Below are positions 1-64,000 of a DNA stretch of 64,000 nt, in pieces. Positions within the stretch are counted from its first letter, which is position 1. Each line of letters opens with the position of its first letter. Both the position numbers and the translations under genes were made by a program. Location: assembly GCF_003073045.1 (NCBI RefSeq), contig NC_037596.1, positions 10,475,950 through 10,539,949 on the forward strand, read 5' to 3'. The stretch comes from Pomacea canaliculata (taxonomy: Eukaryota; Mollusca; Gastropoda; Architaenioglossa; Ampullariidae). Under the pieces are notes generated by a model, which saw nothing but the letters and a program-made list of their open reading frames with translations, was not told where the DNA came from and made no database searches.

Positions 1-809
1 TACCCACTCTCTCCCTCCTCTCTCTGGCTTCCTATAACATTCTCTAGAGGACCTTCCTAAACTATGATGCTGCTCTGTGTCATAGACTTTTGTTATTTTG
101 GGCTACTGGCAACATCTAATAATTGAGAAAATAAAAATTATCTGAGGCAACATGCACTATGTGTATGTCTATTTCCAAGGCCTAGCAGTAGGCTTATTCC
201 TTTAAAATTTGGTGAGGATTTCACAAATGCTGATTCCTCTAGATTTCAGCCACATGCACACAAGCACACACAATATACATACACATATTGCTTTATTTAT
301 AAGATTTATGTATAAATATATAAACACACATGCATATATTGAAAGTCATCTTAGATTTTTTTCTGTTGCAGTGCCGTGCAGGAAGAAAGGGTATGTAATT
401 TTTCTTTCTCCTGTTTACTCACTCTGTCTGCTTTAACCATATTTGCTTGATGAACTTGTTTAGTAAATTCAGTAATCAATACACTGGTTTTTCACACAGT
501 GTATTTATGACAACAGTTATGACTATAAACCAGCAGCAGATGGTCTTTTCTTTTTTTCCCTCCATTTCACTCCACTTTTCCCTCTCTCCTTTGTATTAAA
601 GAGATGAACACTTACACATTTCAAATTTGAAGGATATAAAAAATATTTGAAATTTAATAATGCAGTCTTTTCTTCAAAAATGCAATGTACAGAAACCTAC
701 TTGCAGCCCCTATCCCTTCTGTTTATTTATAATTACCTTGTTCTTGTAATGTTCTTTTTGAATGGATGCAATAACTAGCCATACCCTTTCCATAGAAAGA
801 AAACAGAGA
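1..809. other. No gene recognised
   Basis: A CT-rich start is followed by AT-rich sequence with scattered short open frames. I see no splice-bounded exon, RNA gene or recognisable protein. It may be intergenic or a long intron. Confidence 0.5.
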
Positions 810-1090
810 AATTCCAAAACTACAGAGCCTTAAGCCTAATCAGCCATCCAAGCAAATTCATGGTAGAAGTAATCCAGAATTGCTTCAACACCAGTACCAT
901 GGAAGAACTGCTAGTAGAAAAACAGGCAGAGACACAATTGAAAAGATGTTGAACTGCTGCATCCTGATGGAAAAAAACATCTACATCAGCAGCTAGAACT
1001 CATTCCCAGCTTCATCAACTTAAAAAAGACATTTGACAAAATCTTGCACAGCAGGCTGTAGCACTTTGCTCTTGCAAAAATTCAACATTG
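810..1090 (+). mobile_element. Non-LTR retrotransposon (LINE) reverse transcriptase fragment
   Basis: One frame reads NYRALSLISHPSKFM, followed by EELLVEKQAE. This matches, from memory, the NYRxISLISHPSK...EEQAGFR stretch of reverse transcriptases in invertebrate LINEs. Several in-frame stops follow, and the neighbouring frame still shows a trace of the FIDFKKAFDR motif. Only a few hundred bases of the RT domain remain, so it is a dead fragment. No 5' or 3' end of the element was found. Confidence 0.65.
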
Positions 1091-3325
1091 CAGTCATCCC
1101 AAAGAGTGTGACTAGACTATAGTTTATACAAAGTATATGTTCATTAAATTTATTCATAAATAATACACAAACAAGATTGAATAGAACAACATTCTATACA
1201 TTAGTAATCAACCATAACAGGATAAGGGAACCCACATTACCAAAGTATTTAATTTGGTGTACCCACTATTTTAATGTCTTTCCCTTTGACTTGTTCTCTA
1301 CTAGATCCACTTATGGACATAACTCCTGTCTAAAATAGTAAAGTTCAGGTAAAAAACAATGAAAATTGAGAAAATTAAATAAATGTAATTAATGAAAATT
1401 AAGGGAAATATAAGCATACTGTCCTGGGGATTATTAGTCAAATATTTTTAAAATTCAAATAATTAAAATTATAAGACAGACAACTAATACACAGATGCCA
1501 ACACAAGCATCTTTGATTGGAATTAGGTATGCGCCATATTATTTTTGAGTTTGGGTTTAATAACTTTTTAGCTTAATTTTCATTATTAAATATCATTTGT
1601 TGTTTTTGAATTACATTGATTTTTATGTCTCTGTATGTAGGAAAGATAACAAAGGGCATGGAGACATATCTCACAAGGGAGAGAACGGCTTCACAGGTCA
1701 ACAGACAGGCTTGTTGGATACTACGGAGAACATACAGATGACCACGAATGAGGACTTGCATGCAAACAAACAACACGAAAAATGCTTAAATGGCAATGCT
1801 AAGAACATAGACCATTAAACAGCATCCATAGGGATAAGTAGCCGCTGAATAAATGTAATTTCTGGTTACTTTGAGAGGTAATATGAAAAATAGGCCCAAC
1901 TAATACTATATTCCATATTATATTTTACCATAAACTCTGTATAGACTTGATACTAAAAAAGAAATGCAGTAATCAAAAGCAGTGTAACAGTTTTTATTAT
2001 AAAAAAACAGCTGTGTGAATGCAGCTATGGAGTTTGAGATGCCAGTCAATATACTTGTCAACTTAAACTTCACCAATGGAATTCTTTTAACTCCAAGTAA
2101 CTATGAATAAAGCAAACATTTAAAACTGTTACAGAAAGAGTAGAGAGTGTCCTGGAAGGCATTGCACCAGGTAGTGATGATTTAGGTAGGACAGGATCAG
2201 GAGAAGTTGATCGCTCGTTTATGATTTTGGATCATTTAAAGTTTTTAATTATTATTTCTTTAATTTTATTTTATCATTTTACTGCCTAGGTCTGATTAAC
2301 TGAGAGATTATATTTGGTATGCTGGAAAAACACATTTGAACACGAGCTGTAAATTAGTAGTCGAAGTTCACTTGAAAAGAATGTCATAAAACTTCATTAG
2401 CTTGTTATACACGCATTGAACTGTTACCAAATATGGGGAGCCATTGAGGTCACTAAATAAAATATTATTTGGTCATAATGTGTAAAAATGGGATATATGT
2501 CTAAGCCGCTATTTTGTGACATAAGTAAATAATAATATCCTGTTTATGCATGTGGCTGTAAAGATATGGAATATGTGTGCAGTTTATTAGAAGTTCTCTT
2601 TGGGGGGCATTTACCTTAGGTCTTCTTTGTTGGAATTTCTAGATTTTCTTTTAAAATTTATCCTTTTATATATGTACTTGGATTAGTATATTGTCATACT
2701 TTCTTTATCTGCAACTGACAGTGCTTTCATTCACCTTCACTGTGTACAAGTTTGAGGCCGCTTTTAGGTAACCTGCATGTTGTTGATCTGTGCTTACATT
2801 CTGACATGACTGAATTACTAAATACTAAGAATGTGTTCCCGACCTTATCCGCGATGCCAACATATTGTATCATTTTATTGTGTCTACATGTATTGTTGGT
2901 GGACTTGAATCTTAGGTGTTCATAAGACTTTTGTATGTGCAGTGAAATTATGTTTTTGTTTATATACACATTAAATCGATCATGGTTGACATGCGTTTTT
3001 AATATTTAAAACGCACAGAATCACTGTATTGACAAAAAGTTATAATAATAGCCTAGAAAGGCGTTGACTTTACAAAGAAATAGTCAGAAAAGACAGCATC
3101 TTGGAAGAAAGAACAATTTTTTTTAACAAGGTAAAAGAATGTGCAGAGCGAACGCAGGAAAGTGAATCCTACGTAAAACGCCTTTTCAGATGTATTATAG
3201 AAGTGTCAGCCATGTCTACCCGCTACGTAGCTGAAAATGGCTAAAGAACCCGGATGAACGCGCTTGAGACATGTCGCAGCAAAGCTAGATCTGTTTTTAT
3301 TATCACTTTTTATGTCTATGTTTTC
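1091..3325. other. No gene recognised
   Basis: AT-rich, non-repetitive-looking sequence. Open frames are short and resemble none of the receptor exons found further on. Confidence 0.45.
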
Positions 3326-3662
3326 ATTTACCGTACATTTTGGTCTATTAAGCGTCCCTGCATATAAGCCGCACCCACTTGTTTTTAAATCTCCACTTTT
3401 TTTTCACAAATAAGCCGCAAGTATATACAACGAGAAAGCTGCATCGTAGACATTTCGTCTCGCGTTCGGCATGATGAGGGTGTGCTTCAGTCACTGATCT
3501 GAATACTTCAGTTGTATGCGGCTTTGATTTTAAAATGTGAACAGTTAACGCTGTAACAACGTTAACAGTTTGTCCGCAAACAATCCCCATCGCTGTTTAA
3601 GCTTCAGGGTTTAAAGCTGGGGAAAAGAAGTCGGCTTATATAGTCGGACATTTCTGGTATTG
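3326..3662. mobile_element. MITE-like DNA transposon, Tigger/pogo type
   Basis: The left end reads TACCGTACATTTTGGTCTA and continues with ATAAGCCGCACCC. The right end is its imperfect inverse (GGCTTATATAGTCGGACAT...GGTA). The theme of TTTCGGACTATAAGCCGC at both ends is typical of short pogo/Tigger-type non-autonomous elements. No transposase is visible. The exact borders are uncertain by some tens of bases. Confidence 0.5.
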
Positions 3663-3689
3663 TTTTTCATTTTCATTGGAGTATATTAA

Positions 3690-5421
3690 GCTTTTGCGTG
3701 GGGATCATCGCATTGTTCAAAACTAAGTTAGATGATGTACAGCAAACCATTATTAATTTTTTTTTAAAGTTTTACATGAAAGTAATCAAGAAGTTTAACC
3801 AGTTGCTTGGTCGACTACATTGGCAATCAGTTGTTCTCATTCGTTGCTTACATCTAAGATGGATGCCATCACGAACTTGTATCCCTGTTCATGATGCCAT
3901 GTTCTGTTTGATAACATACAACTGTAGAGAGATAATAAACCTGTTACCTAACATTGCCAGCCAAGTACTATAGTCTCGATTATTGTATAACAAGAATTTT
4001 GCATTGCAATATCTGTTGTACATATTTTTAGCCGAATGTGCGTGTACACAAGATTTGTGTACTTAATTCATATTTCCCGTTCTTTGACTTTGTTGTCTTA
4101 GTGGCTGTATTTTGTGTATTGTAGTGAACCATTGTGAAGTAGCGTTCGTAGTATAGTTTTCTTGTGTTTTTATTATTCATTTGTTCACGCAGATTCAGCC
4201 TACTTGGTTGTAATGCTGCGCGCGATATAAATGCTTAGTTGCTTTTAATACATTGAAACTTGAAAACATGTGACAATGAATTTTATGTAATAAATGCAAT
4301 AAAAATAACTGAATTAACATCAGAAGTTTTTATTTTAATCTTAATCCTTTGTTGTCGACTCATAAAATTGTTGTTTTTTTTTTTTGCATTATCTTCCTTC
4401 ACTCTTTCTTTTTTTTTTTTTTTTTGTGTATATTTTCTTAATTCTTATATTTTAGAGATTACTTATTTGCTCATTTCTTGTACCTGAACAATAAAGAAAT
4501 CCAAGTTTTCAAAGTGAACATAAATTTTAGAAACAATTGTAAAAAAAGCACTTGTTAGGTACGAAATTAGATATGGGAAGTGCTTGAGATCCACCAACTA
4601 AGCTGTAATAAGTGCTACATGGAGTAGCCATGGGTCCTTACAATTAAAAATTAATAAATACTTCAATTTTAACACCATTTGAAAATTTAATAAGTAAGAA
4701 TTCTTACTAATGAGACTTCTCGTGAGAGTGAAATCGATTTCTCTTCCATCTCTCAACTCACACACACACACACCTGTTGAATTTAAGCATATCAAACACA
4801 CTCCTTGCGAAAGTCATCTGAAAGTGATTTCTGCCACGGTTACGACTCCAAATCGTGAGGTGTTTACATCCATGCGAAGTTATACATTACCAGACATTAT
4901 GTGTTTAAAAAAATTACTAGATGTGTTGCTAAGTGCGTTCCTTGTTTCTGTATGTGCGCATGCGCTCTTTTTCCTGAGTTATCGAACCCTTTGAATTTAG
5001 CGACTTCATAAAGAACAAACCATACATGCTCACTTGCATAGAAATAAATGTAAACCTGCCTCCGTAAAGCATCCTGAAGACAGCCGACACTACAGGTCAC
5101 CAATCACTGGTCAGGCGTCCGGGTCAGACTGTCAGTGACCAGGAAACTCATTTTCGCTACGTTCTGTGATAGCCACACCTCGGCTTGTTCGCGAGGGATT
5201 TGAATGCGTCATTACATTAACACAATCTGAGATACAGAGAGGTGTAGTGTAGGATGGTTCACCATATCGTTTACTGTAAAGCCTCTCAGACACATGTTTG
5301 AATTGACTTCTCTTCTGTTGTTATATTTTGTGACCCACAACATCCCTCGTGACCATATATACTGTGATTATACAACAAACCGTTCCGTGATCAAAATGAC
5401 ACGTGTGACACAGATGTAAGA
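3690..5421. repeat. 5' flank of tandem duplication, copy A
   Basis: This stretch is a diverged copy of roughly 13430-15479. Shared landmarks are AAGTAATCAAGAAGT followed by TAACCAGT, a (CA)n tract after a run of TCTCT, GAATTTAAGCATATCAAACA, and the CACCAATCACTGGTCAG block close to the receptor start. It is the 5' part of a duplication that continues through the receptor exons (5422-10593 versus 15480-18534). Copy B has about 0.9 kb of extra sequence (14096-14960). Confidence 0.7.
5092..5114 (+). promoter_or_regulatory. Conserved upstream block of T1 receptor genes (copy 1)
   Basis: The sequence CACCAATCACTGGTCAG lies about 330 bp before the ATG at 5422. Related blocks sit 318-359 bp before three other T1 starts (15162, 51763, 57793). 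It contains a CCAAT core. A promoter role is inferred from position and conservation only. Confidence 0.45.
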
Positions 5422-8400
5422 ATGGAGGTGTCTGATAGACAAACTATAGGAAGCATGCTAGCATGTTGTGTGTGGACAAGCTGCAGTTTTCTTCTTCTGA
5501 CTGGTGCATGGATGACAGAAGGTGAGGCTTTCATTCCTGTAAAAGTTTCGTTAAATTGCAAAAACATTCGTCTTTCCCTGCAGGCAGGCAGATCGTCTGG
5601 CTTTTGTTCGTTACATATGAATCTTACGTGTTTAAAGTGATGTTTATGTGTGGATCAAACGCGCGTGCTTTTATATATATATGTGTGTGTTCTTGACTAT
5701 GTGTGCGAGTGATCGCCCAAAGGGGCCTGTGCACATGTTTGATAACAGTTAATATCAATGTAAGATTATTTTTAAGGCGTGAAACTCGAACAGTGCGGAG
5801 CTGATGGGATTGTGGAAATAGTTGCTGGTCAAAACACGTCGTTGACCTGCAGTGCGGAGGGGACAGTCGAGTGGAGACTTATCTGGTTACATAACCAAAC
5901 TTTATTGATAGCAAACTGCACTGAAGGTGTCTGTAGACATGCTGTGTCGGGGATTTTAAATAATTCTGTTCAGGTGCAGGCTCGAGACGTTCATGATAGC
6001 ATGATTACAATCAATAGTAATTAAGAACCTTCCAAAGCTCTATGACAAGGGCCTGTCAATCAACAGTAGTCGGGAGTGTCTTCTTATGTCAGGAAAATAT
6101 GTAGCAGCTCGCTGTGAACTCGACTTGTGACAATTACACACCTCAGCATCGTTGCCACATTTTTGCTACAAGATATATGCTAACAAATCCCCAAGCCAAT
6201 AATAATAATCACTTTTCAAACTTAAAGTCCTATATCGAGAAAAGTTTATATGTTGGCATCAGTCTAGGTGTTCATAACTATGACATTGAAATGGGTTGGT
6301 AAAGATATCAAATTAGTGAATTACAAAACATTTCCTGTATGCTGCACAGGTTGAGTCAGTCCTATACTATTAATACTGTACCTAGTGTAACTGCCCAATC
6401 AAAGGTCATCATTGATAGTAGTAAGTTCATATCATCCACCGTAGGATCTTAATCCAGGACTATCGTATTCAATAGTACCTATCAGTATACAGTGGTTTAG
6501 GAAGATGCTCAGTCAGCTTTTGGGGGGGAAGGGGGCAAACTGTATGCTGACAGTGAACAAAGCAACACTCCGGCAGGCTGGTTTTTTTTATAATTTTTGT
6601 TTTTTGATTTCCTTTTGGAATACTGGTTTGTAAGAGACCAGAGACCATATTATTATCAATCAACTCATGCTCGACACTCTATGCCACAAATTAGCAATAG
6701 AGAAATTAGACTGGTGCTCTTTCTCCTGCTTTTTCTGGTCTCAAAGCTTGTAGGAGGTGTAATGTTACAAACAGAAGGGTAGTTGCTGGATGTTAGAAGT
6801 TGTCAAATTAGTCTTAAAGGTACATGTATTCACTAGAGATAAGTAGCAGTTATAAGGAAGTATAGACATAAACAGATTTAGATACTGATATTTATTGACC
6901 TATTTCAAAATGTAAGAATATAACAATTAATTTGGTTGTTTAAAGTGTACAGTTTTTATTGTGTCAAGAATGTATAGTAGCCAAGAAGGTGACGATAACT
7001 GTGTGACCGATTTCTTCATTTATTTATTTTTCAGCTGATGCATTTGGAGTAGAACTGAAATGTCCGGACTTGTTTCACAATGGAGTGAACACTGTTATCT
7101 GCAGAATCAATAAAACAGCAATCAGAGAAGCACATTGTTTCTCGAAGTACAAATCGGTAACTTTTGGCTTGACCATAAATGACCGCACAACAGTTGCATG
7201 TCTGTCTCAAGATTATGATCCAGATGCACAGTGCACTCCTCAGTATGACCCAGGGAGTTGCAGGTGTCAGGAGTCAAATGGAGAGATTCTCACCTATAAA
7301 TTTTTTTTCCTGGCTAACAGGACACTGGATGAAGGGGGACAACTTGAGTGTAAACTCTGCATTTTGCCAGAAAAGCCTCTGCCTATTAATATTAGTAGGG
7401 GCTGTCGAAATATCAGCTTTGGTGAGTAACACATCTGTTTTCACACACATAAATATCAATAGATCAAAGGTGATAGTGCTGGATTTATCTCATAATTTAA
7501 ATAGTTTTCTAATATCTCCAGTACTCTATAGTTATAGTTTATATTTCATTACTTGATCTAGTCATAGATATCAAGTTGGGGCCTTCATCGTAAAATTATT
7601 TTTAAGATTCAGTAAATTAAAATAATGGTTTGATTCTAACACAATTTACCGTGATTTCCTTGTGTGACAGGAGGTGAAAATGCTCGCTCTCTTTTCAGAT
7701 ATAAGATTCCCAGCATGTGCCTCCAACCCAGCTTTATGATTGCTGTTCTCAATAGTTTTATTAGGAAGCTGTTGTTGATGTGCACTTTTTCTATTTTTCT
7801 TATTTCACACTATATTACAGCAATACAAATGCCAATAACCAATCTAACACAAATATATGAAAAAAAAGTATGCAACACAACAACTCCAACAGTCACAGAA
7901 AGAAATGAATAACCTCTTTTTTCACTTCCTTCCCTCCTTGTACACTTTCCTGCATGAAATGCACAAATTAAAGCATCATTACATGCAGGAAACTGCTACC
8001 ATTGCACATTAGGTTCTTACACAAGTTCCACAGTACATCAAAAGAAGTAAGGTCCATATCTTTAAGTACAGCCCATGAAATTAAATCTTTTATTTTGTTT
8101 CTATAAATCATCTATTTTTATTTTGAATTGGTCATTAAAGGTCCCTGCATTTTCAAATCACATTCCTTTATTCTTGCTATCAGGCAGACCGTCTAACTTT
8201 TATTTCCTCACGAATGAATCTCCCTTGTTTCTGTGAATTAATATGTGTATGCAAATTTCTCGTTTCTTACAATCAGACAGATCATCTAGCTTTTGTTCGT
8301 CACTTACGAATCTTACGTGTTTGATGTGATGTTTCTGCGTGTATCAAACGTGCGTACTTGAGTATGTGTGTGCGCATCGCTCATATGAATCTGTGCACAG

Positions 8401-10593
8401 ATGTTTGCAAACAGTTCATATTTATATCGGGTTATTTTTCAGGAGTAAAACCCTGATGGAACCGTGGAAATATTTTTAAAGTTCTCGTATTTACTTGCCT
8501 TGTAAATGAATGTTACTTGTTTGAGGTCTGCATGTTTAGATGCTTGTAGTCATTTAAAGTGAGGAAAGAAGAAGACTTTATACTAGTCCTTTGGGAAGAT
8601 ATTTTAAAATTAGGTTCATAGGCAAGATCTTGAGTAGCTAATGACGATTGCCTCTTTAGCGAATGTTGAGAGAAACAGGTAATGTCCTCATGATCTTGTT
8701 GTACTTCTGTTTAGTCTCTTCACCTTCTACTCAGTATTTACTACCATCTCTTACTTAACAGATCCACCAGAAGAAGTGTCATGTGAGGCAGTCTATACCT
8801 TAGGGTCTGTCAACGTGTCCTGTGTCATTGGCAAAGTCTATTCCTCGCGTAGAATTTACAAGTGTCGTCTGTTCCAACGTAAGAATGAAGTAAGTGTTTC
8901 TAATCTCTTTTGTCGTTTTTTTACAGCAATATTGAATTGTAGATTTATACATATATTCGCTCACTTAATGCTTCAGAGCTAATGCAACCTTTCTTAGTGT
9001 CTCGGAAGAACACAAATTGCTACCTTGGATAGAGATATTCAGCTTGTTGGTATGTTTGTTTCTACAGTCATCTACCAGCTTGCAGACTGTAGAAATGGTG
9101 ACCTCACCGACCAGTCAGAAGACCATCAAGAGTGAAGTGAAGGTGTCGGGTTCCTGTCAGTTCAGCACAACTCTCTCTCCAGAGGAAGGATGCTATGATC
9201 TTTTCGTCTCTGTCTCACCTAGCGGGCGGAACTACTCTGTGAATTTTACAACCAGTGACTATTGTACAACTACTGGTAAAACTATTGCTATGAATAGTTT
9301 TGTTTAATTTATTCATAATATTTTTTTTCTTTCTGAAAAATCTTTCAGCACAGAAAATTCTGCTTCAATACAATCCCTTTCCCAACAACAGACAGGGTTA
9401 GTAGTAGTGATTTGTAACCGGATGAATGAAGATAGCAAACAAGTCCGACACTAGTTATTGCCATGATACATAAGCCTAGTTGCTGTCATGGATTAAAACT
9501 CAAACAGCAATCATCCTCAGGTTTATAGGTTTTCGACAGAAAACTAGAATAAGCGACTCGGTCGACTTCATCGTATTTTCGGTTTTACTGAAGGGCTCCA
9601 TCATTGTTTAGCCTCGGATTTGTGTGCCTCGTCTTACTTTAGCCTTCGACTAAAAACTGAGGAAATATTTCTTTCAGCCACTGCATACATCATGCTCTGT
9701 GCACCTACATCTGAACTGTTGCCCGACTGTCACATATAAATTAGGTTAATATAAAGTGCATCTATGGCAATTGTATATATATAAGAGATTGCTGGGTTCA
9801 TAAAGTAAGAGAGAGCTTGAGTACATCGATGTAAAAGCACAAACGATATCTGTAGAGGCGGTGTACTTTGGTATTTTACACCGAACCAGCATCTAAGGAC
9901 ACATGCAGAGAAAGAATAGCGTGCCTAACACAAGATTTGAACCCAGGATAGCCAAATGTCAAAGTGTTTGTGACAGGCACTATCTGTTGAGCCATCAGGC
10001 CATCCACAATATCCTTAAAACCTTCATTAAAGAAGTTGATTATGAAAGACAAACTCATGTCATGATTTCTAACTTTGGTAGTGTTTTGAACTATGTATAA
10101 TGTAAGAGATATTTTGGATATGAATACACTTGTGTCTGCATAAAATAGCTATTCCTTTTCTCCTTTTCTTCTTTTCCCTTTTCTGCTTACGCTTCTGTTC
10201 TTCCTCCTTTCTCTCTCTATCTCTCTCTCTCTTTCTTCTTTTCTCTCTCTTCTATCTTTGACGATTGTTTAAAGGTAAAAACAGCCTTGTACTAAAGGCA
10301 AGAATGTGCATTTTTGAACTGTACAGCAAGGGATTACGCGACAAAAAATGAGAGAGTGAGATGTATGAGCATTTGGTAGACGAGTGAAATTTTACAGATG
10401 ATTTTGTTTTTTATTGCTAACTTTTCTGTTTGTGAAGACCAGTCCAGTGTATCGTCTCAGCAACCTGTCATGGAGTCAGTGGAGGCAGCTGCTTTCATAG
10501 TGCCTGCAAGTGTTTCTGGTATCGTCGTCTTAGTCTTGATCTTAGTCTTGATCCTTGTCATCATTCGCCACGTGACAAGGAAGAAGAGAGAAG
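5422..10593 (+). CDS. T1-like receptor locus 1: mosaic, possibly chimeric type I membrane receptor
   Basis: The exons I can place are: signal peptide 5422-5521 (33 codons, hydrophobic SCSFLLLTGAW core, ends phase 1); a broken Ig exon from 5777; an intact T2-type domain exon 7035-7421 (phase 1-1); T1 second-domain exons 8762-8889 and 9068-9275 (joined at phase 0); and a transmembrane exon 10438-10593 (long Val/Ile/Leu run, then RKKRE). Skipping the broken Ig exon and splicing 5521 to 7035 and 7421 to 8762 keeps frame throughout, giving a T2-T1 chimeric ectodomain. The last donor (GTTAAC) is weak. No cytoplasmic exons like those of locus 2 follow; a transposase-like repeat lies there instead. 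It is either a pseudogene or a novel chimeric receptor, and only transcript data can tell. Confidence 0.6.
5777..6130 (+). pseudogene. Broken Ig-like exon of locus 1
   Basis: The frame opens as VKLEQCGADGIVEIVAGQNT and stays close to the Ig exon of the 15480 gene for about 80 codons, including LTC, the WRL tryptophan and the NCTEG segment. After ITIN it has a net four-base insertion relative to that paralogue and runs into a stop. Further small deletions follow, including loss of the segment with the distal cysteine. The acceptor at 5775-5776 is intact. I see no usable donor equivalent to the one at 16300. Confidence 0.75.
7035..7912 (+). CDS. Embedded T2 receptor cassette (ectodomain exon plus transmembrane-like exon)
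   Basis: Exon 7035-7421 is 387 nt, phase 1-1, and fully open. It begins DAFGVELKCPDLF and keeps the T2 pattern: CP-x11-C, RINKTA, GSCRC, LECKLC and a final GC. A second exon, from 7671 after TGTGACAG, is also phase 1 and begins GGENARSLF, matching GGQNSIFSF of the T2 transmembrane exon at 49496. It runs through a hydrophobic stretch (IAVLNSF...LLLMCTFSIFLIS) to a stop at 7910-7912. I found no T2 signal-peptide exon between 6130 and 7034, so expression would need the T1 signal exon at 5422. The hydrophobic segment contains Arg-Lys, suggesting decay. This T2 unit appears to have landed inside a T1 gene. Confidence 0.6.
8160..8472 (+). pseudogene. Second relic of T1 intron 1 and truncated Ig exon
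   Basis: This region repeats T1 intron 1 (TCTTACGTGTTTGATGTGATG, CTGTGCACAGATGTTTG) and then an acceptor TTTTTCAG at 8435-8442. Only about 30 bases of Ig exon remain (GAGTAAAACC, a deletion, then GTGGAAATA). The sequence then joins directly to T1 intron 2 (TTCTCGTATTTA...). Locus 1 therefore contains two partial T1 copies: the first gives the signal exon and broken Ig exon, the second gives the exons from 8762 onward. Confidence 0.7.
9830..10015 (-). mobile_element. tRNA-derived SINE in a T1 intron
   Basis: On the minus strand it reads TGATGGCTCAACAGATAGTGCC (box-A-like), then GGGTTCAAATCTTG (box B), then a tail containing CTTTCTCTGCATGT. A homologous copy sits at the same intron position in the 15480 gene (17830-17995). 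The insertion therefore predates the duplication of the two genes. Confidence 0.65.
10196..10256. repeat. CT-rich microsatellite
   Basis: Polypyrimidine tract of TCTCTC/TTTCTTC units in the intron before the transmembrane exon. A similar tract lies at 18120-18215 in the paralogous intron. Confidence 0.8.
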
Positions 10594-11159
10594 GTTAACA
10601 ATGTCCCTCCTTTTTGTCTATTTGCTTTGTTACAAATTATATTCCACACAACCTCATTGTCTATTGTTTCTATGTTTGCCTGCACTTTTGTGTACTGTTG
10701 TTGTGTTGGTGCGACATCAATACCTGTAATCGATGTGTATGTCAAACATGGACAACCATGTGTCGTCTTATGTACGCCGCCTTTTACAAAGTACCTTACA
10801 TACTGAAATAGTATTGTGCCTGTAAAAGCAGAGACTTTGTTGTAATCGCTGTTGTCAAAATTGTTCAAACTTCAAAATAGATATGCTTGCATAATCGCAA
10901 AATGCAAATTGGTTTGCAAGGAAGCGTCCGTCTCGGAGAATCTCGCACGCATGCGCAGTGGTTGCATCAGGAGAGAAATCTGAGTTTGATCCCCATCGTT
11001 GCTTACCTCTTTTGTGAAAGCTTTGTGCTATTTTAATTCACAAATAGCCCACGGGTCACTAGCGATTATAACTTGGTAGAAGGCTCCCCAAGAACAGTTT
11101 TCACGAGAAATACGGAACCTTGCCTGCAGTGGGCAGTAAACACAAAGAAAAAACACATG

Positions 11160-11935
11160 GGACGACAAAATTGTGGATGACTTGAGCACGATGGGATTTG
11201 ATCAAAGAAAGGTGAGTGTATGTAAAATCATGTATTGATAATAAGTGTGAAAACAATGTATTATAGGCCACTAATCAATTTCAAAGCTGATGAGCAGATA
11301 TTCCTAAGTGCATTTGAAGAAGATACAAGCAACTGCAGCTGATAAACATCACTAAGGCTGAAAATTAATTTCGTTTGTGTTATCAACATATTGCTGGTTA
11401 TTTTGTTGATTCTTCATGAAAGCATTTTTAAATTGAGAATTATTGTATTATTTAATTGTGTGCAGGCTGTAGCCTTGGAAAACCTGGCATCTTTCTAAGA
11501 GAAGAAACACAGTGTCTTTAAAACATAGCTTTTGGACATCATGTGTACTGGTTTTATGTAAAAATGTGGTCAGATCAAAATATGGTACTAGCATCACATT
11601 CGCTTGTAAGTGCAACAAAAATCACCTGCCACTCACAACCCTTTTCCCAGACGGTGCCACTTGGAAACCTTGTACTTGCAGCAGCAGACATGTTCACTGC
11701 TTGCTCTCCCTACAGACTTGCCTCCAGACTAGCAATGCCTGGTTTACTACCCCTACATTCTATTTACCTGTTCCCAGCAGTGGGTAATGTTTGGAGGAGG
11801 TGTCAGGAAAGACTGTGCGGTGTATTTTTCAGGCCGAACCGTAAAACTTGGAGGCGATGGACGCTGTGACTCCCTTGGTCCAGGTGCAAAATATGACAGC
11901 TACACATTCATGCATCATCAGTTCTTTTAAGTGAG
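11160..11935 (+). mobile_element. Fragment of a transposase-like repetitive gene
   Basis: One frame reads SQPFSQTVPLGNLVLAAADM, then FTACSP and FPAVGNVWRRCQ. A second frame a little downstream reads LGGDGRCDS and GAKYDSYTFM. From memory these match a widespread repetitive family in molluscs and fish with a SQP...GNLLLSAAILFSG...GDGRCDSPGHxAKY layout, which is found next to THAP-type domains. The copy carries frameshifts and lacks the rest of the protein. It occupies the place where locus 1 would be expected to have cytoplasmic exons. Confidence 0.45.
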
Positions 11936-12608
11936 CTAGAGCAGGTACATATTGGTCTGATTCTCTAACCCTTTGTGTTCTATTTTAAAGAAACTTAAGA
12001 TGTAAAACTGAATTCAGCTGTAAGCTCCATCTTGTGTTAAATTACCTTTTGTATGTTCTTCACAGCGGACAATGCTAGAAGAATTAGAAAAACAAGTGTC
12101 ATCTACAAGGCATTGGAATGCTGTCTCCTGGTGCTCAGACTGCAACCCTTGAGTTATATCATGCTGCTGTGTGTTAGTTTACACCAAAGCTGAATACTAT
12201 TTATTTGTCTGGTGGAAGTTTTTTTTTAAGATGGGAGTGTATCTTACAAAGATGCTTTCATACCTCACCTTCACTGGACATCAGTCTGATGTGAAACGAT
12301 TTTTTAAGGAAATCAAGAGATGCTCATGTGCACAATTATATTCATAGGATCAGAAACAAATTGAAATGTAGCCCCCAAAATTCAAAACGTAGTTTCAGAT
12401 CCTTGTGTGGCCGTATTTTTTTACATTTGAACTTCAAGCTAGAGTACCTAGATACTAACCTTAGTACTAAAGGAAGTATGGACTGATTTCAGATTTATCT
12501 ATCTATATTATATACTACAAGAAAATAAAATAAATTGCCAGCATGGGTGTTTAAAGTTTCATTAGCCAAGAATGCTGTGTCATAGTCAGGAAAGTTATAT
12601 CTTTTCAG

Positions 12609-12865
12609 CCTATTGAATGGGACGATACAATGAATGTCCATATTTCGTCCATAAACATTATGTCTAACATACTTATTTGCAGAATTAACAAAATAGAGGT
12701 CGGCGAAACACATTCTTCCTCAGTGTTTGCGTGACTCTTACACAAGACGGAAATGGCAACGAGTGCAAGTACAAAGTCTGTAGAAATGATACCCAGCGAA
12801 AGGACTTCGTGCAAATCATGAATAAAGGCTGTGTACCCAGAAGCAGGGGCATAACCGCGTTCTAG
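12609..12865 (+). pseudogene. Decayed T2 ectodomain exon
   Basis: After an acceptor-like CTTTTCAG (12601-12608), fragments in shifting frames match the T2 domain in order: ECPYF, then NILICRINKIEVGETH (compare NTVICRINKTAIREAH at 7110), then ECKYKVCRNDT, then NKGCVPRSRG (compare LECKLC...SRGC). At least two frame changes and internal deletions are present. No signal or transmembrane exon is recognisable beside it. Confidence 0.5.
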
Positions 12866-13429
12866 CAAACGTGTCCAAACCAGCTGAGCGACTGAAACAA
12901 TAACTGTGAGCCTGGAGATATCTACGAAGATATTAAACTTAATAAAAATCTAGTTTTGGGACTGAAATAGCATTTTTAAAAAGCTATAACTAGAGGCCAT
13001 AAACAAATTGCAGATATAACTCCTGTGACTTTAATTTTTATGTGTATGTCTTGAGCATTTTAAGCTAAAGCCTGCAAGATTTTATTTATTTTTATTTATA
13101 CACAGAAAGTCAACGTATATGCTTGGAGGAACTACATGTCCGGGGAGTACAGTTCAGTGTTAGGGTAGCGACGGGATTAAGTTAATATTTGTGTTAACAA
13201 TAAAAACATAACACAAAACAACTATAGTAATAAGCAGAATAAAAACTATTCATTCAATGTGTTTGCGTAATAAAACTATTTGTGCCAATAAACGGAGATT
13301 CAATACTCTGACAAATAAAATTCTTTGATGTGTACACAGAATAAATCAAAAGAAACGATAAAAGGTTTACATTTTAAAGTTCGTTTCAAAACTGTTCATG
13401 CTTTTATAAAGAGACATACGATGTTGAAT
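12866..13429. other. No gene recognised
   Basis: AT-rich sequence between a decayed T2 exon and the start of the second tandem-duplication copy. No exon or repeat that I can name. Confidence 0.4.
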
Positions 13430-14095
13430 TTCTTAGTATCAAATTAAAGTAATCAAGAAGTCTAACCAGTTTTTTTCCCTTGGTTATTTGTCTTAGTTGT
13501 TTGTATTTTGTTTATTTGTAGTGAGCCATTGTTAACGAAGAATAATAATAATAATAGTTTCCTTGGAATTTTATTTTTCGTTGGTCCGCGCAAATATTCA
13601 ATCTGCTTGGTTATAATTCTCCGTGACATAAATATTCGATTACTTTAAATAAATTAATCTTCAAAAATCACTTAACAATGTATATTATGTACAGTACAGG
13701 TGCAATAAATTGAATTTAAATTTGAAGAAAGTGATTATTTTAATCCCAATTCTTTGGACTCAGATAATTGCTTCTTTGCATTCTCCATCTTCACTCTTTC
13801 TCTCTCTCTCGCTTTTTTTCTTCGTCTATTTTATTAACTCTTCTATTAGAGATTACATATTTGCACGTTTCTTGTTGCTTAACAATTAAAAAAGTTTTTA
13901 AAGTGAACAAGAATTTTAAACACGATGGTGAAAAAACAAAGTAATTCTTCTTTGCGTAAAAGGGGATACAAAATTTAATAGTTAAATCAAAAGCTTTCAT
14001 GACAGTGAAACCCATATCTCTTCTGTCTCTCGCTCACACACACACACATCTGTTAAATTTAAGCATATCAAACACATTCCTTGCGAAAGTCATAT

Positions 14096-14960
14096 ACAAC
14101 CGATTTCAGCCTAGTGACACTTTGATATTCTTAAAATCCAAAAGGTCAGACCAAACCAAAATATCTAGAATAAGGCTTAAAGGAGAATACGAAACAAAAT
14201 GTAAAAACCCCATCATGTGCCTATGGGAATATACAGCACCTATATGTGCTGCCAGAGTGCAATGAAAGCAAACCAGAAAGAGAAAAATTAAGACAAGTTT
14301 TACATAAATATAGACTGGCGCTAAACCTTAATAACTTCCTCAATCCACCTAAGGAACTATGATATAATAAACTTTCAATAGTAGCATCAAGAGTGACAAG
14401 CCACCCAAACTCTACACAAATATAAGATAGACAAAGGGTTGAAACTTTGTGATATATCCATTTATATTGGAGAAAAAAAATAGAAGGCCAAATAAACCAG
14501 AGAAGAGTAACACGAGGAATCCGGTAAAAAACACAGTACATCACAACAGTGGACTAGACAGACCCCCTAGACACCGATAGTAAGTACAGGCAGCAGGATG
14601 AAAGTGTATCAGCACAGTATACCACCAATACAAGGTTAGCAGGTCATGAAGACTAACAACAGGTAAAGAGGGCACCACCAATGCAAATATGGGAAACAGA
14701 CCCCAACAGAAAAAGAGGGCACAGGCAAGTAAATAACACCTGTATCCCCACAAAACAGCGCCCCTTACCCTACACATCCCCAATCCATCCCTTCCTTCGC
14801 TCAACTAACCCCATAAGAACACATTCCCCCAAATCCTCATCCCCCAATGTGCGAAATCACTGCAAAGTGAAACCAGTTTTGAACTACAAGACCCTGAGAA
14901 AACGTTTTCTGAGAACCACTGCGTTAGTCCCCCCAGTCATGTTAATTTAATATTTAACAG
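14096..14960 (+). mobile_element. Insertion specific to copy B, possibly a LINE 3' end
   Basis: The sequence is absent from the paralogous flank: in copy A, CCTTGCGAAAGTCAT runs straight on. One frame reads CNESKPEREKLRQVLHKY and then LNNFLNPPKEL, which has the look of the short C-terminal segment of some LINE ORF2 proteins, but the match is weak. It is followed by C-rich untranslated-looking sequence. Confidence 0.3.
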
Positions 14961-15161
14961 TTCTGCTTCGTCCTTTGGCTCTCATTTTGAAGCAACACTT
15001 CCTGCCCAAGGTAATGATCTCTTGGTTTTCAATAATGCAGAGTTTGGTTTATAATTCCTTTAAATAATCTGTCAGGAACCCAGTACCCAGTTCCCTGTTT
15101 CTTTTTTTCCCCCGGTCGCCAAATGTTATCAGTGTTTGTGCGTGGACTGGGACCCGACGCC

Positions 15162-15184
15162 ACAGGTCACCAATCACTGGTCAG
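15162..15184 (+). promoter_or_regulatory. Conserved upstream block of T1 receptor genes (copy 2)
   Basis: CACCAATCACTGGTCAG lies about 318 bp before the ATG at 15480, preceded by CGTGGACTGGGACC. This is the same arrangement as upstream of the 52122 and 58144 genes. Confidence 0.5.
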
Positions 15185-15479
15185 GAGTCAGATTGACCAG
15201 GAAACTCATCATCTCTACGTTCTGTGGTAGAAGTAGTTCGACTTGTTCGCGAGTGATTTGAATGCTCCATTACATTAACACAACCTGAGATACAGAGAGG
15301 CTTAGTGTAGGCGAGTGCACCAAACACTTTAAAGTAAAGCCTTTCGGACAAATGTTTGAATTTACTTCTCTTGTGTTTTTATATTTTGTGACCCACAACA
15401 TCACTCGTGACCATATACAGTGATTATACAACGAACGGGTCTGTGAACAAAGTGACACGTGTGACACACAGATGTAAGA

Positions 15480-18400
15480 ATGGACGTGTCTGATAGACGT
15501 ACTATTAAAAGGATGCTGGTGTGTTGTGTGTGGACAAGCTGTAGTTTTCTTCTTCTGACTGGTGCATGGATGATAGAAGGTGAGGCTTTCATTCCTGTAA
15601 AGGTTTCTTTAATTTTCAAATCAGATTCCTTTTTTCTTGCAATCAGGCAGATCATCTAGCTTTTGTTTGTCATATAAATCGTATGCGTTTCTGTAAAATT
15701 ATATGTGTTTGTATAAGTGCCTTCTTTTATATATATAATTATACATGTGGGCGCTTGTGTGTGTGCGCGAGCGCTGGAGTACGTGTGCGCTTGATCGTGC
15801 AAATAGACCTGTACATATACATTTGCTAATAGTTAATATCTGTTTCAGTTTGTTGAATTTTCTTTTGTTTTGTTTTGTTTTTTTGTTGTTTTTGTTTGTT
15901 TTGTCTTTTGTTTTTTGGTTGTTTTTTTTTTTTTTGCAGGCGTAAAATTTGAACAGTGCGGAGCTGATGGTATTGTGGAAATAGTTGCTGGTCAAAATAC
16001 CTCGTTGACCTGCAATGCGGAGGGGACAGTCATGTGGAGACTTATCTGGTTACATAACCAAACTTTACATATAGCAAACTGCACTGAAGGTGTTTGTGGA
16101 AATACTATTTTGGGGGATTTCAATAAATTATTTCAGGTACAGGCTCGAGGCGCCAATGACAGCATTATTACAATTAATACTGAGAAACTCACAAAGCTCT
16201 ATGACAGGGGGGTGTCTATTAACAGTAGTCTGGTGTGCTCTCTTATGTCAGCAAAACATACCGTGACTACAGCAGCTCGCTGTGAACTCAACTACGTGCG
16301 TGAGTAGTTTTTAATGTTAATCATGTAGGTTATTCTTGTATAATTATTACACAAAATCTATTACACGAATAGCAATACTTTCTCTATATTGGCTCCTGTG
16401 CAAACATTGTTAGCTAATGTGTGTTTGTTATCACAGGTTAGCTTGACTCAACAGACCAGCTGTCGTCCTTTTAAATAGTATTCATTTAAATAATTTTTCT
16501 ATTTGTAACACTCATGTTTGTCATCGGAATTATTTTTAATTCTCGTATTTAGTTGCCCTCTAAGTGAAGGTTACTTGTTTGAGGTCTGCATGTTTAGATG
16601 CTGGTATTCTCTTTAAGTGATGGAAGAAGAGGACTCTATAGCAATCTTTAAGGAAGATATGGTTTTGAAAGCAGGTTCACAAGCAAGGTCTTAAGCGTTT
16701 TGTCATTCATTAAACAGGTCACTAGCAGGTAATGACGATAGCCTCTTAACAGAATTTAAGAAATTTAAGTAATGTAGCCATTGTACTACAAATTATTCTA
16801 CAATTTCTTCTCTTCACCTGCTTCTCGACCTTTATCACTATCTCTTCCCCAACAGATCCACCAGAAGAAGTGTCATGTGAGGCAGACTATACCTTAGGGT
16901 TTGTCAACGTGTCTTGTGTCATTGGCAAAGTCTATTCCTCACGTAGAATTTACAAGTGTCGTCTGTTCCAACGTAAGAATGAAGTAAGTGTTTGTAATCT
17001 CTTTTGTCGTTTGTATAGGAAATGTCGATTATATATATACATGGGTTATATTTTCATCTACGTTATGCTTTACGCTATTTCAGCCTGTATAATTGATCTC
17101 AGAAGAGCATCCATCATAGCAAATTCCTGCATAAGGTGGATATATTCAGCTTGTTTGCATGCTTGTGTCTACAGTCATCTGCCAGCTTGCAGACAGTAGA
17201 AATGGAGACTTCACCGACCAGTGAGAAGACCATCAAGAGTGAAGTGAAGGTGTCGGGTTCCTGTCAGTTCAACACAACTCTCCCTCCAGAGGAAGGATGC
17301 TATGATCTTTTCGTCTCTGTCTCACCTACCGGGAGGAACTACTCTGTGAATTTTACATCCGACGGCTGTTATTCGACTACTGGTAGAACTTTTAGTATTG
17401 ATGTTTTGTGTTTAGAAGTGATTATTTTGTTGCTGCAAAATCTCTGAGTGCACATGCACTTCTACTTCAATACAATCTCTTTCCCAGCGCTGGGCAGTGT
17501 TAGTAGTCATCTGTGGCCGTATGCATGAAGACAGTGAATACATCCACAACTATACACTAGCCGTAATGTTGCCTTAATTGCTGATAAGGCGAATAACTCA
17601 ACTCATTTAATTCTCGCATTCTCGGTGTTTCTACCATTCCTTATGCTTCGGTTTTGTATGCCTCATGTCTTATATTAGCTTCCTGCACTAAAAGACTGAG
17701 CAAAGATTTCTTACAGCCGCTGATTACATCCTGGTTGTATGCACAAATGAGCCTGTAGTTTCATACCTGTGATTTATTGTTACCCGACTGTCACATTTAA
17801 AATAAAGGTTTACAAAATAGGAATCAGCGTGTGTACATCTGTGTAAAACCACATACGATATCCGTAGGGGGAATGGGTAGTGGCCGAGCCAAAAATCAAC
17901 CATCTGTGTAACATAGAAAGAGACGAGATTCGAACCCAGGACAGACAAACGTCAATGACAGGTGCTAACCTTTGCTCACTTAATAACCACCCGCAATAAA
18001 ACCTACATTAAAGTTGTTTGTGAATGATAAAAACTCATGCCATAGGTTCTAATCATTGCTAGTGTTTTGAAAGGTTTAGGCTATATGTTTTGGATATGAA
18101 TACGCTTGGATCGGAAAAAACGAAATATTCGTCATTCTTTTCTTCTTTTCAGTTTCTTGCTTCTCTCTTTTCTTTCTCTCTTTCTTTATCTTCTTCCCTT
18201 CTCGCTCTCTCTCTCTCTCATTCTACGTGTGACGCTTGCTTAAAGGTAAATGCAGCCTTGTAGTACATGCGAGAATGTTCATGTATGAGCTACACAGCAA
18301 GTGATTTCATGACAAAATGAGAGAGAAGAATGGTGAGTAACATTTTACACCCATTTAATTATCTTATTGCCATCTTTTCTGTTTGTGAAGACCAACCCAG

Positions 18401-21400
18401 CATTTCGTCTCAGCAACCTGTCATTGAGTCAGTGGAGGCAGCTAGTGTCATAGTGCCTGCAAGTGTTTCTGGTCTCATCGTCCTCATCTTCGTCCTTATC
18501 ATCGTTGGCCATGTGATTAGAAAGAAAAGAATAGGTACACCAGGTTTTGTCTCTCTGTGTTATAAGTTGTATTCAACATTTGTGATTGCTGGTAGTAGTA
18601 GTAGATGTTAATATGACTTTCTCAACATATGTAAAAGCTTTACAGGTAAGAATTGTAAAAGAAATTCAATTTAAACATTTTAAATAACTGAAGCACACAA
18701 GCGACAACAGATATTCGTGTTTAAGTTAGGGAACGAGTCTCTAAATTCATCACAAATCTAGATAACAAAAAAGGCTACTGTACAGTTTTTGTAAACTTCA
18801 TACAGCAAATGCTTACAAAGTGAATTAGGTTGGGTTTTTTCGTCTTCGTGTGACTTCATTGAATCATTCTTCATGTACAGGCTGCTGGAGGACGAAAAAC
18901 CACATCAAGAAGCATGAGGACTCTATTGACAGTGGTATGAATACGGTGGTTGTTGTTTTTTAAATTTTATGATTTTTGTTTCTTTTTCGCGTAGTAAGGC
19001 GTTTTCTTATTCAAGAAAACACGGAAAAGTCTTCGTTTGACGAATGTAGAAAACAATGTGCGGCAGAAAATCTGTGAATATATTTTCCTTATAAAGTCTA
19101 CTTCGATGTCTCAAGGAAGAATATTACCTGAAACAGGACACAAGAAACAAAAACAAAATAGTAGTATCTAAGAAAAACGGAATATATTACATAAAAATTC
19201 AGTTTCAGTTCTTTTTTCTTTTATTGTATGTTTATGTTTATCTGTAAGGTCTTATAGGTTTCATTTTCTCAAAGTTAGATTAACAGTTTCTACAGCCATG
19301 TCTGTACTATCTGCCAAGTTTACACTTTCTAATCTCCGAACGCCTGGATTAATTTGCTGAGATTTGTCTGTTTCGAATAGTTAAACGGAAAATATATAGA
19401 CTTCACCTTACCATGACTTCCCTACCTTATTGTTATCTTTTCTGAAGCACGGATGCTGTGACATGGTTGAGTGCAGCATTCTTATTTTCCTCCTTTTTCT
19501 CTGTTTCTGCCTTATACTATGTTTGTATCATTGTTTGTTGATATGTTTGGTCTGTATTTGAAGAAGTACTGTTTATTTTTCATTCCTTTTGCACATTGAG
19601 TCAACTCTGCAGTTGAGAGATCCGCTGTATAAATCCACTTTATTAGTAGAATTAGTAGAATTGAAACTGTTTTTCATCTAATTTAATTCATGTAAAACTT
19701 ATAAGGTAATGATTACTTAACTTTCCATTGAGTCATTTTTCAAATATATTAAAAGTAGTCAGTACATAACCGCAACAATGCCGGTCCCCCCACGCGTTGC
19801 GTTGTTCAATCTAAAATCTCGTTGCTAATTCTGGAAGGTGTGAAGATGCAGCACCACTACGCTCTAGGTTCCGAACAAGAACGCAAAGGTCAGTATAGAC
19901 AAAATGGCAGAAGAAGAAACAGATGGTGGTATTCATGTCGAGTCCACAATTGTCAGCGCCATTTAAAAAAAAAACCTCACGACATGATGAGTGAGAGGTT
20001 TTTGGAGAATTGTATCACTCGTATCTGTTCATTATTTAAGTTTCTTTATTTTCCAGAGAGTAAATAAAATAAGTCAATAGACATGCTGTAACAAAGTAAA
20101 TGATCTGTAATTGTCCTTTAAAAGACTATAACTGTCATAGTTACGACACGAATGCCAGCCAGATGCCATTATTTTACTTTTGGTTTGGTTTATTGTATGC
20201 TACATTTGTTTTGTTCTTTTTTCAAATTAACCTCGTATTCATAAGTGACTTTTATAAATAAAGCTCTCTTTAAAAAATCTTGTCACCCATTGAACAATTA
20301 AATATGAAAATATGGGCGAAGAAATAATAGATAAGAGATATATGTTTCTTTATGAAGACCGAAAAAACAATCTTGATGAATAATTATTTCGATCATTATC
20401 TGCTATATTCAGGTATCATTTAAGCACCATAACTCTACAGTAAATCCTGCATTCCATCATGTAGTACTGTGGGAATTAATGCAAGCTATAACATTGTCTT
20501 GTTTCAGGCAACAAGCAGAACCTGCCGGCTTTGCAAAATTATGAAGATCCTCGGGATTTAGGTGTATATCTGTTGATAAAGCTTATGTAATTTTTAAATG
20601 TACATAAATATTACCATCTTGAAATTTTATTATCGTATATCAACAAGAACCTAGATTGTTTATACTTTAAACATCTTTTTCCTTATATATGGGTGTAGTT
20701 ATCTGTTTCCATAGTTTCTTAATTTTAACTATGTAGACTCTTACTCTAAACTATCTGTAGATAATTCATTAAGAAACGATCTTTTACCTTGAGATTTTTT
20801 CTTTGAATCAAGAGAAACTAAGTTGAATAACTACTTTCTTTAAAATGAAAATGTATGTGGTGCAATTGATCACGTGATCTTTCAGTGTCATTTAGGACTA
20901 AGCTGACGATGGCAGAGATGAACGACAAAGATGTACGACTACAGGAAGATGAGAGTCAACTGTATGATGTCTTAGATTACACAAAGCAGAAATCACGGGG
21001 AAATGGCCGTCAAAACCAGGTCTGGAGAATCGAGAAGAACAAAGAAAAGAAGCAAGATCCAAAAAGTAGGTTGACGATATCATCGTTGTCGTCGTCATTT
21101 CAATAGTCATTATCAAGCTCACAGCATACGATTCAGATCCCTGACGTGGTAGTTTATCATTTTGATCATTCATTATTGCTGAGAAGCCCGGACACTGCTC
21201 AGAACTGATTCATTAAGTCTACCATTGAAGAATCAGATTTTACAATGTCAATAATCCTTACATCTCTTCCCAGGGTTCGAGAACTGTGAGTACGTGACCC
21301 TAGGTCAGTTGCCGTGGAAACGACAAGCTGCTTCGTGCACCCAGGCTGCTGCAAGTTCCGAGACATCCTGTGCACGTGTACAAAACGTCACCGACAGGAT

Positions 21401-21530
21401 GGAGATACCCGGATCACCATCCGTCCACTCAAGCCGTGGTCACGCACGTGCAGCAGCTCGAGCGGATGACAAAATAGAGTACAGCCTAGCGACAAGCTTT
21501 CCCCCAGATCCACTTCCTCCGCCCCAATGA
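15480..21530 (+). CDS. T1 receptor gene 2: complete type I membrane receptor, 494 aa
   Basis: Nine exons join in frame: 15480-15579, 15940-16299, 16856-16983, 17175-17382, 18391-18534, 18881-18934, 20508-20561, 20886-21065, 21274-21530 (TGA). Residues 1-33 are a signal peptide. Residues 34-153 are an Ig-like domain (LTC, then WRL, then LVCS) with many N-glycosylation sites. Residues 154-265 are a second cysteine domain (VNVSCVIGKVYSS, YKCRLFQ, GSCQFNTT, GRNYSV). The membrane segment is at about residues 285-307, followed by RKKR. The tail (314-494) holds NYEDPRDL, QLYDVLDYT, CEYVTL and IEYSL, plausible sites for phosphotyrosine-binding adaptors. All introns are phase 1 except the phase-0 one inside domain 2. 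AATAAA follows at 21742. No fibrinogen domain is present. The ligand is unknown; a recognition or immune role is inferred. Confidence 0.8.
17830..17995 (-). mobile_element. tRNA-derived SINE in T1 intron, paralogous to 9830-10015
   Basis: The minus strand carries GGGTTCGAATCTCGTC (box B), preceded by CACCTGTCATTGACG, with the same neighbouring intron sequence as the copy in locus 1. Shared position means a shared ancestral insertion. Confidence 0.65.
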
Positions 21531-21741
21531 CCCTCCAGAAAGACAAGAGTCGTGAGAAAGTCGGGATGTGTGACAATGAGTTTGAAAATGATTTCGCTAG
21601 CGCCTTGTTCCTCATGCCCTAATTAGCACCTCAGTGGGTTGTCAAAGATGTCATTTGCATGTTTTTATTTGAAGTTTATCTCTCAGTTATGTTTGCCGAC
21701 AGCAATATATGAATATGTGAAACATTTAAGTCCCTGGTGCA

Positions 21742-21747
21742 AATAAA
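21742..21747 (+). other. Polyadenylation signal of T1 gene 2
   Basis: AATAAA, 212 bp after the TGA at 21530, in an AT-rich 3' UTR. It is the first canonical signal after the stop. Confidence 0.5.
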
Positions 21748-21847
21748 TTCTTATTGTTAAATTTTCATGTCCATCTATATGTAGATGTAAATATTGTTAC
21801 AGTTGTGTGCTTATGATTTATAATTATTTATGTTGTTGTTATTATTA

Positions 21848-24267
21848 TTATTTAAAAACGTGATTTTTATATCGCATACCCACTATCGTCAGGAGCGCTT
21901 GAGACAAGAACGAGACAATGACAACATACGAAAAAATGAAAGGATGAACAGCAGTATTGGTGACTAAAAAAAGAGAGAACATAAAAAGAGTAAAGAGGTA
22001 ACAAAAACTGATAGTGCTGCGATTAACTAGAGGAAGGCGTGTAGGGAAGTAGCAATAAACGGAAAAAGAGGGGGTCAAAAAAAGGATCATCATTGTATGG
22101 ACTGCTTTTAGGAGTAATTCGCAAGGAAGAAATTAGTTTTCGGTGCAAATTTGAAAGATTCAATGGTGGATTGATAGTAGATATCGAAGGGGAGAGAGTT
22201 CCATTATTTTAGGTGCACAGTTACCAAACATCCTGTGACCATATGTTGTTTTGGTGACAGGAATAGTGAAGATACGGACATGAGATGAAGAGTGAAGTTG
22301 ATGTGGTCTATGTCCAGTTGTGTACACTTTTTTTTTACAAAATGTTTTCTACTTGTTATTGAAGCTTCTGACATAACCATCCAGCACAACAAGTCACTGT
22401 CAAGCATAAGTTCTAGAATACTCTTCACGTTTGCTTATGTAATAAATCTGTTTTTGTATTTCAGTGATATAAAAACTTAATAAACTGCAAAATATTGCTA
22501 AAACAATGTACAGAAATATTTTGTCATGTTTTAGATTAAAACACACTATTGTTTATTTTCTTTGTACTACTCATTTATACTTTGTGAACTGTTACAACTT
22601 GATTAAATGAAGTAAGTCATTTTAATATAATTAAAAATATTATTCATCTCTTGTATGAAAGTTTTACTGGGTAGTTTTGGCTTTGAAACTATGCTGAGAA
22701 AATGTCTGGTCTCAAAGGAAACAGGATCTAATTAATATAATTAAGAGGAGTGTGTAAATGGGAGCAGTGGTATGCTCTAGTTATATGTAAGACACGTGCA
22801 AATTTTCTTGAACTGTCGGTTTCTCTGCTTTTCAAAATCGTATTCTAAAGAATAAAGACAACATCTATGAAGTTGCGCAAATATTGAGTTCGAAACCTCC
22901 ATGTGGATTAAGTCAGTCTACTATGTGTCACGTTCTCTAATTTTGTTTAAAAATTCTGACCCTTTATCTCTGGACAGAGTTTCACTGACCCATGACCAGC
23001 TATGTGAATTTTTTCAAAACAAAACTTTCTCACCTTTCAACAGATGTTAGTTTTCCCTCGTGAGGATGAACTGGGAAGTGGAGGACTATCTGTGTCATTA
23101 TTTCGATTACATGTTCCTTAATTTGTTAATTTGTTTGTGTCAGATTGTTCCCACAGAAATGGGGATTGGTGAAACTGTGTCCACTTCCCTGACGCCATAA
23201 TCCTGGTCTAGTGTCTAGACTATCATGTTTTATTGTAAAATTAGATGAGGTATAAAATGGGGCTTTACACAATCAGAAGGCGTTTTGAAAGTTGGTTTGA
23301 TTTCCGACCAGCGGAACACTTTTAAGCCCACCCGAATCTTAAGTCGACAGAAGATATCGCTGGCAAGCATGTCATCTACCCGTCCTGCTCACAGCCATTC
23401 AGGTCCAACAAGGCTTGGGGCTTGTTAGCTGCTGTATCCCTTAACTTCCCAAGACAGCCAGTGGATGTCAAGTGGAAATCAAACTGATATCATACGTCTG
23501 ATTTAGTTATTATGCAAATTTTTCGTTGTATTTAAGTTTACAATATAACATTGACAAAGATACACCTTTTCTTCTTGAGAAACATAATCCTTGAATAATT
23601 GACATTTTCTGCTTATGAAGAAATTGTCAAAAACTGAGCCGCGCAATTTTGAAAACTACTCCTCTAACTTTTGTAATCACTTTTTCATGTTGATGATGAT
23701 GTTGATGTTGATTTCTTCAGCTCTTTTGTGGATCCCAGACAGAAAGTTTACTATTGTTTATCTGTTTTTACAGCACTTTACCTGTGAAAGACATTTAGCA
23801 GCTTGAATCACATTGTATATACGTGCTGCAAAATTACTGGGACAGCCCAGAATAATCTTCAGACATTGTTGAACAGACAGTCTACGCGATGACAGGCATC
23901 AACTTCCAACGGGCCACTGATTCTGATTTTTTATACCTATAAAATAAATTCTAACATTGTAACATAACTTGTACAGCTATGAATGCAAAAGAGTTTATTC
24001 TATCATTATAAAATTGATTATATAGATAGAAAGAGAAAGTGATTAAGAAAATTCCCTCGACAACTGTTGCAAGTCTCCCATTGTACAACATTCAAAAGAG
24101 AGACAACCTTGATTTATTTAGAGGTGGATGGGAGAGGTTACTTCCCTTTAGCTGATATGCTAATGCTGTGGGCACTTGTCACTAAGCGAACTACTGCTGT
24201 ATTTTCCTTTTAAGTATTTTACTGTAATTGCCGTGTATGTGGATAACACTATAGTATACGTGTATAT
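21848..24267. other. No gene recognised
   Basis: Mostly AT-rich. The stretch at 21860-21920 (minus strand GCGATATAAAAATCACG) resembles the end of a common dispersed repeat, but I cannot name it. No receptor exon was found on either strand, so the cytoplasmic exons of the minus-strand gene at 25303-27469 are not visible here. Confidence 0.4.
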
Positions 24268-24830
24268 ATGTGTTGGGGACAACACACTGCGTCCCACATG
24301 TGTTCTTTCTCACAACAGATTACAACGACCAGCACGTGGGCTTACACCTGGCTGACAATGATACATATAGGATGTAGGACGAAGACACCCGAAAGCAGTC
24401 TGTGGATAAATGGATGGAGCGAAGATCAGGATGAGAAATGGTGGCAGTTGATGATCCTTTACAATCAGGAAGCTGGCGAAATGAAGATCAAAGGTTAGGC
24501 GATCAAGGACATTTTACGACACGTGTGCGGGTCGCGCGTCACGTGCATCGTAGACGATGATGACGATCTGTCATATGACATTGATGTCGAGTCTACAATC
24601 GAAAAGGACAAGAATTCACTTATGCTTCTGGTTCTCTGCTGTCCTGAAGTATGTAACTATCTGGAAATTGTTCATAAAATATTATAAGAAGTGCGTCCCT
24701 CTGCTGGCTGCAGACGCAAGACACTTCTGGCTCTGCTGATCAACAACGCTCGGCTTCCGGAAAATCTTTGTCCTGATCGTTGCTTCAATGCCCATCTCCT
24801 CTCTTTGGACACCATGTTCGTAATCTAGAA
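24268..24830 (+). pseudogene. Unidentified pseudogene-like coding stretch
   Basis: Three neighbouring frames read like ordinary protein. From about 24320 there is DYNDQHVGLHLADNDTY, then a stop. From 24552 there is DDDDDLSYDIDVEST, continuing to CCPEVCNYLEIVHKIL and a stop. In the same frame it resumes with PSAGCRRKTLLALLINNARL until TAG near 24828. The composition is soluble and acidic, then leucine-rich at the end, vaguely like a C-terminal adaptor box, but I do not recognise the family. It has at least two stops and looks like a dead copy of some gene. Confidence 0.35.
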
Positions 24831-25302
24831 CTGATCAAAGCTATCTACAGTCTACTTTGAAATAGAAATTTATGTTTAGATATTAAAGCAAATATATATA
24901 TACACACACATTTACATATAAAACATCCTTGACTATCTGTGCTCCATCCCAGCAGACACATATTCCTCACACCTATAAGAGGTCTTAGGGAATGATTTAT
25001 TTTACCAATGTAAGACCAAAAATTCTGGGTAAAAATTAAGATATTTGCTGCCTTGCTTCGAGAAGTAATGACATGCACTCATGTGTCCAGATCACAAAGA
25101 CAGGAAAACACTTTAAATTCTTTCTTTTTTCGGGGCAAGCTCAAATGCTCAGGAACAATAGAAATAGGATGTGCTTGTGAAACCCTCGTGCAGTCTAAAC
25201 TGTTTTCTTAGAAAGTTTATTTCCTTGTGTCAATATTGTTTTAAAAGCGACGGATACCGGAACAAACAAACAAGACAAAAAGAAAAAATATATATAGCAT
25301 AC

Positions 25303-27469
25303 CTTTCCTTTTCTTCTTGATGACAAGGCAGATGAGGAATAAGATGATGACCAGGACGATGACAGTCACAACAACTGTTATTTTGCCATAACTGCTTGTG
25401 CCACTGGAAGGTTCTAAACAGACCAAGCATAAAATCAAACTGACAATAAAGAAGGTAATATATGAATATATCAGCAAACAACACTTAGCTCTCAATTTCA
25501 CTACAACGACTACTTGGTTCTCAGACATCTTTCACAGATGTCTAGTGAAGGCATTGCCACTACAACCTTAGAAAAGAAAAAGCAAATCTCATGAAATAGA
25601 AGAAATTTAAACACCAGACTAAATCTCTTCTCATTTATGGACATTTGCAGGATCGCAAGATGGCTTCTGGAACTGCATTATTGAATCAATTGAAGTCTTT
25701 TCAGCGTGAGGTGTGCTGGGAGGTCAAGGGTCAGACATAAATATGCATTTGACGATGGCTATTTCACGCCAACAGGTATATAATGACAGATAAAAGCCAA
25801 CATGCGTAGAACAATATTTCAACAAAGATCTCATTGTACTTATTCCTCTATCCATCTTTCCAGATAACTAAAAGATCAAAATTTAAAAGTAAATACAGAA
25901 CTGTCAGTAGTATGTTTGATGCAGGATGTTTCAGTGGTTTGTGTTATGCACTTGTCTTCTGTTGCCGGTGTCACGGAGTAGTTCCTCCCACCAGGTGAGA
26001 CAGAGACATAAAGATCATAACTTTCTATCTCTTGTGGGAGAGTTGTGTTGAACTGACAGGAACCGGACACCTTCACTTCATTCTCAGTAATTCTCTCGTC
26101 GGTCGGTGAAGTCAACATGTCGACAATCTCCAGGCTCTCGTCAGCTGACTAAACAAACAAAGATGGTGAACACGATAAACCTCTTTACTGAACACATTCA
26201 GAGATCTTTTTCGAAGAGGCTTGCCTATTCCAGTTCTTAAAATATGGGGATACATTCAGTATTAACTGCAGTTTGAAAAAAAACACAATAAAATACGAAA
26301 CTCTTAGTACTAATGAAGCTAGGGTTCAATAGTCTCATATAAATCAGAGGAAATATAAATAATAAATATATGTAGATATGTGTGTATAGCAAGGTAAACA
26401 TAAACATTTTGTACAGTGAGCACTTACCTCATTTTGACGAAGAAACAGATGACACCTGTAAAGTCTACGAGAGGAATAAACACTTCCGATGATACAGGAA
26501 ACGTTGATGGCCGATTGGATTTTAAATGATTCGCATGACACTTTTTCTGCCGGATCTGTAGAGAAAGAGATCCCACTGACAATAACGAAGAATAACAATA
26601 ATGATTTAGGGGGGGGGGGGACCTTTAAATACGTGAATATGGAAGCAAAAAAATTGTCAGAGAAACTTCAATTAAAATATATATATATATGTATGTAATA
26701 TTCCAGCCGTTCTTGTAGTGATCTTTTGTAGTATTATTAAATAAATAGTTTAGGGTATTTTTGCTAGGCCTGTCTCGTATTTTATTGGCCAGTTGTTTTC
26801 TGTACCCACTTTCCACGATAATCCGACACAACAATTAGTGAAAGTGTCGACACGGACTTGCCTCGTGCTACAATTTCACGGGATAGCTTCTTACAGATAC
26901 AGATACTTACAAACATAGTTCAGACCACAGCGATCGAATCCTACAGGGTAAGCCGAATTATTCACACGACTTTTCCCCGTGTGCACACACTCTATAAATC
27001 CGTTGACGAGGTTCATGTTGGTGCGTATCTTGGTGTTGTTCTCAGGGTTGATTGTGATCGTTTTAGTAAGACTGTCTCTAACATGTGCCGCAAACGTTTC
27101 TTTGAAGGATATTCCATTGCACCCGTCTTCGGTACAGCTTGCTAAAATGATTGTTGTATCAGATGGTTGTAGTCCGATTCGTAGTCTCCACTCCAGGTAA
27201 CCTTCGACCCTGCAGGTCAAAGTTGTTTTTTGATCAGCCAGTACCTCCACGAGGCCGTCATCGTCGCATGGCTCAACCTTTACACCTGTAAAATGTCAGG
27301 AGATGGAAGGATTATAGTATTTTTGTCAATAACCTGTAAAATTGGTTACAACAAATACCTCCACGTTAAACGCCAATCCCTTACCTGCAACCGAGGACAG
27401 GTAAGACAGAAGAAGACAAAGACCGGCTGTACACATCGAGAACACTCGGATGTTCCCAGTAGATCGCAT
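25303..27469 (-). CDS. T1 receptor gene 3 on the minus strand
   Basis: Exons in minus-strand order: signal peptide 27469-27385; Ig-like 27285-26911 (375 nt, CDDDGLVEV, LTC, WRL, final CGLNYV); second-domain exons 26555-26428 and 26148 to about 25932; transmembrane exon 25413-25303 (VVVTVIVLVIILFLICLVI, then KKKRK). Phases match the other T1 genes up to the fourth exon. There the expected donor after ACCACTG reads AAACAT instead of GTAAA, so the canonical site is lost. Reading on gives a stop at 25876-25878 and a secreted product; alternatively a weak donor a little downstream is used. No tyrosine-motif tail exon was found below 25303; unspliced reading past the membrane exon stops within about 20 codons. 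Transcription is opposite to every other receptor here. Confidence 0.65.
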
Positions 27470-29582
27470 CTCACTCTGTTGATATTTGTCACATGGGGTA
27501 TTTATTCTTACATCTCACCTCGTGACAAATGTTACAGTCACAAAGACATTCCTCGCATGCAGTTGTTAGTTGTGTCACGTTTGAGATGGCGAATGGTGTT
27601 ACTTTGTGATTTTTTTTACACAAACGTCTGCGTCTCACAATAAGAATTTTTCAGAAAATATTACAATACACTCAGCAGAAAATAATACAATTTTGCTTAT
27701 TGAATGTTTGTCAGTTTCTATTTCCTTATCCGCTTCTATTCACTGTCCTTTGAGCGGTAATTTTTATACATCCGTGTACACTATACACCTATTGACAATT
27801 GTCAGTAAAACGAAATAGAATTGACCCTCAGTATCCGGGGGTTGGGGAAGGGAAGAGGGGTTGGAGGCGCAGGACATCCGCGAATGTAGAAAACAGCTCT
27901 AGACCCACACTCAACCTTAATTCCTAATACTGTTGAGCATATTTAACATTAAAAAAATAAAACAATATACTGTCTGGTGTACACGTGTACACAGTACTGT
28001 ACTGCAACAATATAGTGTTAATTTTAATATGTCAATGAGAATCAAAAATATAGGCATCTCCACTCCTTCTATCTTTCTCATACCTTTCTTAATGGTCTCC
28101 TTTTTTCTCCTCTCTCCTCTGTCTCTCTCTCTCACTCTCACTCTCTAGCTTTCTCTTTCTCTCTCTCTCACCTAAAAACAATCTACAATTGTCTGTTGTT
28201 TCAGTTCCCCTTGTGAAGTTGTTTCCTTTTCTGATCAGTTTTTAAATCGCAGCAGTAAAACTTCAAAGCTTTTAAGCTGTAACTAAAACTTGCTTGAGAA
28301 GCCAGTGCCTGGGCCTTTACTTCAAATCTTCCAGGCTTGTTATAGAGTTTGTATCACCAGCGTGAAGGACTATGTAGACTGTGGTGATTTTTATTTCTTT
28401 CAATTCTTTATTTGTTTAATATGCTAGCTTTCAAGTTTTCATAATTCATTCTCTTAGCATTTTTTTTTTACTTAAAACTTAAAAATATTCAAAAAAGGAC
28501 AAAATATTTTATCGCATTTTACGAAGTACACTTCTATATCAAAAAAGATTCTAAAAACAATCGACTATGCTTGGGAGATTAGAAAATAAGAAATGGACTT
28601 TAGCTCAGTCCTACTCAAGCCTGCTATCAATAAAGTATATTAAACAAAGAAGTTTTACTGCTGCGATTTAAAAGCTAGGAGAATTAATTCTCTCCGATTT
28701 TGCTCAGGGATTTTAAGCCAACCCAACTGGGATTTGAAAAGACTTTACTGGTGGTCGTGGTTCCGAGTCAAACAGTATCCGCATGATGTTCGAATATTAA
28801 CCACGAAAGCAGCAAAGGTGTAGTAGAATTTAAAGTCTAGTGAGCATCAGATGACTGGGTTGAGCTCAACCCGGTTACAATACTGTGATTTAAAGAGTAT
28901 TGGACAGTTTTATTTATAGTGAGATTTTTTTATGTGTTTTTTTTCCACAACATCAAAGCCAGGCTCCAAGATCTTTTACACGAGCACAAGTTTTCAGGGT
29001 GGGCATCAACAATCTTAATACAAATTCACACACGCACGCGCTGTAATACAACGTGCCGACGCCACTAGGCACCAACCTACTACTCGCGTGGAACATGAAC
29101 AGATTACTGCATACCTCCTCAATTTTAATATTAAGCATCTAAAGCAATAAGAATAAAATTGCAAGGTTGACAGTGTACAACATTGGAAACTACAGTGACA
29201 GGGAAATCAAACTGCTGAGACAGTACCGCCTCACGAGTAGCAACATGGCGGCTGGTCAGCTTCAAGCAGAGCTTATCAGGTCTAGTCATTAGTTTGTCAT
29301 CAGCGGGCTCAGTACCCGATGTGATAATACCTTAATCAGTCGTCAAGGCAATATTCGCAATACAAACACTACAAATTTTTAATTGCTCAAGTATTGATTT
29401 CCGTAGAAACAGGTTGACACCACATCATATTTTTAGGTGATACGTAAGAACCAGTAGAACTGGTTGTGTGTTGTTCTTGTCATTGTGTTGTGGCACTCGC
29501 AGGAGACACACCTTTGGTTCCACTCGCTACATTATCATTAACTGCTCAACATACATAAAAGAAACCAATCATTAACCTTCTG
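27470..29582. other. No gene recognised; CT-rich tract and inverted repeat
   Basis: Apart from a CT microsatellite (about 28085-28175) and a 25 bp inverted repeat (28240-28264 and 28649-28673), I see nothing. The 5' block of the plus-strand T1 genes was not found upstream of the minus-strand gene. Confidence 0.45.
28240..28673. repeat. Perfect 25 bp inverted repeat with 384 bp spacer
   Basis: TTTTAAATCGCAGCAGTAAA plus ACTTC at 28240-28264 is the exact reverse complement of 28649-28673. The arms stop matching just outside these bases. It may be the ends of a small fold-back element, but no target duplication is obvious. Confidence 0.6.
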
Positions 29583-31868
29583 ATGGGAATCTTATTTTTG
29601 TGGGTCTTTTTCTTACCTGAAGGTAAGTTTCTTAATTCTTAAAATGCCTTAATCATCCCAAAGATGATTCACTTTCTTACCATATCATTAACCTACCAAG
29701 CAGGTAGATTTTTTTTTTGCGGGGGGGGGGATTTCTTGAACATTGCAAACTCATTTGAATGATGTGTTCTTTTGGTAACAAAATATGCAAAGTATTGTGT
29801 TTAACGAGCTGTATTGCATGCACATCAGTTTTCTTAACACTAAAGGCATTCTATGATATAAAAGGCAAGAATACAATAGAAGCAGATCCATTTTACATAC
29901 TATATAAAAATATATACTTTTATATTAGACAGACATAATAAACAAATAAAATTAGAAATTATTGCCCCCACAGAATAAATGATAGTGATTTCATAACGCT
30001 TTATCAACAGGCAGTTATTGAGTATCAAGAGGCTTTATGTCGAAATTTATCCTTTAGTACTCATAAGTGGTATTATTTTTAGATGATATCATTCACGTCC
30101 TGTCCTGTCCTGTCAGGCAACCACACGACTGATTTCATGTGCTGTCAAATGACTGCAGAAATCGCCACAGAATCTTTATGTTTACAACTGTTTGCATTGC
30201 TTCACCTGCTTCTAAAAGCTTTACGACTACGATGTGTAATTATGAAAGACTTAGATTGTCGATGGGTTTGCGTTCGGGGGTGTAATTTTTACCTGTAAAT
30301 ATTTACATCGGTAAATATGTGATAAGTTCTTATAAGATACAGCTGCTAACTGCGAGACCGTAGTGGTTTTGACCGACTGACCGACAAGCAGCCAGCCATC
30401 TTTTCAGGTAACATCGACAGGTATTCTGGCGAAACGAGTTCAGAATTGCTCACACACCATGTGACTAGTCCATATCAGACGGCTATCACAAAGCACTCAG
30501 CTAGCATGCGTCGACTTTATGAGCAGTAACTGACAGCTGCAGAAAGAAAAAAAGAAAAAAGAAGAACCAGGGTACATTCAACTAATCAAGGTACATTCAA
30601 CTAATAAGGGTACATTCAAAGAAGCATGACGCAGATCGGAAGCTAATCGATGCCCGGCAAATCATTGTTCAGCAGCGTACACCCATCACAACTTTACAAA
30701 CAAGTACACACCATGTCGCAGTCAATATCATTACTATAACAAAAATTACTTGAGAAACATGATGTATGTTTTTCTTCCTTTCACAAGGTCCGTCCCCCTG
30801 GGTTCGTAGTCATGACGAGACAGCAAGTCGTTGCCAAGGACAACATGGGGAAATCAAGGCTAGAACTAATTGCCCCACGAATGTTGCTTTACCACAGTGG
30901 CCGTAGCTATAAAGTGGTGGTAAACGGATATACAGTGTATAGTAATATCCCCGGGGTCCAGATACTGTTAAGTAATTACGGAGACAAGATGTTTGCCCTT
31001 TGCTTTGTTTTGTTTTGGAACTGGACAACGACTTACCGTTGGGTCATAAAAATGACAAATGGGATAGCGACCCAGGGTATGTCACACTCCTACAGACAAC
31101 CTTTCACTTCAGTCATTATACAGTCCTACATCGTGATTTGGTTGCTGGAGGTGCTGAGCGCCTCGCCAGAAATGGAATCCTTGTTAAGATGTCTGTGACA
31201 ATCGGAAAGTACCGATAAGGAATTATTTATGTATAGTCATGGGCTGAACTGATTTCAATATGAGCGTCTGCGTGCGTAAGTGTGTATGTATATGAGTGTA
31301 GGTGAGCATATGACCGGAAGTCAGTCGCTTACGAGAGCATGCAAACAGTCTACGTAAATTTCTAAACAGGGCGTCATCGTTGTATTTTGCAGCTAGTTCC
31401 AATGAATCAACAGAAAAAAGTAGTGTTCTGATGATTGGTCAAACAGTTAATGGTGTGATGACAGCAATCGTAATAGCTGCTGTAGTTACTCTTCTGATTA
31501 TCATGCTTTGTAGGCGCTGTGGTATGTGCAGAGCAGCTTTTGCTTACATTTTTTACAATATTTGCTTTTGTAATTATTTCTTTACATGTTTCGGACAGTT
31601 TCCATTTAAGTATTTTGAAATGTTAAATTCAAGTATTAGCATCTTTTGATTTTATTTGCGACAGTAATACAATGATACAATGATTTTTTGTGACACTGTT
31701 ATAAATTGTAAGGGACAATGAGTGCTGGTTATGTACCCGATAAGACATGCAAATTACAACTACATTATGTTGACTAATTTTTAGTGACAAGATAAATTCA
31801 ATAAAAGATCTTTTGTTACAGATCTTTGCAAAAGAAAAAAGAAAAAGAATGACAATTCTCCAACATAG
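29583..31868 (+). pseudogene. T2 receptor locus 1: ectodomain degenerate, membrane and tail exons intact
   Basis: Signal exon 29583-29622 (MGILFLWVFFLPE, phase 1). A degenerate ectodomain exon begins at 30083 after TTTTTAG. It has the T2 spacing CP-x11-C, then a cysteine about 13 residues on, then CRWVC, but a TCCTG triplication shifts the frame near its start and stops follow. The transmembrane exon is 31393-31521 (SSNESTEK, then TAIVIAAVVTLLIIMLC, RRC; phase 1-1). The tail exon is 31822-31868 (LCKRKKKKNDNSPT, TAG). Because the signal and membrane exons share phase 1, skipping the bad exon would still yield a 71-residue membrane protein with a basic tail. I call it a pseudogene or mini-receptor. 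Confidence 0.55.
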
Positions 31869-32334
31869 CAAGACAAGGATTGCCTCTGGAGGTCGATAGA
31901 AATGAAGTGAACAGCAAATGACACACTAGATATATATTAATATTTTTAAAACATTAACTTGCGGCTTGGGCCATCACAAATACACATTTATCCTAAAACT
32001 GATCTCGTTTGCTAAATTAAAAAAAAACTGTTGTTAACTAGAGATAACAAGAAATACACGAGAAGGGTTCTTACATACAAAAAGGGAAATAAATCTGCCC
32101 GGTCTATAATCACAGATTTAAGAGTTATTTCCCGTGAGTGCTTGCTGAGCAAGTTAATTTAATCTAAACAGTTTGACGGTTCAAACCTCACCGTGCTAAA
32201 ACTTTCGTGCTCTGGTCCTGCAGCAAAATACTTCACTTTAAGATAACCAACAATGTTTGTGCTAAAGTAAACTTTTTATTAGGCTTAGTTATTAATTTAA
32301 TAGCATAATCTTTTGAATCTTTTCAGCACAATTA
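31869..32334. other. No gene recognised
   Basis: AT-rich sequence between the tail exon of the preceding T2 locus and the start of the segmental duplication. Confidence 0.4.
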
Positions 32335-33419
32335 TACCTGTGTGTGTGTGTGCCTGCATGTGCTGTAAGCGGACCAAACACTGTGATCGGATCATCGGCT
32401 CCTAAAGAGCAATCAGCCCGTTCCTCGTTGTTGTTCCAGGGAAGAGGTCAAAGGTTCCTATATTCCTTAGACTTTAGCACTTACTTGTAGGTGTGATGCC
32501 TGATCTAATATCTCGCGTTATGTTATGTTGTTTTTTTGTTGTTTTTTTTCACTAAATACACACCCAAACTTATCCGACCTTAGAATCCGGATCAGATTTA
32601 ATTTACAACTGCTTTGACATCACTCAGGTCGTTTTCTCAAGGTACAGACATCTCATTCATTCAGACCAGGACAAATATATGACATTTTGTACAGACATGA
32701 AGAGGTGTGTGTTGTCAGGAAACACACGACTGAGACTTAGTACGAAGTGCGGTCACCAACCTCGTAGAACACCAGAAACCATCTCTTGCAATTGTCATGC
32801 ATGAGATGGACTTGTTCGGCCATGCAGTCCAGTACGACTAAGTGCATTCTTCAGAATACTTTGAAGACACTGGGCAGAAGAAGACCTGGTTATCAAGTGT
32901 ATAGGAGTGGACTGGTCGTTCCTTGTAGGACCTTCTTATCATCGCTTGACACTGTCAGCCGCTGCGTCTCTCCATTTGTCCCCTGACCCCAACCCCTCGA
33001 TGACCAGTATCAACGGACCATCATAATCGCTCGTCAGCTGGTACAAGTCAAGAGATTATTTATGTATATTTTTACCTCTTAATATCTATGTATTTACTCC
33101 ATCAGTAGGAATAAGAGAGCCACTAGCCGCAGTCTAAAACCCTCCATGGCGGGTAAAACTTCTTAACATTACATGTACGTTTGATATATAAATGGACCGA
33201 TTTAATATTTGGTGTTTGAAAACATGTTGAGGCTCTTCTTAAAATGAACTTTACTTAGTGCACACTAATTTTCAAATTAATTATGCATTTTCTGTGAATA
33301 CTGATCATACCACTTAGTCTATGGTGACTTTTTGTCTAACTCGGAAGCATATAATGCAGACAGCTTTGTGTAAGGATGGTGCCCGGATTTTCTTTTTTTT
33401 TTTTTAATGTCTTAATTTT

Positions 33420-33672
33420 TTCAATCTTCAGGTCTGGTACCAGCTGGGTCAGCAAAGGGCAAATAAGGCTCCTGGTAGTTTGTCACCTAGAAGGCCTGGG
33501 TTCAGATCTCGTTTCGGGTCACTCGATCTCTGTAACATCAGTTGGCATGGCTTGCCGTCGGAGGTTTTCTCTGGGTACTTTGGCTTTCTCTCCACTTCCC
33601 TCTCCCTCAATAATGCGAAGTAACCTCAAGTTGAAGGCTATTCATACCCAAACAAACAACAACAAATACAAC
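33420..33672 (+). mobile_element. SINE-like repeat (unit 1 copy)
   Basis: A tRNA-like head (box-B-like GGTTCAGATCTC) is followed by GGTTTTCTCTGGGTACTTTG and a tail AACAAACAACAACAAATAC. The same element lies in unit 2 at 41890-42150 with better-preserved GGTTCGGATCTCG. Confidence 0.55.
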
Positions 33673-33820
33673 AAAAAATCGCTATCAAGCTAGCACGCTC
33701 TCAGGATCCGACGTTAGCGCTGTCACCTCTGTTATAGCATTATACATAACAGTTCGAATAAAGTGCCCGTGGAACATAAAAATCACAATGTTTGCCCTCC
33801 GGTTAGGTTGTGCATGTTTT

Positions 33821-34037
33821 ATCACGTGTGTATTATGTTTGTGTGCGTTAACTGCGAGCGCCTGTGGGTGTCACCGTAGCGAGGTAACGCCATGCAGTCA
33901 AAACACGTGATAGGCTCTTGTATCACGTGATTCCCCCCCCCCCCCCTTGTTTTTTTTTTAAAAGATCTCGTCAGTGATATACGTATGAGTAGTTTCTCAG
34001 AAGTACGACCTATTTACGTTCAGCCATGTATCACGTG
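33821..34037. promoter_or_regulatory. Cluster of four CACGTG E-boxes upstream of the T2 stub
   Basis: CACGTG occurs at 33823, 33904, 33923 and 34032, within about 300 bp before the ATG at 34114; several are in TCACGTGA context. All four are conserved in the duplicate upstream of 42584. CACGTG is the core site of bHLH-zipper factors. A regulatory role is inferred. Confidence 0.4.
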
Positions 34038-34113
34038 ACTTTTTTTGGCGAAACAGCTCGACTCTGTTCACTGCATTGCACTAAGGGCTCCCAGCTAAAC
34101 AGGAGAAAGAAAT

Positions 34114-34165
34114 ATGTATATTGAACTGGAATTTCTGATTTTATTCGTCTGTCTCTCACTTGAAG
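34114..34165 (+). pseudogene. T2 signal-peptide exon stub
   Basis: MYIELEFLILFVCLSLE followed by a donor GGTAAG, nearly identical to the start of the T2 gene at 42584. No ectodomain, membrane or tail exon follows before the hAT element at 35265. The copy appears truncated by the duplication breakpoint. Any transcript would have to splice across the transposon block into the 42584 gene. Confidence 0.7.
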
Positions 34166-35629
34166 GTAAGAATTTATTTGCTTTTTGATCTGCAAAGCTG
34201 GGCGGGTGAGGCCATGGGCAACATTAGATTGGCAATACATGTTACCATTATTTACAAACAATGCATCTTTATAAGATGTAAACTGTTGTTCCATTTGTGA
34301 ATAGTGACTTTTTCCCTCTTACAGAAAAGGTCCTTAGTCTGACAGAAAAACAGAAATTTTTGTTTAGTACAAAGTAATTTTACTTGTAGAAGATGTTTGT
34401 CTTGTAATCAGTGCAAATAAACAGGATCAGTAAGTGAGGGTCAGACAGCGAAGGAAAGGTTTCCAATAATTTTTCCAAGGTCTGGCTGGCAAACAGCCAA
34501 ACAACTGATCTTCCGAACGACAAGCTTCATAGGTTATAAATGGTGTAGTTGTGGCCTGGATATGGTAACCCTGATCATTATTCTCATCTGAATAGCAGAC
34601 CGTTGTGGACTAGAGATCCCACTCTCACTCCTATTACTCATTGTCGCTATATATAGAGTTGATGATGATGATGGGGTTTTATAACGCGCAAAATCCGTAT
34701 CATGGAGAAACGCTCAATGCGCCACAAGCATAGTTCCACAAGCTATCCTCGCCAAGCGGTTCATTGTACACTGCCTGGTGTTCACATTTCGCCAGTCTGT
34801 TTCCTACAAAACACTCTCCCTTCACTCTGTTTGAATGGAAAAGATAACTGCAAATACTGGCAAGAAAAAAACCCACAAAACTTACAATCACATCCCAAAG
34901 AATTCTGAAGAGATAAAGTCATTTGAATCTCACGCACACCCGAACTTAAGATTGATCGGTAGATTGATCGACAGATTGACAAACAAATATAATCCCAGGC
35001 AAGTGTAGATATAATGTTCCAAATGAAGGTATGTAAAAAAGACATTCTCCAAAACCTCGCTGACGACACATTACACAGCCATCCATTGTGACAATGCTAA
35101 AAAAAATCAAACACCAAGGACTTACATAATTAGTCTAATGCATTTTTTTAGTTCAGTGTTGCTTGGTTTGTAACAAGGAGGTTAACAAATTGATAAATAA
35201 CAATAACCCAAAGTAGCAACACCTTTGCGTTACTAAACAAACGGGTGTCACGTGCTCCGATGTGCAGGGATGGGCAAGCTACTTTCAATTTGTAGCCTAC
35301 ACTACAGCTACAATTTTCCAAAACGTAGCCAGCTACTTTGGGCTACTTTTAAAATGTAGCCAGCTTCTTTTGGCTACTTTTTAAAGCGTGATGTTATAAA
35401 AGTTGGCTGTAGCCAGCTGGCTGTAGCAACATACACAAACATCAAACGTACACACAAAACACTATTACTTGCTAACACAAGAACTGGTTTTTATATACAT
35501 TGACCTTTATTCTGATCTGAGACCACCAAAAACTCCATATTAACAACAAAATGCATAGGTATAAAACAAACTTTTGACTTAGTGCTGATAATTTGTGAAT
35601 ACTGTTAAAACAAATCTACATGCTTTCAG

Positions 35630-36520
35630 TCCTCCATGGAATTGAACTTGACCAGAACTTTGGCCTGGAAGTTGATGCCTGTCACCCTAGTGCGCAGCTT
35701 TGTCATGATAAGTCCTGCCAGACTGAACTATCTCTCAACCGCAGCACTGACGGTGTTGGTGCGCAAATAAATTTGTTTGATCGTGGGCTATTTGTCCAGT
35801 TCATTGACATTCTGCGACAATCCAGACATCAGGAAGGTAGTTGTCTCAGGGGTGCCGGTAACTTCTTCATAATGATGAAGTCTGCCTGTTCAGTTAAGCA
35901 CTTGGTTGGGGACTGGACTGGCGTGTCCATCAATGCTGCCTCTCCAGTCAAGAGGGATCTGCATTCTCACGCAGGGTTTGGTCCCCAGTTAACATCAACT
36001 TGCACCTGAAACAATAATATGCACAATAATTAATGCTTTGTTTAATTTGGTTAAATTTTCTCTTTTTTCTTATTGTTGTTTTTTAATTACTGGGGTGGGT
36101 GGGAGGGGGAGGGGGAAGTGAAACAATTTTGTTAGTAAACAAATGAAATACACACACACACTTTATGACAAAGACTAAATAGATAGTACAGAAACGGTAA
36201 AGACAGCAGTTTGATCAGTCGTCGCCCCAGCGGTAATCACGTTGATGCAACCCCTTACCTTTCCACAATCTTTACAACATGTACACTCCTCTATTCCAAA
36301 AGCAGAAAAGCAAGAAGATGAAGAATGAAGATCGATGAAAATCTCAACGAACTTACCTGCAAGTGCGTTCTCAAATTAGACGCCGACGTCTTGTTCGTTG
36401 AGTACTTTTTCGTGCTGCCGCACCCATTTTTGCATTTGAAAGTATAGTATACCCACTTTCTGTTGCTTCACAAAATGTAAAGAATTTCAAGTAAGGCTCG
36501 AAATTGATGGGTACGTCCAT
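35630..36520 (-). pseudogene. hAT transposase remnants: BED finger and C-terminal dimerisation domain
   Basis: On the minus strand, a BED zinc finger reads FKCKNGCGSTKK, then SASNLRTHLQ before a donor GTAAG near 36356. Further on (about 35780-35630) is the hallmark C-terminal domain: TNTVSAAVER, an in-frame stop, FSLAGLIMTKLRTR, VLVKFN. The ATG at 36520 is out of frame with the finger. The catalytic core between the two parts is missing, so the copy is dead and internally deleted. Confidence 0.65.
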
Positions 36521-36546
36521 CTTCGTTTTTCAAATGAAACAAAATA

Positions 36547-37400
36547 CAGTGGTACCTCGACATACGAGTGCCCTGACATACGAGTGTTTTGAGATACGAG
36601 CCGCCGAGCGAGCGATATTTTGCTTCGAGATAAGAGCAAGATTTGAGATACGAGGAATCGCACACTACACCGCTGCACACGACACCAACATGCTCAGTCT
36701 GTGTGCTTGTTTCCCTCGTTTTCGAAGCATTTTTGATAAGTTGGGTTCGCGTTTTTTTGCTTTTTGTACATTTACAAAACTTTGTCACATTTATTTTTAT
36801 AACCATGGGTCCGAAGAAGAAGATGATGTCTATTGAATTAAAGCGCGAAATCTAGAAAAAACATGAGCAAGGTGTGCGAGTAATTGACTTGGCGAGGATG
36901 TACGGGTGTAGCACATCAATGATATGTTCTGAGCTTAAACAGGAGTTGATAAAGGGTACAACGCCAGCTAGGGGCGTTACAATAATTTCTAAGCTCCGGA
37001 CTTCTCTCCATGAAAAGATGGAGAAACTATTGACTGTGTGGTTGACAGAGAAGCAGCTTCAAGGAGGAACCTTAACACAAAGCATCATGTGTGAGAAGGC
37101 ACGAGCGATTTACGGTGATTTGCTGAAGCAGATCCCACACACTTCCACAAACGAAGAATTTAATGTATGTTTTTATAGAATATGTATTTGTTATTCATAA
37201 ATAAATGTTTCTTCTTGTAAATACACTTTTTCTTATTCAAAAACACTTAACAAAAACAACTGAGGTGGTGTTTTGGGAGCTGGAACGGATTAATGGCATT
37301 TCAATTAATCTCAATGGGGAAAATTGCTTTGAGATACGAGCAATTTGACATACGAGCAAGGTTACGGAACGAATTAAACTCGTATGTCGAGGTACCACTG
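36547..37400 (+). mobile_element. Tigger/pogo-type element, 854 bp, with TA target duplication
   Basis: The ends CAGTGGTACCTCGACATACG and its inverse are flanked by TA on both sides. Inside, from ATG at 36805, MGPKKKMMSIELKREI, a stop, then KKHEQGVRVIDLARMYGCST is the CENP-B-type N-terminal helix-turn-helix of Tigger transposases. The catalytic DDE part is absent, so this is a deleted, non-autonomous copy. It sits inside the hAT element and is therefore younger. Confidence 0.8.
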
Positions 37401-37573
37401 TACCTGGCAAATCGTTCCCGCCACATGGACGACCCAGTACTTGCGGTTACTGAGCGTGCGAGACACGTGGGTGTCTGGCTGTCAACACACCGAGCAGTGA
37501 GAGCAGTGGCTGTCGTCGTCTTGCTGACACGCTGTCGACGAATGGTCGTGAAAGTAGCCAACATGTAGCCAAG

Positions 37574-38064
37574 TGTCATGGATCTAGTCAGAGTGCTAGG
37601 ACTGGGCGCGTGTGTAGATGAAAGCGTGCGAATGATGGACGTTCTCTAAATAGAACGTGACAAATGACGTAGAGTGACGTAAAAAGAAATAGTGAGGTAA
37701 GAGAGAGGATCGTTGAGAGGGGATATGGAAGCAGAAGGACGGAGAGGACATTTTTTTTGGAAGAAGAAGGAGGTTAAAAGAGCGGATAGAAGACGGAGTG
37801 AGTTAGAAGAGAGCCTTTGCCAAGACAATGTGCCTCGCGAGTGAGTAAAAGATTGAGTGTGATAGTCAAAGAAGAAACCAGCGTGTTAGTGACTGTATTT
37901 TTTTAGTCGAGATTTCTTCTTTTGAGTTTTTGTTTAGTAAACAAGGGCAGACTCGATCGAACAGGCGAATCTTTTTTTTTTCTGAGTGAAAGAACGCGCA
38001 ATTGTCCGACCCGCTGGTGAGTTTGAGAGAGCGAGAAACTATAGGCACCGGCGGCGTCGTGACA
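37574..38064 (+). repeat. 5' LTR
   Basis: 491 bp, starting TGTCATGGATCTAGTCAG and ending GGCGTCGTGACA. By eye it is identical to 40229-40719. Confidence 0.9.
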
Positions 38065-40228
38065 ATTTGGTGACCCCGACGTGATTCGCCTGTTGCGGGT
38101 CTGTCTGCGTCGTGAAGAAGCTGAAGGATTTCTTTTAAAAAGATTCGTAAAAGAGAATATAAAGAGAGTTAGAATGGCTGTTCAGGAACAAACTCCAGGA
38201 TGGTATATTCCTGAACTCCCCATATTCCAGGAAGACAAAGACGACATAGATGACTTTTTATGTGTATTTGAAACACAAGCCCAAGTTCTCAACTGGCCGA
38301 AAGAGATGTGGAGCCTGAATCTGGCCGCTAAGTTGCAAGGCCAAGCCTTGAATGTGTATTGTACATTGGCTCGCAAGGGGGAAACTAGTTATGAGATGTT
38401 AAAAGAGAAATTACTACGGACTTTTCAGCGTGCAGAAGAGGAATACAGAGAAAAATTTAGAACTGTGCGGCCTCATGCTACTGAATCCATGACGGCCTTC
38501 TTGAAAAGAATATCCTACCTAGCGACAGATGGATTTCCCGCACCAGATACCGAAGGATTATGAACACTTGAGAGATCTGCTACTAACAGAACAATACTAT
38601 GAAAGTGTGTCTAAAGACCTATCCGTACACCTGCGAAGAGAGAGGCTTAACCACAGCTGATGCTTTGGCAGAGCAGGCTGAGCGTTACCGGATGGCACAT
38701 CCAAACAAGTGTCTGGCGAGAAGGACCGATACATCCTTGTTCGCCAAAGTGGGATACAGCTCCCAACCTTCATCTATTATGACGCAGTCGCAAAAAGAGA
38801 AATGCGAGCGATATCCTTCAGAAGCAGGGCAACAGGAATTTTCCTTCCCACAGAGAGGTAGAAGAAATATGCCACCTCCTAGATCCGTTCAAAGCATGTC
38901 GTCATCAAACCATTGGTTGGAGAAGGATGACTCAGACCATCCATTACATTGGACACCCCCAAGGCGATGTTACACTTGCCAACGATATGGACACATAGCC
39001 AGGTATTGTCATTACCATAGAGCTCGATACCCAAACAGCAATGAAGCTACCCTGAGAAAGGAGAACCGTCTCCGGCAAGTGTCACTGCTATGTTTACAGC
39101 CTCAAACAGAAGAGAAAGAGCACAAGAACACAGATACCAAGTAAATGTTAGAAGGGAAAACTACTCATCATTATCTAGAGTCTGAGAGGACCAAGGCTCA
39201 ACGTGTGTCACAAGCACAACAGCCGTCAATACAGAGAGAATCAACTCTTCAGGAGGTTCATGAAGAACTGAACCACAAAATCAACGACCTCAGTGATGAA
39301 ATCAAAGCCGTGCAACAAAGTTTACAGAACTTTAAAGAAATACAGAACATCGTGAACGCAGATTGCAGAGAGAAATCAGTGACCGGGACAAAGAAATTAT
39401 TCGGCTTAAGGCTGAGACAGAGGTTTGGCGAAAAGAAAGAGATGAAATGTGTAAACAACAGTGGGTCACAGTTGGTGACTTTGAAGAAAAAGTTCACGAA
39501 CTTGAATTAGGTCATAAGAAACAGTCCGATGACCTTCAGAAAGCCTTAGCAGAAATCAAATTCTTCAAGGAACATAAAGAAAGCATGAAGAAAGAACTTG
39601 AGAATACTGTAACACAAGAGAAATCTCTGGAAATGGCAAATACTGAGACTAACAAAGTGGTGGAACGATTGACAAAACTGATAAGAGAACTCAAACAAAT
39701 ATACGATGACGAGAGAAAAACTAAAAAGGTGTATCTGGGCATGAGACACCAGAAGTCGAGTGAGATAGAGGAAAAGACGACAGACATTGGCACCTTGGCC
39801 AAAGAAGTTGAGGTTCATCAGACCTTCAAAGAATTCAAGACAGATCTGGGAAAAGTCAAGAAAAAACGAGCATTTTCAGAGGACTATTATGGGACAACTT
39901 TCAAAGATTTAGGATATCTGCTGCTAAGTTTTGAGCCAGAGGGCAAAAACAAGAAGACGAAAATTGTGAGAGCTCTCAAGAAGAGAACTGTCAAACTAAT
40001 CTTTACATGAGTCTGTAAGGATAGAATACAAGCCTACTATGACTGTTGATTTTCAAAAGAGACGTGTCGCGAGAAAAAGGATATTGTTATTTACTGTAAA
40101 ATTCAGAGAAAAAAAGAGTGACTACGAACATTAACATTGGGATTAGTATAGTGTTTGTCATGTAACCTAGCTTTACGGACTATGAAAAAAAATTAGGAAA
40201 ATTTTTTTTCAATGGAAGGGGGGAGAAA

Positions 40229-40719
40229 TGTCATGGATCTAGTCAGAGTGCTAGGACTGGGCGCGTGTGTAGATGAAAGCGTGCGAATGATGGACGTTCT
40301 CTAAATAGAACGTGACAAATGACGTAGAGTGACGTAAAAAGAAATAGTGAGGTAAGAGAGAGGATCGTTGAGAGGGGATATGGAAGCAGAAGGACGGAGA
40401 GGACATTTTTTTTGGAAGAAGAAGGAGGTTAAAAGAGCGGATAGAAGACGGAGTGAGTTAGAAGAGAGCCTTTGCCAAGACAATGTGCCTCGCGAGTGAG
40501 TAAAAGATTGAGTGTGATAGTCAAAGAAGAAACCAGCGTGTTAGTGACTGTATTTTTTTAGTCGAGATTTCTTCTTTTGAGTTTTTGTTTAGTAAACAAG
40601 GGCAGACTCGATCGAACAGGCGAATCTTTTTTTTTTCTGAGTGAAAGAACGCGCAATTGTCCGACCCGCTGGTGAGTTTGAGAGAGCGAGAAACTATAGG
40701 CACCGGCGGCGTCGTGACA
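40229..40719 (+). repeat. 3' LTR
   Basis: 491 bp direct repeat of the 5' LTR, directly after a purine-rich tract and followed by the CCAAG target duplication. Confidence 0.9.
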
Positions 40720-41889
40720 CCAAGCTACAGCTACTTTCTAAAATGTAGCTACGGCTACAAGCTACTTTTTTTTTAATTTGTAGCCGGCTACACTACAAGC
40801 TACAAAATTTGTAGCCGGCTACAGTAGCTGTAGCTTGGCTACAGCTACTTCCCATCCCTGTACCTGTGTGTGTGAGTGCCTGCGTGTGCTGTAAGCGGAC
40901 CGAACACTGTGATCGGATCATCGGCTCCTATAGAGCAATCACCCCGTTCCTCGTTGTTGTTCCAGGGAAGAGGTCAAAGGTTCCTACATTCCTTAAACTT
41001 TTGCACTTACTTGTAGGTGTGATGCCTAATTAATATCTCGCGTTATGTTTTTTTCCCCACTTAATACCCACCCAAACTTATCCGACCTTAGAATCTGGAT
41101 CAGATTTAATTCACAACTGCCTTGACATCACTGAACTCGTTTGCTCAAGGTACAGACATCTCATTCATTCAGACCAGGACAAACATATGACATTTTGTAC
41201 ACACACAAAGAAGTGTGTGTTGCACGACTAAGATTCGTACGAAGTGCGGTCACCAACCTCGTAGAACACCAGGAACCAATTCTTGCAATTATGATGCGTG
41301 TAATGGGCTCGTTTGGCCATGCAATCCAGCACTACTAAGTGCCTTCTTCAGAATACTTTGAAGACACTGAGGTGGACAGAGGAAGAAATGGCAGAAAGTG
41401 TACAGGAGTGGACTGGTCGTTCCTTGTAGGACCTGCTCATCATTGCTTGACACTGTCAGCCGCTGCGTCTCTTCTTTTGTCCCCAACCCCAACCCCTCGA
41501 TGACTAGTATCAACGGACCATCATAACCGCTCGTAAGCTGGTACAAGTCAAGAGATGATGTATGTATATTTTACCTCTTAATATTTATGCATTTATTCCA
41601 TCAGGAGGAATAAGAGAGCCACTAACCGTAGTCTAAAACCCTCCATGGCGGGTAAAACTTCCTAGCATTACATGTATGTTTGATATCTAAACGGAACGAT
41701 TTAATGTTTGGTGTCTGAAAACATTTTGAGGCTCTTCTTTAAATGAACTTTATTTTGTGCACACTAATTTTCAAATTAATTATGCATTTTCTGTGAATAC
41801 TGATCATGCCACTTACTCAGAAGCATATCATACAGACAGCTTTGTGTAAGGATGGTGCCCATATTCTCTTTTTCGATGTCTTACTTTTT

Positions 41890-42150
41890 TCAATCTTCAG
41901 GTCTGGCACCAGCTGGGTCAGCAAAGGCAAATAAGACTCCTGGTAGCGTAGTGACACTCGCTTGTTACCTGGAATCCCTGGGTTCGGATCTCGTCTCGGG
42001 TCACTCTCTGTAACATCCGTTGGCATGGCTTGCCGTCGGAGGTTTTCTCTGGGTACTTTGGCTTTCTCTCCACTTCCCTCTCCCTCAATAATGCGAAGTA
42101 ACCTCAAGTTGAAGGCTATTCATACACAAACAAACAACAACAAATACAAC
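41890..42150 (+). mobile_element. SINE-like repeat (unit 2 copy)
   Basis: Paralogue of 33420-33672. The head GGTAGCGTAGTGACACTCGC and box B GGTTCGGATCTCG are tRNA-like. The tail ends in AACAAACAACAACAAATAC. Confidence 0.55.
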
Positions 42151-42301
42151 AAAAAATCGCTATCAAGCTGGCACGCTCTCAGGATCGGACGTTAGCGCTG
42201 TCACCTCTGTTGTAACATTATATATAACAGTTCAAATAAAGTGCAAGTGAAACATAAAAATCACAATGTTTGCCCTCCGGTTAGGTTGTATCACGTTTTA
42301 T

Positions 42302-42507
42302 CACGTGTGTATGTTTGTGTGCGCTAACTGCGTGTGCTTGCGGGTTTCACCGCTGCGAGGTAACACCATGCAGTCAAAACACGTGATAGGCTCTTGTATC
42401 ACGTGATTCCCCCCCCCCTTTTTAAAAAAAAAAAGATCTCGTCAATGATATACGTAGGAGTAATTTCTCAGAAGCAGACCTATTTACGTTCAGCCATGTA
42501 TCACGTG
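42302..42507. promoter_or_regulatory. Cluster of four CACGTG E-boxes upstream of T2 gene 3
   Basis: CACGTG at 42302, 42380, 42400 and 42502, all within about 290 bp of the ATG at 42584, in the same arrangement as unit 1. Confidence 0.4.
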
Positions 42508-42583
42508 ACTTTCTTTACCGAAACATCTCGACTCTGTTCACTGCACTGCACTAAGGGCTCCCAGCTAAACAGGAGAAAGAAAT

Positions 42584-44999
42584 ATGTATATTGAACTGGA
42601 ACTAATGACTTTATTCGTCTGTCTATCACTTGAAGGTAAGAATTTATTTGCTTTTTGATCTGCAAAGCTGGACGGGTGAAGCCATGGGCAACATTATATT
42701 GGCAACAACTGTTAACATTATTTATAAAGAATACGTCTTTATAAGATGTAAACTGTTGCTCTATTTGTGAATAATGACTTTTTTCTTCTTACAGGAAAGA
42801 TCCTTAGTCTGACAGAAAACAGAAGTTTTTGTTTGGTACAAAGTAATTTTACTTGTAGAACATGTTTGTCTTGTAATCAGCGCAAATAAACAGGATCAGT
42901 GCGGCTCAAACAGCGAAGCAAAGCTTCCCATGGCTGGCAAACAGCCAAACAAGTGATCTTACGAACGACATGCTTCATTGGCTATAAATGGTGTAGTTGT
43001 GGCCCGGATATGGTAACATTATTCTCGTTATTCTCATCTGAATATTATGGACTAGAGATCCCACTCTCACTCCTATTACTCATTGTCGCTATGTATAGAG
43101 TGCCACAAGGTATCCTCGCAAAACGGTTCATTGTACACTGCCTGGTGTTCACACGTCGTCACCTCGCCAAACTGTTTCCCACAAAACACTTTCACTTCAC
43201 TCTGCGTGCATGGAAAAGATAGCTGAAAATACTGGCAAGAAAAAAAATCACAAAACTTACAATCACATCCCCAAAGAATGGTGAGGAGATAAAGTTAGAC
43301 AAATCTCTGTAAATCCAGAACAGATAACAATAAGAATTACATAATAATTTAAGCCGAAAAGTATTTTTATGGGAGAGAAATTATTTCATTTCTATTTTAT
43401 AATTTATTGCATTTTATTACTTTGTATTTTTTATTTTTGTAAATCATTGTTGCAGCTGACACATTAGGAATGGAGCTACAATGTCCTGCTTTGTTTCAAG
43501 ATGGGGAAAATATTATTACTTGCAAAATTAACAAGACAGCAGAGTGTTTATCTCTGAACGGAACAGTGACATTTGAGCTGAGTTTGAACTCTGAGAAAAG
43601 AGTCGCATGCCACTCACCCTATGACCCAGGAGTACAGTGCATCCCACGCCAACAACACAGTCCTGGAAGCTGCTGGTGTGAAGAATCATCAGGAGACATC
43701 GTCACCTACAAGTTCTCCTACATGGCGAGCACCACTCACGATAGGGGCAGACAACTTGAGTGCAGTTTTCGTGTTTGTCCGCAGAAGCCTCCAGATGTTA
43801 ACATTAGCGAAGGATGCACTAACATTAGATTCAGTAAGCGTGAGCCAATTTAATAAATATCGATGAATAACTCTCCCGTTCTCAAAATACACACCTGCAA
43901 TAATCACTGTGCATAAAGAGGTCCATTTGTTACGTTGCTTTACGTCCCTTTAACGTACATCACTAACTTCATCTCTAGGAATCCTCAGCACCGTAAACGT
44001 AGCTACTATTTAGAAAAATGTGTTCCTGACCTTCTTCAGTACATGGGATGTTAGTGTTTTTTCAAGTCTTTTCTTTGGAGTTCCTTAGCTTGAAAGATGT
44101 GCAGAATATTTTTCATTATTTTCCTAGAGTCCATTTTCCATTTTTTAATGTGTGTGTGTGCGTGAATGTATGCCAGAACATACAGACAGACCAACATCAT
44201 ATCTCCTATTAAAGAGTCACTGTTGTATTTTACAGATAGTCTTAAGGAATCACTACCCAGAAGTGTTATACTGAGGATAGGTGAGACAACTGAGGTCGTA
44301 CTGACGGCGGTGATTATCGTTATTGTTGTCACTCTCCTGATTGTCATGTTGTCAAAACAGTTTAGTCTATGTAAGTACGGCTCTTCCTCACGTGTCAAGT
44401 ATATTTTATAAACTACTGTTTAATTTTTAGAAGTTGAAAAACTTTCCGTATTAAGCATATATATAACAAAATTCAGAAAGCTGAAATACCATTAGAAAGA
44501 AAAGAAATGCTTGAATCGCTAATACTTACACAAGAGTTGACATTTTGTTTTTCTTCACCTGCTTGTATTTGTTTGGTGTTGATAAGGGATGCTTTTATAA
44601 GCATACTGTATTCATTTAGTGAACTTAACTAAGTCTTCAGCTGCTAAGTAGCAATCATGCAATAAAACACTTATCTTCACAAAACGTACTGAAATTGTAT
44701 TTAGATGATTAGCTACAAACTTTTTTTGATTATCAGGATAAAGAATAAGTTGTTCCAAACTGTAACGACTGTGGCTAGACCTTGTTTACAAGTATTTTGA
44801 TACTAGTATCCTTGTGTTCTCTCAGTCTCTGGTAATAGTCTCTCAGCTGTTAGAGTGAAGCAGATTGCTGGATTAGTTTGATCTTTTTTTTAATAGTGAA
44901 TGTAAGAAATTATCTTCATTTGCAGGTTTTTTCAATAGGAAACGGCATGGAGATTCTAACCCTCTACTTCCAACATATCAAGACAAAGACTGCTCATGA
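42584..44999 (+). CDS. T2 receptor gene 3: short type I membrane protein, 212 aa
   Basis: Four exons join in frame: 42584-42635, 43456-43833, 44236-44370, 44926-44999 (TGA). Residues 1-17 are the signal peptide (TLFVCLSLE). Residues 18-143 form a cysteine-rich domain (QCPALF, NIITCKINKT, VACHSPYDPG, SCWCEESSG, LECSFRVC, final GC). I read this as Ig-like but am not certain. Residues 144-188 include a linker and membrane segment (VVLTAVIIVIVVTLLIVML). The tail is about 24 residues (RKRHGDSN, PTYQDKD) with no YxxL motif. Introns are all phase 1. Against the 46280 gene, the ectodomain lacks four residues after NKTA. Expression is presumably from the 5' region shared with unit 1. Confidence 0.75.
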
Positions 45000-45287
45000 A
45001 GTTTTAAAGAAATGAATGAGACGAAAAATGTTACAACAGATATTAATATTTAAACCATCCACTTGCTGTGTTGACCACTGCAAAAACAGTTGTGTGGTTT
45101 ACTTTCGTAGAAAATGTTTTGATCTCACTCAGATACAATGCCTTGGTATCAGATTCTGGATTTAGTAGTTCACTCCACCAGTGTGAATGTATTATGTGGA
45201 GAGAACCTCCTGTGTAGCCACTTTGTTACAATTAAGCTACCCATCCAAATAAAAATGGGTTGCCTGTGTGCAAAATGTGTCATTGGT

Positions 45288-45395
45288 ACTTGGGATGGGC
45301 AGAGTTTTCAAATTTTTTTTTTTATTTTACCGGCTCGCCGCACAGCTTAGAATTTTGAGACCGACCCGCAAAAAGACAGTTTTGCCCACCCCTGT
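45288..45395. mobile_element. Possible short hAT-type MITE
   Basis: The left side GGGATGGGCAGAGTTTTC and right side TTTTGCCCACCCCTG are imperfect inverted ends of the hAT GGGTGGGCAA type, with about 75 bp between them. Confidence 0.35.
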
Positions 45396-45954
45396 CCTAA
45401 TGTCTGCTAATTTCTCTCGAATTCCTTGTTTAAGATTTAGTGAAAAGCAGCAGACTTTTCTCCAAATTCACGCATATAGTTTGGCATGAAACTTCCCTGG
45501 CCTTGATTATTTTCACGAATAATTTAAGGACACCAATGACAATATTCACCAATCTATTACCAAACATGTTGAGAGTTTTCGGAAAAACTTTTGGTTTGGA
45601 TAGGTTACGACCGCTGTAATAAGCACATCCGTCCTGGTCACACTTTTTTTAAATGGACAAAGACTGTTTACAAATTTATTTGTTGACATTATTGCTGCAT
45701 TACCTCAGGGGTATCAGCTGACCTGCTGTGGAGGTAAAGAGTTCAGAGTCAAGCACATATGTAGAGGTGGCTGTACTGACATTTCAATAAACTTCCTCTT
45801 AACAACCACAAACATAGCGCTCAGGGGTCACTGGCTGACCCCACTCGCAGTCACCTTGAAACTTGTTTAATATTGGCCTGGCGACACACAATACACAACA
45901 CACAATAGCTGCTTCAAAGGCAGTAAGTCTATGAGTAAGTATAATGTTACCTGT

Positions 45955-46048
45955 TCATGTGTGTGTGTTCTAGAGTTTGTGTGCGCACGTGTGTGTGTTC
46001 GTGTGTGTGTGTGTGTGCGTGTGTGTGTGTGTGTGTGGGGGGGGGGGG
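45955..46048. repeat. (GT)n microsatellite ending in a G run
   Basis: Alternating GT with GC interruptions, then ten or more G. It lies about 230 bp before the ATG of T2 gene 4. Confidence 0.85.
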
Positions 46049-46279
46049 TTGCTGTATTCATTGAAAGCTTGCGTTCTGTAAACAAACTGTGCAGCAGACA
46101 GGTTTTCTTGTCGTCCCCGAAGAAGCTCTCGTCAGCCACAATACTCACGTCTCACTGCCGCCTCGGTTGGATTGTTACGTCAGACCGAGGCTTTAATCAG
46201 GGTCAAGGTGTCGCTACGGCAGAACTTTCTGCTCACTGCACTCCTTTAAAAACTTCTAGGTAAACAGAAGGAGCAGAAG

Positions 46280-49200
46280 ATGAAAGTTGTGCTGGAATTC
46301 ATATTCTTCTACTTCTGTTTCTTAACTGCAGGTAGGTTTTTCTTTGTCTGTTTATTTACAAAATGTGAGTCATCGACTCCAGCTCTTGACAATAAGATGT
46401 GTGTAACGGTTGTTAAAATTATAAATAAACTTAGCTAATTTGATAAAACAGAGCGCAGCTGTTTGCCGATGAAACATTTCGTCTTTCGATGACCTGAAAA
46501 TGTTATTACTGTATTTATTAAGGGAAAGGCACAACCTTTTTTAACGAGCTAATGAACATTATAGCTTTTGAATTGTTTACAAATAAATGTTAATTTACAT
46601 TGCTCTATTTAATTTATTTTTATTGTCTCTAATATTAAAGCTTTCAGAACGGTGATTTCACTGTGACCCTGTCCTGACCCCGAGTGTGTATAACGTGTGT
46701 CTGTAAATATTTTGTGTATGAGTGAGTATGTTTTGTAGAAGTGTGTCTGTTATATGCGAATATGGGTGCATGGTTGTTAATGTTTTACTCTGTGTATTAT
46801 TTATGTAAAGTGCTGGGAGCAAATCTTTGGAAAGGGGATATACAAATCCTCGTCATTATTATTATTAAGAATAAAGAAGATGATTTCTTACTACTCAAAG
46901 TCCTTGTTGGCAATATACTGTATACCCGTCTTGTAATCAGTACAAATAAACATGTTGAAGGTTAAGTGTATATTTAGGTACAATAAATGACAGTCAGCGG
47001 GAAAAACGTTTTTGTCCCCGGTAGTGGCAGCGGTCCGGTGGCGCAACGGTTAGCGCTGTTAGCGCCTGTCACCAATACAGTGAAGGTTGGCTGCCCTGAG
47101 TTCATTTCTCGTCTCGGGCACGCTGATCTTTCTCTGCACGTGGCATCTGTTTACAGGGCTGGCTGCCTTGCCGTAATATAGCCATAGTTGCTGACACGGC
47201 GTAAAACACCCATTCCCCCCCCCCCCGGTAGTGGCCCTCAGCCAAGCACCGGGTACTTCCAATGACGGGTACTTCATGGGTTTTCAGGAAATGCTAGAGG
47301 CATGATCTCGATATCGTACAGGCAAACAAACACTGATCGCTGTTACACCTTTTGTAAGCAAGCCAGGTGTGATCTGGAGGATAGATATTGACTCCAAAAC
47401 ATTGATGACTGTCGCTATTTATAGAACATTACTTGCACGGGGATCTCAACCTACCCTGGCAGTGTACCCGTGAACACTAACATTCAAAACAGGTTTGTGA
47501 CTAGAACATACCCTGATATTGTGATGTATGATAGGTTGTCTGGAATGCAGCCAAGACAAAGCCTAAGTCAAACCAACAGTCATGGTCAGCAAAAAAGACT
47601 TTCCGAGAAACTTGTCGCTGAGTGAACATCATAGCTTGTATACACACAAACATAAATGGCTTTTAATATTTTGTACTGATAATAATGGTATGTGTTATAC
47701 TTGTATACAGCCAGTAAACAGCAGATTTGTTTATACTATGGCAAGAAAGCAAAGAACTCCAGGAAAACCCCTAGGTAACCTGCCGGTCCCATACCCGGAT
47801 GAAAGAGGCGGGTTGCACGTGAGGCTAGCAACCTGAACCCGTAAAAAAACCGACAACCCCTTCTTCAGAAAGTGCAACTACAATACTAGGTGTAGTTGCG
47901 GACCAATGCTCCACTGAGGGGCAGAAAGGAATAATAATAAGTAAGCAAGGTGACCAAACTGAAGTCACATAAGCAATGAGGAAATGAGACATTGTACTCA
48001 TGCACTTGGTGCTGTAATGGTCGATTGATAGTGAGTATTAGATCGACTTGATCTCCCAGTATTTCGAGAGAGTGATATACTGACAGAGTGAGACAACAGG
48101 TCTTATCACAGGCACATGGATTGCGACAGCAGTGTTAACGCGATATGAGTCATAATTATTAGCCTGAGTCCAGTCACAATTTAATTGCCAGGTTTAAGAC
48201 GCATAAAAAGATCGTCTTACAAAACTTCTCAATAACACAAAGCACACCTATCATTTGCAGCACACCTAAAAAAAAGATGTATGACGCGCTTTTAACGAAA
48301 TATATTTTTTAATTTTCATTTTATTTATTTTACTTTACTTTACTTTTATTTTGTTTTGTTTTGTTTTTTTTGCTTGGGTTGCCGGATAAGAGTGACTGGT
48401 TTTGCCTTAAAGCATAAACAAGTTATATGCACACACACACATACAATCGCAGTGTTGCCAAAATAACAACACTATCCCCACCACTGAGCAAGCATGTTGA
48501 AAGAGTTGACAGGGTGTCCCCGGGTGGCAAGGGCACAGCGACCCGGTGACTCAGAGTGGTTATGATTCCACAGACAGCCTTCCTCTTACGATAACAGACT
48601 GAAGTTGCAGATGAATGTGTAAGTCACCTGACCTGAGTGAATATGACTAATACCTAAGGTAATTAGAAAATTATTAACTTATCATTTATTAGATCAAACT
48701 ATTTTGCATGATTTAAACTTGTTTAATCGTTGTTGCAGCTGACACACTAAGAGTGGAGCTACAATGTCCTGCATTGTATCAAGATGGAGAGAATATTATT
48801 ACTTGCAATATTAACAAGACAGCAATGGCAGAGGCACAGTGTTTATCTCTCAACGGAACAGTGACATTTGAGCTGAGTTTGAACTCTGAGAAAAGAGTCG
48901 CATGCCACTTACCCTTTGACCCAGGAATGCAGTGCATCCCACGCCACCAACACAGTCCTGGAAGCTGCTGGTGTGAAGAATCATCAGGAGACATCATCAC
49001 CTACAAGTTCTCCTACATGGCGAGCACTACTCACGATAGGGGCAGACAACTTGAATGCAGTCTTCGTGTTTGTTCACAGAAATCTCTGAATATCAGCGTT
49101 ACCGACGGATGCACCAACATTAAATTTGGTAAGTTGTAGATAATATGGGAGGCTGCAGATGTGGTGAGGACAAATTGCTGTATAAGATTGTGTCAAGGTG

Positions 49201-50059
49201 TTGGGACTTTTGTCTTCGGTCTCTTCAGCCAATGGTAGAGCTTGGACTATGCTAACGGTGTACAAACATGACGTCACCAGTCTGTCTTGTTTCTGTGTAC
49301 GGTAATATTTAGACGCTTGTGCTTCTACAATGGAAGCTGGGTGTTGAAATTGTGTGAAATAGTATATTGTACTGAGATTTACCCAGCCAAATGAAAGTAA
49401 TGCACTGCATTTAAGTGTTCTATAGTTCACTGAATTACAGTTTACAAAAAAATGTCCAAACCAAAACCAAGATTTATTGTTATTTTTCTTTTCAGCTGGC
49501 GGTCAAAATTCAATATTTTCATTCACGATTGAAGATTTTGGGACAGTAGTAGCGCTGGTGATAATTGCTGTAATGATCACTCTTTCAATAATCATGTTTT
49601 GTCAGCGCTTTTGTCGCTGTAAGTACAGCTTTTCCTCAAATGACTTTTGTATTTTGATAATTTCTATTTCTATCTGCTATCATTTCAGGGTTTAGCATAT
49701 TTATATCAAATATAGTTTCAGCTTAAACTTTTGAAAAGTTTTGTAATGTTATCAAACGTATGAAGCTCAGTCGTGTTCACCGTCTATGGATATTTTCACA
49801 CTTCCGAAACTCCATTTACTCAATTTGACAACAATAAAAATTTCTATTAGAAGATTCTCTGAAAGATGTCGAAAATTGGTATTTCAATCACTTTGCGAGC
49901 TTTCTATTCAGACATTGCAACTACTCAATAGATTCAAATTGTTTGAAATCCTTAAGAAGTATCATCCTCATTTTTTTTCTATCTTATAGATGGTGATTTC
50001 ACAATGCGTCTTTTTGATCTTTTGTTGCAGGTTTCTTCAAAAAGAAAAGGTACGTTTTT

Positions 50060-50122
<63 letters not shown>

Positions 50123-50721
50123 CGTATTTGTCTCCTCATCTTTTGTACTCATGTGCTAGAATTTTAAAAGGATGATGATGAGTAAACACTGGCGCTGGTC
50201 CACTCATCAAGACCTCAACTATGAAACCACAATGAAAAAAACATGTCGCTCTCTTTCCTCGAGGTTTTGAATTTGACTAATCAGACACACCTATCTTAAT
50301 TTAATTACCAAGTAGGTAATCTTTTCTTAAATTAGCTCCCATTTCACAAATTAAAAAACTTTTTCCTTTCCTTTGCGCCTAGTAAATATCCTAAAAGTGT
50401 ACTTCTGTATTGATAGGTAATTTTAGTAATTACATAATTATGACTCCCTAATCAGATAATTACTCGTTTTACAGCATTATATTACCCACATTTTTTAAAG
50501 CTTCTTAGTTTTTTATTTTTAATTAGTCGTTGAAAATAATTTTTCATGATCACACTCATCAACTTTTTGGAAGCGTCTTAATGTATTACAATGTACGAAA
50601 TTTTACATTTTTCAGTTTGTGGTATAACTATTCATGTTATATCTTCTCTAGGGATGATGACACTACCTCAGCAGGAGCGAGGTACATGAAAATAACTTCA
50701 CACACAGCAAGGATTCAATGA
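46280..50721 (+). CDS. T2 receptor gene 4: short type I membrane protein, 217 aa
   Basis: Five exons join in frame: 46280-46331, 48739-49128, 49496-49618, 50031-50049, 50652-50721 (TGA). The signal peptide is MKVVLEFIFFYFCFLTA. The ectodomain (residues 18-147) has QCPALY, NIITCNINKT, AQCLSLNG, VACHLPFDPG, SCWCEESSG, LECSLRVC and a final GC. The membrane exon (148-188) is GGQNSIFSF, then VVALVIIAVMITLSIIMF, CQRF. The tail (189-217) is CFFKKKRDDDTTSAGARYMKI and ten more residues; YMKI fits a YxxI sorting or signalling motif. The last intron is phase 2, unlike the rest. AATAAA is at 51031. The domain exon is strikingly close to that of the 42584 gene, while the signal, membrane and tail exons differ. 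Confidence 0.75.
47032..47217 (+). mobile_element. tRNA-derived SINE in intron 1 of T2 gene 4
   Basis: GGTGGCGCAACGGTTAGCGC (box A) and GAGTTCATTTCTCGTC (degenerate box B), then CTTTCTCTGCACGTGGCATC. The 3' end is a poly-C run. It looks related to the reverse-strand SINEs at 9830 and 17830, which share CTTTCTCTGCA. Confidence 0.6.
50056..50122. repeat. (CTTT)n microsatellite
   Basis: About sixteen CTTT units, starting a few bases after the donor at 50050 of a 19 nt exon. Confidence 0.9.
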
Positions 50722-51030
50722 TGAAGAAACAAAGAGCTGTTCAAATCGTGAATGGCAAATTAAAAGCTTTCAGGACAATTCCATAGTTTCTGACATTTTA
50801 CCAGTGCAAAAAGAGTCATTTTATATTTACGATTTTAATTACTTTTCTTGCCTAATTGCTGCTGGAAGTCTTGTGGCAGAACTGATTTCCGTACAACTTA
50901 TTTTATTCCCAGAAGCCACCTGCCGACATCTTGGTCTCCATGTTGGCAGATGTTATGAAATCTCAGCAGTAAACTGTGATACTGTTAGTGTTTTACAGCT
51001 TCTACTGTTCATTCAAATAAGAATTAAAAT

Positions 51031-51036
51031 AATAAA
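51031..51036 (+). other. Polyadenylation signal of T2 gene 4
   Basis: AATAAA about 310 bp after the TGA at 50721, followed by a T-rich stretch. Confidence 0.45.
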
Positions 51037-51723
51037 CTCCAATCTGTGGTTTGCTGAGTTATTTCTTTTGGCATGACTGAAGAAGATATTTTCGACATTT
51101 TGTGTTTGAAGGAAATATTAACAAACTATGGGTATGAGGATCACATGGCGCTGGGTACTAGCTGGTGGATGATGTTACGAAGTAAGATAAAAAGATAAAA
51201 ATGAGACATAGGAAGAGTAGAATTATTCATTATCTTGATCATCATCTTTGAAAAACTCATAATAGTTAAGAACAGAAACACATGCCATTCAGTTATTACT
51301 TTCTTTCTTCTCTCTCTCTCACACACACACACACTCAAATATTTTCTCAAATATTATTTTCCGATTAACTTTTTTAAAACATTTGATTGTGCGTATTTTC
51401 TCTTACCACAGGCTTAGAAACCCTTTTAAAAAAATATAGTACTGTTACTGTTTAATGTTGTAAATGATCATTTCTTGTCAATCTTATTTGCCTTTCCCGC
51501 CATTAGTCTACTCATTTATTCAGCCTCTCCTTCACTCTTATAATCTCTTCCTTTCACTCTCTCTAAAAATATTTTGTATTTCAAAGTAGCCATGTGTTTT
51601 CATAATTTTCAAAGTAAAACTAAAGATTGTGTCTTGTCCTGTGCGCTATCTTGTATCCAGTTTATACATATAGATACATGTACATGTAAATATATATATA
51701 AAATATCACTTCCTGCCAGCGGG

Positions 51724-51780
51724 CGTGGACTGAGCGTCCGCAATACCAAGATCTACATTAGGACCAATCACAGGCCTGCC
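51724..51780 (+). promoter_or_regulatory. Conserved upstream block of T1 receptor genes (copy 4)
   Basis: CGTGGACTGAGCGTCC, then ACCAATCACAGGCCTGCC, about 359 bp before the ATG at 52122. It matches the block upstream of 58144 and, less closely, those of 5422 and 15480. Confidence 0.5.
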
Positions 51781-52121
51781 TTTTTAAAAAAATATCAAGG
51801 AAACATTTTTGTTCAATACAGTTGAACTAAAACATTGTATTATCCACAGTATCACTTGCGGTACTTGTGGGGAACTGAAAGTAAGGTCCCTCTTACAAAA
51901 CACGTGTTACACGATACAAACATTTTTAAGAGAGGCAAACTTTGTTTCTATGACCTTTGACCTGTTGAGCAGTCAACCGTCACATCATTCGGGCTCCTAC
52001 GTGTAACAAAACTGCATCATCAGTGCAAGGAATGACAGTGTGACATGTGGCTTAATGACATATGACCTGTGACATATTAGACGAGTATAACATATATATG
52101 TGCTCTGTTGGGAACATCATA

Positions 52122-55100
52122 ATGGGATCTGTGTGGACAGGTGTCTTCTTACTTCTGCTTCGTCTGTCTACAGTCTCAGGTGAGAAATTGATCATATTGT
52201 GTATAACAGTGCATGCACAGTGTGTTTGTTTGTGTGTGTGTGTGATATGTGTGAGATGTGAATGTGTATATTTAGTCAGCGCTTTTCTTTTGCATAATCG
52301 AAAAATGATGTATCATATATAATTAACGCATCAATAACAAAGATTCCGATATGTTTTACATGCTACAGGTGTACACATCATACCATGTGGAGATGACGGT
52401 GTTGTAGAAGTTTTGTCCGGTCAAAACACGTCCTTCACCTGTAAATCTGAGGGGAATGTACTATGGAGACTACTAAATCAATCAAATAATCATAATCAGG
52501 CTTTCATTTTATCAAACTGTACAGAAAATGGTTGCAAGCCAGCTTTTTTCGGTGAAACATTTGTAGCGAGTGTGAGAGACAATGACACTAAAGTGATGAC
52601 AGTCAACGCTGTCAACAACACAAAGATCTTCACCAACGTTCAGCTCGTCAACGGAAGTGTGGAGTGTGATGTTGTGAAAAACGGAAGAATGAATCAATCG
52701 GTGGACATTGTAAGATCGGCTAGCTGTGGACTGAACTACGTGTGTAAGTAGTCATTCATTATTTACAACTGTGAGAGAACTTAAGCACCCTGTGTTTTCC
52801 TAAGAGTGAACATGAGAACGAATCTTTAAGCAACCTCACGTTCCTTTCATTATTATTGTAGCTTTTTAAATATCATTTGCTTTATAACTACAAAGAGTGC
52901 GATATGCATGGTAATCAAAATGAAAAACAGCTTGAAAGTTCTACTGATTGATAATATTTAAGTTTTTTGAATATCCATTTTCTCAACATCTTTGATTTTT
53001 TTTTTTTCTACTTTTGAGATCAAATGTTAAATTCGTGGCGATTAATTTCCTACTAAATATTATGTACACCATTAAAGCTATATTATTATAATGAATATTA
53101 CTATTAATCTTGTTACTTTTATCCTTGTTGTTGCTTAAATGATAATATGATAATAGTGCATCATATGTTCTTTTAGCTGATTAACAAATCTATGTCACAA
53201 TAATTTTGTATCCATGCTTTTTGTTTTCCATTCTAGCCATCATTACTTATTTATCTCTGTCAGTGGCATCTCTTTCTCAACAGATCCATCAGACAAAGTG
53301 GAATGTAACGCAGCTAAAACCACTTCTTCCATCAGTGTGTCCTGTGTCATTGGCAGCGTCTACTCCTCACGAAGAGTTTACAAGTGTCATCTCTTTCAAC
53401 GCAGTAACGGGGTGAATGAATGTCTCGCATTTGTATAAGATGTCATCATGTGATCTATTATGTTGTCTTTAAATCATTTATGAAAACTTTGCACCGTTCT
53501 TAATAAACAAAGATCTTTGTATTGGAACTGTCAATGGCAAGCTTGTACTAAGACTTTCAACATTTCGTGGTAATTAAAGACTCACTCGGTTCCTCATGGT
53601 TTTTTTTCAGTTATGTCAAAATAGGTTGGAAACTGTCACCATGGTGACTTCACCAACTTCAGAGAAGATCACCAAGACTGAAGTGAAGGTGTCTGGTTCC
53701 TGTCAGTTCAACACAACTCTCCCACCAGACAAAGGATTCTATGGCTTTGTTGTTTCTATCTCACCTGGGGGACGAAACTACTCCGTGACAATGCCCATGG
53801 ATGATGAGGGGACTACAATTGGTAAACTTTCAGTTATAATTATCTATGTTCAGTTTAAAACTCAATGAATCTGTGGATAAGTCTTTATGCAAAATATTCA
53901 GTTATAGGTCAACAGGTCCAGTCCTTGAAGTTCACCATCCAGGTTTCTACGGAGTCTTGGAGGATGATGTTACATGAGATATTGTGTGGGAAGACATGAC
54001 AGAATCAGACCAACTTTTGCCGTTTTCTCATTGCAAGCTAGGTTTGATAGAGGCTCACACGGGTGAAGACCTCACAAGATTGTAAAGTTTACCACGAAGT
54101 ACAGGCCATAAAGTCCTTTATTGTTCTCATCGTACGGATGTGAGGCATGGACCTTGCTGACTGAGATGGAAAGACGGATCTAGGTATCAGAAACTAGGAG
54201 CTTATGAAAATTATTCCTAATGCTTCTTTCGAATCCTCATAAAACTCAATAGTAAATGCGTATTTAACTTTAACTAGCTTTTGTTTTCTTTTGTCTTTTG
54301 TTTTTGGTTGTTTTGTTTTTTGTAGTTTTGTTTTTTTTTTTAGTTTACCATAGTGGTATCTTCTTAGCAGAGATTAAGGATCTTGCTATCCGAATTCATA
54401 TTGTGGCGAATATCGGTCTTGGAAAACATGTTATGTGGCTGTCGTGTAGAGATTCGCCATGTAACATATATGGTAGTGTGTTTTGTTAAAAAAAAAAGCC
54501 GAAATATGACGAATTTTGAAGAAATTCACGTTTTCGCTCTCAATTCAATCAAAGCAAGCTTGTACTATTATTTTCGTCTAGTAAATATTAAATTCTTTTC
54601 TATCAAAGCCGTACTAGGCGAATATTTTAAATATGTTCTGTGGAAAGTAAACATTGGAGTCCTGGCTGAAACGAAGTAAACTGATTAAATTAAATGAACT
54701 TGGTTTCTTTCTCGATTTGTTATAATAAATGTCGTTATCACTTTTCAGGTTTCCATGAGATACATGGAATGTTATACAGTTTTATTCCAACATGTGTGTG
54801 TGTGTGTCCGTTCGTGTACGTGCATCTACAAGTGTTCACGTTTTCGGGTTTTACAATGTTTATCAACTTTTCTTACTTTCAAGTACCTTGAATAAGATGT
54901 CTTGCATTTGTGATTAGTCAATAGCTAAACTTGCGACAAACATAAAAATCAGAAACACGAAAGACATGATAAATGCCTGAAATAAAACTGTTAAATACCG
55001 AAACTCAGTTTTCCTTATTTCAGTGCTGTGACATTTTGATGATTTGCCTTAGAAGTATGTTTCTGAACTTATATACAAAGACATGTACAACACTGACTTC

Positions 55101-55575
55101 ACTCGATATTTTAAATATTTTTGTGATTTTTGAGAGCTAATCTGGGATGTTGTTGCTAAGATATTTTTGAGTATTTTTATGTGTAGAGATGTAGTAGATC
55201 AGCTTTATCTTTTTAGGTTATTTCTTTACTCTATTTTTTTTTAATTCTGTAATACAATTTTTCTGTGTTTAAAGACTTGTGAACGTGTAGAATAAATAAT
55301 TTAGAGTTTGCTGGTTGATAGAATATTAGGATAGCTAATCTACCAACATTTATTTATTTTTGTTTTTAGACACGACTTGTGACACAAATCATTGTGTCAA
55401 GATATTTGTTGGTGTGACAAGTGTCCTCCTTTCTGTCGTCATCTTGCTCATCATCCACCTTGTGATACAGAAGAAAAATAAAGGTGTGCCGTTTCTATTT
55501 ATTTTATCTGTTCGTCTGTCTGCTGTATTAAAATTAAAAATTCTGTGCTGTGAAGGGAAAGAAAAAAGGTTTTGA
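52122..55575 (+). CDS. T1 receptor gene 4: type I membrane receptor, short or missing tail
   Basis: Exons: 52122-52179 (signal, TGVFLLLLRLSTVS), 52369-52743 (Ig-like, 125 codons: CGDDGVVEV, FTC, WRL, NCTENGC, ASVRDNDT, final CGLNYV), 53284-53411, 53611-53821 (second domain: VSCVIGSVYSSRR, GSCQFNTT, GRNYSV), 55370-55483 (membrane: VLLSVVILLIIHLVI, then QKKNK). Donor GTGTGC follows at 55484. I found no downstream tyrosine-motif exon before the next gene. Reading through this donor adds about 30 residues to a stop at 55573-55575, giving about 325 aa. Alternatives are a missed tail exon, or splicing to the tail exons of the 58144 gene, which are in the same phase. The ATG at 52122 is preferred over 52062 because signal cleavage then fits the paralogues. 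Confidence 0.7.
53930..54245 (+). mobile_element. LINE fragment in intron 4 of T1 gene 4
   Basis: One frame reads LYGCEAWTLLTEMERRIQ, close to the YGCETWTLTADxEKRIQ stretch found downstream of the RT domain in many invertebrate LINEs. It lacks neighbouring frames and ends. It could be from the same LINE group as 810-1090. Confidence 0.5.
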
Positions 55576-57750
55576 TGTGAACCTAGTGTGTGTCATTATA
55601 CATAATTTGTCATGTGTTTTCTGTGTATACCTGCGTCTGTCTTCTACGAAAATATCAGTTGTTCTGATGGGTGACGAGTGAGTAAGTATCGTGAAATGCT
55701 GAATTTCATCAAAACAGTCACACCACAAATGAGGGTTAATGTCAGTGACATTCACGAGCAATGAAAATCGTGGATTTCTTTTATTCATCCTCATTTAATT
55801 TCCGTAGTGCGTGATTCTTAGATTGTCGTGGGAAAATAAATAACATAAAATACTAGGAGTAAGAACGCCCGTGGACGCCGGCATGCAAAGATCATGTTTG
55901 TGTTTTATTTCTGTATTTCTAGATTTCTAATGTTTTAACTTTTCAATCTAAGGATTTGTTTCTGAATGTTCTTGTCATGCTGTTGAGATGATTTTATCGA
56001 CGATAATCAGACGATCAAGGGAGATTACTTTCCTCGTGGCGTTTCTTCAGGAAGGAGACATACATTTTTTAAATAAAAAGAAGTAAAAATAAGAGGAAGT
56101 ATACTACCATAAAAGAAAAAAAAAATAAATTGCATTTTCGAAATCTAGTTTCGGCTTTGTTGTTTTTGTTTTGCTTCACATAAACTTTAAACCTTCTTAC
56201 TGGAGCTCCCGTCATACAATTTCCGACTACAACTTCCCGGTTTTCTCAAACAGACCTCGAAATTAAATCACCACTTCTCATTATATTAAATGAGACAGCA
56301 AAGTTACATCTAATAAAAAAAAAATTCCCGCCAAGCTGTGTGAGGGTGTGCTCTCTTCTAAATAACCGAGATAATTGTACATGGCGCACTGACATCTTGA
56401 ACATTTAGCCACCAGATCCGTGCTCGTTTGCATCAAGGACCTTTACAAAGACAGAAAATTTGAAAATAGAGCTCTACTTTTTTTTTTATTGAGAATGTTG
56501 TTTGTTCTGAGGGAAGTTCCACTGACATCCAGGTATGACTGCCACTGTTGCCTCCGCCACGTCCTCCTGTATTCCCGGGGTGAATAATTTATCCGTTTGT
56601 ATTATGTGCATTAATAAATTATAATTCCATTATTGTTTACTGCATTTTATATCAAGCTGATGGTGACTGAGAAATATGTACAGTATGCTTTATTTATATG
56701 AATGTTATTTTGACAATTAGAGATTCGAATATATAAGAATATGTCAGAAGAATGAGGGAGTTATTCTGAGGTCAGAAGACGAAGCGAAGGCAAGTGTGAC
56801 TGGATATTATGAAGGATGGAGAGAATGCTGCAACAGGTTTTCCATCCTGATTATGGTGATAAAGTTGAAATTAAGCATCCATTCACACAAAAAATTGATT
56901 TATAAATTGAATTATTATTAACAGTAGTAGTAATAGTAATAACATGTGTATGTAAAAAATAGTGACATAAATAAATAATGCAGATTCTGATTATATTTGT
57001 GGATTTTTAATGACTTTTTATTTGAAAAGGCAAGAAAGACAATCAACAACTTTAATCAAACATAACGTACAATCTGATCGTTTTGGATTTGAAATCGCTT
57101 TTACTTACCACAAAAACTTATCAGCTCATAATGTGTCGTTTATAAATTGTGGTCTTTTCTGCAATGTTGTGTCGAAAACTATCGTCTTCAATATTGTATT
57201 AAATACTGGTGGGATATTAGACTAACTTTGAAAAAAAGGTCACACTTGTGGAATGCTTCATTTAATTGCTCGCCATAAACCTGTTTCATTATTCAATAGG
57301 CGTTATAACTCTTCACACACAAACACAAACCACTTTTTGCCTGTCTCGCTCTCTCTCTCCGCACACACCTCCAAATATATTCTTTTCCGGAAGTTAGTTT
57401 TTAAGGTCTTATATTATTTGTATGTATTTTTTTTTTTGCCTGGCAAATAGCTTAGTCGTTGTTTTAAAATTTGAGAGGCTTAGTACCTCTGCAGTTGTAA
57501 TCCATCATCATATTTTGCGTATTTTATTCCTCCTTCCCACTATCAGTCCATTTATACAGTCAGCCCATGTTTTCTTTCTCTACTATCACTATCTTCAAGG
57601 ACGTTAAAAGGAAATTATTTTCCATTCCAATGTTGTTCTGTGATTGTATAAATTTTAAAGTAAGAGCAAAGCTCGTCTTTTTGCGTACACTATCCTGTGT
57701 CTAGTTTGTACATATATACATACACACATATATATATATCACTGTGTGTC
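55576..57750. other. No gene recognised
   Basis: Sequence between two T1 paralogues. The last several hundred bases resemble the 5' flank at 51400-52100. A short frame near 56760-56836 is open between AG and GT but does not resemble a known tail exon. Confidence 0.4.
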
Positions 57751-57756
57751 AGCGCG

Positions 57757-57810
57757 CTTGGACTGGGCGTCCTCAACATGAGATATAAGTATCAACAATC
57801 ACAGGTCAGA
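57757..57810 (+). promoter_or_regulatory. Conserved upstream block of T1 receptor genes (copy 5)
   Basis: TTGGACTGGGCGTCC, then CAACAATCACAGGTCAG, about 351 bp before the ATG at 58144. Confidence 0.5.
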
Positions 57811-58143
57811 CTCATTTGCACTGAGGTAGTCAGTCAGTAACAAGGAAACTGTTCTCATCAACATAATGTCATGTGTCAACCACAATGTTACTGGAGGTAG
57901 GAGTGGGACACTGTGTGGGGTTCATCCTGCAAAACTCATGTCACAGGATACAAGTGTGTGTAAGAAAGGCAAACTTCCTTCAAATCTCCTTTGAAGTGTT
58001 AATCATCAAAGTGCGATACCATTCACGATAAACTGTATATCTTAATGCAAGGAATGTATTTGCGACTGAAAAAAAAAAATTTTTCTGGGCCTGAGTCCTA
58101 GTTCATGACAAGAGGCCGCTGGGAAGTTTGTGAAATACGTAAA

Positions 58144-61100
58144 ATGTGGTCTGTAGAGAAAACACAAACAGGCTTTGTGTGGACAACTGGTCATTGTCTT
58201 CTTCTTCTTGGTCTGTTCACGGTCAAAGGTGAGAGATTTAAGTTTTAGTCGACTGACTCATTGCTCGAATACTTTCGTTATATTATTAACCATGAAGAGC
58301 AGGCAGGATTTACTGTTCATATTGTGTGCAATTATCAATTCACAAATCTCTGTGTGTGAACGTGTACCTGGCCCTGTGTGTGTTTCTCTTTATGTGTATA
58401 CAGGTATGTCTCACGGGTTTAGAATTGTAGCAATCTTTTCGGTTTTTATTCTTTTATGTAATTGAAAGAATGTGACGACTGAGATTCCAATACCTTGACA
58501 TGTTACAGGTGTACAAATCATACCATGTGGAGATGATGGTGTTGTAGAAGTTCTGTCTGGTCAGAACACATCCTTCACCTGTGAATCTGAGGGGAATGTA
58601 CAATGGAAACTACTAAATCAATCAGATAATTATAATCAGTCTTTTCATTTATCAAACTGTACAGAAAATATTTGTCAGGCAGCTTTTTTCGGCGAAACAT
58701 TTGTAGCGAGTGTGAGAGACAATGACACTAAAGTGATGACAGTCAATGCTGTCAACAACACAAAGATCTTTGCCAAGGTTCAACTCGTCAATGGAAGTCT
58801 GCAGTGTGATGTTGTGAGAAACAGAGGAACGAATCAATCGGTGTACACTGTAGGATCAGCTGTCTGTGGACTGAACTACGTATGTAAGTAGTTGTTGATT
58901 ATTTACAGTTGTGACGGAAAGTAACCATTGTGTGGTTTACCAAAAGTGAATATATGGTAAAATCTTAAGGCAGCTTCACTTTTCTTACAGACTGAAAATT
59001 GCAAACATTATTATTATTTTAACACTCATTGTTTCGTGTGCGGACTTTTTGCCGACGGACGTTTCGCCGCATTATGTCAGAGAGAGAGAGAGCTTACTTA
59101 CTTCTCAAAGAATGAAAGTAACTACTAGATTACACAATAATTCTTTATTTCAAACAAATTTTACACACAGACTTCACGGACAGTTCACTTTGATTGTCAC
59201 AGATTATGCGCAACAGCTTTGAGAAAAAACATTGATACAATGGCGAGAGAAATGTGTGAGCTAACGGTTCACATGAGGAGGGATAGTGAGAGAGAGTTCA
59301 CTGATACATTGATACAATGGCGAGAGAAATGTGTGAGCTAAGGGGCGTCACACACTTGACTTCGGCTAAAGGTCCCGCGTGAAATGCCGAAATGAAGTGT
59401 CCCGCGCCGAAACGTCCTGCGGCGAAACGTCCGACTCCGAAACGTCCAGCGGCGAAACGTCCGGTCGGCAAAACGTCCGTGTACCCATTGTTTACACTCA
59501 CAGAAAGAGAGCGAAAGATAAAAATTAAAGAGAATGAGAGAAATGATGATAAAAATGAACGACTGCCAAAAGAAGACTAACAAGCAATTAACGGATTTTA
59601 AGAGATTTGTCAGATGTTGATTTTCGATCGACCTTTTAAATATTTAACTGTTTTGCGTTTGAAATCCATTTTTTCACAATCTTGCATTTATCTTTTATTT
59701 TTTTAAATACTTTTTAATGTATGTCATGTAATTGAGAACTAAATGTGATCCGCATAATATAAGCCATTCTTCTTTTTTATTATTATCATTTATTTATTGA
59801 TATTTGTGTTCTTGCCTAACCGATAAATACTCACCATTAATCTTTTTACATGGTTAACGGTGATCTGGCATGTAATATCCATCCAACTCGGGACATATTT
59901 TATTCTCATTCCTATTGCTTATCTACATTACTGGAATTTCTTCTTCGACAGATCCATCCGAAAACGTGAAGTGTAATGCAGTTCAAACCTCTTCGTCCAT
60001 CAACGTGTCCTGTAACATCGGCAGCGTCTACTCTTCACGTGGAATTTACAAGTGTCATCTCTTTCAACTCATAAATAGTGTGAGTGCATGCTACACAATT
60101 TGTTATGTGCTGTTATCCATATTATCTAGTGAAGTCAGGAAAGAACCTCTAGCTAGCAGTCCATTGTGAATATCATGGTACCGTAGGCCCTTGAAGTATT
60201 TCATGTACATGAAAATGGATACTTCGACTAGTTCTTACTCACCTCACAATGTTTCTAGCAAAGAATTTCAAATAGTCAACCCGTATCATTGGCTGTGGTG
60301 TTTATTGGAGAATCGCCATCTTGTCTGTCACCCAGCTGACATGAGCTTGAACACTGTTACCATGGTGACGATTGTGTTCATTTGAAAGATTCGCCATGCT
60401 TGTTTTTCTCAGTCTTACGAAAATAGGTTGGAAACTGTCACCATGGTGACTTCACCAACTTCAGAGAAGATCAGCAAGACTGAAGTGAAGGTGTCCGGTT
60501 CCTGTCAGTTCAACACAACTCTCCCACCAGACGAAGGATTCTATGGCTTTGTTGTTTCTATCTCACCTGGGGGACGAAACTACTCCGTGGCAATGTCCAT
60601 GGATGATGAGAAGACTACAACTGGTAAACTTTCAGTTATATTTAACAGATAACAGTTGGCTTACAACTGGTAAACTATTCCTTTTAAATGGCTGTCTTCA
60701 TTTTAAAATTTAATATTTTAAATCTGCGTAGGGATCGACGTATGTTGGCCCTCAGCAATCGTCCTCAAAGAAATTTTGGGGGATGTGTTTCTTTTCTTCC
60801 CTTTCTCTCACCTTCCAGGCTAAGGTATTGACTTAAGTGTGAGAGAGAATTAGTAGAGAGTTAGTGTTAAGTTTGTTTTATTGGCTGACTGATGTTTAAG
60901 CTAGGATAATTTACTAGACACTACGTTCTCGCCAACATCTCGCTAATTCTGCCTCTTTCTTTCTTAGAACCGCCCAATGATACAAACATTTACAACATAC
61001 TATTAGCTGGTGTGTCTGGGGTCATCGTCCTAGTCGTCATCTCACTCGTTATCTGCCTCATCTTAAAGAAGAAAACGAAAGGTGCGTTATTTCTATTTTT

Positions 61101-63982
61101 GACTTGTTTTTGTCCGCCTGTCTGCTGGAGGTTAGAAAATGTTTAAAATGTATACAAGTGTGAACTGACTGAAAAAGAGTTGCACTTGGTTGCCTATGAA
61201 TCGGGTGTTTTCAAAAGTGTAAATGGGCCAGTCTGTGTTTTCTTTTGTACCTGAACTTGTTTTTCTCCCAAAATGTAAGGAATGTGGAAGCTGTTGTTTT
61301 ATGTAAATAAGAGAGTGACAAACGTAAATCAGAGAGAGACAAACTGCCAGTGAGATGAGGGGAGGAAAAGAGGGAGCGAGCGGTTAAGTTGATGAGTCAT
61401 GACAAAGAAAATGATAAATGTTACGAAAGTACGGACATGACATCTCAGGGGTAGCATCGTTTCTTCTTTTTTTTTTTTTTTTTGGAGCAAGTGAAATATT
61501 CAGTGCTTCTTTATTCATCCTCGTATCAATTCCTTTGTGTTTTTCGTACAGACGGGAGGAAAAAGGAAAGTAACTTCATGCTGTATGAGGATCCCAGGGA
61601 TCTAGGTACACAGCAACTTGTTCAATTTTCAGTTTTGTATGTTCAGTAAGTCCTGTCGTCAAGATGAAACTACAAATGATGTTAGTGAATACTTGGCAAA
61701 TACTTTCCTTGTATGGTCTTGGCCTTTCTCTTGAGGAAGCATGGAGTTTCCGCTAGCCTAACAGTACCCGTGACAATAAATCAAAGTACACTAGCAAATA
61801 AAAAATGTCGAATAAAATAAGTTGTATTTTAATGTCCAGTTTCGGGATTGTTTCTGTCTTTCTTTGTTTTGCTTAGTTTTTTTTTCTTTTTGTTTTCTTT
61901 TGTTTTGTCTTGTTTTTCTTGCTTGGTTAAAATTTCGTTTCTCTGTCTTTAGGTTTTGTTCTTTTTTTTATTACACAGTCGAACCTCGCTATCCAAACTT
62001 ACATTACCAACATTCAGTTAAAACATCTGGAGTATCTAGCAATCGAGGCTCATAACTCTAGCTATAAAAAATGGCTTATATAATATATATAATGGGTCCC
62101 TAAACTTTGAAATCGGCACCGGGATGAAGGAAGCTGTGCTCGGATCTGCAAAGTGGTTGTACATGAAGATGGAGCTTCAGATGGCATTTTGAAATTTTTG
62201 TGTGTCAGACCTGCGGTCATCTTCAAGAAGGGTTTTTACAAAAAGATTAAAAACCCTGCAAATAAAAGGTTTTTTGTCATCGACGATGTTTATTTGAAGA
62301 AAAAGTTCCACCGCTGCCCAGATGTGACTGGCATCTTTGACTCTATACCCATCTCCTCCACTTCCATTACAGAGGTGAATAACCGAAACTTTTTTTTAAA
62401 TTAAATTACATTCAATTGTTTCATTACAATGACAGTGTTATTTTTATTTTTATATTATGTTGACATCATTGACATAGATATGTAAATATCTTATCTACAT
62501 AAACTTTATAGGGGAAAGCAGAGTAATTTCAACATGCCTTTACAAAGCATTATTCTGAAAAGAATTATTTAAATATGGATTCCGCTACCCAAAGATTTGG
62601 TATCCAAGCTATTTCCGGGAAGGAGGTAATTAAGATAGCGATGTTCGACTGTAGCTGTACATCCTCGTAAGAAATATAAATCTTTGTCTCTGTGTCTCTC
62701 GTGTATTTAATTTTATTGAAAATGTCATGGACTTTCATTTCCTGCCAGGGTGCCTCGTCCTTTACATGTCCACTTGAAGCGGTTTAGGCAGTAAAATATT
62801 CTGTTAAAATATATGTTAAATGCCTTTTATGTTCATAGTGAATGAGTATCCGTATCTATACAAAATATTTACATGTAATGTTGATCCTATGATTAATTCT
62901 GTACCAGTTCTCACGACGATGGATGTGGACCCGACTGCAGTCAACACCAGGACGAGGCAACAGTGTTTTGTAGGATCAGAACAAAATGAAATGAAAGGTT
63001 GGCATCAGCGATATAGAGGGGAAACTAGATGTTACACAATTCATAATATTGAAGATGATTAGAAGCCAGTATTAACTCATGGTTGTGGTAGGGTACAATT
63101 GTTCTGGAACAATCTGGTATATTCGTGAATAATCGACAAACATTGAATCAAGGGTTAGGAGAAGAGAAATTAGTCACATGTGACAGACAAGACTGTGAAG
63201 CACACACACACACTGAGAGACGGAGGGAGAAAATATTTACTTTTAAGATCTTGGCGTTACTGACACTATAGATGCATGTTTATTATTTGAAGACATACCA
63301 TCACATTCATGAACTGTATTCATTTATTACTTCCGTTATTTTCAATTCCTCTGCCTTAGTTCCAGGCATCAAGCAGGACTTACTCGGTGCCGGCGTTTAT
63401 GAAAATCCCTGGGATGCAGGTGCGCTATTTTATAAGCTTTCGTTTAGTTTAGAGGGTCAGGAAGACCACCAGGCTGAGCGGGGACAACAATAGCCTAGTA
63501 TCCGTTGAACCTGTAAGTGCGGACTCTTACCGGTTCAAAACCAGTCTGGCGCAACATACTTCCTGCAGCTGACCACGGCGGCTGTAGAATGGGTAAAAGC
63601 TTAAAACCAACCCCCTTGCTCATCTCCCACCACTACCAAGAAAAGCCTGTATAAAATAAATTCACTCATTCTGACGATCCCTACTTTTCCGATTGTATCT
63701 TTATGTAGTTCTTCAGCTTTGTAGTTATGGTGATCTGGAATAGTATAGGTCTGGGTGTCGTGAACTAGATTCGTATAGTTGCTTAATATTAACATTTTTT
63801 TGGTCTAAATTTCAGGGGGAAATTATAGTGTCAGCAGAAACACTCTGACATCCATAAGCTTCCCTGTATTGTCAGCACATTTTATTGTTTATGACGAGTA
63901 CTTACCTATTCCTCGATGGACAGAAAACAATGTATTGAATAAAAAGAGTGAACTAGAAATTCTAAACGCCTCGTACATCTAA
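58144..63982 (+). CDS. T1 receptor gene 5: complete type I membrane receptor, about 427 aa
   Basis: Exons: 58144-58228 (signal), 58509-58883 (Ig-like), 59952-60079 and 60413-60623 (second domain), 60968-61081 (membrane: VIVLVVISLVICLIL, then KKKTK), 61552-61605, 62908-62997, 63360-63419 and terminal 63816-63982 (TAA). All join in frame; introns are phase 1 except the phase-0 one in domain 2. Tail exons give LYEDPRDL and VYENPWDAG, a repeated Y-E-(D/N)-P-x-D motif, and later DEYLPIP. The 62908 exon (TTMDVDPTAVNT) has a modest acceptor and is the least certain. The Ig exon is highly similar to that of the 52122 gene. A fold-back element lies in intron 2, and a TIR element occupies the intron before 62908. 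Confidence 0.7.
59043..59490. mobile_element. Fold-back element with GGCGAAACGTCC end repeats
   Basis: The left end TTGCCGACGGACGTTTCGCC is the inverse of the right-hand units. The right end has about five tandem 15 bp units of the form CGGCGAAACGTCCNN. The middle holds GAGAGA tracts and a local duplication of TTGATACAATGGCGAGAGAA. No protein is encoded. It lies in intron 2 of T1 gene 5. Confidence 0.6.
61975..62652. mobile_element. Non-autonomous Tc1/mariner-type (pogo-like) element
   Basis: The left end CAGTCGAACCTCGCTATCC and right end GGATAGCGATGTTCGACTG-type inverse (AAGATAGCGATGTTCGACTG) are imperfect inverted repeats with a TA at the right border. The CAGTCGAACCTCG terminus is typical of pogo/Tigger/jerky-group elements. 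An open stretch inside (62153-62404, FKKGFYKKIKNPANKRF) is not recognised. It sits in an intron of T1 gene 5. Confidence 0.55.
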
Positions 63983-64000
63983 CTCATCTATAGTATGAAA

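Follow-up and report, generated by a model that had tools for sequence, protein, structure and literature searches.

Locus 1 lies in a stretch of 64,000 nucleotides of Pomacea canaliculata DNA (the window, C7:10475950-10539949; coordinates are those of the window, negative numbers being upstream of it) in which genes of two receptor types, T1 and T2, are found. It comprises, in this order, an intact T1 signal-peptide exon, a broken T1 Ig exon, a clean T2 domain exon, a second Ig exon reduced to a stub, and the intact T1 exons 3-5 (Table 1). The first-pass annotation had proposed that the T2 exon replaces the broken Ig exon in a T1 gene, and most of its description of the locus could be reproduced: the five exons of the chimeric reading lie at the positions it gave, bounded by AG and GT, and yield 979 nt with no stop when joined; the T2 exon is intact and sits between the T1 signal exon and T1 exons 3-5; and the second Ig copy, put at about 30 nt, retains about 33 nt. 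The first Ig exon is broken as claimed, about 4 extra nucleotides near 6014-6020 shifting its frame onto a TAA at 6022-6024, and its splice donor is gone. The statement that all junctions are phase 1 holds for three internal junctions but fails for the one between exons 3 and 4 (8889/9068), which is phase 0 because these exons measure 128 and 208 nt. If the transmembrane exon is left unspliced at 10593 the frame stops about two codons further on, and no cytoplasmic-tail exon common to loci 1 and 2 was found in the region searched.

Table 1. Features of locus 1, its sister gene and the donor gene (window coordinates)
Feature	Position	Strand	Remarks
Putative cytoplasmic-tail exons of donor T2 gene	372..1818 (about 372-390, 1641-1818)	+	open tail ending in stop, read by eye
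Putative promoter, T1-type upstream region of locus 1	5084..5421	+	14.2% divergence from locus 2 (46/324 sites)
T1 signal-peptide exon, intact	5422..5521	+	ATG, hydrophobic leader, GT donor; 82% aa identity to locus 2
Broken T1 Ig (V-like) exon	5777..6125	+	frameshift, stop 6022-6024, donor lost
Copied segment, 2,021 bp, source C7:10470626-10472811	6126..8146	+	blastn to T2 gene 11.3 kb upstream
T2 domain exon, intact, phase 1-1	7035..7421	+	invariant cysteines of 28-member alignment retained
Second T1 intron-1 stretch, partly duplicated	8149..8442	+	matches locus 2 15612-15711, 15622-15690; locus 1 5585-5785
Second T1 Ig exon stub, then intron-2 sequence	8443..8475 (end approximate)	+	about 33 nt with internal gap
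T1 exon 3	8762..8889	+	dN 0.02, dS 0.07 vs locus 2
T1 exon 4	9068..9275	+	dN 0.087, dS 0.111 vs locus 2
T1 transmembrane exon	10438..10593	+	in-frame length difference of 12 nt vs locus 2
Locus 2, intact T1 sister gene, reference here	15480..18534	+	

Blastn searches of the window and the 9,949 bp upstream of it matched positions 6126-6568 to -5323 to -4879 (92% over 445 columns) and 6583-8146 to -4656 to -3138 (89.6% over 1,584 columns), the segment being an approximately 90% identical copy, in the same orientation, of the central part of a T2 gene. Copy and donor differ overall at 122 of 1,957 aligned sites and by 14 indels. Donor (in two pieces) and copy apart, no second full-length copy of the segment occurs among the 41 genome matches listed in a search that passes over simple repeats and very frequent words; the other matches listed cover small parts of it and look like dispersed repeats. 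One such dispersed repeat, at the right end of the segment (7772-8100), is also present on several other contigs. The T2 exon of the donor is at -4256, with candidate signal exons upstream of the copied part and the transmembrane exon, from about -2680, also outside it; scanning found no signal exon in 6126-7034 of the copy. The T2 exon therefore seems to have come with neither a signal nor a transmembrane exon and to depend on the host gene. No homologue of the donor's putative tail exons was found in the region searched. At the left junction (6125/6126) T1 sequence continues until a few bases before the end of the Ig exon and is followed by T2-gene intron, which replaces the last few bases and the splice donor of that exon. 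At the right junction T2 intron gives way, at about 8146, to T1 intron-1 sequence, the motif TAAAGGT being common to donor and host at this point. The T1 side of locus 1 is itself a mosaic that carries a partial Ig duplication, probably the older event: between the intron-1 stretches on either side of the insert 37 of 167 sites differ (22%), and their divergence from locus 2 is 31% and 34%. Since these flanking stretches differ more than the introns of copy and donor (104 of 1,570 sites), the partial Ig duplication probably preceded the T2 copy, provided that the clocks are similar and gene conversion played no part.

Searches of the genome (440,159,624 bases in 24 contigs) retrieved at least 54 T2 exon matches, clustered on C7; at least 50 T1 Ig matches, 3 of them on C1 and the rest clustered on C7; and at least 104 matches to T1 exons 3/4, including 4 on C1. 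The exon-3/4 matches listed for C7 form 52 groups, in a survey that omits the 4 exon-3/4 and 3 Ig rows on C1 and also, for the Ig exon of locus 1, its second piece (10481963-10482073), the order found being unaffected by the latter. Of the 52 groups, 44 have an Ig exon no more than 3 kb upstream that is closer than any T2 exon, and locus 1 is the only one in which T2 is the closer of the two. The other seven have no Ig exon within 3 kb, although a second Ig query places one near two of them (10440334 and 6911327), and a same-strand T2 exon within 10 kb upstream is absent from all seven. A second T2 query (40 matches) disclosed no T2 places beyond those of the first T2 search. Over C7 9.65-10.54 Mb and 6.6-6.9 Mb, T1 and T2 genes alternate, often with T2 followed by T1 on the same strand at about 3-10 kb or with both head to head, and a small T1-like group is found on C1 near 31.7 Mb.

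T1 and T2 look like separate gene types. Each of the three T2 genes in or adjoining the window has its own transmembrane exon; such an exon lies within 1.5 kb in 10 of 30 T2 loci (these include the copy, itself without one), and many T2 genes may therefore end otherwise, in a GPI-like or secreted form. Between T2 and Ig, no transmembrane exon was present in the single pair fully covered. A permissive scan detected a candidate signal exon before Ig in 28 of 29 T1 loci, all but L059, with the reservation that in its control, locus 2 (L031), both candidates listed differ from the signal exon known there; a scan of this kind gave a T2 signal candidate in 3 of 17 T2 loci and in the donor. That T2 and T1 might be modules of one gene, as the many T2 exons about 3-10 kb upstream of a same-strand T1 Ig exon could suggest, was considered and set aside. 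We treat them as neighbouring genes because the T1 genes of L044, L045, L051 and L053 have plausible signal exons of their own, and because L072 and L073 have a short exon with a stop after the T2 exon. Read-through splicing between neighbouring T2 and T1 genes may occur. The short exon after T2 is conserved in L072 (about 1840-1950) and L073 (about 2108-2205), its stop following a hydrophobic stretch in a frame read by eye, and would perhaps be a GPI-anchor signal or a secreted end in place of a transmembrane exon. Also by eye, an extra Ig-like domain exon seems to come after exon 4 of a T1 gene (L073:6897-7200). Within the window, positions 32335-34306 and 40861-42776, 8.5 kb apart and 88-96% identical in pieces, form, upstream of a T2 gene, a segmental duplication, and two 300-bp direct repeats of 100% identity surround open frames at 37571-40525, which resembles a young LTR-type element; these frames carry what we take to be a zinc-knuckle-like motif.

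An open chimeric frame is unsurprising in itself because any T2 exon in the same orientation with phase-1 borders reads through; in the family, 55 T2 and Ig exons could be given such borders under a rule that itself required phase 1, so that this regularity is partly assumed. Chance does not account for the 2-kb copy, which matches the donor at E = 0, or for its position, seen in one of the 52 exon-3/4 groups. Among 55 family sites of each kind, the T2 exon of locus 1 ranks at 0.87 for its acceptor and 0.67 for its donor, and the acceptor of the dead Ig exon ranks at 0.05, in a model that takes one bias from the exonic bases of T2 and Ig exons and another from the phase-1 rule under which sites were collected. 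We used this model for T2 and Ig borders only, since T1 sites that are intact, namely the signal donor and the borders of exons 3-5, rank at 0.00-0.09 in it. At 6294 a cryptic donor of middling strength (score 8.9 against a family median of 11.8) could retain the broken Ig exon, with its stop, in some transcripts.

The T1 Ig module is predicted to adopt a V-type Ig fold and to belong to the Immunoglobulin superfamily: an AF2 model from 29 aligned family members reached a pLDDT of 88 and was matched by Foldseek to TCR and antibody chains (E 4e-6, TM about 0.6-0.74), and Pfam Ig_3 scored 16 bits, under the cutoff of 30. The T2 module probably has the same fold, on weaker evidence, its model (28 members aligned, pLDDT 89) matching V-type Ig domains weakly and its alignment having additional conserved cysteines. 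No Pfam family exceeded the cutoff for any of four module sequences, and the one Ig module searched against the PDB had no significant sequence match. Should T2 have this fold, the event would swap one V-like tip for another.

Loci 1 and 2 diverge by 23-31% in their introns and by 14% in the 5' region. Their T1 exons give a dN of 0.097 and a dS of 0.162, the corresponding values for the Ig exon ahead of the frameshift being 0.133 and 0.262. When changes in exons 3 and 4 were polarised with three and five outgroups, respectively, 1 synonymous and 4 nonsynonymous changes (5 in total) fell on the locus 1 branch and 3 and 10 (13 in total) on that of locus 2, with 3 and 1 (4 in total) ambiguous. 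Exons 3-4 of locus 1 have evolved no faster than those of its intact sister; about 11 changes (336 sites x 0.034) would be expected had the locus been dead since the insertion. T2 copy and donor differ by 13 nonsynonymous and 5 synonymous substitutions, which six distant outgroups assign as 5+3 (8) to the copy, 5+2 (7) to the donor and 3+0 (3) as ambiguous; the divergence between them is 4.7% in the exon, 4.3% in the downstream intron and 8.6% in the upstream intron. With a dN of 0.044 against a dS of 0.062, purifying selection is not clearly visible in the swapped exon, which on its own is compatible with neutrality. In neutral simulations placing half of the divergence on the copy branch under a set transition bias, the probability of remaining intact under three calibrations was 0.14, 0.19 and 0.29 for the T2 exon alone, 0.06, 0.10 and 0.17 for exons 3-5, and 0.005, 0.012 and 0.031 for all five exons. 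Constraint on the locus 1 gene as a whole is moderately supported.

These data bear differently on the accounts that can be given of the locus. Were locus 1 a decaying pseudogene, the T2 copy and the deletions would be rearrangement debris of a tandem cluster and the chimeric frame would still be open because too little time has elapsed; the broken Ig exon with its lost donor, the truncated second Ig copy and a T2 exon that evolves near the neutral rate and would often enough stay intact by chance (P 0.14-0.29) fit such decay. Survival of all five exons by chance is far rarer (P 0.005-0.031), exons 3-4 have changed less on the locus 1 branch than on that of locus 2, and the upstream region is conserved more than the introns, which make this the less likely account. 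The contrast in constraint between exons 3-4 and the T2 exon would be explained by a live gene that leaves the T2 exon unused, splicing the signal exon to exon 3 to give a short receptor with the membrane-proximal domain only, and this frame is likewise open, the lengths and phases of the exons giving a join of phase 1 with phase 1. We consider it improbable, as the T2 exon retains the invariant cysteines of the family alignment and would be skipped with no visible cause, its splice sites being intact and high-ranking. Finally, a T2 fragment or an alternative haplotype might have been misjoined inside a T1 gene, in a family that is clustered and repetitive and in a species whose published assembly had heterozygous contigs filtered; that assembly used long reads (PMC6129957), the copy differs from its donor in sequence and by indels, and both flanks match T1 gene sequence, all of which renders an assembly artefact very improbable.

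We therefore favour, as the probable reading of the sequence, that locus 1 is a T1-type receptor gene with a copied T2 domain exon, a hybrid receptor gene generated by exon shuffling. The shuffling claimed in the first-pass annotation stands at the level of DNA, where donor gene, copied segment and both junctions have been identified, save for its detail on phases: the donor exon with its intron flanks is found at a second site within a host gene, in the same orientation, with compatible phases and intact splice sites. Transcription would start at the T1 promoter, and the T1 signal exon would be spliced to the T2 exon and this to T1 exons 3-5, skipping the Ig remnants. Exon definition would tend to bypass the latter because the first has no donor of its own and the second almost no exon left. 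The predicted product is a single-pass receptor with a T1 leader, a T2 V-like tip, a T1 membrane-proximal second domain and a T1 anchor. A local duplicative rearrangement, with TAAAGGT shared at the right junction, may have been its origin; retrotransposition is disfavoured because introns were copied together with the T2 exon. Whether this makes locus 1 a working new receptor, its membrane-distal V-like domain swapped between interleaved gene types and donor, breakpoints and dead exon still readable, is a more tentative proposition to which we would give slightly less than an even chance.

The process is already known, comparable swaps having occurred elsewhere. The KIR cluster of mammalian NK receptors encodes Ig-type proteins with one exon per domain, its genes recombine and exon 3 of KIR2D genes is a pseudoexon. 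Locus 1 resembles it in clustered Ig-type receptors, a domain exon out of use and recombination, but belongs to another phylum, involves other domains and pairs a broken exon with a copy from a different gene type. The CEACAM/PSG family is likewise a cluster of Ig receptors, with recombination and gene conversion between its members; conversion between close paralogues is described there, as well as exchange of signalling regions (PMC2832619), whereas in locus 1 a domain exon was inserted between gene types and no sequence similarity was noted between the domains. Nearer in taxonomy, the Biomphalaria GRC/PTC1 region is a snail cluster of polymorphic single-pass receptors in which one exon of grctm6 looks like an insertion, at the very place where allele S1 is dissimilar to the others (PMC4361660), and an allele of this gene differs over a whole exon; unlike locus 1, 4 of the 7 GRC genes are said to carry fibronectin III domains, immunoglobulin going unmentioned in the accessible portion of that text (PMC4361660). 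FREPs are also said to diversify partly through exon shuffling (PMC10875847). We recognised no description of the T1/T2 receptor cluster in the literature searched, which does not prove its absence. New here is a T2 exon within a 2,021-bp copy of the middle of an upstream T2 gene, without signal or transmembrane exon.

Domain swaps in receptor clusters are usually inferred from old, blurred events. Locus 1, at 4-9% divergence, still shows the donor, the segment copied from it, the two junctions and the exon put out of use, and the birth of a chimeric receptor is thereby directly testable. If our reading is true, the interleaving of T1 and T2 genes would let swaps of this kind arise in the cluster as a standing possibility, and if the chimera is expressed, this molluscan cluster would make new receptors by the exchange of whole V-like exons.
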